Made by a program: the position numbers and the translations under genes. The notes beneath the pieces were generated by a model. The model worked only from the letters and a program-made list of their open reading frames with translations, ran no database searches and was not told the origin of the DNA. A stretch of DNA of 64,000 nucleotides. It comes from Mastigias papua (lineage: Eukaryota > Cnidaria > Scyphozoa > Rhizostomeae > Mastigiidae). Below are positions 1 through 64,000 of this stretch, one piece after another. The stretch covers positions 8,112,028 to 8,176,027 of the forward strand of contig OZ025278.1 in NCBI GenBank assembly GCA_964019165.1. Direction: 5' to 3'. Within the stretch, counting starts at the first letter, position 1. Every line of letters begins with the position of its first letter.

Positions 1-102
1 ACGTACGCAATTCAAGGAATCGATTAAATGTTATCCAAAATAAATACCTTTCTGTAATCTGCAATGGATTTCTTTATGATATTTGTTTCTGGCAATGAAA
101 TA
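1..102. other. Left-edge intronic DNA
   Basis: No gene is visible. By position this is the intron downstream of KLHL exon 2, since the Kelch domain is unfinished at 4967 and its remaining exons must lie beyond the left edge. A TA dinucleotide at 101-102 is the target duplication of the element that starts at 103. Confidence 0.5.
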
Positions 103-182
103 CAATGCCTGCCAAAAGTCTTGGAACACTTGCTATGATTTACGCTATGGATGAGCTATAGCATCCCCTGCCCGTTAAACTA

Positions 183-458
183 CAATCAATGCCAAAAGTC
201 TTGGAACACTTACGGCATTTTTTGACCTTGCTGGTGAGCGTTCCCCTCTCCCCTTTAAAACAATGTTGATTTAGACAGGTTTTATACGCAATAAATAAGT
301 CGAATTGCTTTCACACAACTGTCAGCTACCCCAACCGTCAATTCAACATTGTTCTGGGGGGTAGGGGGGCGTAGTCCGTTGTGCTTCACCGGAATCTCAT
401 AATTGTCATATAAAATGCTGTATTCATAGGGTTTTCCAAGGACTTTTGGCAGTGATTG
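183..458 (+). repeat. Left terminal MITE copy of the composite element
   Basis: This 276-bp copy has its own terminal inverted repeats (CAATCAATGCC at the left, GGCAGTGATTG at the right) and recurs in direct orientation at 4433-4708 with only a handful of substitutions. Its outer border is TA; its inner border is TC. Confidence 0.85.
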
Positions 459-750
459 TCTGAGACAGATACTGCCCATGCACTAGTATGACAATAAAAT
501 ATATATGTATCATAGGGTTTTCCATGGTCCTGATTCCAATGAAAATATTTTCAAATCGATATCTCTAATGGTTTTGTCAGGAGGCAAGGTGGGATACCCG
601 AAAAGGTAGTATTTTCACTCTGCCAGAAAAACAATATGTCTTGCAAAAGAACATAAGGTTCTACGTCATATTTTCTGGCATGGATTGAAAAGGAGGTTGT
701 ATGCTATGAAAACAGAACACTGAGGTAAGACGTAGTATTTAGAGTATTGA

Positions 751-2067
751 ATGATATCCACTAGAAAGGTCGAAATGGAAGGGTCTACGTTAAGTAATCC
801 TAGCGAAGCGATAGGACCTAGAGATGTGAGGAAAGCTTACTTGATAACCTACAGCAATGCTAATACTGAATTGTACGATAGGGAGAAATTTGCAACTATC
901 ATCACTACAGCATTTGAAGCGTGCATTAGAGGATCTACGGTTACGCAATGGGCATGCTGCCTGGAACAGCATAAGAATGGTAGATATCATTTCCACATGT
1001 GTGTTCTCTTAAACAAATTGCAACGCTGGTTGAAGGTAAAAAATTATGTAAAAGATAAATACGGCATTGTCCTCCACTTTTCTGGCCATGGTGGTTACCA
1101 AACAGCGTTCAGTTATGTCAAAAAGGATGATAAGGAGTATATAACTAGCAATAATCACCCTGTGAATGTCCCATCTCCAAAACCAAAGAGTGCTACTACC
1201 AAAGGCACTTCTCGTCAACAGAAAAAGTCAAAAGTCAAGCGACTGTCTAATCTTGATGTTAGCAATATTGTGCTAAAGCACAAACTTCGCTCAAGAATAG
1301 ATCTATTGGCATTTGCAAAATGTAGATGTGATGCGGGTGATAAACGACTATACGAGTTCGTATTGAACAGGGGTGACAAAAAGTTCAAAGACCTGATTTA
1401 TCTAGTGTGGGAGATGGAGACCGCCAAAGAAAAACAAGAGCGAAGTAAACTCACAAGATTAGATATTTTAAGGCAGCAGGTCAATATCCAGTGCATTTGC
1501 AATGGCCAATGGCTGGATTGTGCACTTGACATTCTAGACAGAAATGCCATCGATAGGGTGGTATTTGCTGATGCTATTGTCACATTGCTAGTTTTAGGCC
1601 GTGGCAAGGGTCGGAAAGTGTATATCACTGGTCCTGCAAACTGTGGGGACACATTTATACTTGATCCACTGAGAGTAATATTTAATACATTCCTGTCTCC
1701 TGCAACTTGCTCGTATGCATGGCTGGGGGTTGAAGAAAAGGAAGTCATTTTTCTGAATGATGTCAGGTGGTCACCCCTCATACTTCCGTGGAGCGATATG
1801 CTACTGCTATTGGAAGGCCATGTCGTCCACTTTGCAGCACCAAAAACGAGCTACAGCAAAGACATCGAATTTTCCAGTGACACACCAATTTTTGCCACAG
1901 CAAAGGCACCAATCTCCTTCATAAAAGGTTCCTTTATAGACGATCGTGAAACTGAAATGATGTATGTACGATGGCGCTTCTTTTCTTTTAAATATCAGTT
2001 CCAGCCACAGGAGCAAAAACCTGTCCCACCATGCGGTCATTGTTGTGCAAAGATGTTGTTGCAATAA
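751..2067 (+). CDS. Rep protein: HUH endonuclease plus SF3-type helicase (CRESS-DNA-virus-like, endogenous)
   Basis: An uninterrupted 438-residue frame. Rolling-circle endonuclease motifs appear in order: motif 1 around residues 29-36 (AYLITYSN), the HUH-type pair H80-F81-H82, and Y122 in YVKK as the candidate nicking tyrosine. A lysine-rich linker (about 143-165) leads to an SF3/AAA-like helicase half: Walker A at 294-302 (GPANCGDTF), Walker B around 332-337 (VIFLND), and a motif-C-like PIFATAK at 379-385. The C-terminus has a CxxCC cluster (428-432). The Walker A lysine is replaced by Asp300, so ATP hydrolysis is probably lost while nicking residues remain. Reps of this type start rolling-circle replication by nicking single-stranded origins next to iterons. 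A second possible start is Met9. It may be a captured viral gene or a long-domesticated transposon gene; the sequence alone does not decide. Confidence 0.85.
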   Translation: MISTRKVEMEGSTLSNPSEAIGPRDVRKAYLITYSNANTELYDREKFATIITTAFEACIRGSTVTQWACCLEQHKNGRYHFHMCVLLNKLQRWLKVKNYVKDKYGIVLHFSGHGGYQTAFSYVKKDDKEYITSNNHPVNVPSPKPKSATTKGTSRQQKKSKVKRLSNLDVSNIVLKHKLRSRIDLLAFAKCRCDAGDKRLYEFVLNRGDKKFKDLIYLVWEMETAKEKQERSKLTRLDILRQQVNIQCICNGQWLDCALDILDRNAIDRVVFADAIVTLLVLGRGKGRKVYITGPANCGDTFILDPLRVIFNTFLSPATCSYAWLGVEEKEVIFLNDVRWSPLILPWSDMLLLLEGHVVHFAAPKTSYSKDIEFSSDTPIFATAKAPISFIKGSFIDDRETEMMYVRWRFFSFKYQFQPQEQKPVPPCGHCCAKMLLQ

Positions 2068-2163
2068 TGGACATAGGCACGTCACTTTGTAAACAATATT
2101 GTTCCTGCGTAGCGTTGACAAACTGCAGTGTCATTGTAATGGTAGTGAAAGTGCAATTTGCCC

Positions 2164-2555
2164 ACGGTTTACCATTTCTATTTTCCCTTCTATCCTTTAC
2201 TGGTATTAGGTATCCAAGAGTAAATAATGTTAAAAGTGGTACATCGATAAGTACCTTCATGAGATGACAGTAAAATACATGTCTATTATTCGTATCTTAG
2301 TGAAATCGATGAAATAGCCACGGTTTACCATTTTACGCAGATAAACATGAATAGGATCGAAGTCAGATTTCAAAAAATGGTAAACCGTGCAGTTTTTCTC
2401 GTTTTTCTCAGAAACTCTAGAGCAGACTTATTCAAAACTATAGACAACAGTAGTTTGTGTTCATTTACCACTTTTCCCAAGCTTGTAGCAATATTGAAGA
2501 CTTCCTTCCTATTTTAGAAGGAAAAATACAATGGTAAACCGTGATGGTAAACCGT
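2164..2555. promoter_or_regulatory. Iteron-like cluster downstream of rep, with a stem-loop
   Basis: Five exact copies of the 12-mer ACGGTTTACCAT or its complement lie in 392 bp: 2164-2175 and 2320-2331 in one orientation, and 2377-2388, 2531-2542 and 2544-2555 in the other. The last two are in tandem with a 13-bp period. The second and third form a 16-bp perfect inverted repeat (2319-2334 with 2374-2389) around a 39-nt loop. Repeated short sites beside a Rep gene are what Rep-binding iterons look like, so this is a candidate replication origin. No canonical CRESS nonanucleotide was recognised in the loop, so the nick site is not assigned. Confidence 0.55.
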
Positions 2556-2871
2556 AGGAAAATACCATTTGATATGCAATCCAATTCAATGGGGGTTTTA
2601 AATACATTGAGTTTCATGCTTAAAAGGTGTAAAGCCGCAGTTTCTGTTATGAAAAAGTTTAGCATCGGGTGGTTTAAGCCCACATGAGAGTAACCTTTTT
2701 AATTCTCTCATAATTCCATCATCTCCTTTCATGAGTCAAAGAGCGACTGGTATTCATTCAGGACACCTTGAAGGAATAAAGACAAGGAACAATTCGCTGT
2801 AATATTGTATAATTAATTGCTGAAATATTCATCGACAAGCTATATCATTATTGCAAATAATTTCAATGAAC

Positions 2872-3947
2872 TCAATATTTAGTTCTATATCCACCAGACT
2901 TCGCAATTCTCTGTAGGCGAAGGGTCATTGTCTCTATAGTGCGGTCAATAACAGACCCATCATACTGGAGAGGTGTACTCAAGACCCTTTGTTTAAATGA
3001 TTCAAAGTCCTCCCTGACAATTTTTCGCTTTAGTGCATCTTCCCTAAGACTACGCTTAATATTATGAAAGATATTTTCTATAGGATTTAAGTCTGGTGAT
3101 CTAGCTGGTATTTCTACAAGTTCAGGACCTATTTCCTGCAATGCATCTTTCGCTACCATACTTCTTTGGCTTGGGTCGTTATCCATATCAAGCAGTAATT
3201 TCTCATTGCGTTTTAGCACTGCACAATCCATTAAGACCTTCTGTAGAGTTGCTTGCACGAACTTGGCAAACCAAGGTCCGTTCATCTCATATTCTTCTGC
3301 AAGAAACACTCCTGTTGAATGTGAGATACCCACCAAAAGATGCAACGAATGTCCCCCTGGTAGATTTTTTTATCCCTTACTCGTGTATTTCAGTCCTTCA
3401 TTGCTTTTCCTCCAGACTTTTCCATTAGCACATAACGCATCTTCGTATGGCTTGTGATTGTGCCTAAAAGAGACACCGTCCAAATACAGAAGAACGTCGT
3501 CTGTCCAAAAGTGTGTATCATAGTTTTTTAGAGCTGTTTTTGCGTACCGCACTCTGCATTGCTGTCATTTGGTGAGAGTATACCTTTTTTTCTGGATCTC
3601 AAAAAGTGGTACCCAGCATCATTTAACGTACGTATAAGAGTTCTATAGCTGATGCTTGTGATTTCACAATCTTTTGCGACGTCCTCGACTCTGACGTTCG
3701 GGCTCTCATCTCTCATTTTGCGGAATGTTCGAATAAATCTGGCATTGACTTCCTTGGTCATCAATGGTGGTCGACCAGTTCTCTTCTTAGTAAGTTGGCT
3801 AGAAAAGCCCTCCCGACATATCCTCAGAGCACTTGATGGTGAGATACCACAGCGTCGAGCAATCTCCCTGTACGACACAGACGACTCTCGTCTACGGTAG
3901 CAGATATACGCTCTAAGTTTCGTATTAATTCTTGCTTGAAATACCAT
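2872..3947 (-). pseudogene. Tc1/mariner DD34E transposase, broken
   Basis: Reading leftward from 3947: an N-terminal double helix-turn-helix region (SYREIARRCGISPSSALRI, then a basic GRPP hook and a second HTH), followed by the DDE catalytic domain. Catalytic landmarks are YLDG in the first strand, the DNDP aspartate, and NPIEN, with 34 residues between the second Asp and the Glu (DD34E). The frame is interrupted by a shift near 3540-3550 and an in-frame TAA at 3370-3372; after that stop the frame continues to 2872. This enzyme family cuts at TA dinucleotides, which matches the TA duplications of the surrounding element. It faces the rep gene across the iteron cluster. It is inactive as read, unless the breaks are sequencing errors. 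Confidence 0.85.
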
Positions 3948-4432
3948 TTTGTCTCAGCTATTCTCACGTGTGGCGCAGATGAGTATTAAATATATGAAAT
4001 CTTGCCTTAGATTCCCCCATTTGCCACTTAAATCGTTTCAATTGACCATATTGGACGGACAGGAAATTAGTCGTTTTGAATAGAAACTGTATGCCATATG
4101 AGCAACATTTGTCATGTATTCAAGAGTTTCCTGCTACCAATATTTGTTTACTACGTATTAATCACTAGTTTTTATTGCACGAATGCTCGATACTGACAAG
4201 AACTGAGACAAAGAAAGACATTTATTGGGACTACGAAACACCTGCAACTTTTAGAATAATACAGCTAAATTATCAACTCATGATGCAGAATACTATGAAC
4301 CCCTTTAATTCTGGACTTTCCCCCCAATTAATGTAATTTTAGATGGCACAACTGAACTCAGCGCTATGGAAAACACCTACCCCCTACCAACTATTTCCCG
4401 TACATCTTACTGTCTTACAGATTTCCCTCAGA
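3948..4432. other. Interior of composite element, no gene
   Basis: No supported coding region. The stretch runs from the transposase 5' end to the right MITE copy and ends CTCAGA, complementary to the TCTGAG at the opposite end of the interior. Confidence 0.5.
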
Positions 4433-4708
4433 CAATCAATGCCAAAAGTCTTGGAACACTTACGGCATTTTTTGACCTTGCTGGTGAGCGTTCCCCTCTC
4501 CCCTTTAAAACAATGTTGATTTAGACAGGTTTAATACGCAATAAATAAGTCGACTTGCTTTCACACAACTGTCAGCTAACCCAACCGTCAATTCAACATT
4601 GTTCTGGGGGGTAGCGGGGCGTAGTCCGTTGTGCTTCACCGGAATCTCATAATTGTCAGATAAAACGCTGTATTCATAGGGTGTTCCAAGGACTTTTGGC
4701 AGTGATTG
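4433..4708 (+). repeat. Right terminal MITE copy of the composite element
   Basis: A direct-orientation partner of 183-458, with the same internal inverted repeats. It is followed by TA (4709-4710) and then by the resumed outer MITE. Confidence 0.85.
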
Positions 4709-4966
4709 TATGTTGTATGAAGCAAATATGGGCAACTCGAAGGCCAAAAGTGATGCGTGTTTTCAAAGCTACTGGTCTCCGCTATCGAATCAACATTGTT
4801 TCAGGGGGGAGGGGGTCTACATTTTAAGTGGTGTTAAGGAGAAGCGGCAGGAGTCGGAAATCAGTACAATTGTGTGGGTGTTCCAACTACTTTTGGCAGG
4901 CATTATAGCTATGAAAAGACATCTTACTGAATGAGATGAAACAGCAATATTATAGGAGAATAATAC

Positions 4967-5907
4967 CTGCAAGCTGATTCTCTTTCCCCTGATCCTCCAG
5001 CAATATATAAAATCTTGTTAGCAACTGCTGCTTTTACATCACCTCTACATCTCAATGGGGGTGGCAATGTTGTCCATCTACTGGTTTCCGCATCATAGCA
5101 TTTTGCACTGCGTAATTTGACACCTCGTCTCATACCCCCAATCAAATATAATTTTCTGTCAATTACTGCAGCTGCGAATGAGGAGCGTGGACTTCTAAGA
5201 GGCTTTGAAAGCTCCCATGATCCAACAGAATGATTAAACAATTCTATGTCACTTATTTCACTCAGAAATGATTGCTCGCCACCAATAACATACAGCCATT
5301 GCCCATACGATTTTCTAACTTCCACTTCAAGAGTTTTGCACTTCCTGATACTGTATGGTTTTAGCGAAGACACCTGTTTTCTTGGCGGTAGAATGCACTT
5401 TTTCTTGTCATAATTTTCATAGATAAAGTCAAGTCTTTTCGGCGCAATAAACGGGAACTGAACAAACCGGAATAACTCCCTCTTGTACCGCATTCTCTTT
5501 GGATAATCATGACTCAACCAATGTAATGAAGCAATCAATACATCTCCCTCATCTTGAACACATAGATCACCATTGCGCAATAGATTCCTTACAAAATCAA
5601 ACTGCAAATGCTGAAAGGTATTGGAAGCTATAATGGTCTTGAAATGGTTTTTGAAAAATGAAAGTACTGCTGACAAAAGCAGCTGGCAAGAATACCTATC
5701 TGCCAGATGATACACATCAAAGCAATTTAACTCATCTATTTGTTTGGAGATAAAATCACTACAGTAGTCTTTAACTTTGTCAAACTGCAGAAGATCTGAT
5801 GCTTGGAGCAATGACTGAACATTACCATTACCGATCTCCAACATGCCTGTGTATGCATAGCTGATAAGACTTCTCACAGCCTCTATCTCCAGATCTTTCA
5901 GCTCAAT
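4967..5907 (-). CDS. Kelch-like (KLHL) protein, exon 2: end of BTB, BACK and first Kelch repeats
   Basis: The exon is 941 nt. The acceptor reads ATTTTCTAG before 5907 and the donor reads GTATTA after 4967, leaving phase 2. The encoded 313 residues complete the BTB fold (IELKDLEIEA, then YAYTG), continue through a BACK domain (roughly residues 40-150 of the exon) and enter a Kelch propeller with three GG doublets (VIGGEQ, LIGGM, IAGGSG). KLHL proteins are usually substrate adaptors of Cullin-3 ubiquitin ligases: BTB and BACK bind CUL3 and the propeller binds the substrate. Only about half of a six-blade propeller is present, so further exons lie left of the window. The phase-0 junction joins exactly to exon 1 at 35021. 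Which KLHL orthologue this is cannot be told from the window. Confidence 0.9.
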
Positions 5908-6615
5908 CTAGAAAATGTACAAGTCTCCAAGGTTATATTACAGTTTCCAATATTCAATCAGAGAAACATTTAGTGCTAAATCCACCATGTCATACTAATC
6001 CACTCTAGCATTGCTAATACGTGTTGAATCCATACGCTAAGTTTGAATCTTATTGACTATTCATCATTTGAACAGAAACTTATCTTAGACGGCAGTTCTA
6101 ATGAATAGAGAAGATCGCTATTGCAAGCTACAATGAAACGGTGAATTGTTAATGGTAACATTAGATGGACTTCTAGAAAGGAGGTGAAATTTTCGGCTGA
6201 CTGAAGGAAACAAAGCCAGTGATAATCAGCAAGTCAACTCACTGATGGAATTATTCGAGTTATTGATGAAAAAAGAAAGGAAGCAATATGCAATACCCTT
6301 GAAAGTTTAGTGAAGGTCTATACATTTGAAAACAAAAAAGAAGGCAGTTAGACAGTGGTCAAAACCGAGGCCAAACCTATCAAAACAATTCAAAAATCAG
6401 TTGATTTGAAGCGATTGTCATCATCTCACTCTGCAACAACTGAAGATTACCGTTTCTCATCATCTGCAATACCCTGATTATGTCCTATTTCCCTCTTTCT
6501 TGCACAATGGTGGGTATTTGTATAAAACTGTTTGTCATTCAGATATTTCTCAAACAATTCCATGTCTTGACTCCTAATCAGTCAACTTCAGTCCTCATCC
6601 GACAGAGAATTTACC
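5908..6615. other. Intronic stretch, no feature seen
   Basis: AT-rich unique-looking sequence directly upstream of KLHL exon 2. No coding frame, RNA gene or repeat could be supported. Confidence 0.4.
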
Positions 6616-6741
6616 TTTTGGAGCAAATCATTAGTGCCCTGTGAACTAAGGTTTTGATAAGGCTAATTTTCTTGATTTTGGCCTTATCAATTAGCCTTAT
6701 CAAAACCTTAGTTCACAGGGCACTAATGATTTGCTCCAAAA
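6616..6741. repeat. Perfect 53-bp inverted repeat (hairpin), 20-nt loop
   Basis: Arm 6616-6668 is the exact reverse complement of 6689-6741; the loop is 6669-6688. The arms begin TTTTGGAGCAAATCATTAG. No target duplication is evident. The transcript could fold into a long double-stranded hairpin from inside KLHL intron 1. It may be a small fold-back element, a small-RNA precursor, or a duplication artefact. Confidence 0.8.
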
Positions 6742-7563
6742 CTAAATTAGGCTCAGAGCTTGATAGAGTAGAATTTACCTTCTTAAGCTTTCTAAACATA
6801 TTTGCAGCCTAAGCCTCTAACTTAGATCGAAAAATCATCACAGCCTACTAAATCATCATTCTAAATTAACTGAAACTACTGCTTCTCAATCTTCACATTC
6901 CTGTTTGGCAGGCTTTCAACAAAATGTTCCCTAAAAGCCAACGAGCCAGTCGAATAGGTAGCAGTACACACTTGTGGTATCATTACCATATTTCCTCTAG
7001 AATATCGTAGCGTATTTCCTAAACCATAACATCTCGTTGCCGTGGACATCAGGAGCATGTTTATCAAAAAATAAAACATGAGATCAAACAGCAAAGAGTA
7101 ATGCATTCTTTTCTCAAAAAAATAACAACCAAAAGTTATAGATATGAGAGGTTGGAACGCAAGTAAATGGATAAGCATGCGATTGGGTGTACAAGAAAAT
7201 GGCAGAAAGAAACATTTTAATGGGAGATTTGTCCATAGAACTGTCAAAGCTCGTAGAATTCTTTATTGAAAATGAGTATAATATGCGTAAACTGTCTGAT
7301 ATGTCTTGCTTCGCTGGTTTCTAATAAACGCCACCTTTCAAGTGCTATTATTAGAGTGAGGAGGTCAGTAAAGGGCAGTGCATAATACGAATGTTTGGGA
7401 AAACGTACAGCATTAATATCAGAGGGCAACGTTTCTTCAAGGAAATACAGTGATAGTGGGCCTAATTTTAGATTATATATTAACTCCTATCGTCCGAAGA
7501 TATTCCACAAAAAAGGGTGGGAGGGTGTTCACAAAGATCTTTAAGATGGACAAGGATGTCACC
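6742..7563. other. Intronic stretch, no feature seen
   Basis: No supported gene. The open frames here are short and resemble no family known to me. Confidence 0.4.
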
Positions 7564-7784
7564 TACCTTTCCTGTCAAAAGTCTTGGAACCCTTGATATG
7601 ATTTACGATATTGAAGAGCTATAGCATCCTTTCCCCCAATTACCCAATAGAGCGTTTCCGAAACACAACAGGGCGCGCTACTTCGCCTCAGTGAAGACCA
7701 GGCTCTAACGCGGTTATGGTGATATTACGACCGATGAGGTGTAGTAGGCATTTTCACTACATACACATTCGCTCGTGGCAAGTC

Positions 7785-8180
7785 GTAGTCGTCGGATGTG
7801 CAGTTTAGGGTAACAGTCAAATAGCCTTAATTTTTATGCGAAATTACTCCTTACGATTAGTAGAGTCGAAACAGACCTTAAAAAGTGCGGCACTACATGC
7901 CAATTACTTAGGATTCGGGTCTGGGTCAGGGTTAGGGTTTTGTGTAGGACAAGGGTCAGGATCAGGGTTATTAGTTGTAGAATAGGCGGAAGGTTCTTAA
8001 TGGGCACATGGATTTCAATGTTCATTGAGGCATAAATAGGAGTAAATAAGTAGTTGGTCAGCATTGCCGTACTTTGTTTCGTCTGTTTCAACTCTATTCA
8101 TCGTAAGGAGTACCTTCGTCAAGAATTTAAGGCGACTTGGCTGTTACCCTGAGCTGAACATCCACCCCGTAGTCATATAG
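7785..8180. repeat. MITE-like inverted-repeat element inside the Harbinger
   Basis: An imperfect inverted repeat pairs 7796-7865 with about 8098-8165; the shared blocks include AGGGTAACAG and ACTCCTTACGAT. No open frame of note and no secure target duplication, so the borders are approximate. Confidence 0.45.
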
Positions 8181-8227
8181 AGTTTCCAAAGGTAACATTT
8201 TCTGTTTTTTTCTGATTATGTAATATC

Positions 8228-8753
8228 GTGTTGATTTTAATTATCGAGTTGATGTCTGGTTCTTGCATAAGATACAAAGCAACCACAGAGGAGATTGTGG
8301 AGTGGGAAAAGAGTGGGGAAGAAAATCAGAAGAGAAATCAAGAGTCAAGACAGAAAGTGCAGAAGCAAAAGGTGACAGAAGAGCTTGCTAGAAAAAGGGC
8401 CATCGAGACCATGTCTCAAAAACTCAGGCTTGGTAGGGGGAAGAAAGGGAAAAATTACGTCAGGTTGAGTCAGGTGATTACCTTAAATGCTTCAGAGAAA
8501 AAGCTGCTGCAAAAAGAAAGTGAAAGAGGATAAATTAGAATTGAAGAAGAGAACAACTGATGTAGACGAGAAACGAGTTGTCGTGGATATCCAGTTATGG
8601 GAAAAAGATTTGGAGTTGAGGGAGAGGGAGATAGAGTTGAAAGAGAATATGAAAATAAAAGGAGAGATGGCTGTTTTCAGGGCAAAATTTGACTTGATGC
8701 AGCAAAAAGCAAATGAAAATGAAGAATACAACAAATACACTATTCACCTTTAA
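8228..8753 (+). pseudogene. Harbinger accessory (Myb-like partner) protein, C-terminal coiled coil, frameshifted
   Basis: Two overlapping frames (8228-8533 and 8487-8753) together read as a strongly charged coiled coil rich in E, K, R and Q (for example VEKERE-like stretches ending LRERELELKENMK-type heptads). In PIF/Harbinger elements the transposase works with a Myb/SANT DNA-binding partner whose C-terminus is such a coiled coil. The N-terminal SANT fold is not recognisable here, probably lost with the 5' part next to the nested MITE. One frameshift near 8490-8530 separates the halves. The assignment rests mostly on composition and on the neighbouring transposase fragment. Confidence 0.45.
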
Positions 8754-9119
8754 AGCCAAAAATAAAAATAATTAGTTGCCTTTGCGATGAGGTTTTTGTT
8801 CAAATTTCCTGGAATGTTATTGCTTTTAAAGTTTTGAGACTTCACTGTTTCCCGCGTGCATGCTATAGAATAACAATCGAATAATAAACAAACTTAGCAT
8901 CAATGCACTTGACACATAGTAATTGTTTGTCTGTTAAATACAAAGCTTGAGAACAACCTTACTTCAAATTACTATGATGTTTGTCTGTATGTCCCACCTT
9001 CACAGAAGACAAAAATGTCTATGTGCTTTGAAAAAGCTGTTTAACAAAGTAGCATTAAAGAAACTACTGCCTCAAAGTAGCTTCGAAGAAATCTGTCTCA
9101 GTAATTTGTGTTATTATTC

Positions 9120-9344
9120 TCAGCCAAAGTATACTTTCAAAGATGGTGGCTGAACATTGAAAAATATATCTAGTTTCTCGAAACGAAAGTCGAGTTTGCT
9201 TTCATCGTCCAGCATTGTTTTAATATTGAATCTTTCATATTTCCAATATGGAAGTCCTTCCTCCACAACCGGCACCCTGAAGTACCAAAAACTCGCTATC
9301 GTTAATTTCGCCACCATCGTGTAACAGAGCAAGGAGGTTTCCAT
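9120..9344 (-). pseudogene. PIF/Harbinger transposase, N-terminal fragment
   Basis: The 74-residue frame contains ERFNIKTMLDDESKLDFRF followed by EKLDIFF. This is the N-terminal pattern that precedes the nuclease domain in Harbinger transposases (an acidic turn, then F-R-F-x-K-x-D-I). Homology ends near 9150, and none of the catalytic DDE strands follow, so the rest of the gene has been deleted. It lies opposite in strand to the accessory frame, a common arrangement in this superfamily. Confidence 0.6.
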
Positions 9345-9448
9345 CCATTGTTACACGAATTTAATAATCGCGGCTTTTCTGAGGTGTTGTCGTATTCGCA
9401 AAGTTAATTTTTCTCCTGAGCTGCTACGACGCAGATGGGAAGTACTTA

Positions 9449-9820
9449 AGGAGCGGTCATAAAGTATCTGCCACATGGGGGTTGATGATTTTTTAAAAAT
9501 TTACCAAACTAATTAATGGCCCATCCTAGATTTCTATATAATTTTTTTTGGCTCAATAGCAAACTCGGGATATTTTTATGACCCCATAAAACATTCTTTG
9601 CAGAAAGCACTACCATACTGTAGCCTGTCCACATCAGCTGGAGTGTGCAACTTAGCTGTCCATGCTTATGATTTAGAAAATGGAATATTTTTTTGTTAAA
9701 TTTTCTATGGTCCCATGAAATTGGCTTGATCTTTTCTGTAGCCCAAAAAAGGTGCTAAATTCTTTATGCCCATCCAAATATCACCCACCCCCCTACAGCA
9801 GATACTATATGACTGCTCCC
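9449..9820. repeat. Nested MITE with TTA target duplication
   Basis: A 372-bp element flanked by TTA (9446-9448 and 9821-9823). The terminal inverted repeats of roughly 40 bp are imperfect and share GAGC-GTCAT-AGTATCTGC. Non-coding; the TTA duplication suggests it was moved by a Harbinger-type transposase. Confidence 0.6.
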
Positions 9821-10063
9821 TTAGTCTCCCCTGAGACGAAGCCGCGCGTAGTGAAGTGTTTCGGAAACTTTCTCGAGTTATATGAAGCAATTATGAGCAA
9901 CCAGAAGGGTAAAGGTGACATGTCTAGAAAGCTACGGGTTTTCGCTATCAAATTAACATTGAATAGCCTAACGGGGAAGGGGGGTTTACATTTTAAATGG
10001 TGTCAGGAGAAGCGGAAATTCATATAACTATGTGGGTATTACGTCTAATTAGGCAGGCATTAT

Positions 10064-11660
10064 CTGAAACTCATATTTAAGAAGGTGATGGATCATACTA
10101 ATAAGTTTTTGAGAGTACCAATTTCATTTCTAACAGAATCAGCATCATATTTCCATGGAGTAATCAGTTTTTGTATTAATTTTATTCCTCTATATAGTGA
10201 GTATCGGATGAAAATTCAGCAAAAGTCTAGAAATTTCAACTATAGTACAAACAATGTCAAAATAATTGAAATGCACTGCGATGCTCTTCATTGTATTAGC
10301 ATGTGTCCCACCTATGGGGAGCAAGCTTAGATACACATCAGAGGAAATAACTTGGACGGCTTTGTATTATAGGGGTATGCAAAATTATGTGCAATGAAGC
10401 ACATTACTAGTACAGGTTATATAGGATTAACTGACGACAAGAACACTTTATTCTATATCTAACATCAGGCACGGCGCTGCCAAATAAAAAGTGGAGGCTA
10501 CACAAAAAGAGGGGACGACAAACAACAAATTTCCTGATAAAGGCTAGAAAATGTACTGGCTGGCAAAAAGTGGGGACTGAGGCCCCCCAGCACACTACCG
10601 ACGTTGTGCCTGATCACTAAAATTATGTAGGGAGTTTCAGGTTTGCAACTTTTGGGCTAACACAACTGCCTTCTACAAAACAACCTCAGCTGCATCAATT
10701 GGAAGCTAAACCTGTCCTCTCATGAGATGGGTGCTAGATGCTGAACTGCTACAAACTTCAACATTGATATTCTTCCACTTTTTTCAAATTGTAACAGCTA
10801 AGAGAGTTCTACAAGTAAGTGTATAAGACTATGTCAGAGCAGTGCTATTCAATGAGCCTTGTGTATGAAGCAGCACAAAGCCGGCAGTTATCATTTCCAT
10901 TTTGCGTGCTAATAGAGAGGGCACAATGATACTCCTATCTTTCCCACATCAAAAGCCCAAATATCACTCCATTACTTACAGTTGGGAAATTGAAATCATT
11001 ATTGTTGCTGGCAAATTTATCAATTGCAGTCATGAAGTTGATATTCAATGCCTGACAGCAGTTATATCCTGTGAATATTGTTATGAAACATTGCAACCAA
11101 AATAACTATCCAATCAACTCCACCCCTTATAGTAAGCATTATTACCGCAACAAATTTTCCCAAATATTGTCATTTATATGCTCGCATGTGAATGTTTTGC
11201 ATTCCCTGCAGAATAAAGAGCATTGTCGGTAAAAAGAACAATTATCTTCACGGTCCACAGTTTTGTGAAAACTAGATATGACCAAGCATCATGTATTTCA
11301 CAAAATTATAGACCGTTGACGTTTTCAGATCAACTCTACGCAATCTCCTTTGGGCGATATACTGGCCAAGAGAACTTTCCTGCCCATAGTTCTCAATAGC
11401 AAAATCTCTATCAAAAGATTTATATTAATGTTCCAAAGTTTGCAGACCATTATGTCAGTAGCCTTGATACGACAATAAAGAAGGGACATTAAATTTACAA
11501 ATCGTGTCTGCTATGCCCGTACACTGGGTTCCTTCTAAGAACGGCATATACTATGCACAAGGAACGGCGGAGCAAAGCAATCCCGTCATTATAGACATAC
11601 CATGTATATGAATATAAATATTAACATATGTATCAACATAAATATATATATGTATATCAC
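10064..11660. other. Intronic stretch with one dispersed-repeat fragment
   Basis: No gene supported. Sequence around 10466-10610 (CAGGCACGGCGCTGCCAAA and following) recurs in inverse orientation near 34440-34535, so it is a fragment of a dispersed repeat of unknown class. Confidence 0.4.
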
Positions 11661-11679
11661 AAAAAAACGGTACCATGTT

Positions 11680-11865
11680 TTAACCATACTGAAAAGCTTA
11701 TTTTCGTGCGATACTCGTCAGAGTTTGAAACGTCGGATGGCGACCGAAAGGTGAACCGAAATTTATAGCCAGATGCGGGTAAACGTGATATGATGAATAA
11801 TGTGTCCAGTTAGCCATATGATTGGCCACTTGGCACCTATTCACAATTGTTTACTAGAAGAGTCC
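11680..11865 (-). repeat. Penelope-type pLTR, inverted copy
   Basis: The reverse complement of this stretch matches 12990-13190 and part of 12262-12400. Shared blocks include ACATGGTACC, CTCTGACGAG and CATATCACGT. Inverted and partly duplicated terminal repeats are typical of Penelope-like elements. Confidence 0.6.
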
Positions 11866-11869
11866 AAGT

Positions 11870-12260
11870 GAGAAAATGAACTCTTTTTGTTTACACAAGA
11901 CTGGGTTTTCAGTCTTTATGTAAACTGATTCCAAACCACTTAAATGAAAGGACGATCTTGCTTGCCCTATGATCCGAAAATTATCGTCTGAATATGTCTT
12001 GGCGCATTCTGGGTTTTTAATGAGATGTTGTCCTATGGCCGAATCACTTTTCATTTTCGAATTAGTGTTTTTACACATACTAGGTGGCTGTTCCCTTATT
12101 GTAGTGTTTTTTCCTGATGCTCGTGGGTATGTTGTTTTATTCTGTCAGCTAGTCTCTGTGTAGTGCGTCCTACGTACCGAGCTTCACATCGGCACGAAAA
12201 TTCATAAGCTACACAACTTTTTTGAGTGGTAGGAACGCTATCTTTTTTAGCAGATGGTAG
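11870..12260 (-). pseudogene. Penelope-like element, GIY-YIG endonuclease end of the polyprotein
   Basis: Reading leftward, the sequence shows a CxC-containing start, [17 protein letters not shown] (a GIY-YIG core of the Penelope kind) and then, after a frameshift near 12080-12096, SAIGQHLI and SGLESVYIK. Penelope-like retroelements use a reverse transcriptase fused to this nuclease, which nicks target DNA to prime copying. No reverse transcriptase remains here; the frame runs into a pLTR on the right. This is the 3' coding end of a dead copy. Confidence 0.75.
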
Positions 12261-12261
12261 C

Positions 12262-12400
12262 ATGACCTTAGTATTTTGGTTCACTTTTCGGTCGCTATCC
12301 GACATTTCATACTCTGACGAGTGTCGGATGAAAATAAGCTTTTCAATATGGTTAAGACATGGTACCGCTTTTTCGCGCTGTAGTGAAGTTCTGTAGTACC
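12262..12400 (+). repeat. Penelope-type pLTR fragment, plus orientation
   Basis: Matches 13085-13190 and the complement of 11680-11760, with the blocks CTCTGACGAGTGTCG and ACATGGTACCGCTTTTTCG. It abuts the (CA)n array on the right. Confidence 0.55.
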
Positions 12401-13634
<1,234 letters not shown>

Positions 13635-13635
13635 A

Positions 13636-14345
<710 letters not shown>

Positions 14346-14347
14346 TA

Positions 14348-14656
14348 CCGTAAATCCTCGAATTAGCCCTCCCCTCGAATAAGCCCCCCTCGAATAAGCC
14401 CCCATGCTAGAACTTCAAATTGTTAATAAGCCCCTCTCGAATAAGCCCCCACCCCTGATGATGATGAAGACTTTCATAAAGACTAACGCTCAAATTTATA
14501 CTGTTCTTGTAATAGTATGGAGAAAAGGAGCTTTGACAATGAGCTTTTTATACGGCATTTGTCAAATAATTTTATAAGCCTCCCCTCGAATAAGCCCCCA
14601 CCCAAAAAGCATCAAAAATAAATAAGCCCCCAGGGGGCTAATTCGAGGATTTACGG
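14348..14656. repeat. TA-flanked MITE with AATAAGCCCCC motifs
   Basis: A 309-bp element with inverted ends CCGTAAATCCTCGAATTAGC and its complement, flanked by TA (14346-14347 and 14657-14658). The interior repeats the TCGAATAAGCCCC motif several times. A broken left half of the same family lies at 54405-54560. It is non-coding and of Tc1/mariner-type insertion. Confidence 0.85.
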
Positions 14657-14658
14657 TA

Positions 14659-16860
14659 AGTAATGTAAGTAACTTAGTTTTTTACTCTCCTTCCTTATTT
14701 TGTGACTTGATATTTTGATGGGATCACAGAAAAAGAACCTTTTTTGTCTTTGACATCACTCAACTCTTGCAGACTATCAGACTGGGTGGGTTTAGAGATA
14801 TCCGGAGTTATGTTCTGTCATAAATTTGCTGCAGTGGTTTGTTTACAACTGGTGTACAATCAGTTCTTAGTAGGTGAAAATTGCCCACAGGTATTGAAAG
14901 TAATTCATCTCTTTTACATTACTTAAGGCGCCTTGATACTTCTGGCTATAATAAGTGTTTACGACATAAGAACTTGGACTTTAATGTTGGTAAGAAACAA
15001 CTGTTGCAGTAGCCCAGTTATTGGTAGCACACAACGAGGGGTCGTTCAAAATCTACGTCAACCCCTTTCTGGCTATTTTCAACCTACCTCCATCCTAATG
15101 ACCTATCGTCAACTTGTGGTGACCCCCTGTTTGGGGTCAACGCTCATACGACCCCCATACCTGCTTTTTGATTTGCATATCCGGCAAATCAGACAAAAGT
15201 AAAGAACAGAAAATAAACAGTAAGATTTTAAAAAAGGAAACTTATTATGCCCCAGTTGCACTTAACTTTAGTAATACGGACCCTCCCTCCCCTCCCAATT
15301 TTCGTCAACTTTTATGAACTATTCTCCAGACCCCCCTAAGTAGTTGGTGTCAATAGTGAAACTGGGTCAGGCAACACAGAAAGCAAGTGAAAAAATATGA
15401 TAGAAGATTGCGCAAAAGATGGCGTTCAGGAATTTTTTCAGCATGATACTTGCCATTTTGAAAAAATCAACCAATGAAAGTAATTCCTTTGTGTGCGTAA
15501 ATGTCACTCAGTCCTCTATGTAAGTTTACCATTTACTTTTGTCAGTTGGTGTTTTTTGTTTGTTTTGTGTTGTTAACGAATGGTCGCGATTCGTATTCCT
15601 GGATTTTCGTGAGGAAGAAGGGCGTGCTTGTATTCAAGTCAATCGAAATGAAGCAGTGGATGTAGAGAATTGAAAGCTAATCTCCCCGCGAAAGAAAGAA
15701 GGCAGTAAAGATAATACTTGCATGTGAAAACTTTCTAATTTAACTTTTTCGATTGAGACTCGAAGAAAGAAAGGCAAGAAGAACAATAGTTGATCCGAAC
15801 TCTATTGAGATGCGACTAATCACCTCATGATTTTTGAATCGTTGCCAGTGTCGTAGTTAATTGTTGCTGGTGTTTTTTTATTATACACAGTTTTCTTTGA
15901 ATATATACAGTACTCATCTATGTAAACTTTGCATTGGCCAGGTCCATTCCGCTAACACATTGAACTCTCATTATACGGAATCCAGGTTACAGAACCAACC
16001 AGTTATTCTCGTTTTTATACCCTTTTTATCCGTTTTGTGGGCTTTTCCTTCACATTTTGCGAGAGTACAAATAAAAACCTAATAATACTCTATTCTAGGC
16101 ATCTCTAAATAATTTTCTTGAGTCACACAAGTTCTGCATTATGGACATGGCCTGACGGTAATAAGGTCTTGCGCAGATTAACACTGAGACTCATCAAGAA
16201 TTCTTTGCAGTATGATAAGAACTCTGGAGAGGTGCAAGAAATTCGATAGAGTTGCATTTTAGAGCAGAATGAGTATGAAACAGGAATTTTGAAAATTTTA
16301 TAACCATCCATTGACAACAACACAGCAAAAACGCGGACATGGCCTCTACATGCCTGAATAACAGAAAATATCCATGGAGCTTAAATAGAATTTTTGCAAA
16401 CAAAACCAAACAGATAAAAGCAACAAAATAATTAATCCAACCCAAAAGGTCTTGGATCAAATCAAACTGTCAATGTTTTGAAATGTTCAATAGTACATTC
16501 ACTTCATGGAATACCAAACCTCTTGCATTTGAAATGCAAATATTAAATGCTCTTTAAAACTTTCATAATTTTTTGTGCACTGCAGGCAAATATAGAATGC
16601 AGCCACAGGTATTTTCTTTTGGATACAAAGACAATGATCCATTTTCCTCTGGCTCATGTAGGAATTCCAGAGACAGTGATAAACCATCTGGAGGTATAGT
16701 TGTGCAGCCACTGCAAAAGAACAGGACTTCTGACAGCTGTGTTCGCCTCCTATTTGACCATCACATTTTCTATGGACATTGAACAGGGCATTCAACTTGT
16801 TGGCAGTGATCTTGTCTTCATCATAACAAAAAATTGGTTTGAACTGGTTTGGAAATTTGA
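14659..16860. other. Intronic stretch, no feature seen
   Basis: About 2.2 kb without a supported gene. Around 15030-15150 the sequence is rich in GGGGTC and its complement, but no defined repeat unit could be drawn. Confidence 0.4.
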
Positions 16861-16867
16861 GCATTGA

Positions 16868-17640
16868 TTGTTAAACATCAAGTACCCTGAGTCCTTTCTT
16901 GAAACTGTAAACTGCAAGTATCTCGGAGTCCCAATTGACAGTACCCTGAATATGAACACATTTTTTGACAAGTGCTACAAAAAGGCATCCTCTCGACTCA
17001 ATCTCCTCGCAAAACTAAAAGGAGACCTGGATATAAGGGCAGCTAAGGCTGTATACCAAAGTATGATTTTACCAACATTCACATACTGCAGTATCCTCCT
17101 GCTTGGCAACACAAGAACCCGATCAGAAAAGTTGGACTCTTTCCACAATAGAGCCGAAGCTATTGTAAATAGGAACTCGATCAACAGAATCCCACTGCAG
17201 TCTGTTACCAATGCCAACAAGAAACGAGCTTGTACCATTGTCAGATTATGCCTAGATTATAAATGGATCCATCCTTTCAGGAATTACTTCCAGCTGATAG
17301 AACATTCGATTCGGACAAGAAACAGTTCAAATTTAATTCGTCTGCCAATGATTAAAACAGAGTATGCCAGAAAAAGCTTCTCTTTCACCGGTGCAAAAGA
17401 GTACAATATGCTACCTTTGGAAGCTCGTAAAATGGCAGCAACTGATTTTATAACTTTTTTAAAGAAACATGTCAGTTCAAATGTGCGGACACATTCATTG
17501 TTATTATTTTTCATAAATACATTTGCTTATACTGTTTTACTTTAGGTTTTAGGTTTCATATTTTATGTTGCATTCTTTAATTTATGCTGGACACATGTTG
17601 ATAACAGCTTTTCGTCAGCTGAAGTGTCTATCCAGTTTAA
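16868..17640 (+). pseudogene. LINE reverse transcriptase C-terminal region, 5'-truncated
   Basis: An open frame (16868-17545) with the post-catalytic LINE signature: CKYLGVPIDSTLN, then FFDKCYKKAS, an AVYQSMILPTFTYCS helix and the terminal GAKEYNMLPLEAR block. This resembles EEP-type LINEs of the CR1/jockey/L2 assemblage. The catalytic palm is absent: it is a typical 5'-truncated insertion. Its 3' untranslated end runs into the (ATT)n tract at 17648-17668, which may be its tail. Confidence 0.75.
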
Positions 17641-17647
17641 ATATTCG

Positions 17648-17668
17648 AAATTATTATTATTATTATAT
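17648..17668. repeat. Short (ATT)n tract
   Basis: Lies between the 3' end of the plus-strand LINE and the 3' end of the minus-strand element at 17670-18866, so it is the meeting point of two retroelements. Confidence 0.85.
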
Positions 17669-17669
17669 A

Positions 17670-18866
17670 GTAAATGTTCCTTTCGATTCCTGCTTTCTTA
17701 CTGATAAAACCGAGTTCATTCCAAGAACTTGAGGTTCTCATCAGGGTGGTATAGTTTACTTGATGGACAAAATCCTCCTCAGAATATGAGCAGTCCCAAG
17801 GAGGACACACTTTTGAGTCTCTTGAATTGATATGTTTCCTGGAATTTTATTGATACACTTTTCCATCCCTTTTTTTAACAGACCAAGGGCACCTATTATT
17901 ATTGGTATTGTCATGATATTCATACCCCACATTCTCTCAATCTCAATTTCCAGGTCCTTGTATTTTGAGAGTTTCTCTGTCGTTTTTATAGAGGTGTTTC
18001 TTTCTGTGGGGACTGATATTTCAATTAGCTGGCAAGTTCTCTCTTTTTTATCTTTCACTATTATATCAGGTCTGTTGGCTTTGATTTCTCTGTCAGTTTG
18101 AGAATTTTCTTCATGGTTCTGTTCCACATTTCCTATCTCCTCTGAAACTCTATTTTTAATCATTTGCATTTCATTATCTGTTAATCTTTTCTTTCTAATT
18201 ATATCCCTTCTAGTATTTGCCAGCTTGTTTGCATCTATATTGGGTCTTAATGTGGGGCGCTTTTCACGCCAAATATTGTATGTATCTATAGTGGTTGATA
18301 TTTTAGGGTTTAAAAGTGCTCTATAGTGTGCTTCTATCACATCTGTGTACTCTTCTTTTGACCATTTCATTCGTGTTGCTTTTTGTTTGATTTTCGATAG
18401 TGCATCATGAGGGCATCGGTGAGTATTTTCCTCGGTGTTGTGAACCTCATGAGCTTGATTAGAAGAGTCTGTTCCAGTAGCAGATTTTTCGACCTCAGCC
18501 TGGTTCCCTACTGAGGGACGCGGTCCTTGTTTACCCGCACGACGACCGATGTGGTATGTAATTCTATTTTGTGGTTCCATTATATGAATGGGTTACATGG
18601 TTTAAGCTTCACCAAAAAGCAGTGTTTTGATTGTGACACCATCACTAGAGGGGCTGCCATCCAAGGCTAAAGAGTCCCCTCCACCCATGAGATTGACTAG
18701 CCCCCGCCAGACATCAACCTGGTACTTTATAGTCTCGGGGAGAGCTTGCAGGTACTACACCTTGCTCAAGGGTGACCTGGAGGTAGCTGTGGCAAAGGGT
18801 AACCTCATTATCCCACGTCGAAACTCCACAACCGGGTGTAGTTTAATGTCATACCCAGGACTTTTA
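17670..18866 (-). mobile_element. R4/Dong-like LINE derivative lacking reverse transcriptase
   Basis: A minus-strand unit bounded on both sides by (TTA)n. It has a 5' leader of about 285 bp (18581-18866), one open frame (17756-18580) and a 3' end with a (TAA)n tail. Dong-type LINEs of the R4 clade are known to insert into TAA microsatellites, which fits both borders. The coding part joins the N- and C-terminal ends of a LINE protein, so this looks like an internally deleted, non-autonomous form. Confidence 0.6.
17756..18580 (-). CDS. Non-autonomous LINE protein: N-terminal region fused to a restriction-like endonuclease
   Basis: A 274-residue open frame. The N-terminal half has a hydrophilic leader, then KWSKEEYTDVIEAHYRAL and a basic helix region, as in RLE-LINE proteins ahead of the reverse transcriptase. 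The C-terminal half has the nuclease signature RPDIIV followed by LIEISVP, the Asp and Glu of a PD-(D/E)XK-like active site, and the terminal helices. The whole reverse transcriptase is missing, yet the frame is intact across the join. It could supply nuclease in trans, or simply be a deletion copy that has not decayed yet. Confidence 0.6.
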   Translation of the reverse strand: MEPQNRITYHIGRRAGKQGPRPSVGNQAEVEKSATGTDSSNQAHEVHNTEENTHRCPHDALSKIKQKATRMKWSKEEYTDVIEAHYRALLNPKISTTIDTYNIWREKRPTLRPNIDANKLANTRRDIIRKKRLTDNEMQMIKNRVSEEIGNVEQNHEENSQTDREIKANRPDIIVKDKKERTCQLIEISVPTERNTSIKTTEKLSKYKDLEIEIERMWGMNIMTIPIIIGALGLLKKGMEKCINKIPGNISIQETQKCVLLGTAHILRRILSIK

Positions 18867-18869
18867 TTA

Positions 18870-18917
<48 letters not shown>
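18867..18917. repeat. (TTA)n microsatellite
   Basis: About 50 bp. It separates the 5' end of the minus-strand Dong-like element from the truncated 5' end of the plus-strand R2-type LINE. Confidence 0.95.
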
Positions 18918-18918
<1 letters not shown>

Positions 18919-20724
18919 TGATTGCTTAAGCCCATTAACCTTCAACTTATGCTTTAATACGTTCATACATTACATTTCGGACTCGAAATTTACACAGTTC
19001 GGCTTCTCTATTAGTTCTCTTCGTCCAATTCATTGGTTTCAATTTGCTGATGATGCTGCTGTCATAACTGGGCTTGAAAATGAGAATCAACTTCTTCTTA
19101 ATCATTTTACAAGATGGTGTACTTGGGCCAACATGGTTATTAGAGTTGATAAATGTTCCACATTCGGAATTAAAAAATGTTCTACTTCATCAACTCAATA
19201 TCTCCCTAAACTGTTAATAAACCAGGCCGTTGCTCCTACTGTCGAGATGGGTAAGTCTTTCAAATACTTGGGTAGATATTTTAACTTCTCAATGGATAAT
19301 GTCGACCACATGTCAGAAGTGCTAGGGTTAGTAAATGAGTTATTGAGTAAAATTGATGCAATCCCCTGTCACCCCAAAAATAAGCTTCTTTTATATCATC
19401 GGTTTGTCTTGTGTAAACTATCATGGCATTTTACCATCTCTGACCTCAGTAAGACATGGATTGTTGAAAACATCGATAGCCTTGTATCTAGATACGTTCG
19501 TCAATGGCTCGAGCTGCCGATTAGTGCTACACTTAGTTCGCTTCTCATATCTAAATCTAAGTACGGTTTAAGACTTATTCTGCCATCTACCAAGTTTACG
19601 CAGTGCCAGGTTGTTATTAGAAGTGCCCTTAAGTCATCTCCTAATTCAGATATAAACCATCTTTGGGCAAGAACCAGCACTGGCTGCAATATTCAGTACG
19701 ATCAATATCGTAACACAAAACAAGTGTTAAATGCGGTACAAACTGATAGTGAAAATCGCCTCCATCATGAACTTAAATCTCAAGGTTTCGTAATCTCATC
19801 TACTCTTCTTCATGCTAGTAGTAAAACTCTACACCTCTGGTCAAAAGTACAGAAAAATATGCCCAGAAACATTTTCAATTTTACCATAAAGTACCTAAAC
19901 AACACTCTGGCTACAAAAAAGAACCTTTGCAAATGGTCCCTCTCTTCCTCTTCTGCTTGCTCGTTCTGTCTCCAGTCTGAAAGTATCCACCACATTGTGT
20001 CTAGTTGTAAGTCCTACCTGGAAGATGGCAGGTATACCTGGCGCCATAACTCCGTTCTTTTGCATATCTCTAGAACTCTATCTTCATTACAAGATAGCTC
20101 GTTGTACGCAGATCTTCCTTCTTTTCCATCTCCATCTTTGATTACTGGTGATTCTCTCAGACCAGATCTTGTTCTAGTGCTTAATAGTACTACTGTATAC
20201 CTACTAGAGTTAACTGTTGGCTTTGAGTCAAATATAACGATCAATAGTGAACGCAAATCTGATAAATATCGCCCCCTTATTTTAGCCCTCCAGGAAAAGT
20301 TTTATGATGTTAAATTTATAAATCTCTCTATGAGTGCTCTTGGTATACTTGGTAGATCCTCTGACTCCTTTTCATCGATGCTGAAAGATTTGCACTTTGA
20401 CACTACTCGTCAACAGCAGATCATTATGAAAGCTTCCAACATTGCCATAAGATGCACCTATTTTATTTTCTGTAGACGAAACAAATCTTGGCCAGGTCCG
20501 GAGCTACAAGACTTTTAGTTGCTAATTTGTATGTTTGCTGCTTCTAATTTCATTGCTAATATTTCTTTCAGTCTCCATACATTACAACATTTGATTAAAT
20601 ATCATTTTTGTATAGCAGACAAGCCAGTTATACACTACCTAACAGTAGAGAGGTGTATGATTGTATGTAACTGTAATGTTATTGTCATGATAATATGAAG
20701 TTTCAAAAAACAAAAAAAAAATTT
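18918..20724 (+). mobile_element. R2-type (RLE) LINE, 5'-truncated copy 1
   Basis: Starts abruptly inside the reverse transcriptase at the microsatellite border and ends in a short A-rich tail near 20724. It is directly followed by copy 2 in the same orientation. The frame is open from about 18921 to 20518: the FADDAA catalytic motif of the palm, the thumb, a CCHC knuckle (CSFC with H and C downstream) and an RLE domain whose first catalytic block reads LRPDLVLV, followed by ELTVGFESN. The nuclease residues are intact, unlike in copy 2. Confidence 0.85.
18921..20518 (+). CDS. R2-type LINE polyprotein, C-terminal two-thirds (copy 1)
   Basis: An unbroken frame homologous, residue by residue, to the C-terminal part of copy 2. 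It contains palm motif C (FADDAAVITG), the thumb, the zinc knuckle and the restriction-like endonuclease with RPD. It lacks the N-terminal zinc fingers, fingers and motif A, so it cannot reverse transcribe. The long undamaged frame suggests a recent insertion. Confidence 0.8.
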
Positions 20725-20853
20725 TTTCGTAGTTGTTGAGCAGAGCACCAGACGCTTATTGTGCACAACCTAAAAAGATTCATTTATTTGCGTTTATTGT
20801 CTGCAGGTTGTTTCGTCATATTGTGTTTCTTTTGCTACTTTTGAGATTTCAGT

Positions 20854-21755
20854 ATGTTTCGTTACGGATTTACTTCGATTTTGTTACTGTTTGTGATTTG
20901 TTCGTTTTGCGGCGGGGAATTTAAATCGTTAGGCCGCCATGCTTGGAGATGTAAAGAGAAGTTGAGATCTAATGGAAACGGAGAGCCTTCATTCAGATCT
21001 TATAGCAAAGCATTGACTACATCTATTGCAACAGCATGTGAGAATTCCAAATCCGTTAGTAATTGTTCAGAGGTAAAATGCTGTTGTGGAAAATTGTGTA
21101 ACGGTTTACGGGGTTTGAAAGTGCACCAGCGCAGCTGTCGTGTCATTAATGACCTTGAGGAAGAAACGTTCGAATCCCACGATTCTCCTGATATCTATGA
21201 TGATACTGGTCAACCTGACTATGAAATCGATTTAACTTCAATACCTGCTATTAAACCTGGCATTAGACTCCCGCATTCGGATCAGGACTGGAAAATCGCT
21301 GATGACTACTGCGTCGCTGCAATGCCCATTTCAGAAGTAAACAATAAACCAATAAACATTGTGCTTTCGCAAATGAATTCGATCATTTATGACTACTTTT
21401 TTAATACATTCGGTCCTATAGAGAACTCACATTCATCACATTTCATCGACAAATACAAGGATTATTCTAAATCTCTGTTAAAATCAACATTGAAGGTTTT
21501 AAGTCATCGAATGGCGACCTGAACGAGATTAAATATGTCGCAAAATGTTTAAGAGTAAAACTTCACAAGGATGCTGTCTCATACAATTCAACTGTTGACC
21601 ATGACAAACGTATTCAAAAGAACTTCTGGGGATACGTCAAACAACACTTTAAGCAAAGTACATCGTTAAGTCCAACCTTTGACTCCACATCATGCACTCA
21701 GTTCTTCCGTACCTTTTTCCGATCGATAAATCCTTCAAAATTTTTTTCAAATGCC
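20854..21755 (+). pseudogene. R2-type LINE polyprotein, N-terminal part (copy 2), frameshifted
   Basis: The first frame (20854-21522) begins MFRYGF and holds two zinc-finger-like blocks: CSFCGGEF with HAWRC, and CCCGKLC with HQRSC. These are the DNA-binding fingers expected at the N-terminus of R2/NeSL-type LINEs. After about 21510 homology continues in another frame to about 21755 (KNFWGYVK region), with a further shift before the reverse transcriptase. At least two or three frameshifts separate it from the rest of the protein. Confidence 0.65.
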
Positions 21756-21863
21756 CTCGTGGATTCCTGCTCTTGATGAGCCTTCAGTTCCTTATGACAC
21801 TTCTCCTCCTTCGTATCATCAAGTCACAAAAACCATTAGACGGATGAAAGCTTCTGGTTCTCC

Positions 21864-24035
21864 TTGTCCTCTGAGAAAATATCTATTATTCCATTCAAGC
21901 GTTGCCCTTTCCTTCGTTCATATATCACGGCTGTTTTCAACATTATTAGGCTCTCAGGGGAAATCCCCTCTGAATGGAAACGAGCGTGTACGGTACTTGC
22001 ACACAAAAAGGGTGATACCTCTGACCCTGCAAATTTTAGGCCAATAACGCTTGAAAGTGTTCCTCTGAAGATCTTTTCATCATGCTTGCGTGACTCAATA
22101 TTTGCCTATGTAAAGGCAAATGGTTTTATTGAACATCAGATTCAGAAAGGTTTTCTTCCTAAATTAACAGGTACCTTCGAACACACTGCCCAAATGGCTA
22201 ACGTCATAAGCACAACTAGAATTAAACAAAAGTCACTTGTCATCACATTACTAGACCTCAAAAATGCGTTTGGTGAAGTGCACCATAACCTAATTCCGGC
22301 AGTTCTTAGATATCATCATATTCCTGATCACATACAACTTCTAATTCGCAGCCTATACTCGAGTTTCCAGACTTCCATTATCACTGACTCCTTTCAGACA
22401 CCTTCTATTAAAATGGGCCGCGGTGTTCTCCAGGGTGATTGCTTGAGTCCATTAACTTTCAATTTGTGTTTTAATACTTTCATCCATTATATCTCTGAAC
22501 AAAAGTTCAAACAATTTAGATTTAGTACAAGTTCCCTTCTCCCTATCCACTGGTTTCAATTTGCTGATGATGCTGCTGTTATAACTGGCCCGGAAAACGA
22601 GAATCAAATTCTTCTAAATCACTTTACTAGATGGTGTACCTGGGCTAATATGATAATCAGGGTTGATAAATGCTCAACATTTGTGATTCGGAAGTCATCT
22701 ACCGCATCCATTCAATATCTCCCAAAATTGTTGATTAACCAGTTTCCTGTCCCTACTGATGCTGTTGGTAACTCATTTAAATATCTAGGTCGCTATTTCA
22801 ATTTTTCAATGGATACCATTGATCATATGTCTGAGGTATTACAGCTGATCACTCGCTTGATGCGAAAAATTGATGAAATTCCTTGTCATCCGAAAAACAA
22901 ATTGTTGTTATATCATCGGTTTGTTCTTTCCAAGATATCATGGCATTTTACTATTGCAGATCTTGGTAAGACATGGGTTTCTGAGAATATCGATAATCTC
23001 GTCTCTAAATATATTTGCCAGTGGCTTGAGCTTCCGATCTGTGCCACCCTTAGTACTCTTGTTTTATCAAAATCGAAATATGGTTTAAGCCTCATTCTTC
23101 CATCCACAAAATTTGCTCAATGCCAAGTAGTTATGAGAAATGCACTTAAGTCATCTCCAGACACTGATATAAATGCTCTTTGGTCCCTGACTAGCTCTGG
23201 CTGCAATATACAATATGATCAATATCGCAATACAAAACAAGTTTTAACTGCTATTCGAAATGACAATGAAGATCGTATCTGTCATGAACTAAAGTCACAA
23301 GGCTTCATCCTTTTCTCTATACTCCTTCAAGGCAGTAAGCATACTCGTCATCTTTGGACGAAGGTTCATTGCAATATGCCTAGAAATATCTTTAACTTTA
23401 TAGTTAAGTATATCAATAATACTCTTCCTACTAAGAAGAATCTATGCAAATGGTCCCCCTCCCCCACATCTGCATGCTCTTTCTGCTTCCAATCTGAGAC
23501 TCTTCAACATGTTGTTTCCAGTTGCAAATCCTATCTTCAAGATGGTAGATATACCTGGCGTCATAATTCCGTCCTTTTACATCTTGCGAAAACTCTCTCA
23601 TCAGTAGTCAATAGCACATTATATGCAGATCTTCCCTTTTTTCCATCTCCTTCTTTGATAACTGGTGATTCTCTTCGTCCATACCTAGTCTTGGTAAGTA
23701 ACAGTTCATGCGTTTACCTGCTAGAAGTCACTGTTGGCTTTGAATCAAATATACAGATAAATAGTGACCGTAAGGCTACTAAATATCTCCCTCTTATTGC
23801 TGACCTCCAAAATTCTTATTCTACTGTGAAACTTATAAATCTCTCCATGAGTGCTCTCGGAATACTTGGAACGTCTTCTGAGTCCTTTCCATCAATGCTC
23901 AGAGACTTAAACTTCGATGATACTACCAAACATAAAATCCTGTCTAAAACAATTAATATTGCAGTACGATGTACTTATTATATCTTCTGTAGACGAAATA
24001 AACATTGGACTAACCCTAATTTACAGGACTATTGA
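21864..24035 (+). CDS. R2-type LINE reverse transcriptase and endonuclease (copy 2)
   Basis: A 723-residue open frame. The order is fingers (CTVLAHKKGDTSDPANFRPI), motif A (LLDLKNAFGEVHH), motif B (GVLQGDCLSPLTFN), motif C (FADDAAVITG), thumb, CCHC knuckle (CSFCFQSETLQHVVSSC) and the RLE domain. In the nuclease the expected RPD is RPY (LRPYLVLV), while copy 1 next door has RPD; EVTVGFE is kept. So the first-strand chemistry looks sound but target nicking is probably dead. Upstream frameshifts also disconnect it from its zinc fingers. Confidence 0.85.
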   Translation: MSSEKISIIPFKRCPFLRSYITAVFNIIRLSGEIPSEWKRACTVLAHKKGDTSDPANFRPITLESVPLKIFSSCLRDSIFAYVKANGFIEHQIQKGFLPKLTGTFEHTAQMANVISTTRIKQKSLVITLLDLKNAFGEVHHNLIPAVLRYHHIPDHIQLLIRSLYSSFQTSIITDSFQTPSIKMGRGVLQGDCLSPLTFNLCFNTFIHYISEQKFKQFRFSTSSLLPIHWFQFADDAAVITGPENENQILLNHFTRWCTWANMIIRVDKCSTFVIRKSSTASIQYLPKLLINQFPVPTDAVGNSFKYLGRYFNFSMDTIDHMSEVLQLITRLMRKIDEIPCHPKNKLLLYHRFVLSKISWHFTIADLGKTWVSENIDNLVSKYICQWLELPICATLSTLVLSKSKYGLSLILPSTKFAQCQVVMRNALKSSPDTDINALWSLTSSGCNIQYDQYRNTKQVLTAIRNDNEDRICHELKSQGFILFSILLQGSKHTRHLWTKVHCNMPRNIFNFIVKYINNTLPTKKNLCKWSPSPTSACSFCFQSETLQHVVSSCKSYLQDGRYTWRHNSVLLHLAKTLSSVVNSTLYADLPFFPSPSLITGDSLRPYLVLVSNSSCVYLLEVTVGFESNIQINSDRKATKYLPLIADLQNSYSTVKLINLSMSALGILGTSSESFPSMLRDLNFDDTTKHKILSKTINIAVRCTYYIFCRRNKHWTNPNLQDY

Positions 24036-24154
24036 CTATGACTTTACTATCTTAGTATTACAGTTACTATTGCTAGTACTTCAATTTGAGAATTTGAGTT
24101 TTTTTTTGTTTTAAAACTTAAGTTGCAGACTTGCCAATTATGCACTGCCTTTAA

Positions 24155-25623
24155 AGCGGAAGTTCGGTCCAAAACTAAAATTTGATATGTTGTAGAGAAT
24201 GTTGCAAAACCCCATGATCTGAAATATTTTTGCTCTTACTTGCGTACTTTTCCAGATATTCCAAGTTGTTTCTCGTCAAAATCGACCTCGTGTTAGGCCG
24301 CCATTCAAAACTTTTCGAAGCAAGGAAGTGGTTGTTGCACTGACGTCATCACGTTCAAAAACACACTAAATCCTAAGGTTCCGGTACTAAACTATGTGTA
24401 TTTTGAGAAGAATACTCTCGCATTTGTGACTTAAAAACAACTTATTTTTACTACCAAGACCAGAATAAGAGTACATAATACTGAAGATAAAGTAAATTTT
24501 ATAGTTGCGCGTATTTCAAAAGACAGCGATGTTGCAGTTTGCTAAGTCAGGATAGTTAGTAGTACCCATAAATATCCACATAAATCTTTGGAAATGGACA
24601 CTAGAGAGGAATATCAACATTTGGAGGTTGACTTTCATATCAAACAGGGATGTTCTAGTGATGGTGAAACCAAACGAAAGAGCAAAGACTCCACAGCGTA
24701 AGCAACAGTGAACACGAAAGACATGGTTAATTTGATAAAAATTAATTAAGTAGGGAAGTCAGCTCGTTAAATACGATCATAGGCAAAACATATTTTGCCA
24801 CTTTCAAAATTATAGAAAGAGAAAACGTCGTTTCAGCAAGCCAAGAGGGGATAATTGAAATTTCAATATACATTATCCGCCAATTACTGAAATACCATAT
24901 GAGTAGAATTAGTTTTTGTACCCATTCAACTATGCATCCTATTGCCTAGCTATTATTTAGAACAGTATCGCTGAATAGGAACATAGCTTCTTTACTTTGT
25001 ACCTTCAAGGCGCAGGCAAATTTGTATTTCAAAGTAAGTACTCATATTCTTACATGCTTCATCTTTATCTGGCTTTACTAATGACGGAATAATTTTCGGG
25101 TATATGCAGGTAATACTAAAGGTACCAGCGCTTTTCTGCAAAATTGTAATTACATAGAGTCTTTCATAAGTTAGATAAAATGTGATCTGCTGATTCTATC
25201 CAAATTTTTTTTCGCTATCACGCTCTTTGTTACCTGTCAAAATAGGAGTTACGGTCAGGTTTTGTTACCGCATATTTCACCTAAAGGGTATTCTCAATCT
25301 AGCATATTTGTAATTGTGTCTAAATAGTAAAAACAAGTTGTTTTTAAGTCACAAATGCGAGAGTATTCTTCTCAAAATACACATAGTTTAGTACCGGAAC
25401 CTTAGGATTTAGTGTGTTTTTGAACGTGATGACGTCAGTGCAACAACCACTTCCTTGCTTCGAAAAGTTTTGAATGGCGGCCTAACACGAGGTCGATTTT
25501 GACGAGAAACAACTTGGAATATCTGGAAAAGTACGCAAGTAAGAGCAAAAATATTTCAGATCATGGGGTTTTGCAACATTCTCTACAACATATCAAATTT
25601 TAGTTTTGGACCGAACTTCCCCT
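24155..25623. mobile_element. Non-autonomous TTAA element with about 300-bp terminal inverted repeats
   Basis: 1469 bp. The arms (24155-24457 and 25328-25623) are nearly perfect inverted repeats, starting AGCGGAAGTTCGGTCC and AGGGGAAGTTCGGTCC. TTAA lies outside each end (24151-24154 and 25624-25627). A TTAA duplication is used by piggyBac and Kolobok families; the end sequence does not settle which. No transposase frame. It sits inside the 3' UTR of LINE copy 2, so it is younger than that LINE. Confidence 0.85.
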
Positions 25624-25693
25624 TTAATATAGTGAGGTGTATGATTGTATACTTAGATTGCATTAACATCATGAGGTTTCAAAACAAACATAC

Positions 25694-27840
25694 CAATTGA
25701 GTGTTTTTTCACCAAAGCTTTTACTTGGGCTAAGGAAATGAGTATTTGAAGTGTACCAGCCATATCAAAAATGGTATCAAGTCTAGCAGTACTTATTATG
25801 TCACTTGCTTCAGCAAGGGTTGATGCTGCCAGAAGTTGTACAAGAGGCACTTGTAAACTATAATCAAATACATCCTTAGTGCTAGCTTCTGCCTTGTCAA
25901 CACCCTGAAGCAGGGTCTTGTAACATTCTGGAGCAAGGCATGACATGCTAGGGCCACCATGCACTAAGGACATAGCAAACATCTGACCAGCCATGTAGTA
26001 GTCACCTTCTTCTAGAGACAATGCATTGAGTGAGATGAATTTGGACTTGGGCTCACCAACAACATTTGGCAATTTAGCAGCCGTTCAATAGCCATTGTGA
26101 AGAACTCTCTTGTTGACCCACCCTGGTCCACTGCACCTTCTGCATTTCCAGTATTATCAGTGAATTTTACTGATACCTTATGAGATGGAAAGAATGATTT
26201 TCTTGACATGGCTCTTTTTGCACCTTCCCAGATATGGTTGCGACTTGTGTTACACTTTGATATTTTATCATTGTCAATAACCATTGAAAGGTTACTAAGG
26301 ATTTCTACTATTGAATATTCTGATTCAGTTGTATCTTTGCAGTCTTCCTATGGAGTGATAGGAACTTCCTCTGTGATGGCAGACCCATCTTCAACAGGCA
26401 GGTCAATGTAGTCTGCATTCACTTCATTGAATAAGAGGGCTGCATATAACTCATCAATGCTCTCTTGATAGTGAATAGTGTCCTGATGTCTTGGCCTGTA
26501 GTAAAAGCAAATCCTTACTATATCACAAATACCTATATTTCTAAATTTTGGCAATATGCAGGAGTCAAGAAACAAGCCAGAATACCAGAACAGGTTATGC
26601 AGCACAACATTTTCCTTAGGGCTCCTGTTTAGGTTTAGATGATTACATAATTTGATTTCCAGGTCAACATATACTTGAAACTTCAAGGACAGCAAGATAG
26701 TTCCACTAAGTAAATGAACAAAATCCTGATGTACTACCACATTTTCCCCAATCGTTGCCATCAGATCTACATCATACTACTGCTTTTTCCCCAGAGTTGC
26801 AAAAGCACCTTTTTCCAAATTTCCACATAGTATTGATGGCTTTAATAGAAGTTTTGATTTCACCAAAGGAATAACTAACCTATCATGTGAACCAGATATT
26901 GGTAAAATCAATTCATCTCTATTCTCAGCTCCATGACTTGTATTAATTCTTTCTGTGATGTTGTTTCTATTTGTAGGCAAACCATACACATCATTGTTCG
27001 CTGCAATGGCCATAAAGAGACTGTTCAAGGCAGGATTAGCACAATCAGATGTGGCTAGAAAATCATTTCTATCATAATTGAGATCAAAGGGAGATGAAAT
27101 GGCATCATTAACATCACCATCATTAAAATCATCATCATTGTCATCAGCATCATCAGTGTGCATTGCACTGGCTTCATTATAACCTAAATACAATGTTATC
27201 CTCGCAAATGTTTTCCCAAGTGCCTCTTTGTACTTCAGCAATGAGAATGGTTCACTTGAGCCGGGCAAATGAACCATTTCTTCCCATCTGGACACAATAA
27301 TCTGCAGAGATAGTCACTACGAAAAGAAAAATCGCAATCGATTCTCTTTCTTAGTGCTGTTTGAAGGATATCAACAGCTTTTGCATCCTTCTTGATCTTC
27401 AATGGCAGACCTTTTCCTCTGACGGGATTAGTCTTTCCATCGTGCTTTGTAACCATAATACCAATATTGATTGTGACATCAACTCCACCAGAAGGGTAAC
27501 CGTATGTATTCGTCTTCGACTTACTCTTTTTCTTGCTACCTCGTAGTGATAAACCTTGCCTTTCCTCTGACTTCTTTTCGTTGAATTGGTCAAAAGTTAA
27601 TGGCCTTGTCAATGGATTTCTTGCAGCAGCAGCAGCTGTATGCGTAGTGTTGTTACCTGAATCTCGTGGCAGGCCTATAAGTGAGTGGTTGGCAATTGAG
27701 GTGTTGGAGCCCACAGACTGTGGTGTTGATGTATCTATATCGCCAATTGAACTCCTTTCCAAGTTTCCAAGTTGCTTCCCACACCGAAGGCAATATGAAT
27801 AACTTTTTCGAACCCAAAACCCACATTCTGGACAGAACAT
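25694..27840 (-). pseudogene. HECT-domain E3 ubiquitin ligase (G2E3-like), broken and truncated
   Basis: Reading leftward from 27840: a zinc ribbon (MFCPECGFW with CLRCG), a serine-rich linker, a domain ending LPGSSEPFSLLKYKEALGK, an acidic linker, and then the HECT N-lobe (VSVKFTDNTGNAEGAVDQGG, REFFTMAIE, SLEEGDYYMAGQMFAMSLVH). HECT ligases pass ubiquitin from a C-lobe cysteine to substrate; the C-lobe is absent. Breaks: a frameshift near 27270, in-frame TAG codons near 26777 and 26348, and a frameshift near 26080. A possible splice donor (GTATGT) follows 25694, right where LINE copy 2 ends. It is intronless over 2.1 kb and nested in the KLHL intron. It may be a retrocopy or one of the lineage-expanded HECT families. 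Confidence 0.75.
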
Positions 27841-27959
27841 TATGAAGACTTCTTTAGTACATTAACTTCGAGTCTGGTCTTCTGTGACCATGCTTTCCAT
27901 GCGAAAGAGGTCATTTCCTGGTATTGAAAATTTGGGGATATGTTGTTTTAAAAATGATT

Positions 27960-28700
27960 CTGTTATGGGAACGGGAAAGTATTGAATTCTGTGTATTGAG
28001 ATTGAGTTTTGTGATTGAAATTGAGTTTTGTGTATTGACATTGAGTTTTGTGTATTGAAATTGAGTTTTGTGTATTGAGATTGAGTTCTGTGTATCAGAA
28101 TTAAGTTTTGTGTATTGAGATTGAGTTTTGTGTATCGGAATTGAGTTTTGTATATCGGAATTGAGTTTTGTATATTGAGATTGGGTTTGGTGTATTGCGA
28201 TTGAGTTTTGTGTATCGGAATTGAGTTTTGTGTATCGGAATTGAGTTTTGTGTATCGGAATTGAGTTTTATATATTGGAATTGAGTTTTGCGTATTGATA
28301 TCGAGTTCTGTGTATCAGAATTAAGATTTCTGTGTATTAAGATTGAGTTTTGTGTATCGGAATTGAGTTCTGTGTATTGGAATTGAGTTTTGCGTATTGA
28401 TATCGAGTTCCGTGTATCAGAATTAAGATTTCTGTGTATTGAGATTGAGTTTTGTGTATCTAAATTGATCTTCGTGTATCGGAATTGAGCTTTGTGTATC
28501 TAAATTGATCTTCGTGTATCGGAATTGAGTTTTGTGTATTGAGATTGAGTTTTGTGTATAAGAAATGAGTTTTGTGTATTGACATTGAATTTTGAGTATT
28601 GAACTTTTGTTTATTGTATTGAAATGGAGTTTTATGTATTGAGAATGGGTTTTGTGTATCAGAATTAAGTTTTGTGTATTGGAATTGAGTTTTATGTGTC
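27960..28700. repeat. Minisatellite, about 20-bp unit, roughly 35 copies
   Basis: The unit is close to ATTGAGTTTTGTGTATCGGA with many substitutions (GAGATT, GACATT and TAAATTGATC variants). Higher-order variation is visible: a TCTGTGTATTAAGATT variant block repeats near 28320 and 28430. It starts 120 bp upstream of the HECT pseudogene start codon. Confidence 0.92.
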
Positions 28701-28769
28701 GATGAAAACTTTAGCGATCAGGCTTATGTGTTTTTCAATTCTTTCAGGATTAAAGCCAGATATTATGGA

Positions 28770-29754
28770 TATAGTTCAGTCTAAGGACAAAAAATCCGAA
28801 CAATCCTTTGATTGGTTTCTTAAATATAAATAATCTTCGAAATAAAATAACTGATTTGAGATTGGTGGTGGAAAGGTGCTTGCCTGATATTTTGGTAATA
28901 CAAGAAACAAAGCTAACTTCTGATTTCAAAACTGGTTCCTTTCTCATTAATAACTACGAAAAGCCAATTCGACGTGACAGAAATGAATATGGGGGAGGCT
29001 TAATGTTATTTATTAGGAAAGGGGTCATTTGCAAAAGAGGCTCTACTTTTGAGAGTCCTTCTATAGAGTGAATCTGTTCTGAACTGACTGTTTGCAAAAA
29101 GAGATGGGTTATGTTTAGTATTTACCGACCACATGATATTTCCAATCTGGAATTATTCTTCAATGAACTGTCTTCTTCGTTAAACTCGGCTTTGGACAAA
29201 CATGATAATGTCATAATTATGGGTGATATAAACATAGACACACATGATATTACGCATTATGGACATACCAAATTAAATTCATTCTCTGATGTTTTCGGAC
29301 TATCTAATATAGTAAAGGACAAGACCTGCTTCACAAAAAGTCACATTTTGTCAATTCACGTCCTCCTCACGAATAAACCTAGGAGCTTGTATAATACGAC
29401 AGTTTTTGAGACTGGTCTAAGCGACTTTCATGGACTTGTCTCAACATTAATGAAAGCACACATACCCCGTCTTAAACCTAAGCTTATTCAATATCGTAGT
29501 TACAAAAAGTTTTACCCGTAAGGTTTATCCAAGATGTACAAAATAATGGAAAATTCACCATGAGATCTCAGATACCTGCATATGAGACAAGAAACTGTCA
29601 TGATATCAGTATCCCAAAGCATAACCTTGAATTTTCCAAAAGAAGTTTTCATTATTCTGCGGCTAAATTGTGGAACGAGATACCTCTTCAAATAAGGAAT
29701 AGCTCCACAATTTTCGCGTTTAAAAGAATACTGAAAGAGTATTTGCTACACTAG
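28770..29754 (+). pseudogene. EEP-type LINE fragment: endonuclease joined to the C-terminal end
   Basis: Apurinic-type endonuclease blocks read IGFLNINNLRNK, ILVIQETKL, YGGGLMLFIRKG, then FSIYRP, IIMGDINID and TGLSDFHGL, with a stop or shift near 29070-29110. The sequence then jumps straight to a LINE C-terminal block (FHYSAAKLWNEIPLQIRN) that ends at 29754. The whole reverse transcriptase has been deleted. Related to the CR1/L2-type element at 44400-48830. Confidence 0.75.
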
Positions 29755-29929
29755 CAGTTCCCCAAAAGCACGGTCTCTATGAAGAGCAGCATTTATTTCA
29801 AATCGTATCTAGCAGTATTCCCTGTTTACATTATATTGTAAGAAGCTTATGTATTTTTAGTTCTACCATTATGTATTATTGCTGATAGAGACTCGTGGGT
29901 AAAAAATTTTATGTTATATTAATATTATA

Positions 29930-30850
29930 TATTATCTGGCGTACCCCAAGGCTCTGTATTTGGCCCAATCCTTTTCAACTTTTACATACATGATTTGTTT
30001 TTTTCATAAACCAGGCCACACTTTATAATTACGCAGATGACAATATACTTGCTTATTTCTTCAAAACCTTACCCGATCTTGTGGATATTCTGGAGAAAGA
30101 AATAGGAGTTGCTCTATCCTGGCTAGAGCTAAACGAAATGATTGCCAACCCCGAAAAATTCCACGCTATATTCCTTAGAAAAAATCAATCAAACACTAGT
30201 GGAGAAATATTTAAAATTAGTGGCGAAATAATAAACTCTGAGGAGACTGTGAAACTTTTGGGTGTTACCTTGGATTATAAGCTTGATTTTAACCCTCATA
30301 TTTCGAATATTTGCAAAAAAGCTGCAACACAATTAAACGTTTGAAAGAGGCTAAAGTCCTTCATTGGCTTTAGGGAGAAAACTTCTTGTTCAGAGCTTAT
30401 CTATTCAAAATTTGAGTACTGTCCTCTGGTATGGTATTTTTCATCATCCAAATCTCTTCAGAACATTGAAAAATTACAGGAACATGCTCTTAGATTTCTC
30501 TACAATGATTATACCAGTTCGTATAACAAACTGCTTTCTAAGTCAGAGAAATGTACTATGGTTATCTCTCGCCAAAGAGCCCTTTGCATTGAAATATTCA
30601 AAACAGTCAAAAACTTAAACCAACCTTTTATGCAGAACATTTTAAAATTACGGACATCATGTTATTCCTTACGAAATCCAAATGATCTAGCCCATGTAAG
30701 GCCTAATCAAGCAACTTTAGGGTCCAATAGTCTGAAGTCTATTGGGCCACAGATTTGGAATAACCTACCAAACGAGCTGAAATTAGCAGATAATTTAAAA
30801 ACCTTTAAGAGACTAATAAAAACCTGGAATGGATCAGATTGTAAATGGAG
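29930..30850 (+). pseudogene. EEP-type LINE fragment: reverse transcriptase C-terminal half
   Basis: Begins inside the palm (GVPQGSVFGPILFNFYIHD, then YADDNILAYF) and runs through the thumb (VKLLGVTLDYKLDFNPHIS) to the C-terminal IGPQIWNNLPNELK block, in at least three frames. It ends at the (CCTG)n array. Probably a separate truncated insertion from the one just upstream. Confidence 0.75.
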
Positions 30851-30859
30851 TGCTTGTCA

Positions 30860-31070
<211 letters not shown>

Positions 31071-31189
31071 ACATAATATCAAAATAGACAATGGCTTTTT
31101 GTACTTTCGTAATGGATATCTTATTTATTAATTTCAGTGCTATTCGATTTTGATTAGTTAACACTGTATATATGTATATAATCATGTAT

Positions 31190-34100
31190 ATATTTTGTTA
31201 GCTAGTGTTTTTTAAATCGAATTAAAATAATTACACACACACACGGTCCGTCCTCCTCAGATGTCAACTCGTTTTCATCATCAAACAGAAAACGCTATCA
31301 ACATTAGGATCATAGCCGGACAGCTCACCGTGAATTCTTTGAATTACTGGCAGTTGTTTGTGAAATATTTAATATTCAAAACCTAAAGGCATTTTCGTGC
31401 ATCAAGTTCCCAAAAGGGGTTGTGTATCCATCCGTCAACTGGCAAGAATACCTTGCTAGTTGCCAGTCCAGTTCCTCACTCCTTGGTACCATTGATCACC
31501 TTGGTACCACTGATCTCCTTTCACGTCTCATTGCCCCACGGGAGTGAACACCATCAAACCCGTCCTTTTCAAAATACGTCATCCTTGTCGGTCTTTCCAA
31601 CCAGTTTTCTCCAAGCCAACACGGAATTTTGAAAAATGTCGCTTAAAATCGAGTTCAGTGCCCTAGCTTGCCCAATCTACCCACACTTCATTTTATCCCA
31701 GAATTCTCCTTTAACGTGATACTTCATTCATTTTCCTGTTCCTTGTTTTGCTGCAATTTTGCATTTTCTTGTTAGGTTCTTTTTGTAGAGAGGAAGATGC
31801 AACATACTCGTTTTTCCCTATGTAATAAATTTATGTATATAGATCCCTTGTTTTCACACAAAAACATGTTTTGAATCCAATATGTCACACATCAATAAAT
31901 AACAATAACAAGCACCCAATGAGGCTGTCAGAAATCCTAAGTTCCATGATTGGATAAAACACTGAAATTTCACATCATTGTGAAGTCAGCAACTACTCAT
32001 TTCAAGGTATGGTTTGAGATGTAGATAGTTGTGAATAGTAGGGGACTGCCTGAAGTCAAATTGGAAGAATACACAATTGAGTCAACAAGCAATACAGTCT
32101 AAATTTGCACTATAATATCTACTGTCATACCTGGTTTAGGTACAACCAAATAGGAATATTGGAGCCATGGATATCTATGATACCTAAATGTTGGATATAT
32201 CCAACTTTACTACCTCTGGTGTGCCATTGCTATTGCTATGTTACATGTGCTGATGATCTGACTAACTCATGACTTATACCTTGCTCTGTTATCTTCATTG
32301 ATTCCTAAACAATATAATTCCTGATATTCACTACCATTATGGCTCTCCTTTTTAAAAGCTCTTACACTCAGAACATTATTTGCCTGTAAGATGGCATTTA
32401 ACAGTACTTAATACCTCCTCAATATTGGTTGCTGTTCACTAGGTAAACAATTTTGCTTAGCTAAATAATTTCTACAAAATACCTTCATTACGAAACTCAT
32501 TCTGCTCACTTCTTACTACCCCTATTGTATATATCTATTCTTTCTACTCCATATTTCTCTATGTGTGACATGGTATCTCACATCTCCTACAATAAGGGAG
32601 AGGACCTTGCATATGCTGTGACATACTTGCTACCTAAATCATGTGTTAGTAATACAAAAAGATTCTGACCTAACCAAGAATTTACATTGTCCTTGAAAAA
32701 ACCTGGTTTGTATCTTGTTGATGGGTTACATTGCAAGGTAATGGGTGAAAAAAGACATGTAAATGGTGTGAAAAATAATTGAAACTGCATTTTCTGATTT
32801 TGAAAGACTTAACCCATATCTTCTTACTCAAGGAGTAAGGTAACTGATCCTCGTATTCTATTACTGCTATTTATACTTGTTATGAGAAAATCAATAAAAA
32901 TTAAAGAAATACTCTCAGGACCCTGAATTATAAGGCAGACTTGTGCAGATCTTGTTTGGTTTCATCATCTATGCATCAGTTTATAGGTACACCTGCAAAC
33001 ATTTGTTTATCACTAGCTGGTTATAGGGACTATAAAGTTGTGATAATGAGCACTTGAAGTATCTATAACTAGTTACCATTCTACTAATATGCACAAAATG
33101 GATTGATATTGTCATAGTACAATGCACTTTCCTGATGGAAATCCCCATGCACTTCTCATACTGTCCAATCCACACCTGGTGAACAAAAGTATTGCAGAGA
33201 CTGAACCAATATGGTGTCCATCGAAACAAACTTTTCCCCAGTTGACCACAACTGTAGCTATTATCAGAAAAGTAAAGGGCCCTGTAGCTATTGTTTAGGT
33301 GCAAGAATATGGCTACATTACCTATGAAATGTTTCAAGAATAAAAATCTTTATTTTCACTTCTATTGCTTTCCAAGTGATTCTTAAAGAAGTTTGTTAAA
33401 CTCCAAAAAAAACAATTGTTAGTAAAGAGTGACTTGCTGTTAAATAATAAAACGAGAACAGTCTTTCTTTGTGATGAATTGAGGTAATTGTTGAATCCCA
33501 GTGGAGTGATTTACTATGAATTTACAAGAAATTCAGGAATAACTGGCTTTATCCATTCCAAACCAAGAGTTAGTTGCTTACAAATGCTCATCAAATCATG
33601 GGAGAGATTTGTATGCTAGGCTTCCAACAAGTTCCAGTTTGTAAAATTGAAAGCAATATCTGAAAACTAGACCTTTCTAAGGCAGCCAATGAATACATAG
33701 TAACTAGAAGATAGACCAAAGAAATGATGTTTCTTTTTCAAATGAGTATTGCCTGTAGCTTAAAATTAATGGTAAACTACTCATTATTTGATGTATGACA
33801 GAATAAGCCAATAACACAATATATTCTACTAAGTTTTAGAGCAGTACCTAAGTGACTTATCTAATGGACATACACTAGGCCTAATGGTCTATCATTTGGT
33901 AGAAAATAATAAAATACTTATGCACTAATATCAATTGTAATTCTTGACAATAAGCTCATTTGTGAGTTAAGGATCAAATTGACAAGGAATAGGGCAAGTT
34001 GGCTACCTTTAATCATGACAACACATCTCCATACCAAACTGACAAAACAAAAATATATGTCAAATTGATGTCATAGCTGTGCTTCCTGGCCAGGAGACAC

Positions 34101-34980
34101 TATATAAACTGGCTAAAAACATCAAACTGTGAAATGCAAGTAACGGAGCATTCTCATTATTCACCAGTAAGAAAAGGACAAGATTAATTTGCTCTTGGTC
34201 CATAAATAGAGAAGTATATCTCAGAGTTTCATCCACTAAGTTTGTTTTGTCAATTCCAAATAGTCTCAAACTAATCTCAAACACAAATGGTTATATCAGA
34301 AAGTCAATAAGTGATCCCACAGCTTCATAACAAAGTAGGACTGTTAGTATTCATGTTTCAAAGTTAATTCGTACAGGCTTCACCCAGACTCATCCACTTT
34401 CTGCCAGTCAGTGACTTTTCCAGCCTCTATCACGCAATTCATTCAAGCAATGTATTGTCCGCAGCACTCCCCTCCCCACTTTTTATGTGTAACCCCCTCC
34501 CTACTTTTTGTTTGGTAGCGCTGTGCCTGTAGAACAACGTATTCAAGTTAAATAGGACGGATTTTAGGTAGACTATGACGTTATGCTAAATCATGTCCGC
34601 CATAATGACTTTTGTGAAAATATAGAATACTTTTTATCACCTAGCTCTTTCAGTTTAAGGTCTTCAGTCAAAGGAGATGAATTGTCTAAACAAACCCAAA
34701 GTAAGCAATATCACTTCTAGTGATAATGTTGAAAATTTGCGTATGCTACAATGAGTAAACATTCAAAAAGGATATGTTTGCGCCACTTGGTATCTCTAAT
34801 ACACTAAACTAATCACGCCACACACACCGTGAGTTTGCAGTACGCCAGTGCAGTACACGGCACATTAAGAACTGTGAAAACAGTTTTACACATGTACACC
34901 ATGATACATACATACATGTATGTATGTATGTAGCCCTATGTGAATTTCACTGGAATGTCATAAACATCATTGTTCTTAGA
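31190..34980. other. Intronic stretch, no gene seen
   Basis: About 3.8 kb of AT-rich unique-looking DNA next to KLHL exon 1. It includes a short CA tract near 31232, a repeat fragment at 34440-34535 shared with 10466-10610, and a palindromic TACATACATACATGTATGTA tract near 34909-34932. Confidence 0.4.
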
Positions 34981-35020
34981 AAAATCATCCGTTTATCAAA
35001 AGACATTTGTTGAAGCCTAC

Positions 35021-35260
35021 CTCACTGGAAAACGGCCTAGATTCCGACATACCACCTGCAAACATTGCGTGGAAATAATCGCTTGCTGAAACCAACACAA
35101 TTTTATGAGCATGGATTCGTTCATTTTCACAAATAATAGCTACATCACAGAGACGATTCTCCTTCTTGAGCTGGTTTAGTGCTTCCACTAGATTAGTGTG
35201 GAATCTACTATCAAAATAGTGTCCCTCGGACTTCTTGCATTCACCTTCAAAGTCAGCCAT
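35021..35260 (-). CDS. Kelch-like (KLHL) protein, exon 1: start codon and first half of BTB
   Basis: 80 codons. Met at 35260 is chosen because it begins MADFEGE just before the BTB sequence; the frame is also open further upstream without a better start. The BTB hallmark LCDVAIICENERIHAHKIVL is followed by SASDYFHAMF and GGMSES. The donor GTAGGC follows ...FSSE in phase 0, and exon 2 resumes with IELKDLE, the expected continuation of the BTB fold. The promoter would lie to the right, in or near 35261-35887, directly before the gypsy 5' LTR. Confidence 0.9.
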
Positions 35261-35887
35261 ATTACTTACAAGATGAGTATTCAGATAGATGTCAGTAAAT
35301 AAAGATTTGACATGTTGGTGATCCCTCAACCCCCCAGTTATCAAAACCTCTTCCGGTCTGCTGGTATTGGTCAGGGCCCATAGTGGATTCCTCTATTTTT
35401 CTCTGTCCGGATATTCCCTCCAGAAACTTCCAAAAGAAAAATGTTCCGCCAACACCAAATCGGTGGAGTTCTATATTTTTCGTGTGGAATATGGAGATCT
35501 ATTGATGGTTCTGTTTCACTTCTGAAAATGACTCGAATATATTATTATCACTTTGTATACAAAGCTAGCTTGATCCTATGGCAAGCCGGCAAGCCATTGT
35601 GGACAAAAGGTGCTTGGGAAAATACATTGAACTTAAACGATTGCCGTTGAAAAAGCCGTGTCATATCTTGAAAAATAACTTTCGACATTTTATAACACGT
35701 GGGGGAAATTTGAAGAGTTTTCGATGTTTTGAGAAAAGTATTCAAGAATTTGAAAACAATGCTAGGGGATTTGAAAAAGCTGATTGAGTTTTTGATAAAA
35801 TTCCCGAGAATTTGAAAAAGTTCCCGAGATTTGAAAAAGTGTCATATTACAAGAAGTAATATACTGTCGAGAATTTGATGCTAAATT
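35261..35887. other. Upstream flank of KLHL
   Basis: Contains the presumed 5' UTR and promoter of KLHL on the minus strand. From 35730 to 35860 a short motif (GAATTTGAAAAAGTTCCCGAG-like) is imperfectly repeated. No TATA or initiator could be assigned securely. Confidence 0.35.
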
Positions 35888-36914
35888 TGTAGTATTCCCC
35901 CCGTCTTTTATCCTAACACGCTTACTTGCTTACCTTTATATCCACCATTGCTGTATATTGCTTTTATTCTCAGATAGTCGTTGTATCGAAAACTCAATCA
36001 TAGTCCCATCTATTTAGAGTGTCTTATGCTAGGCGCACACTGGAGAAATTTGCTTAAGAAAAGTGCCATTCGTGCCATATTGCTTAAGCAACATTCTCCA
36101 GTGTGCGGTGGTTAATCCCTAAGCAATCTTGCTTTTCTAGCCAAAAGTAAAATATCTATCGTGTTTGATATTTTTTTCCTTTCGTGCCATTTTGCTTACA
36201 GTGCGCGGGGGTGAAAGCAATATTGCTTACAACTCTTGGAGTGCAGCGCATGCGCTTTATCCATATTCTACGGTGGTAAGATTGTGTAATGGCGAAAATC
36301 ACCAGCGACTTTTAAATAAAGCTATTCCGCAAAATAACTTGATATTGTTATTTCCCTTGCCCATGTATGTCAGATCGGCTAAGTTTATGGAAAGGTTGAA
36401 GGGAGATCAAGCTATACACCAAACTGACGAAACATCAGAACAAACAGGCATTTCTCAGTGTTAATCAACTTCCAACTATATATGGGTCCTTAAAGTAAGG
36501 CCAATAAAGTAAGGCAGTCCTTGATAGTTTTTCTCAGTCCAGATTCTTCTACATGCTAACTATACAAGTCACGAGATCTCCTCAGTTTGATAAATGGGGA
36601 TGTAGCGAATGTTTATTTATCGCCGCAGGACTTGTTTGCCACCATTGTTCGAAGAATACTGTGATCTCAACTGCAGACAAGCGCATGCGCTGCACTCCAA
36701 GAGTTGTAAGCACTATTGCTTTCACCCCCGCACACTGTAAGCAAAATGGCACGAAAGGAAAAAAATATCAAACACGATAGATATTTTACTTTTGGCTAGA
36801 AAAGCAATATTGCTTAGGGATTAACCACCGCACACTGGAGACTATTGCTTAAGCAATATGGCACGAATGGCACTTTTCTTAAGCAAATTTCTCCAGTGTG
36901 CGCCTAGCATTACA
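35888..36914 (+). repeat. Gypsy 1 5' LTR (141 bp), interrupted at 36027-36909
   Basis: Matches the 3' LTR at 54004-54146 closely. It starts TGTAGTA, and its final TTACA is split by the MITE. A TATA-like TTTATAT at 35935-35941 lies about 30 bp before ATTCTCAGATAGT (35966-35978), so RNA is predicted to start near 35966. That would make U3 about 78 bp. Confidence 0.85.
36027..36909. mobile_element. TTA-flanked MITE (883 bp) with about 225-bp terminal inverted repeats
   Basis: Inserted in the LTR between two copies of TTA (36024-36026 and 36910-36912). The ends begin TGCTAGGCGCACACTGGAGA and are complementary over about 225 bp. Each arm contains a further hairpin (CACACTGGAGA against TCTCCAGTGTG) and repeated GCTTAAG and GCAATATTGCTTA motifs. 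No transposase. The TTA duplication suggests a Harbinger-type mover. Confidence 0.85.
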
Positions 36915-36916
36915 TT

Positions 36917-36929
36917 ACTATCTGAGAAT
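36917..36929 (+). promoter_or_regulatory. Gypsy 1 primer-binding site, complementary to its own LTR
   Basis: ACTATCTGAGAAT starts 2 nt after the 5' LTR and is the exact reverse complement of ATTCTCAGATAGT at the predicted RNA start in both LTRs. No TGG-type tRNA site is present. This matches the self-priming layout known from Tf1 and sushi elements. Confidence 0.7.
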
Positions 36930-36944
36930 TCTTAATCGTGCAAC

Positions 36945-37017
36945 ATGGAGGCGAAGTCTAAGAGTTATGATGGTACAGAAGATGTTAACGTTTTTTTAGC
37001 AATAGTGTCTTTGAATT
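36945..37017 (+). CDS. Gypsy 1 gag, N-terminal fragment
   Basis: Starts MEAKSKSYDG and runs to the GAATT target duplication at 37013-37017. The same frame continues at 49405 after the insert, into a gag block with GYEGEKAAQNL. The 5' position just after the primer site supports this start. Confidence 0.8.
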
Positions 37018-37292
37018 GGAAAATTAAACGAACCTACCTGTAGGTGAAGTTTGATTGAAATTCTATAAGTCATCGGCTGTGACCGGAGGAGCTGTGCGAG
37101 ATAGTGTGCCGCAGCGCATGTGAACCAGTCTTTAGAGCAGTAAATGTATCAATGACAAATAAATACAAGATCCTAAATATGAAAGGGTGGGGTAATAAAA
37201 TATGACGGGAGGGCGCATAGCTCCTCCGGTCACGGCCGATGACTTATAGAATTTCAATCAAACTTCACCTACAGGTAGGTTCGTTTAATTTT
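37018..37292. repeat. Near-perfect inverted repeat with 80-bp arms
   Basis: Arms of about 80 bp (37018-37098 and 37211-37292) pair with one mismatch around a spacer of about 110 bp. The arm contains ACCTACCTGTAGGTGAAG, itself palindromic. It sits exactly at the left end of the 12.4 kb insert. Beyond the right arm comes ATTACGTCATCGGCCTAG, which is found inverted at the far end of the insert (49376-49393). Confidence 0.8.
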
Positions 37293-37345
37293 CCAATTCT
37301 ATTACGTCATCGGCCTAGTACCCTACAGAGCTGTACGAGATTTTA

Positions 37346-38853
37346 GAGCTGGCATTGAGACATTTACTTTTTGGGCTTAACTTCTGAAATCCCATACACA
37401 TAATGCCTATGGATATTACACGTCACAACGAGAAACAGTAGATCAAATAATTCATTTGCAGCTATGTACAATAAAACTGACAGAAAATCAATCTACTAAG
37501 GCATTACATTCAACACATTTATTAAACTGTAGAAAGAATGAGTTAACTTTGATCACAGCAACACCTACAAATGAAATCTGTCGACGCCAAGCAAAGTTTG
37601 CCGACCTATCAGCACGATATAATGCTCAGTAAAGATATGGCTTGTTGGATGAAGTGGATACTATTTCATGAGATCAGAAAATAATTCTATAGGCCACTGG
37701 TACAGCATTAATCGTCTACAACCGTGTAGGATGGTGATAGTAGCCTGGATAAATTTGATCGAAAATAAGAGATTGTGTACAGAATATGGTAGTATCTTAG
37801 ATATCAACAGATCAGACCATAACCGTTTATCGCAGCAGAAAACACCCATTGCACACATAAATGATAATGATAATAAGGCTAGTATGTCTGTATACACGTA
37901 ACATGTATCAACAATAATCTGCTGTTTTCAGTCAATTAACAAAGCAGATAAATTTTTGCATTAGGAGAATCAATTTAGGAGCTTTGATGCCACGTTGTCC
38001 AAGAACGTATAAATGTAAGCACAAAGTGTCACACAGCATGTCAAACATGTATATGATATAGCAGCACTTCCCACAACGCAAGGTGAAATACGCTAAGCAA
38101 AATATCACCTATACTAGTAGCTGCTACTCGATTGACGTAGCATAAAAGGAAAGGAGAACAAATCAGAAAGTATAGATACAATTGATGAGAAAATACTGTG
38201 TTCGTACATATTGATTAGGCTTTACACGTGACATGCTGCTTATGCGTACAAACATTCAATCAGAACGGCAGAAGAACAAGATGACCCAGTACAAATGCAA
38301 CAATCTTTCAACGTACATTACAACAGTTACCTAAGCTTGCAAAACAGCAGTTGTTGTTACAATGCTATTAAAACCCATAGGAATGTAGCAAGTAAACTGG
38401 CTTTGAGATAAATAGATTGCATGTAAGATACTGGTAGCAACTGGAAACGTAAGTAGGGAAAATATAAATTGTACTCCTAAATTAAGTAGGTTATTAATAT
38501 CTTGATAATTATCAATATCTTGTATACATGAAATCAATCAATTTCATAGCAATATGATCAGGCTACATTGGACAGAAATTGCAAACTTATTTTGAAGCCT
38601 CAACACAAGCAAATAAATGACTGAGTGAGATTTCAAGCAATAGGATAACTACGTTGATATGCTAGGACTCAGAACTTCACATACAGTGAAATATATGTAG
38701 TTGTACAAGAAAAGCTGAGGGTTTGATAGCAATTGAACGGACACACACTACAGTCACTACTAAATATTTCTGACAAAAATCAATGGTACATGTAAATTCT
38801 TGATCATTATCAACATAATATTGCTAAGTAGAAGCAACAGGGTTTGGAAGAAA
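37346..38853. other. Insert interior, no feature seen
   Basis: About 1.5 kb with no supported gene, RNA or repeat. Confidence 0.4.
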
Positions 38854-38880
38854 TGAAAAGTGAAAGTGCGAGAAAATAAC

Positions 38881-38953
38881 CGACCCGAGCGGGATTCGAA
38901 CTCGCGACCCATGACTTTGTACGTCGGTGCTCTACCAACTGAGCTATCGGGCC
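38881..38953 (-). tRNA. tRNA-like sequence (left arm), probably SINE-related or a pseudogene
   Basis: 73 nt with a 7-bp acceptor (GGCCCGA with TCGGGTC), D arm, box A TAGCTCAGTTGG and box B AGTTCGAATCC. The anticodon loop read by position is GTACAAA, giving anticodon ACA. The anticodon stem has two mismatches (27-43 and 28-42) and the T stem has one, which argues against a functional tRNA. Confidence 0.5.
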
Positions 38954-39072
38954 ACGCTTCCAAATCGTTGCTCAAGGGTAGGTCATTTGCTCGCACCGCC
39001 CCTCTCTTAACCAATTTAAGAGAGGGGCGGTGCGAGCAAATGACCTACCCTTGAGCAACGATTTGGAAGCGT

Positions 39073-39145
39073 GGCCCGATAGCTCAGTTGGTAGAGCACC
39101 GACGTGCAAAGTCATGGGTCGCGAGTTCGAATCCCGCTCGGGTCG
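39073..39145 (+). tRNA. tRNA-like sequence (right arm), GCA anticodon by position
   Basis: Same as the left copy except for the anticodon loop GTGCAAA (anticodon GCA, the cysteine anticodon). The same stem mismatches are present. It diverges from its partner head-to-head, with about 119 bp between the 5' ends. Confidence 0.5.
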
Positions 39146-39172
39146 GTTATTTTCTCGCACTTTCACTTTTCA

Positions 39173-40207
39173 CATAATATTGCATCAAATAGCATCGGTA
39201 GACTTGCAAAACAAATGAGATAAGCTGCTAATATGAAGGAAGCTGCTCTTTGCTAGTCGCTAAAATACAAAACTAGGAGAAAAACCACGCACAGAGGCGT
39301 TGAATAGAACCTCAACTTCAGAAATTTGGCAACCGATTCGATCAGTGCATATCATTTGCAAAGCCATGAGCGAAACATCGACAAATGCAAGCGGAATGCC
39401 GATTATCGATATTGATATTTGTCGAAGAATTTCAGCTGACAGAAAGCAGCGCAAGTTTATTGCTATTTCAATTTTAAGTGACCCATAAGATACATATGTA
39501 CCCCCCAAAAAACCACGACGCTGCTGGGATAATAAGATCCGTTAATTTAACGCTATAATTGTATCATTGATGAAACACGCGGGTAGATGTAGTAAGATGG
39601 AGGAAAGACAGCGAATACATCCTTGTTTTCTGAACATGCCAAACAGTTACTACTAATTTGAACCATGCGAGGCTTCTCTGCTATTTAGGGAGATGATGAA
39701 TAAACGTTACTAGTGTACAACACAGCAAACTGGCAAATCACTTTACGCCACAGGATAGCATTTTTCACTTCCATCATAATGGTGTCGGCGTCGTTTATCT
39801 AAGTGCTGGTGACAACTTTACACCCTGTGCCACCAAGGCAAATTATCACAATAGACAACCTCCATAACACAAAGATGTGCAGTCAAACAGTTTCCAATCC
39901 ATAGTGATGAATGAAAGGAATAAAATATATTGCCTAACAACATAGGACATAACCTTGTTTGATCAATAGTCAAAACTGTCGATATCTCTGCACGAAGCAG
40001 CCAATACGTCAGTGTAAAGACCATCCGCCAATTTGCCTCAATCATGTTTGTCATGTAGGCGATTTTCTCTATACCCATGACGGCGAGGGACGTGCAAGCT
40101 AGTTTTTTGAAAATCAAATACAACGGTTAGACCTGTAAAAGTTTCCTGTAATGGTATGGAGAATGAATGGAACGTTATACTCAAACAACAAGATTCAAGT
40201 AGAAATA
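39173..40207. other. Insert interior, no feature seen
   Basis: No supported gene or repeat between the palindrome and the hAT-like element. Confidence 0.4.
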
Positions 40208-40213
40208 CCTCTC

Positions 40214-42950
40214 CAGAGGCGGATCCAGGACGCCGCACACGCCGCCTGTGCGGTAGTCAAAAATATTACGTACCATGACGTCATCACTGCTTTCCGAGTA
40301 GCGAAGACGAACACGATAGACTTTAAAGAATGCAGTTCTACATCGGACTTTTGGTGCGGCACCTCAGACAGTAGAGCAGCATTTTGGTAACAATAGAGCT
40401 ATGGAGGCCTTGCTTTGTAGAACATGTCAAAATTCATTGTGTAAGATGTCAGTTCTATTCAAAGTAATTGTCTAGCCTTCAAAAAATCGAGCGGCATTTC
40501 AATCAAAGAACAATAGAAGGCACTTTTGATCAAAAAATCGAGCGGTATGTCAAGTTTGAAAACAATAGGCGGTCTTTTTGATTAAAAATCGAGCGGCAGT
40601 CAGGAAAGTCGTGCTGTAGTGCAATGCCACTCGACTTACATCTCGTACACGTCTTTAAAGATTTGGTTACGAAAGACAGGCTAACTGAGGACAGTATCAG
40701 TCTGTCCCACTTGTATTATACGCGTACTGGGTGACAACACGGAGCTTTATCTGAGGGTTTAACGTCTAGTAATTCACTGGATATCTTATTCACGAGATCT
40801 AATGCAATGAGTTTGGAAGTTATATCGAAGCTCATACTTGAATATAGTGGCCTAACTGAGATAGGTCCGCTTTAAGATTTGTACCAATGAAGAGACTATG
40901 CATCCTCCCCCGCAAAGCGGAGGTTTCCTGTTAGGTATTCAATTTCACTTTATGAACCAAGATGGTATCATCCAACGTGACATTTTGAAAGTAGATTTTT
41001 CCCTAAGCCCATTAGACTCTCTTCATTTAGATCCACTGGCCTATTTTGTTTGTTACATTGCAATTGTTTTTGCTTCATTGTATTTACTTATATAGCTGAC
41101 TATTTACTATTATTTAGTCTATTGTTTAGCAAATTGTGTAACTTTTGGAACTTTGAAACACTCAAATCACTCAAATCATCAACGTGAATAATACCAGTTT
41201 CATAAATACCCAATGTTCTCTTGTACAGTATATTGTCTAATGTCTAAATTGCCTACACCCCAATCATTTGGGAACAAATTAAGAGCAATTCACACTGAAA
41301 ATTTGAAAAATTAAGAACAGCCAGTGGTAACCTCAATTTTACTGGTTCTTATAAAAAGGAGTGTATCTCCATATCTTTAGATTGGTGGAGTTGCAGGTAG
41401 TCAGCTGTCTATCAGTGTTTTTATGACCTAGTTTCTCCTAAGAATATATGCAATGAGAATGCAAAAAGGTAAATTGATTCTTCTTGTAAACCATACCATA
41501 CTGTGTGTGCCAGTCATCATTGTGATTACTTAAACTGCTACAACATATATGGATTGCTCTGGTTACTCAAAAGAAAGCAGATAAAACTTTCTTTCCCATG
41601 TAAACTCTATAGAAATTACTTTTTATCACCATACTTTACCTCCTCATTGAATCTTTTCTCTGTTAGTACTATTACTTTTTGTGATAATGATGTAGTGTAT
41701 GGAAGGAGCCCTATCAATGCCCCCCCCCCCCCTACTAGTTTGTGCAATTTTGCTATCATCAGTTTTTATGAACTGTGAGACTAGATGATTGCTTCATATT
41801 TGAAATTGTGGAGAAGATTTAGAAACCAGGTGCAAAGGTTAGATGCCCTATGTGTCAATCTTAAAGAATAGAAGGTTTATCCATACATTGTTATCATTGC
41901 ACCTTTGCCCTTCTTATTCTGGGTTCATTGGTGCTGTTTTTTGTCTCCAATTGCTGTCATTTTGTCAAAGAATGGATTTGAATTCCTTCAGATTCCAAAT
42001 GGTAATGAATGCATCTTATATACTTATTTGACCTAATAAGGTAGAAGGAGCTTGAAAAAATGTTCAAATTCACAGTATATCTCCTATGACTACAAGCTTT
42101 TCCTCACAATTTTGCAATGTCATGTTGAACATTTAACCAAAGCTTATAGGCAATCAGTTGACAATATAGTGGAAGACAATAAGCATTTGTCTATACTGAA
42201 GGCACTCATCTTGTGTGCCAGACAGAACATCCCCATCATGGTGATAATCAAGCTATTACAGTCAGGAAGACTGTTGTAAATTGACTTAGGTCTACATTGG
42301 GCAGTACTACTATGGTGCTAGGAACATACACTCTTCCGTTTTGTTATCCAAGCAAGTAGAGGTCCTGACTTGCATTATATAATGCAATGTACATACATGA
42401 AATGCAGAAAAATGAATTTTAATTGAATGGTGGAGCCATCTCATCAAAAGTACATTGATTACTGATTTAGTAAATTATAGTGGGCTTTTAGAGAAAATGA
42501 AAGGTTATTAGTTTTATAATTTAAAGTATTAGTGTATGACAGACAATTTCTCTGTGGTTCCAAAAACTGATGTTTTGACTTGTAATACCCAGTTATGGAT
42601 CCAGAAAAGTCTGACAGACTTCAGGAGGGCCAATCAATTACTTTCTTTGTTCCATGCTGAGCCAACAAAATTGAACAGACATGAGTTTGATATGAAATTT
42701 TGAAAGACAATTAGAAAATCAAATTAAGGCTGTCGCGATAACTGTACGCTCACTATCGTACTTCAAAGAATGAAGGCTATTGTATGATATAGGAGGATTG
42801 CTGGAAGAGAAGCGAATCTCACAAAAATCGTAAATATATGCTACTGGTAAAAAATGGGTGTGGCCATCGCACAGCCTTTGGACCACAACCTTTTACTGAT
42901 ATGTTTCTTGTGCTGTGTGGCAGTCAGTTTTATCTCTGGATCCGCCCCTG
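40214..42950. mobile_element. hAT-like non-autonomous element (2.7 kb)
   Basis: The ends CAGAGGCGGATCCAG and CTGGATCCGCCCCTG are inverted repeats with the CAG...CTG borders of hAT-type elements. CCTCTC flanks both sides (40208-40213 and 42951-42956); the duplication is 6 bp as read rather than the usual 8. Near the left end, AAAATCGAGCGG is repeated three times (40484-40605), like subterminal transposase sites. No transposase frame remains. Confidence 0.6.
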
Positions 42951-42956
42951 CCTCTC

Positions 42957-43849
42957 TAGATTTCCTATATAACTTCTTGACAAGAGTCTTATAGAAAAAT
43001 GCGGAAGAAATTTCTTCTCTGGGAGGATATTTCACCCCTTCTCATTCAAATCGCCGATAAGAACAAAGGATTAACTAATACCTCACAGGGTTGGCATCAA
43101 AACTATCTATCAGGAGGCGAAGGCCGACTTGCAGTATTCTATAAACCGCAAACTGCAAACATTATAATTCTTTATAAAATGAGAAAAGGAAAGTATGCCC
43201 CTTTGCTACAGTAGTGCTACTCAGCAGAAATGTTGCAAAGAAATGCTAATGATCAGCATAAAATGTAGTCAACAATGCTAATGGCATCAGATGGAAATTT
43301 ACAGCATCTTGAAAAACCTAAAGGAGGATTCTTCTAAATGTATAATAATAAATTGGTTGTAAATGGCATATCAGACTACACTGAAGGTAGTGATGTGCAT
43401 GCTTTGTACTTAACTAGCAAACTGTCATATACAACTGACATCATAAATGTAATAGAAGGCCAAGACAAGCTGAGAAAATCTCAAAATTACAACAAATCTG
43501 TTGTAAAAACAAACGCAGAACATTTCGCTAAAATGTAGCTGTCAAGCCTTCTTTCAGTAGAACTGTCCTACAGCTTTTTCTGATGTCAAATCTAGTGCTT
43601 CTGAAGTAATTTGTAAGCCATCACTAGATTGCATATAAGGATCAAACTTAGATCAGAAAAACTGATCTGTCAAGAGTAAAATCAGGTTCAAGGCCTCCAT
43701 TATTGCATTGAACACCAGTAAGACCCATACTATTGTCAACTGGAGGACGAGTCTCAGAAACACAGTCACCACTTTGATTTCATGGACATTTCCTTCGTAG
43801 TCCAGATCGCCAGAGACTGAATATCGTCGGCTGTGGACAATTCTCAATA
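42957..43849. other. Insert interior, no feature seen
   Basis: No supported gene. Confidence 0.4.
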
Positions 43850-44070
43850 GCATGCCCAGCTAGGGGCTGGTGAGTAGTTCCAAACGCATGCCCGCCTTTT
43901 GGGGCTTGTGAGTTGTTCAATGAATGGCGTGCCCGTCTTTGGGGCTTGTGAATTGCTCAGTAGCATGCCCCCCTTTGGGGCTTGTGAGTTGCTCAGGCTC
44001 AGTAGCATGCCCGTCATCCGGGCTTGTAAGTAGTTTCAACAGCATTCCGGGCTTGTGACTCGTGAGCGAA
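43850..44070. repeat. Imperfect tandem repeat, about 45-bp unit, five copies
   Basis: Each unit has GCATGCCC, a T/C-rich stretch and GGGGCTTGTGAGTTG, with drift toward the right end. Non-coding. Confidence 0.8.
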
Positions 44071-44488
44071 GAACAATAGAAAATGGTAGTCTACACTTAG
44101 ACCGCATAGGGTGATAGGTATTCACATGGCATTCACACTGACTTCAGAGGCCACAGATCACAGCGCTATGTCTTCCCAACCTTGGTACATGCAATAGGTA
44201 CAATGGCAGTAGTACTTCTACCCATGTTTTAGCAACTATAGCCTACAAAACACTATGCATTTGCTGAGTTATATAGGCAGACATAATAAACCCTGGGGAG
44301 CTTGAACGCTTTTTGGTATATAAAAAGGGCTCATTTTATTCTTTGCCATTGGCTAAAATGTGAACGCCCACCAGATTATTATTAACTCTTTAATTTAAAG
44401 TTGGCTGTTTATAGTAGCTACTATAGCTAATTTAGGCCAACTATTTACAAGATAAAAAAGTAAAAGGAAGAAGAAAAAAATATGAAAA

Positions 44489-47404
44489 TTATAAATACCC
44501 TAATCCATAAATAAAAGTCTTGCAGATCCTACAGTTGCAATGTCTGCTTTTCTCTGATTTCAGATATTTTCTAAAAACTGTCAAAGAGCTGGAAGCTTTT
44601 AATTCTACTGGCAATTTTGCCCACGCTCTTTGACCCATGAACCGTCCTGTATCTGTACCATAGTTTGTAGTTCTCACTTTAGGTAGATTTACTTTACTCG
44701 TGCTTCTTAGCTGATACGGCACTTCCTTTTTGCCAAAAATTTCTATCATAAACGGAGGATTCAACCGATTTTTGGTTTTGTAAGTCTCAATCATCAGCAA
44801 CTGTAGGTTCTTCTGATGAACAGATACCGAATTATCTTTTTCTAACAGCTCTTTAAATTGAGAAGTGTTATCTCTGTATGCGATTCTAAGAGCCCTCTCC
44901 TTTTTTTTATTTATTTTGTTTTCAATCTTCCTATCATGGAACATCCATATCAGAGGGCAATAGCTGAAATGTGACAATATCAAGGTATTCATCATCAATT
45001 TTATCTTTTTTGAATCCATGAAAATCGAAATTCTAGATAATGCGTGCAGCTTCTGGCTTGCTTTTCTGCAAAGTGATTGCACATGACTTTTGAAACTAAG
45101 CTTTGTATCTAGCGTTATCCCTAGCAATGTTTCTTCATCACTTTCTTCTATTACAGCCTCTCCAAAATGTATTTTCATCTTTTTACTTTTTTCACCAAAT
45201 ATCATAAGATGACATTTATCTGCATTCAATTTCATATAATTTTCAGAATACCAGGTTGCTAACTGAGCAGCATCTTGCTCTAAGCCATCTATGACACATT
45301 CAATCTTAGAGTCGCATACATAAATTGTCGTATCATCAGCGTAGTTGCATATTTCGGATCTGTTCAACAGAAGAAACAAATCATTAAAAACAATGTTAAA
45401 AAGCAAAGGTCCTAAGACGGATCCCTGTGGGACTCCTTTGTTAACTTCCTTCCATGTGCTAAATGAACCATTTATTTTAACTCTTTGTAGCCTTTTTCAC
45501 AAATAACTATGTATCATTTTAAGAGCATTTCTACTAAGGCCATAGCCATGCAATTTTGCTATTAAGAATTCAGGATCTATGCAGTCAAAGGCTTTAGAGA
45601 GATCCATCAATAGAGCTCCTGCGTAGCCGCTTTTATCCAAGGTCATTTTACAAGTTTCCAGAAATCTTAAAAGAGCATGCTGTGTATTATAGCCTTTTTT
45701 AAACGCGCAAAGTAGGGGAGACAAGGAGCTCACGGAGAATTCCATCAACTGGTCATATAACAGGCGTTCCAAAATTTTTGAAGTAGATGATAGGACAGTA
45801 ATTGGCCTATAATTCTTTTTGTTTAAGGCATCGTCCTTTTTGTAAAGCGAGGAGACATCCCCTTTTTTAAGTTCGTTTCGAAAGTAATTTTCTGCCAAGC
45901 ACAGGTTGAAAGTGTTAGTAAGATAAGGAAGACAAACATCCGAGCTTCCTTTCAGAATTTTGGCTGGAATGCTCTCTAGTGGTGTTGCTTTCTTTAGATC
46001 AAGTTTATCTAGTTGTTTGTATACTTCTTCCTTTGACACAAGTGCAAACTCGAACATCCTTGAAGGATTAAAGTTGTCTTTTATTCTTTTGACGCTTGGA
46101 TGTAAGCTGTATTTAGTAATCGCAACACCAATCGGATCCTTAATGCCATCAGTTGATAACAAGTTTAATTCAGCCCTTCCAACATCAATAGAACCCGTAA
46201 TGTTAACGAAGTATTCATTAAAAATCTCAGCGATAGCCTTATCATTAGATATAAATTGGCTACCTTCTGCCAAGGTGACACTAGATGATGTCTGGACTTT
46301 CCCGGATAAAATAGGCTTTACAGTTTTCCAAAATTTTCGATTGTCACTAAGATTCTTTAAATCTAGATTTTGATAATACTTGCACTTGGTCTTACGCAAA
46401 AGTTTAACACACCAGTTTCTTTGCTTCTTGAAAGCCCTTTCATTTTCTTCCGTCCTATTTTTATTGTATCTATTGCGCAACTTTGACGGCAACATAATGG
46501 CTTTCCTTTGTGCTTTTGTCACAAAAGGTCCGTCATTTGCTCTGACATATTTTCTCTTAATAGGCGCGTGTTCATTTAGCACATTTTTGACCACCGAGTC
46601 AAAAGTATTATAATTTATTTTATCCGCAGGGAGATGTTTTGAAAGTTCAATATGTACAACTATTCTAAAATTACTAATATTGAAATTTCGGTAGTCTCTG
46701 TAATTTATGAGTTTAGGACCTTTTTTTAAGAAACCACCTTTTAAAACAGTTATTATCATGCAATGAAAATCCGACAGTCCAGTTTCAATCGAGTCTGTGC
46801 ATTGAAAACTGGATGCTCTGTTGGTAAGTATTAAGTCAATCGATCTTGGTCTGTCGGATTTAAAGCACGTTGGCTTTTTCACTAAATTTTTCAAGTTATA
46901 TATTTCCAAGAAATTGCTTATGTCAGCTCCTTTTTCTTCCAGGTTGAAATCTCCCAGTAAGATGAGGTTTTCATACCCAGTACTATAGGCATCAAGCGAC
47001 TTTCCCAGTTCTTCAAAAAAGTATCTTCCGTTCTGAGAAGGAGGACGGTAAACATTTGCCAGAAGCCATTTTTTATTTTTTAGATTAATCTCCACAAAAC
47101 CACATTCTATATCCTCAGGGAGATTGTATGCTCTTAACTCCTTAGCTGGAACCTCCTCCCTAACATAAACTAAAATTCCACCGCCACTCTTATTTCTGTC
47201 ATATCTAAATGGAGGCTTGAAGCCTTCAAGGAAAAACTGGGCGGTTTTAAAGCTACTGTCAAGCTTTGTTTCAGCAATTGCTAAAATGTCTATGTTTTTA
47301 GAAATTAAACATTTCAAGGGCTCGAATTTGTTTCTTATGGAGTTAATATTCAAGTATGCTATGATTATCCCCTTGCGGTTTTTAATTTTCAAATCTTGTA
47401 GCAT
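44489..47404 (-). CDS. LINE ORF2: apurinic-type endonuclease and reverse transcriptase, one in-frame TGA
   Basis: A single frame of about 971 codons. The endonuclease is residues 1 to about 230 (IAYLNINSIRNK, AIAETKLD, LANVYRPP, LLGDFN, DLILTN, TGLSDFHCM). The reverse transcriptase has NYRPITVL, LMDLSKAFDCIDPEFLI, GVPQGSVLGPLLFN and YADDTTIYV. The C-terminal part has LLGITLDTKLSFKSHV and WAKLPVELK. An in-frame TGA at 45497-45499 lies just before the GVPQGS motif; the frame is open on both sides. ORF2 nicks the target and copies the LINE RNA onto it. Apart from this one codon the protein looks complete. Confidence 0.88.
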
Positions 47405-47520
47405 AGTATGAGCATCTTGAATATTATCAAGTGAGCTTTCATCAGCAATTTCTTGTGGTGGTAGTCTTAATATATTCTCTTTTTGGCCTATACTATTATT
47501 TTCTAAAATTTATTCATTAA

Positions 47521-48783
47521 TCATACCAAAAGTGTCTTCACATCAATGTTTTTTATCATGTTTCGAAAGTTGATGGCTAGAATCGCATCACCACTTCTGT
47601 TCAGGTGCAGCCTACTGCTGTTGAGGTGTCTATCCGCGCTTATGTTTTCATTGTTGATAAATCCTATATTTCTTGAATTGCAAATACTTGTAAGGCACTT
47701 ATCAACTTCACTGGCTTTATCATTGTATTCATCCCCTCTTGAGCATATGCCTGAAATTACCACATCATTTGCTTCAATTTTCATTTTCATTGCCACGCCA
47801 ACAATCTTTTCAGCAATCGCTTCTGAGTATTGATCAGTTCGAAGATCATTAGTTCCAAAGTGTGCGATGTATAAATCAGCCTTCTCTTCAATTGCTGGTT
47901 TTATATAATGCTCCATGTCAGCTATCTTGGCACCCGAAAACGACCGGAGTTTCACATTTTGCTTAAGAGCAGCTTTGAGTCTCCAACTCTGAACATTCTT
48001 TACCATCGAATCACCTATTATCATTGCTGTTTTGTTTCGTTTCTCTTGGTGGTATGCTTCATAGCGATTAAAATTTGTATACTTGCTATGTTGGTTTGAA
48101 CTTTCCTGTTGATATTTTCCGGCCATGTTTTCAGCATTGTTTGCTGTTATTTTCAATTTATCACGCTTGTTCTTGCTTGGTCTCGTATCTTTTCTTTTTG
48201 TCACATTGTCCTCAGGTATTATACTTTCCTCAATGATGTTCCCATTACTATGGTTTTCCATGCTTTCACGCCGTTTTGTTAGCTCAGTGTTTTTCTCACG
48301 ATCTTTGTTTAAATATTTCAGGGCTAGATTTTCCAATTTGAGATTATATACTTCATTTCGTAGGGTATCATTGGTTTTTCTCTCCAGATCTAATTTCGTA
48401 GTTAGGTGTCTGATGTCCTCTGTTAGCTTTTCAAAAATTCGCAGAAATGCAAAAAAGTCTGACATACCAGTTGGAGTCGGGGGCTTGTCCATTGAATCCT
48501 TAATGCTAATGTTCTCCTTTCCACTATATAAAACATCATCATAGTCAGATTCATCACCAAAAGCTTCAGGTTTAAAAATATAATACGACTCTTTGCCATT
48601 AGAAGTCAATCTGCTGTAGATTGACCCATTTTCAACGAGATAATCAAATGAAGAACGAATAGCACCTTCACTTAGGCCTGAATTACCAGCGGCCGTTCGA
48701 ATGACAAGTTCGGCATCTGGCCGTTTTTTCTTCTCCGTCCGTATGTGGCTTATGGTGTCATGGATGATCTTTTCGTGTTCCAT
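47521..48783 (-). CDS. LINE ORF1: winged-helix-like N-terminus, coiled coil and SGNH esterase
   Basis: An intact 420-residue frame. Residues 1-75 look like a winged helix (RPDAELVIRTAAGNSGLSEG, FDYLVENGSIYSR). A coiled coil spans roughly 115-170, followed by a basic linker. The C-terminal 170 residues are an SGNH/GDSL hydrolase: GDSMVKN (catalytic Ser), HFGTNDL (Asn) and SRLHLNRSG (His), all kept. Esterase ORF1 proteins are known in CR1-type LINEs, where they may act on lipids or membranes; the role is unsettled. The winged-helix assignment is by pattern only. Confidence 0.8.
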   Translation of the reverse strand: MEHEKIIHDTISHIRTEKKKRPDAELVIRTAAGNSGLSEGAIRSSFDYLVENGSIYSRLTSNGKESYYIFKPEAFGDESDYDDVLYSGKENISIKDSMDKPPTPTGMSDFFAFLRIFEKLTEDIRHLTTKLDLERKTNDTLRNEVYNLKLENLALKYLNKDREKNTELTKRRESMENHSNGNIIEESIIPEDNVTKRKDTRPSKNKRDKLKITANNAENMAGKYQQESSNQHSKYTNFNRYEAYHQEKRNKTAMIIGDSMVKNVQSWRLKAALKQNVKLRSFSGAKIADMEHYIKPAIEEKADLYIAHFGTNDLRTDQYSEAIAEKIVGVAMKMKIEANDVVISGICSRGDEYNDKASEVDKCLTSICNSRNIGFINNENISADRHLNSSRLHLNRSGDAILAINFRNMIKNIDVKTLLV

Positions 48784-48830
48784 GTTCTAATATCGTTGGA
48801 ACAAATTTAGCGCTCTTCTTGATTCGGAAT

Positions 48831-49309
48831 TGTATCTTAAGATATAGAATATAGACTCACTGTCCACCCAGCAGCAAATGGGCACCCAGTGGCAACTGGG
48901 GAAGTTAACTGGCCATCCTACCTCACTATGCCGGTGGTTCAAGATAAGTCACTTCGTTGGTTTTGCTTTTACTTCGATTGATCAGACCAAGAAACAAATA
49001 CATTAATTCTAGAACTATTAAAAACACTTGTAAATATTGAATTAGCTCTGAGAAAACGTATGAGTCAAGGACTATGCGACATTCTGATACATGCTGAGCC
49101 TCGAATAGGCCAAGCTTGGATTGCGCCATAGCATGTAGGTCGCAACCTTCTATGAAATAAAGGCAATAAATGCGAGAGAAAAATCAAAAGAGAAAATACA
49201 AAATACAATACTTAACTGGAGTTTGTGGATACCAAACGGCGCAGCAAGATACCCATATAGACACAAATACAAAGCAACGTATGCACCATTGTATCCATCT
49301 CAGACTGGT
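48831..49309. other. Insert interior right of the LINE
   Basis: Includes the LINE 5' flank. No gene supported. Confidence 0.4.
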
Positions 49310-49399
49310 TAGCACAAGCACTAACACACAACTGGTTCACATGCGCTGCGGCACACTATCTCGTACAGCACTGTAGGGAACTAGGCCGATGACGTAATA
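49310..49399 (-). repeat. Right-end inverted copy of the insert-terminal repeat
   Basis: The complement of this end reads TATTACGTCATCGGCCTAG and continues to CGAGATAGTGTGCCGCAGCG, matching both 37293-37340 and 37097-37130. It ends flush at the GAATT duplication. Confidence 0.75.
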
Positions 49400-49404
49400 G
49401 AATT

Positions 49405-50219
49405 CAGCGTTAAAAGGGTACGAGGGAGAAAAGGCTGCTCAAAACCTTGCGAGTAAGCTCAAAGGTCGTGCATTCGATGTTTATATGAGGCTGTCTGCCG
49501 ACGACAAAAAAGACGTAAAGAAAATTGAACGTGAGTTACTTATTGAGTTTGAAAAAGGGAAACAAAATAGAGAGACGGCAATTCAAGAGCTGAATAACCG
49601 GAAACAGCATCAAGGTGAGTCCGCCCTTACTTTTGCTTATAAAGTACTGGAATTAGTCAAACTTTCATATCCTACTTTCGACGAAGAAGCACGAAAGATG
49701 ATTGCAAAAGATTATTTTGTTTGAGGGCTTCGTCCACAAATGCAACTTGCCTTAAAAGCCTTGCCAGCTTTTGCAGACACCGATATTAATAAATTAGCGT
49801 CTGAGACTACACGATTACAATTGGCTGGCATCCCATCGTTTGACAATAAACAATCTTCGCAATGCATGAATGTCAACGAGTCAGGATTAGTAAATTCGAT
49901 CGTTGCACAAGTCATTCACCAAATAGGAGAACTGTCCACAGGAGGTCTAGCGACGAAAGGACATACTGAAACCGAACAAGCATGTGCAAATTTCGATAGA
50001 CAGGGTTTCATAAACCGACGGGGGTCGAGACGGGGGCAATTTAGAAATCGCTCGGACGGAAGGAATGCCGGTTTTCGAAGTAACAACCAACCACAAAGGA
50101 AATGCCGATCGTGTCAAAGCCCTGACCATTTTGTTCGTGCATGCCCAACCCGCTTTTGTCAAGCTTGTGGGGGTAGAAGACATGACGCTTGGGACAAACT
50201 TTGTCCAAACTTTCAATGA
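49405..50219 (+). CDS. Gypsy 1 gag, main part with zinc knuckles
   Basis: Continues the 36945-37017 frame. Blocks: GYEGEKAAQNLASKLKGRAF and RLSADDKKDVKKIERELL, the capsid-like core; then a basic RGSRRGQFRNRSDGR stretch and two nucleic-acid-binding knuckles (CRSCQSPDHFVRAC and CQACGGRRHDAWDKLC). An in-frame TGA at 49722-49724 breaks it. The gag stop TGA at 50217-50219 is followed by CTAG, a context known for efficient readthrough, and the protease follows in the same frame. Confidence 0.8.
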
Positions 50220-50660
50220 CTAGATGGACCGGGAGCAGAGCCTATAAGCAATATTCCACCATTTTCGGCTGTTGTAAACATTAAATTCGAATATTCGTCT
50301 GCCAATGCCTTGTTGGATACAGGGGCAAGCTGTTCATTGATAGATTTAGGTAGTGTTCGAAAATTACAATTGAATTCACCGATCAATAGTACCTACCACC
50401 ATCTTGTTGACGCTTCGGGTAACAATATGGAGATAATCGGGTCAATTGATGTACCTATTACCATTGGAAATAACAGATTCGTTCAAAATTTGAAAGTTCT
50501 AAACGCACTGACGAACTGAAATATTATCCTCGGACGTGACTTTCTGGGAAAATTTGATAACGTAGAATTTGATTTTCCCTAAAACAAAGTAAGACTTGGC
50601 AATCATTGGTCCACATGCTACACAATAGATAGCCCAGAAAAGTTACGCCTACGCCATAAG
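50220..50660 (+). CDS. Gypsy 1 aspartic protease
   Basis: In frame with gag. The active-site motif LLDTGASCSLID is followed about 70 residues later by NIILGRDFLGKFD, the usual downstream motif of retroviral-type proteases. In-frame stops at 50517-50519 (TGA) and 50580-50582 (TAA) make it non-functional as read. It would cut the Gag-Pol polyprotein. Confidence 0.75.
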
Positions 50661-52997
50661 GTGTCAATTTCTGGTCGGAGCGAGCGCGTCGTATTGGTAA
50701 AATGCAAGAAATCTTCCTCACTCCAAACTGCCGATTTTGAACCTGTAGTTATTGAAGGGGTTTCAGGTGTATATGGTACCCGCTGTCGTGTTATACCAGA
50801 TCTCGAAGGTGTATTCAAAATTACCTTGTTAAACATTAATGAGCATACCATTTCTATTAATTCTCGCAAACACGTCGGCAATTTTATCACCTCTGATGAA
50901 GTAATCCTCCCACAGGACTTTGCTGCAATAACCGAACAATTCGCCCAAGACGTTAAGTGTGGAGAAAGTCTATTGCCAGATGAAAAAGAACAATTGTTCT
51001 CTCTACTACATACATACAATGAAATTTTTGCTGTGAACCCCAAAAAACCCTCTCGCGTCACCACTATGCAACATAGGACTATCACGGATAATGCCCAACC
51101 CGTCAAACAAAAACCCCGGCGCATACCACATTCATGGACTACCGAAGTTAACGACCAGATACAAGAAATGCTAGATAATGACATCATCCGTCTCTCCTCC
51201 TCACCATGGAATGCGCCCATTATCCTGGTAAAAAAGAAACACAATACAATGCATTTTGTGTGCCACTTTCGTGGGCTGACTGACGTCACAAAAGACTCTT
51301 ACCCACTTCCCCATATACGTGACCTCCTGGATACAATGAAGGGCACTCAGTACTGGTCAACTCTCGATGCTGCTTCTGCCTACTGGTCGATGCCCCTTGC
51401 AGAGCAAGACAAGGAAAAGACAGCATTTTCTGTCCCCAGAGGAAAATTTGAGTTCAACGTGACACCCTATGGATTATGCAATGCGGGGGCATCGTACCAA
51501 CGGATGATTGACATATGCTTATCACGGTTACCACCTGATCGCATTTTGGCTTACATGGACGACATTGTTGTCTTTAGCAAAACATTCTCTGAGCATCTTG
51601 ATCACTTGGAACAAATTTTCCAACGCTTAGAACATTCTGGTATTTCCCTCAAGCTGTCAAAATGTGCCTTTGCATCAGAAAAAGTTGCTTTTTTAGGCTT
51701 TGAGTTGTCTACTATAGGCATCAGACCACAATCACGATTAACCGACGCAATCAGCACTTTCAGCCGTCCAACCAAGAGAAAAAAATTGAAGAGTTTTCTT
51801 GGTCTTGCTGGCTTCTACCGAGCATTTATTCCGAACTTTGCTGATATTAGTCAACCTCTCAATAACATGTCTAGCGACAGTATACCATTCGACTGGAACC
51901 AAGCATGTGAACAAGCCTTTTCTATCTTAAAACAAAAACTCTGCTTTGAGCCAGTAGTCAAATTCCCTGATTTTAGCCGCCCATTCACTGTTGAAGTCGA
52001 TGCCAGTCAATACGCGGTTGGTGGTGTTTTATCTCAACTTGATGATCATCAGCAATTGCATCCAGTAGCTTACTTTTCTACTGCATTGCAGAAGTCCCAA
52101 CAAAACTGGTCCGCGACTACTAAAGAAGCATTTGCCTTGGTCCTTGCAGTCCGTCACTGGCATGTGTATTTAGCGGGGACACAATTTATTTTGAACTCTG
52201 ATCACAATCCGCTAACGTTTCTTCGAACACAAAAAGACAGTCGAGGCAAACTTGGACGATGGATCAATGAACTGGAAGAATTCGATTATATGGTTAGGTA
52301 TATTCCAGGAAAAGATAACCTCAAGGCCGATGCTTTGTCTAGAAATCACACTGCCACTCACACCCAGCCTGCCTCTGCCTTCGAGGATAAAATCTACGCC
52401 AACTTTGCATTAAACGATCATTTTACAGAGCAGCTCAAAGAAGCACAGTCTAAAGATACAGTTGTTCACAATGCTAAGTTATGTATAAACAAGGGAAACG
52501 TGATCCCGCAAGGCCGACTACGAAGAGTTCAACGGCAGATTCGAATAGAACACGATATTCTTGCAAAGTCTGGTCGCCCAGTCCTTCCACAATCCCTGAG
52601 GAAGCTGATCGTTTCAGAATATCATAATTTTGCACACCTTGGAACCGATCGAATTTATGAATTATTGAAGCAGCGTTTTTATTGGCCTAATATATACAAT
52701 TATATACGGTCTTTTACATTACATTGCCAAACCTGCCAGCAGTCAAAGTGTGATACTCGGCCCCCGAAAGCACCACTACTGCCTATGTTTATACCCAATG
52801 CACCCATGCATTTTTTGTCCTTGGATATCGGGTACTTACCAAAGGATGCCTATGGTTATCAATATATTTTACTGATTGGCGATGTCTTCTCAAAGCACAT
52901 TGATGCGATTCCTTTGAAGGATCAGACCGCCCTACTATTGTTTCAACTCTACAAACAAAGTGGTTCTACGTCCACGGCACACCATTTTACTTGCTGA
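50661..52997 (+). CDS. Gypsy 1 pol: reverse transcriptase, RNase H and N-terminal integrase
   Basis: A long frame continuous with protease. The reverse transcriptase has YWSTLDAASAYWSMPL (motif A), FNVTPYGLCNAGASYQRM and the catalytic YMDDIVVF. RNase H has FTVEVDASQYAVGGVLSQ, KEAFALVLAVRHW and NSDHNPLTFL. Integrase has the HHCC finger (H...H, CQTCQQSKC) and the first catalytic aspartate in SLDIGYLP. A frameshift near 52955-52960 takes the integrase core into another frame. The order RT, RNase H, integrase is that of Ty3/gypsy. Confidence 0.9.
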   Translation: MSISGRSERVVLVKCKKSSSLQTADFEPVVIEGVSGVYGTRCRVIPDLEGVFKITLLNINEHTISINSRKHVGNFITSDEVILPQDFAAITEQFAQDVKCGESLLPDEKEQLFSLLHTYNEIFAVNPKKPSRVTTMQHRTITDNAQPVKQKPRRIPHSWTTEVNDQIQEMLDNDIIRLSSSPWNAPIILVKKKHNTMHFVCHFRGLTDVTKDSYPLPHIRDLLDTMKGTQYWSTLDAASAYWSMPLAEQDKEKTAFSVPRGKFEFNVTPYGLCNAGASYQRMIDICLSRLPPDRILAYMDDIVVFSKTFSEHLDHLEQIFQRLEHSGISLKLSKCAFASEKVAFLGFELSTIGIRPQSRLTDAISTFSRPTKRKKLKSFLGLAGFYRAFIPNFADISQPLNNMSSDSIPFDWNQACEQAFSILKQKLCFEPVVKFPDFSRPFTVEVDASQYAVGGVLSQLDDHQQLHPVAYFSTALQKSQQNWSATTKEAFALVLAVRHWHVYLAGTQFILNSDHNPLTFLRTQKDSRGKLGRWINELEEFDYMVRYIPGKDNLKADALSRNHTATHTQPASAFEDKIYANFALNDHFTEQLKEAQSKDTVVHNAKLCINKGNVIPQGRLRRVQRQIRIEHDILAKSGRPVLPQSLRKLIVSEYHNFAHLGTDRIYELLKQRFYWPNIYNYIRSFTLHCQTCQQSKCDTRPPKAPLLPMFIPNAPMHFLSLDIGYLPKDAYGYQYILLIGDVFSKHIDAIPLKDQTALLLFQLYKQSGSTSTAHHFTC

Positions 52998-53680
52998 CGG
53001 ATCAGGGCTTAAATGTTGATGGACAGATAATGCAGGATGTATGTGCTTCTTTTGGGATCGAGAAACGGCGATCGTCAGCGTATCACAGTCAAGGAAACGG
53101 CTTTGCAGAGCGCAACATTCGGACCGTGAAAGATATGCTACGCTCTGTACTCCTCTACCGTCGTCTTAGTCAGTCTCGACGGCGGGAAATTTTGCCACAA
53201 TTGTTATTTGCACTGAATGCCAGCGAAAGCAAAGTTACCCGATGCACCCCGTTCGAAGTCGTATATGGTCGGCCCGCAGTATTACCTCAAGATATCATTT
53301 TCGATGTATTACAGCCCGATCCTCACGATACGTTATCAGCTGAATCTTATAGAGAAGAAGTAACTTCCGAACTGCAAGACATTTTTGAACAAATTGTGAA
53401 GACCTTAAAACCCAGCAAGGCGAAAATGCAACAACAATACAATCGCAATCTCCGCTTTACTAATTACATAGCAGGCCAGCAAGTGTGGTTAAGGAAAAAC
53501 ATTACAAGACCGGAGAAAACCGGAAATTAGCCCCTAGAGGTGAGGGTCCCTGGACAGTTCTTGAAAAACTTCCTAACGGGGTAAACTTTAAAATCATTAA
53601 CTCAAAGAAAGAAGAAAACATAGTACACCACGACCGACTTAGTCCAGTTCTTGGACACGCTAAATCAGATTCCCACTAAC
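52958..53680 (+). pseudogene. Gypsy 1 integrase core and C-terminus, frameshifted
   Basis: Continues pol in a second frame: LLTDQGLNVDG (second catalytic Asp), then YHSQGNGFAERNIRTVKDML (catalytic Glu), and TPFEVVYGRPA. A second shift near 53520 leads to the tail APRGEGPWTVLEKLPNGVNF and HHDRLSPV. After that a Ser/Asp/Glu-rich stretch reaches about 53924 without clear homology. Confidence 0.8.
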
Positions 53681-53986
53681 AGCCACCATCTTCCCCACGT
53701 ACTCTTTCCAATGATCATATCTCGAAGCCTATAGATGATACTGATTCGTCTATTGATTCCGAAAGCAGCGAAAGTGAACACGATTTCGGCAATACAAGTG
53801 AACGCAATGAAGATAGTGACAATGAAGCAGACATTCTCATTCGCGACCAGCCACGTCGTTTCCGAACACGTCGAACAATACCCAACGCAATACCGTGGGA
53901 CGTCATCAAGTTATGATTAGTCACTAATTATTCTTTTTATATGTTATAAATATAAATATATTCTGTTTTGTTGAACTTCGTTCATT

Positions 53987-54003
53987 TAGGGGGGGGGGAG
54001 AAA
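53987..54003 (+). promoter_or_regulatory. Gypsy 1 polypurine tract
   Basis: AGGGGGGGGGAGAAA directly precedes the TG of the 3' LTR, where plus-strand DNA synthesis is primed. Confidence 0.8.
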
Positions 54004-54146
54004 TGTAGTAGTCCCCCCGTCTTTCATCATAACACGCTTACTTGCTTACCTTTATATCCACCATTGCTGTATATTGCTTTTATTCTCAGATAGTCATTGT
54101 ATCGAAAACTCAATCATAGTCTCATCTATTTAGAGTGTCTTACAAA
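54004..54146 (+). repeat. Gypsy 1 3' LTR (143 bp)
   Basis: TGTAGTAG...GTCTTACA, matching the interrupted 5' LTR almost base for base; the ATTCTCAGATAGT block is identical. No clear target duplication was found between the outer flanks. Confidence 0.88.
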
Positions 54147-54404
54147 CTCCTTCAATCCCCAAAGAAATTCTGAAGCATAGGATTCTCTATAATGTGACCC
54201 AGAAGAATAAACAACAAGGGACAAACAAAATTGTGGCTTTGTAAAGCAGTTCAAAAGACAAGATTCATGAGTAAAATTTATGGTCAGTTCTCTCTGCCTT
54301 CTCACCTACTGGAGTCTCTGTCTCAACAAAACAATTTAATACAACGAGGTTGAAATAAAATTGCGTACGTCTTTCAGTTTGTTTCTTATAAAAAAACGTG
54401 TATA

Positions 54405-54560
54405 CCGTAAACCCTCGAATTGCCCCCCCCCCTCGATTAAGCCCCCATGCAAGAGCTTCAATTTGTTGATAAGCCTCCCTCGAATAAGTCCCACCCCAGA
54501 TGATGATTTTGATAAAGAATACTGCTTGAACTAAGACAGCTTTGTTTATATCTTGGGGAA
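54405..54560 (+). repeat. Truncated copy of the AATAAGCCCCC MITE
   Basis: Matches the left half of 14348-14656, starting CCGTAAACCCTCGAATTG; the right inverted end is missing. Confidence 0.75.
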
Positions 54561-56280
54561 TAGGAGCTTTCCCAGCGACGACGTAAATATTCGTACTCTT
54601 GTTCGTACTCGTGCTTGGCTCGTACGAAAAAGCAACTCGCTCAATGGACTTTGACTGCGGTCAATGTATGTCCGTATAGCATATCACTGCATAATGACTG
54701 ACGTCATGGCCGATTATCTACACAACGGTCTACAAACTTTGGAAAATGAAAATAAATCTTATGGTAGAGATTTCGACATTGAGAACTATGCACAAGATAG
54801 CTTTTCTAATGAGTATTTCACCTGCAATAGATTGCGTACAGTCATTGTACCATTGCCGAGGAAAAGATGAAAACGTCAATGTTCTACAATTTTTGTGAAA
54901 TAGTTTAATACTAGGTCAAATTTATTTTCAAAAATGTGTAGACCGTTGAGATATTTGCTAATTTTGCTGAAAATGCTCATTATTCGGCAGAGAATACACA
55001 ACATGCACATACTAGCACATAAAGCACAACGTTTGGGAACCATTTTTGGGGTAATACTTCTCACTGCAAGGGACAGTGGGAATTATAGAAAGTGTAGACC
55101 GTTGTAGACCGTTGCTCGTAGCCATTGTGTACAAAGATGAAGTCATGCGAAGCGTGCAAACTGCGAAGGACAATTACGTGTCTATGGAGTTGATGACATA
55201 GTTATTGTAGTAGTAATGTTGCGCAACAATGTTCACAGGATATAGCTGCTTTCTGGCTTTGAATATCAACATCGTGCTTGAAATCGGAAAGTTTTCCAGG
55301 ACCAGTGATGACTTCTAATGGTTTCTATTTCCCGATCGTCAATAACGGAGCGATATTCGGGCGTTTGGTGGGGTAAGATGGAAGTATCTTTGTGTCCTCT
55401 CTAACAGTACGGCATATAAAAGTGGTAACTGTCAGTTTTATGCTGCTTCATACACTGGACTGATTGAATATAACTCCTGATGCTGTAACAGACTGAAAGG
55501 ATTGGAATATTGCAGGTGAGAACTTGTTTCTGCCTACTACCTCAGTGCCAGCGTTACTGTAGGCAATTAAATAAGCTTTGTTCACACTATTCCTGCATTG
55601 TTATAAGGGCATTGCAGTGTCATGAGAGTCTAAAATAGTCTTCTACGCTTACTATTAACGTTTTCTTAACTGGTACAATATGGAAATGCGGCAAAGTATA
55701 AATAGTCAGCTTTGTAACGGCTCAGCATTTATCCCCCATTTCATAAGAGGACAGATTTCCATTCCAGTTGATGTAGCTCAGGTTGTTATTTAAAAGGCAA
55801 TTCTTTGAGCGCAAAAGTTGCAGGCTCGAAACTTCCTACATAATTTTGATGATATATAACAAATAAGGTTTACTTATTATCAGTTACACTTACTTCATTT
55901 GCACTAGTAATGTACTGCAATGTATACATTTTTAGATACCCCAATGACATAAAAACGTGTAACTTGTTTATTTATTTTCTCTGCTCTTTATCTAGGAATT
56001 CTACCCATATGTCTGATATATGCTAATAATATGACGAGGAGATGATCGCAGTGCATTTCGATTATTTTGGACAGCATTTGTACTATAGTTGAAATTTCTA
56101 GACATTTTGCTGAATTTTCGTCAATAAACTGCATATAAAGACATCAAATTAGCACGAAAACTAATGATCCCATGGAGATATGGCTCTGATTCCGCTAAAA
56201 ATGAAATCAGTACCCTCGAAAACCTATTAGAATGATCCATCGTTGGAAATCTACCTATCCTCCTTAAATATGAGATTCAG
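54561..56280. other. Intergenic stretch with one weak tRNA-like segment
   Basis: No gene supported. Near 55770-55842 the sequence GATGTAGCTCAGGTTG, with GCAGGCTCGAAAC about 45 nt on, resembles decayed box A and box B and could be an old SINE head. TGTAGACCGTTG occurs several times at 54940-55115. Confidence 0.35.
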
Positions 56281-56534
56281 ACAATGCCTGCCAAAAGTAG
56301 TTGGAACACCCACACAATTGTATTGATTTCCGACTCCTGCCGGTTCTCCTTGACACCACTTAAAATGTAGACCCCCTCCCCCCCTGAACCAATGTTGATT
56401 CGATAGCGGAGACCTGTAGCTTTCGAGTTGCCCATATTTGCTTCATACAACATTGTTTAACGGGGGAGGGGATGCTATAGCTCATCTATAGCGTAAATCA
56501 TAGCAATTGTTCCAAGACTTTTGGCAGGCATTGT
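56281..56534. repeat. Intact MITE, 254 bp, CAATGCCTGCC family
   Basis: Inverted ends ACAATGCCTGCCAAAAGT and its complement. This is the uninterrupted reference for the split copies at 103-4905 and 7564-10063 (reverse orientation). The right flank is TA; the left TA appears to be mutated. Confidence 0.85.
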
Positions 56535-57073
56535 AGAGACATTTGTCTGGTCGGAGAAACACAGCAGTAACATCAATTTGATAGATATTTTTGTCGTTTT
56601 AGTTCGCTATGCAGATTTATTACCTTGATTTTAATGATAGCTGACCTTCCCTACTACGGGTTAATATGGTACGTACCTTTTGAAAGAGCCTGTCTTCAAG
56701 AATTTAATTTTATATAAATGAATTAGAATTTTAATAGGTTGTAGCAAACAACTTTAACCAATAGGCCTAGTATAAGTCTGAAATACCACAGACACTGAAT
56801 TACTGAAACTGAGTTGAAAAATTGTGTTATTGACTTCTTCTGTCCTACATTAAATAATGAGAATTTTACCTTCTATGTCAGCCACAAATAATATTCATCT
56901 GAGAAATAAACCTGTTTTCTTTAGTCTATCGTCATGCGACCAATTGCCCAAACCCATTGCATGTTGTAGCTACCAGGGCACGCCATTTTTAGCATTTTGT
57001 AGGAGTCTGTCCATGATTTTGAAAAATAGGCCTTTCTAAGATAGCTGATGAAGTTTCTGTTGGAAATGATGCT
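56535..57073. other. Intergenic stretch, no feature seen
   Basis: No supported feature before the gypsy 2 target duplication at 57074-57078. Confidence 0.4.
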
Positions 57074-57078
57074 CCTAT

Positions 57079-57258
57079 TTGTTGAGTTAGTTAACTACAG
57101 AGATAACTTCAGTTCTCATTCGTAATTCCTAATCACTAGTAAACAACTTAACAGCGCTTAAATACATGACAAACAAGTTGTACGTTTCCACGTGCAGCGT
57201 AAAACACGCATCAATGGGAATGAACGTATCGAGTAAACAACTTTAATATAACACAACA
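57079..57258 (-). repeat. Gypsy 2 3' LTR (180 bp)
   Basis: Direct repeat of 61550-61867 without the SINE-like insert. On the minus strand it begins TGTTGTG and is preceded by a purine-rich AAAAGGAAG tract. Confidence 0.9.
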
Positions 57259-57385
57259 ACTTCCTTTTATTTTAAAAGGAAACAATATTTATGAAATATT
57301 ATTAAATATTGTTTTCTAGGTTCTCTCTCACTTTTAGTGATGGTTTAATTGTTCTCCTTGGTCGTGATAAAATGTTCAAAGGAGA

Positions 57386-58912
57386 TTAGTCTTGTTTAAA
57401 TGTTCTTGTATCAGCAACATCTTCCTGGCAATCTTTAGACTCTTGTGTTGACTGTGAATTTCTTCTCAAGGTAGACGTGGGTGTACTAACTACATATTGT
57501 CGTGGGCTATTTGATTTCTTCTGCACGATACCTTTTTCATCATAATTTGCTATTGCTACTGACGCTCCTGCTGATAATTGAGGTAGCAACCTTGCTCTAT
57601 GTCTGGTATTGAAATGTTGTTGTTGTTGTTGCATCGTTTGTATATTCTCATGTTCCCGCAATTTTTCTATGTCAGGCCATCTGGGAATAAGGTTTTCATG
57701 AAATGTAGGAACAGTACTGCGCAACCTTCTACCCATCAACAATTCAGCTGGTGAATAGCCACTTCGCAAAGGTGTTGTCCTGTATGCCAACAATGCTTTT
57801 TGTAGTTCTTTCTCTTTCTTTAGAATATTTTTGATAGTTTGAACTGCTCTTTCAACTTCTCCATTGGACTTTGGATATTTTGGGCTGCTTGGTACGAGCT
57901 CAATGTCCCACTGCTTTGCAAAATGTGTAAACTCTGCACAATCAAATGGAGGTCCATTGTCAGATCTCAACTTTTCTGGAATCCCATATCTAGCAAATAC
58001 TTCTTTCAATGCATAAATGACAGCATTAGCTTTCTTTGACTTCTGCATAGCTAAAGCTTCAACAAATCGTGAGAAATAATCAATAGTTAATAAATAATCC
58101 TTTCCCTTGGAATAAAAGAAAACTATTCCAATTTCTTGCCAAGGTCTCTCAGGAAATATTGAGGGGATCAAAGGTTCAGGTGGATTAATCTTATGTTCCA
58201 AACAAACTCTACAACCCTGTATCATATCCTGAATTTCTCTACTTAATCCAGGCCACCACACAGATTGTTTAGCACGGGCTCTAAATTTTACGATACCCTG
58301 ATGTCCTTGGTGTATTTTATCCAATACCTCTAATCTTAAGGATGATGGTATTAGAATTCTGGATGATTTAAGAATGAGGTCCCTTACAACAGAAAACTCA
58401 CCCCTAAAATTCCAGTAAGGCTTCAATGCGTCAGGCATTTTATACTTATCTGGCCATCCCTCCAGAATGTATTCCTTAATTTTGGAGCATACAGAATCTT
58501 CAGCTTGTGCGGCAATGATCTGTTGCAATTTAACATCTGACACCGGCAATGAATCGATGATACTCTCAAGAAAATGCACCATTTCTTCATCATCAACCAT
58601 GGATTTTTCTGCACTTTCAACTGGCAACTGCCTTGACAGCATGTCTGACGTGTACATTTCCTTCCCTGGCACATGATTCATTTCTTGTATGTTGAAACGC
58701 ATTAGTCGCATCCTGAATCTCTGTATTCGTGGTGGAACTTGTTCAAGTGTATATTTCATTAGAAGAGGTACCAGCGGTTTATGATCCGTTTCACCAATAA
58801 TTGGTTTACCAAGAATGTAATCACTGGACCTTTCACACACCCATGTGAAGGCGAGACACTCTTTTTCAATTTGACTGTATCGACTTTCTGCTTCTGAGAA
58901 TGCACGTGACAC
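57386..58912 (-). CDS. Gypsy 2 pol: RNase H end and integrase
   Basis: A 508-residue frame. RNase H end: RYSQIEKECLAFTWVCERS, ETDHKPLVPLL and SDMLSRQ. Integrase: finger HQGHQGIVKFRARAKQSVWW with GCRVCLEHK; core with LRSDNGPPF (Asp) and YPKSNGEVERAVQTIKNILK (Glu). The place expected to hold the first catalytic Asp reads EIGIVFFYSKGK, so that Asp appears to be Val. The C-terminus carries a short glutamine run and a Ser/Thr-rich tail. Confidence 0.85.
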   Translation of the reverse strand: MSRAFSEAESRYSQIEKECLAFTWVCERSSDYILGKPIIGETDHKPLVPLLMKYTLEQVPPRIQRFRMRLMRFNIQEMNHVPGKEMYTSDMLSRQLPVESAEKSMVDDEEMVHFLESIIDSLPVSDVKLQQIIAAQAEDSVCSKIKEYILEGWPDKYKMPDALKPYWNFRGEFSVVRDLILKSSRILIPSSLRLEVLDKIHQGHQGIVKFRARAKQSVWWPGLSREIQDMIQGCRVCLEHKINPPEPLIPSIFPERPWQEIGIVFFYSKGKDYLLTIDYFSRFVEALAMQKSKKANAVIYALKEVFARYGIPEKLRSDNGPPFDCAEFTHFAKQWDIELVPSSPKYPKSNGEVERAVQTIKNILKKEKELQKALLAYRTTPLRSGYSPAELLMGRRLRSTVPTFHENLIPRWPDIEKLREHENIQTMQQQQQHFNTRHRARLLPQLSAGASVAIANYDEKGIVQKKSNSPRQYVVSTPTSTLRRNSQSTQESKDCQEDVADTRTFKQD

Positions 58913-59769
58913 GTAAGAAACTGGTTTCCAGACTCTTCATCCTGTTTTTGTAGTAACACTCCTCCAATTCCAAACGACGATGCGTCTGCATTAATCTTCG
59001 TTTCTCTATTAGGATCGTATAGAGCTAAAACTGGTGAAGATACAAGACAATGCTTTATATCTGAAAACGATTTCTCTTGACTAGGTCCCCATGTCCACTT
59101 ATTTTCTTTGCACAAAAGACCTCTCAAGGGTTTTGTTATCGAAGCTAAAAGACTTGTAAATTTACTCATTTGGTTTACCATGCCCAAAAATGATCTCAAC
59201 TCCTTAACGTTATTAGGTTTTGGCAAGGAAACAATAGCATTTGAGTTTAAAGGGGTCTGGAGTAATTCCCTCTGACGAAACAATATGACCTAAAATCTTA
59301 ACAGAATTAACTCCAAATTCACACTTCGCTTTGTTGAGAGTGATATTTGTCTGCAATAATCTTTGTAGAACATTATCTAGTCGTTTGTTATGCTCTAATT
59401 CATCAGCGCCATAAACTATGATGTCATCAATTTGAACTTCAACTCCTTGTAGTCCCTCTAGAAGTTCATTCATGCATTTTTGAAATTGTTCACTACCTGT
59501 TGAAATACCGTAAGGAAGACGATTAAAACAAAATCTTCCCCAGGGGGTAATAAATGTAGTCAATAATCGAGACTCTTTTGATAATTTTCTTTGCCAGAAT
59601 GCACTATTTGCATCCATCTTTGAAAAGATTTTCGCTTCACCAAACTTAGCAAGTGAAGTGTATAATCAACTGATAGAAGAGGATGTACTTCTCTTAAAAC
59701 AGATTCATTTAATTTGGTAAGATCAACGCAAATTCTAACTTCACCATTGGATTTTGGAATAACAACCAT
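58759..59769 (-). pseudogene. Gypsy 2 pol: reverse transcriptase and start of RNase H, frameshifted
   Basis: Successive frames give PKSNGEVRICVDLTKLN, MDANSAFWQ, FCFNRLPYGIST, the catalytic IDDIIVYG, AKCEFGVNSVKILGHIVS, ELRSFLGMVNQMSKF and ADASSFGIGGVLLQ. Shifts occur near 59830, 59640, 59245 and 58920. Each joins in register with homology on both sides, so these are simple indels. Confidence 0.85.
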
Positions 59770-59831
59770 GGGAGCACACCACGAAGTATGACCATTAACT
59801 CAAGAAATTACTCCCATATCAAGCATTTTAT

Positions 59832-61238
59832 CTAGCTCTTTTTTGTCTTATCCAGAAGAGGTAAAGGAACTTTTCTTGGCACATTCAATGCATAAGGTTC
59901 TGCATTGGATTTAATCAGAATATTATATTCACCATTTAATTCACCCAGTCCTTCGAAAAGCTTCGGATACTTGTTCAAAATTTGCATTTTAGCATTTTGA
60001 GCTACAGAGTCAGACAATTTATCCTTTGAACTAATTTCATTAACTTTTTTAATCAAATTCAACGAAGAACTAGCATGTCTACTGAGAAGAGGTCTCTCTA
60101 ACCCTTCCACTACATAGATATCTTCATACAGACTCTTGTTGTCAGTGGATAGCTTTGCTTGAAATTTTCCTTTGCAAGTTATTTTGTAATTGCAAGGACC
60201 AAGTAATGTTTTGCTACTTCTTTCAAGGTTTGGACACGTGTTCCTGTCAAACTTTTGAAATAAAGAAAATGGTATTACTGACACATCCGCTCCTGAATCT
60301 AGTTTTAACTGAACTTGTTTTCCATTCACACAAACTTCAGCCTTCCATACTTTACTAGCATGATGATCTTCAACAGCATCGAGTTGAATTTCACCAAGAA
60401 ATTGTTCATCTTCATAAGATATAGGAATAGTTTCACCTGATATTTGATGTAATTTCTTGCTTTTGCATGCTCGCGCCCAATGTCCTACTTCTCCACAGCT
60501 ATGGCATTTTGAGTTGCTTGCTGGACATACTTGTTTCTGATGAGAAGGAACAGAACATCTTTCACACTTTGTGCCAGACTGTTTGCTGTGGCGTTTCACA
60601 ATCTTGCTGTATTTTGACTCTGTATTGGTGCCTTTGCCTCTGCTTGGGTCTCTTTGCTTTGCACTCTTCACTACATCTACACTTTGTGGTACTGAAAAAG
60701 CTTTAAAATTCATGAGAGTCTGCTGTCTCTTAACTACTTCTTTCTGCCTAACAGTATTAATAGCTTTCAAGAGTGTTAAGTCGCTTTCAAGTTGCAATCT
60801 TTCAGATAAGTTCTTATCACGAATCCCAAAAACTATTCGGTCACGAATCAATTCATGGTGCAACTCTCCAAATTTACAAAATTCAGCTAGAGTATAAAGA
60901 TTAGTGATGAAGCTATCTACAGACTCACCTTCTTGCTGCACACGCATGTTGAATCGGGCTCTTTCAAAAATAACATTTCTCTTTATGACGAAATGTCCCT
61001 CAAACTTATCTTTTACACTTTTGTACTTCTTCCTGTCAGTTTCACTGAGATTGAACGACTGCAGGATATCATCCGCTTCGTCACCCATTGAATAAACCAA
61101 GGTGTTGACTTGACTCTCTTCATCTCGCTTATTGAGTTCTGAGGCCACTCTGAAACGTTCGAAGCGTCGAATCCATCTACACCATTCTTCTGGCTTGAAG
61201 GAAAATTTTTCAGGGGGCGTGACTTGAAACGTCGCCAT
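59832..61238 (-). CDS. Gypsy 2 gag and protease
   Basis: Met at 61238 (MATFQVTPPEKF) is the better start: the open frame extends to 61310, but the extra 24 codons come from the inserted MITE. Gag has the conserved W/F-rich matrix-capsid start (EEWCRWIRRFERF) and FNMRVQQEGESVDSFITNLY. Two zinc knuckles follow (CERCSVPSHQKQVC and CHSCGEVGHWARAC), then the protease LKLDSGADVSVIP. The frame is lost at LLDKTKK, just before the reverse transcriptase. Confidence 0.88.
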   Translation of the reverse strand: MATFQVTPPEKFSFKPEEWCRWIRRFERFRVASELNKRDEESQVNTLVYSMGDEADDILQSFNLSETDRKKYKSVKDKFEGHFVIKRNVIFERARFNMRVQQEGESVDSFITNLYTLAEFCKFGELHHELIRDRIVFGIRDKNLSERLQLESDLTLLKAINTVRQKEVVKRQQTLMNFKAFSVPQSVDVVKSAKQRDPSRGKGTNTESKYSKIVKRHSKQSGTKCERCSVPSHQKQVCPASNSKCHSCGEVGHWARACKSKKLHQISGETIPISYEDEQFLGEIQLDAVEDHHASKVWKAEVCVNGKQVQLKLDSGADVSVIPFSLFQKFDRNTCPNLERSSKTLLGPCNYKITCKGKFQAKLSTDNKSLYEDIYVVEGLERPLLSRHASSSLNLIKKVNEISSKDKLSDSVAQNAKMQILNKYPKLFEGLGELNGEYNILIKSNAEPYALNVPRKVPLPLLDKTKKS

Positions 61239-61249
61239 TTTGCACGCGG

Positions 61250-61406
61250 TAGCATAGCCGCCAAATGTTTGATTGGTTGAGGGCTCTGGCAAATTAGCTG
61301 TGGAGCTCACGTGTAGTCACAATCCTGCTTACTGATTGGTCAAATGGGTTGGGAGAAAATAGAATCTGCCAGAGCCCTCAACCAATCAAACATTTGGCGG
61401 CTATGC
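61250..61406. repeat. MITE (157 bp) inserted just upstream of gypsy 2 gag
   Basis: Inverted ends of about 40 bp, starting AGCATAGCCGCCAAATG. The 9-mer TGCACGCGG flanks both sides (61241-61249 and 61407-61415), consistent with an 8- or 9-bp duplication (hAT or Mutator-like). Its left border is within a dozen bases of the gag ATG. Confidence 0.85.
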
Positions 61407-61532
61407 TGCACGCGGTTTAGTCACTCTGGTGCGAGCTGTAGGTTTACCAATGTGGCTCATTAAGTCGTCGACCCAAAGTCTTAAGACCGCACTTCCACTT
61501 TAGTAACCTGACACTTACACAGACACCAGTTC

Positions 61533-61549
61533 GCTAACTCCTGTCACCA
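61533..61549 (-). promoter_or_regulatory. Gypsy 2 primer-binding site
   Basis: Directly after the 5' LTR, the minus strand reads TGGTGACAGGAGTTAGC, beginning with the TGG that pairs with a tRNA CCA end. The tRNA was not identified. Confidence 0.65.
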
Positions 61550-61867
61550 TGTTGAGTTAGTTAACTACAGAGATAACTTCAGTTCTCATTCGTAATTCCT
61601 AATCACTAGTAAACAACTTAAATATATATATGCAGTCAGTAGCTAGCGAGTAACCAGGATATCTCCTTTTTCAGTCCATACAGAAAGGTTGATGTTATGC
61701 TCAGAAAAATCAGGAGAAAATTACAACTTGCCACCACCTGGGATCAAACCAGGGTCTCAACAGCGCTTAAATACATGACAAACAAGTTCTACGTTTCCAC
61801 GCGCAGCGTAAAACACGCACCTATGGGAATGAACGTATCGAGTAAACAACTTTAATATAACACAACA
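61550..61867 (-). repeat. Gypsy 2 5' LTR with a SINE-like insert
   Basis: 318 bp; removing 61623-61759 leaves about 181 bp that match the 3' LTR closely. Confidence 0.88.
61623..61759 (-). repeat. SINE-like fragment inside the 5' LTR
   Basis: 137 bp absent from the other LTR. On the minus strand it begins with a tRNA box-B-like GGTTTGATCCC near its start and ends in an (AT)n tail. The flanks CTTAA and CTCAA may be a decayed target duplication. Confidence 0.6.
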
Positions 61868-61872
61868 CTATT

Positions 61873-62593
61873 GTTTTAATTTTGCTTTCAATTTTACAAA
61901 CCTAAACTTCTTGTTATAATCAATACTTTTAAGCGATCACCTCTACATTTGGGTACAGTAAAACCAGTTGTTTTGAAGCTATTGTAGATCCATAAAAAAC
62001 CATCATACTGAAATGTAGCATATGTTGCAATTGATTTAAAGTAAACAGTGCTTTTTCCTCAATATTTTGACAGCAGTTCATTCTCTGTCTGACATTTCCC
62101 TCTGAAACATTTGCCACAGGGCTCATTGATATTGAAGTAGAAGTTATGGCTGTGATCAACCTGTCAACATTTCTTTTATTGGACTCGATGCTGGATTAGC
62201 ATGTGCAATACTTTGAAATAGGGAGTATATATGCATACAACTGCATTAGAGGTATAGGTTCTGGTTCTGCATTCTGGTCATAACACCTCCTTCCTTTCAT
62301 TTCCAAAGTGAAGAGATGTAATCACTATGGATATTCAACACTCATTGATAACAACATTAATACCAGTTTGAAGATTTATTTCGAAAATTTCAGCAGAGCA
62401 AAAAATCAAAGTCCAGTTCAATTAACGCTTAGAAATTTTACTCAGAATTTCGAAAAGCAGCGTTAAATTCATATATGCTTAAGTTTGTTTGATAACCTAT
62501 TGAAATTGAAGCCCAAGCAACTTTCAATGAAAATGAATTCTTTAGTGCATCCAAGGGAGATGCACTAAAGAATCATTTCCATTATTGCATTGT
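61873..62593. other. Intergenic stretch with a small hairpin
   Basis: No gene supported. 62537-62551 (ATTCTTTAGTGCATC) pairs perfectly with 62559-62573 around a 7-nt loop. Confidence 0.5.
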
Positions 62594-62601
62594 ATTTTAC
62601 A

Positions 62602-63936
62602 CAGGGCTCGTGCAGAATTTTGGTAAGCAAATTCAAGGAGCTTTCAAGGACTATTCAAGGACTAAAATAAAACTTTTCAAGGATCTTTAACTTAATAGAC
62701 CTTTGTGGGTATTTCATGTCTTCTGAAAAAGTTCGAATAAATATTACGAATCAATACACATTCCTAGTGTACGTACATAGAGCCACAAAAGTAATAATTC
62801 AATGTTTGTATTGAATTTGGACTCTGAGATATATTGAGAGTGCGAGAACGATTTTAAAGTTAACAATGCTTCAAACTCTGGTCCTTGCAAATGAAACAAG
62901 ACTAAAATTTTTCTTATTTGAACTTGCCAAAGTCATTTTATTGCGCACTGCTATATGGCTGTTTGGTATGTTTTACCTAAACAGAAAACGTAATTTTTCC
63001 AAAGGTATCAAAATATGAAGCAGATGAAAAAATACGTATAGTAATAACATTCAACATCGAGCACGAAAATGGTTATTAAAGTTTGAAAAATTATGCCAGA
63101 GACTTCAAAATTGGAACATTTACGTATTTCTGGGTAATTTGCTTTCTGTGGAGAACTTTTAGTTCTAAGTTGCCAGATTTTGACTATATGGCTCGACCCT
63201 AGAAGCCATGGGAATATAACTAGGTAGATTAGGTTCAGTCTGTTATTGCTCAAAACAGAAATTCTAGACTCCTCTTCGAGTTTCCTACAGAAGGAATTGG
63301 CTGTCTACAAAGCTACATGTTGCAATTTTGTGGCAAAACATCACTTTGGAACAATTATTATTCAATGTGACATACATATATACATTCATGGATATCATGG
63401 AATATTCCACTCGGTATTTTGTCTTGTAGGATCACTTTGAGTATATTAGTATATTGTCAAGAATCTAGGTTAAGTACAACCTGTACACTTCCATAACAAA
63501 AGCATTCGAACGGAAGCCATATGTTGAGATGAAACATTTTCTACATGAAACAATAGAAAAGTAAAAGGTTATTCTTTGAGAAAGAGGCCACCGTTGATTT
63601 CTGTCGTTTTTCAATGCTTAGTGAGTAACCATAAGTTAAGCGGGCTGCATGCAGATGTCTCATAGTTCTCTTAGGATATTATAGCGCATGCGTGACGTTA
63701 AAATAACGAAAATGGAGCATTTCTCCGCATATAACGAGTTTACTTGTACGATCTTCTGTAAACTATCTGATTTCTCTATTGCTCTGAATGATGTAAACAG
63801 TAAACATTCATAAATTTCAAGGAGTGTGATCAAGTTTCAAGGAAAATTTCCATTTTCAAGGAGTTTCAAGTGCCCTTGAAATCAAATTTCAAATTCAAGC
63901 ACTTTTCAAGGAGTTCAAGGACCTGTACGATCCCTG
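62602..63936. mobile_element. Non-autonomous hAT element (1.3 kb)
   Basis: The ends CAGGGCTCGTGCAG and CTGTACGATCCCTG are inverted repeats. The 8-bp flanks ATTTTACA (62594-62601) and AATTTACA (63937-63944) differ by one base, as expected for an aged hAT duplication. TTCAAGGA and its variants recur many times in both subterminal regions, as hAT transposase-binding sites do. No transposase frame. Confidence 0.8.
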
Positions 63937-64000
63937 AATTTACATCTCAAATAAAGGCTTGGCCTTACATATGCCTCTCGCAAGATTTGTGATATTCAGC

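Follow-up and report, generated by a model that had tools for sequence, protein, structure and literature searches.

Positions 183-4708 of the window, i.e. of the whole 64,000-nt stretch of DNA that was analysed, are occupied by a unit of 4,526 bp, which has a TA on each side and contains, in this order, a hairpin, a rep gene, a repeat palindrome, a Tc1 (DD34E) transposase gene and a second hairpin. The features of the unit and of its surroundings are:

101..102, no strand: TA at the left border of an older solo hairpin, with its partner at 4906-4907 (sequence)
103..182, plus: left part of the older solo foldback (m56-type; alignment to the uninterrupted relative 56533-56282, nhmmer)
181..182, no strand: TA, left copy of the unit's target duplication (sequence)
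183..458, plus: left terminal foldback hairpin with Tc1-like tips CAATCAATGCCAAAAGT.../...ACTTTTGGCAGTGATTG (fold z -7.36 on 183-459)
459..464, plus: TCTGAG, left hairpin/interior junction, not TA (sequence)
751..2067, plus: Rep, an open frame of 438 codons with HUH endonuclease and SF3 helicase, Walker A lysine lost (ORF, motifs, Pfam, structure)
2149..2570, no strand: nested palindrome with five 12-bp repeats at 2163, 2319, 2378, 2532 and 2545 (fold z -6.46)
2872..3947, minus: Tc1-type DD34E transposase, here a pseudogene with one frameshift and one stop
4427..4432, plus: CTCAGA, right hairpin/interior junction, the reverse complement of TCTGAG (sequence)
4433..4708, plus: right terminal foldback hairpin, a direct repeat of the left one (fold z -7.37 on 4427-4714)
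4709..4710, no strand: TA, right copy of the unit's target duplication (sequence)
4711..4905, plus: right part of the older solo foldback, followed by the TA at 4906-4907 (alignment, nhmmer)

A sequence-only reading of this stretch had reported exact TA on both outer sides, an HUH-SF3 Rep frame, five 12-bp repeats and a DD34E transposase between the ends. All of these were recovered: the Rep frame is open over 438 aa, with its Walker A lysine lost, and the transposase, which had never been called intact, is broken. The foldback nature of the ends, their non-TA inner borders, the enclosing solo foldback (103-4905) and the two loci B and C described below were absent from that reading.

The unit lies inside this older solo foldback, a MITE of the same family. 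The site is clean: the unit's flanks, when joined, form one foldback which matches the uninterrupted relative end to end. A pre-insertion TA is presumed, since this relative has AA at that point. The outermost tips of the unit (181-200 and 4691-4710; 20 nt, TA included) are inverted repeats at 95%. As judged from the sequence, the TA on either side of the whole unit fits a single Tc1-type insertion. The ORFs of at least 150 aa in the unit are Rep and a piece of the transposase; a third one was not found, and hence no capsid candidate of that size. An Rfam scan of positions 1-12000 gave no match.

Each end of the unit is a 276-nt foldback, and at either end none of 200 shuffled sequences was equally stable. 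As direct repeats, the two foldbacks differ at 7 of 276 nt; 269 bases match in direct versus 182 in inverted orientation. Their earlier description as same-orientation MITE copies holds for the orientation and not for the label, as they are the element's own terminal hairpins. All four attached hairpins of the window have related junctions (TCTGAG, TCTGAG in reverse at the unit's right end, TCTGAA and TCTGAA); the sole solo hairpin has TA in place of the TCTGA junction. Hairpins occur at four loci in the 64 kb, besides the unit's right end, and solo MITEs probably derive from the terminal hairpins of the element. The orientation of all three left hairpins is identical, an observation that does not favour free flip/flop.

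Rep contains the motifs HFH and YxxK and an SF3-type helicase. At an E-value of 0.01, Pfam detected Parvo_NS1 in 15 and REP_ORF2-G2P in 26 of 35 Rep members; the window Rep scored 24.5 bits with REP_ORF2-G2P, which is below the Pfam cut-off of 27.8. Its Walker A motif reads GPANCGDT, and the lost lysine is near-invariant across the 35 aligned members. For the predicted structure (pLDDT 86.9), the best PDB match over both domains was AAV2 Rep68; among predicted viral structures, papillomavirus E1 was best and CRESS Reps ranked among parvovirus NS1. The modelled fold is near those of AAV2 Rep68, B19 NS1, papillomavirus E1 and CRESS Reps. Note that, due to the rank of E1 and the interspersion of CRESS Reps with NS1, "AAV-like" designates a fold and not descent. 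Sequence searches of PHROGs and PDB gave no convincing Rep match, and no Rep relatives were found in genome_contigs. The 12-bp repeats downstream of Rep (CACGGTTTACCA/TGGTAAACCGTG; four exact, one with one mismatch, 2163-2556) are the arms of the nested palindrome, which is a candidate Rep-binding region. The pattern NANTATTAY, the nonanucleotide of the stem-loop origin in CRESS-DNA viruses, here taken as letters regardless of stem-loop context, matches the unit three times, at 3057 (plus strand) and at 2807 and 1683 (minus strand).

Two lesions disrupt the transposase gene, namely a frameshift near 3560 and a stop codon in frame near 3371. Its 15 aligned relatives all contain DDE_3 and HTH_Tnp_Tc3_2 (Pfam, E-value 0.01), and D157, D257 and E292, which have the D-D-34-E spacing, are invariant across them; a profile match to Sleeping Beauty had an E-value of 6e-13. 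With such a transposase and a Rep lacking the Walker A lysine, this copy of the unit appears dead. Separate Tc1 TIRs inside the unit were rejected, since no inverted repeat bracketing the transposase (2061-2900 versus 3901-4445) went beyond 10 exact bp or, with one mismatch, 11 nt. In genome_contigs, 147 stretches encode a relative of the transposase, and 79 loci, mostly partial matches, were kept; the sole one inspected of these, L001, showed no obvious Rep among the listed ORFs of at least 100 aa.

Two decayed relatives of the element lie in the window, locus B at about 56.5-54.7 kb and locus C at 7.6-11.5 kb:

56282..56533, minus: hairpin of locus B, with TA outside (56534-56535) and TCTGAA inside (56276-56281; fold z -8.57)
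55205..55591, minus: Rep remnant of locus B, N- and C-terminal pieces with an internal deletion (sequence comparison)
54724..55113, minus: 3' repeats of locus B, four copies of AACGGTCTACAC within one mismatch (repeat search)
7566..10062, plus: hairpin of locus C, interrupted by another insertion (pieces 7566-7637 and 9877-10062; sequence comparison)
10859..11093, plus: Rep remnant of locus C, internal deletion as in B, the first N-terminal piece of B missing (sequence comparison)

At all three Rep loci of the window, the hairpin lies 5' of Rep in the same orientation; its inner end is 0.7 kb (B) or 0.8 kb (C) away from the first Rep piece. B and C are 71-75% identical in their four longest aligned pieces (hairpin, leader, deleted Rep and 3' region), and their upstream flanks are unrelated (score 111 versus a mean of 129 for 50 shuffles). 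The non-coding arrays of the unit and of B are homologous (score 75; reached by none of 200 shuffles, maximum 53), with repeats that are in register, yet different in sequence. The comparison of the arrays of C and the unit was not significant, as its score of 47 was reached by 2 of 200 shuffles, and leaders were not alike (scores reached by 33 and 106 of 200 shuffles). Neither a transposase nor a right hairpin was found at B or C. Because of the deletion inside Rep, and because the shared sequence stops before the position of the transposase, both would be deletion derivatives.

In the window sequence, hairpin and Rep are linked at three loci, and the repeat array at two of them; the decayed relatives argue that hairpins and rep belong together and that a chance pile-up is unlikely. 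The sequence-only reading had proposed one hybrid element, and with regard to anatomy this proposal is borne out, as the pair of hairpin and Rep is met again in two decayed copies, whose upstream flanks are unrelated. It had also raised the possibility of rep copies outside hairpin pairs: the Rep remnants of B and C each have a same-orientation hairpin; the second hairpin of the pair was not found.

Outside the window, relatives of Rep and of the transposase were found on contigs of equal size, namely 4,497 bp (P0007/P0131) and 6,982 bp (P0004/P0129), and equal size is presumed to signal one and the same contig. Close-clade lists picked by hand (21 of 118 Rep rows, 28 of 119 transposase rows) contained 4 exact size matches, whereas 2,000 length shifts gave 0.01 such matches on average and never more than 1. 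The contrast shrank when all lists were used, with 4 matches among contigs of 3,600 bp or more, a shifted mean of 0.58 and a maximum of 3 over 120 shifts. Two of the four size-matched contigs are megabase-scale, and adjacency of both genes is presumed for the short ones only. Equal sizes of 2,053 bp (P0075/P0219) and 2,691 bp (P0274/P0188) were dismissed as chance, being too small for both genes. The five Rep-transposase pairs gave no support for co-divergence when the megabase-scale contigs were included (r of -0.07 or -0.39; 54 and 112 of 120 permutations were as good), so it is the short contigs that carry the case for linkage. Some relatives were found on contigs around 4 kb in size, and in public data there are relatives whose genes seem to be intact. 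In viral_contigs, from which records near the window's genome may have been excluded, no relative was detected by four protein scans or by one scan with a DNA pattern.

Taken together, the unit is probably a decayed composite mobile element, in which an ssDNA-virus-like replicon, whose Rep has an HUH nickase and a parvovirus-type SF3 helicase, is joined to a Tc1 transposon. From the anatomy, which can be read directly, we infer the following catalytic steps. The transposase would recognise the outermost hairpin tips and insert the complete unit at TA; if it used the two tips of a single hairpin instead, solo hairpins flanked by TA, which are observed as MITEs, would arise. Rep may bind the repeat array, nick at a hairpin/interior junction and multiply copies that are excised or replicating, either as circles or as linear molecules with hairpin ends. 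The donor would possess one hairpin flanked by CTCAGA...TCTGAG and be cut from a dimer or concatemer at the distal tips; such cutting would leave terminal direct repeats that are bordered by TCTGAG/CTCAGA on their inner and by TA on their outer side.

Alternatively, a Rep element with hairpin ends, i.e. a parvovirus-like transposon, could later have been entered by an ordinary Tc1, and the transposase would then be a passenger in this one copy. The presence of hairpin and Rep without transposase at loci B and C agrees with this course of events, and for 79 further Rep rows, among the matches listed, no transposase contig of equal size was long enough for both genes. We nevertheless consider it unlikely: the inverted repeats around the transposase do not exceed 10 bp when exact, or 11 nt when one mismatch is allowed, relatives of both genes occur on the equal-size contigs of 4,497 and 6,982 bp, and B and C may have lost the transposase as deletion derivatives, whose shared sequence ends before its position. 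It is quite improbable that the unit arose by homologous recombination between a TA-flanked solo hairpin and a circular replicon with one hairpin (CTCAGA...TCTGAG), the transposase having made solo hairpins only. The unit matches the product of a single crossover exactly (TA outside, TCTGAG/CTCAGA inside, direct repeats), and in the sequence this product and that of dimer cutting coincide, since both processes yield the same structure; recombination, however, leaves the interior's own Tc1 transposase unexplained. A defective endogenous virus, parvovirus-like or CRESS-like, without transposon life and with all copies due to infection, is very improbable: the Rep fold, the terminal hairpins as in parvoviruses and those relatives that lie on contigs of about 4 kb would suit it, but the unit has no third ORF of at least 150 aa, the five scans of viral_contigs gave no relative, and TA on both sides plus a Tc1 transposase favour transposition. 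Practically no weight can be given to a Rep fragment caught by chance between two independent MITE insertions, as the sequence-only reading had alternatively suggested: MITE-like hairpins are frequent in the window, but the inner borders are not TA, though the hairpins differ at just 7 of 276 sites, and the same hairpin/TCTGA junction is found at B and C, two loci that are alike from the hairpin through leader and Rep to the 3' region, so that these loci and the junctions tell against it.

The composite element can be compared with several known systems. AAV and other parvoviruses, known for their ITR and double-D circle biology, likewise have an HUH plus SF3 Rep, palindromic terminal hairpins and a short junction adjoining each hairpin; their genome of 4-5 kb is comparable to the unit. 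Unlike in Parvoviridae, the hairpins of the unit are direct and not inverted, and there is no capsid (VP) gene among the ORFs of at least 150 aa. With Tc1/mariner elements and their MITEs, the unit shares the DD34E transposase, the TA duplication and Tc1-like tips; it adds Rep, the internal repeat palindrome and long direct foldback ends, and with two genes and about 4.5 kb it lies outside the range of these single-gene elements of about 1.3-2.5 kb. Helitrons and Replitrons are eukaryotic transposons with an HUH enzyme, too, which in Helitrons is fused to an SF1 helicase, with neither TSD nor TIR; the unit instead has an SF3 and not an SF1 (Pif1-type) helicase, a DDE transposase, a TA duplication and inverted tips.

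A Rep-plus-transposase element is already known from truffle, and the present unit would be a variant. According to the consulted part of the report, the geminivirus-like transposon of Tuber melanosporum is a repetitive element with a Rep-like ORF and two transposase ORFs, whose family is not named there, bounded by 37-bp TIRs with no obvious TSD (Liu et al. 2011, PMC3198968). In contrast, the unit has a Tc1 DD34E transposase, 276-nt foldbacks, a TA duplication and a Rep whose predicted fold is, among solved structures, nearest to AAV Rep68. Parvovirus-like repeats with Parvo_NS1 or PPV_E1_C helicases and long foldback ITRs are likewise known from lower animals, namely PIVE, DENSOV_HM and an acorn-worm element (Liu et al. 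2011, PMC3198968) and an Echinococcus endogenous densovirus with a 370-nt ITR (PMC6880638). Unlike for the unit, the consulted parts of these sources mention no transposase; in the main text of PMC6880638, "transposase" and "mariner" do not occur. A Rep plus Tc1 element with hairpin ends was not found in the literature searched, which lay outside subscription journals and Repbase, and the consulted parts of PMC10175614 and PMC6668415 do not mention one.

By its anatomy, the unit is evidence that a cut-and-paste transposon of an animal-type genome is fused to a replication module which is parvovirus-like and ends in hairpins. More tentatively, it may represent a two-engine class of animal transposons, in which the excised element would be amplified by an AAV-like Rep, using the terminal hairpins or an origin in the repeat array, and reinserted at TA by a Tc1 transposase, such that one excision leads to many insertions; the same transposase would move single hairpins. 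If this is true, the MITE family would be a solo-end by-product of a virus-like transposon, similar to the solo LTRs of LTR elements. If the proposed mode of working is right, peel-and-amplify combined with paste-at-TA would join the known copy-number routes of DNA transposons, a foldback MITE family would be explained as solo terminal hairpins, and a path from ssDNA virus to transposon would become visible.

The sequence-only reading had described, at 183-4708, a unit in which a Rep gene (an HUH endonuclease with an SF3 helicase), short repeats and a Tc1 transposase lie between terminal repeats of the same orientation, with TA on both outer sides. Our analysis recovered each of these parts; they are listed with the related features of the window.

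101-102 and 4906-4907: TA, bounding an older solo foldback
103-182 and 4711-4905: the two flanks of the unit
181-182 and 4709-4710: TA on both outer sides of the unit
183-458 and 4433-4708: terminal direct repeats of the unit, with 7 differences in 276 nt
751-2067: Rep frame of 438 codons, between the terminal repeats
2163-2556: five 12-bp repeats, four exact and one with a mismatch
2872-3947, minus strand: DD34E transposase
10859-11093, plus strand: Rep remnant of locus C, a decayed relative
55591-55205, minus strand: Rep remnant of locus B, a second decayed relative
56533-56282, minus strand: uninterrupted relative of the solo foldback

Two lesions break the transposase of the unit: its frame shifts near 3560 and meets a stop near 3371. 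The window consists of eukaryotic DNA of animal type, and one ORF is a BTB-BACK-kelch frame (Pfam; 4924-5877, minus strand, 317 aa), which directly adjoins the nested insertions. By eye, the ORF list also contains gypsy-like pol and gag frames (50661-53530, plus strand, and 57386-61310, minus strand) and non-LTR reverse-transcriptase frames (21864-24035 and 44489-47404). Two tRNA-Cys-like genes at 38880-39146, with the anticodons aca and gca, are divergent on opposite strands and 117 bp apart.

The two flanks of the unit form one foldback element. When joined, they align continuously across the insertion point with the uninterrupted relative, which is 87% identical; the unit therefore inserted in one piece or built up at a single TA site. 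At the insertion point the relative reads AA, and the unit is flanked by TA; hence the TA preceding insertion is presumed and not read from an allele.

The terminal repeats, initially taken for MITEs, are hairpins. As DNA, the left end (183-459) folds with -54.9 kcal/mol, compared to -27.7 (sd 3.7) for shuffled sequences (z -7.36); z was -7.37 for the right end including its junction (4427-4714) and -8.57 for the relative at 56.5 kb, and in each of these three cases none of 200 shuffles was equally stable. A search with nhmmer places all hairpins detected in the window in a single family, which we divide into two subfamilies; these hairpins carry Tc1-like tips at either end. On its outside the unit is bordered by TA, on its inside by TCTGAG (459-464) and CTCAGA (4427-4432); TCTGAA follows the hairpin in loci B and C, and TA follows the solo hairpin. 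As TCTGA is common to all four hairpins attached to an interior in the window and TA occurs at the single solo one, the hairpin is part of the element. The loss of two TA sites to one symmetrical sequence would be an unlikely accident, because the two hairpins of the unit have accumulated so few differences.

Besides the Rep of the unit, tblastn and profile searches of the window detected two Rep remnants, those of loci B and C. At all three Rep loci (unit, B and C) a hairpin in the same orientation stands 5' of Rep; measured from its inner end, Rep starts after 0.3 kb in the unit, and the first Rep piece is reached after 0.7 kb in B and 0.8 kb in C. Taken alone, the profile matches are weak, with best domains of 1.3e-06 and 0.00048 in B, and of 0.033, 0.034 and 0.82 in C. 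B and C share hairpin, leader, an internally deleted Rep and a 3' region (71-75% in the four longest pieces); the internal deletion is the same in both, and in C the first of B's Rep pieces is also absent. Upstream, the flanks of B and C are unrelated: the best local score, 111, lies below the mean of 129 in 50 shuffles. Neither a transposase nor a right hairpin was found at these two loci in the window. The blastn homology of B and C ends at 54720 and 11455, directly past the last 3' repeat; for a Tc1 derivative, a right end shared by both at the array would be unusual. In locus C the hairpin is split by a separate insertion (7649-9873) whose terminal inverted repeats (GTTTCCGAAACAC...) are imperfect and about 50 bp long; it sits near hairpin position ~80, the point at which the unit interrupted the solo hairpin (103-4905).

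Of the repeats of the unit, CACGGTTTACCA, four make up two inverted pairs and the fifth is unpaired; together they lie within a palindrome of nested structure at 2149-2570 (z -6.46, 0/100 shuffles). Locus B contains AACGGTCTACAC four times when one mismatch is allowed; this motif was derived from locus B itself, and 200 shuffled controls, with at most 2 mismatches, contained it 0.035 times on average and never more than once. Because the non-coding regions of the unit and B align in register with different motifs (score 75, reached by 0/200 shuffles, whose maximum was 53), the repeats appear to have held their position yet jointly changed sequence, as expected of sites that track their binding protein. 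In locus C decay has gone too far for this to be visible: its array region scored 47 against the unit, a value reached by 2/200 shuffles. Folding of the array region was less striking in B (z -2.56) than in the unit; C gave z -3.95. The leaders between hairpin and Rep showed no likeness of the unit to its relatives (33 and 106 of 200 shuffles reached the scores).

Among 2,113 candidates, 441 match the transposase at E 1e-10. Those listed include full-length frames up to 92% identical; apparently intact copies therefore exist. DDE_3 and a Tc3-type HTH were detected in 15 of the 15 aligned members (E 0.01), whose profile matched Sleeping Beauty at 6e-13; D157, D257 and E292 are invariant, the latter two being separated by 34 residues. 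In trees, the window transposase falls into a 23-row clade among 57 rows (SH-aLRT 100) and the window Rep into a 21-row clade among 60 rows (SH-aLRT 99).

For assessing whether Rep and transposase occur together elsewhere, contigs of equal size in bp were taken as the same contig, counting only the longest per cluster; among the matches listed, 118/120 Rep and 119/120 transposase rows with a contig were compared. Common sizes were 4,497, 6,982, 740,876, 1,663,187 and 2,053 bp, the last being too short for both genes. Across all lists, four matches of at least 3,600 bp compare with a shifted mean of 0.58 and a maximum of 3 (120 shifts); in a hand-restricted close clade (21 Rep, 28 transposase rows), four compare with a mean of 0.01 and a maximum of 1 (2,000 shifts). 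The argument leans on the two short contigs, 4,497 and 6,982 bp: a co-divergence test including the two long ones failed, and on these the two genes may lie apart. The single match among 79 further Rep rows listed, 2,691 bp, is again too short for both genes. These length comparisons therefore support a partnership for the close clade only. Listed contigs are frequent at 1.5-2.5 kb (41/197 Rep, 27/119 transposase) and form a second pile at 3.6-4.8 kb (47 Rep, 23 transposase), as would be expected if the unit measured about 4 kb; sizes of 3.0-3.6 kb (13 and 2) and 4.8-6.0 kb (6 and 1) are sparse. A far larger Rep group (rows P0020-P0120 and P0241-P0319; 638 profile hits, Acropora included) has many contigs of 3.6-4.8 kb and no transposase partner among the matches listed.

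Elements combining Rep and transposase are a known kind: Liu et al. (2011, PMC3198968) described in Tuber a transposon that encodes a geminivirus-like Rep and has two transposase ORFs, its TIRs being 37 bp long and a TSD not obvious, and they also reported parvovirus-like repeats in lower animals. For the combination of an AAV-like Rep, foldback ends and a Tc1 transposase, no description was found in the open-access literature searched.

The unit shows TA on both sides, remains of a Tc1-type transposase, Tc1-like tips, hairpins, the junction and the repeat array, together with a Rep whose AAV-like fold is predicted. In the mechanism we propose, the transposase would cut at the outermost hairpin tips, and Rep would nick near the TCTGA junction or within the array, with the SF3 domain unwinding the DNA. 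The excised or replicating DNA may then pass through a dimer or through a circle in which CTCAGA and TCTGAG lie on either side of a single hairpin, which we liken to the double-D circles formed by AAV, and the transposase would paste the two-hairpin piece into TA. Homologous recombination of a circle with a resident solo hairpin would lead to an identical structure and is a competing explanation. The left hairpins of the unit, B and C all point the same way, which a circle or concatemer accommodates at least as well as free flip/flop.
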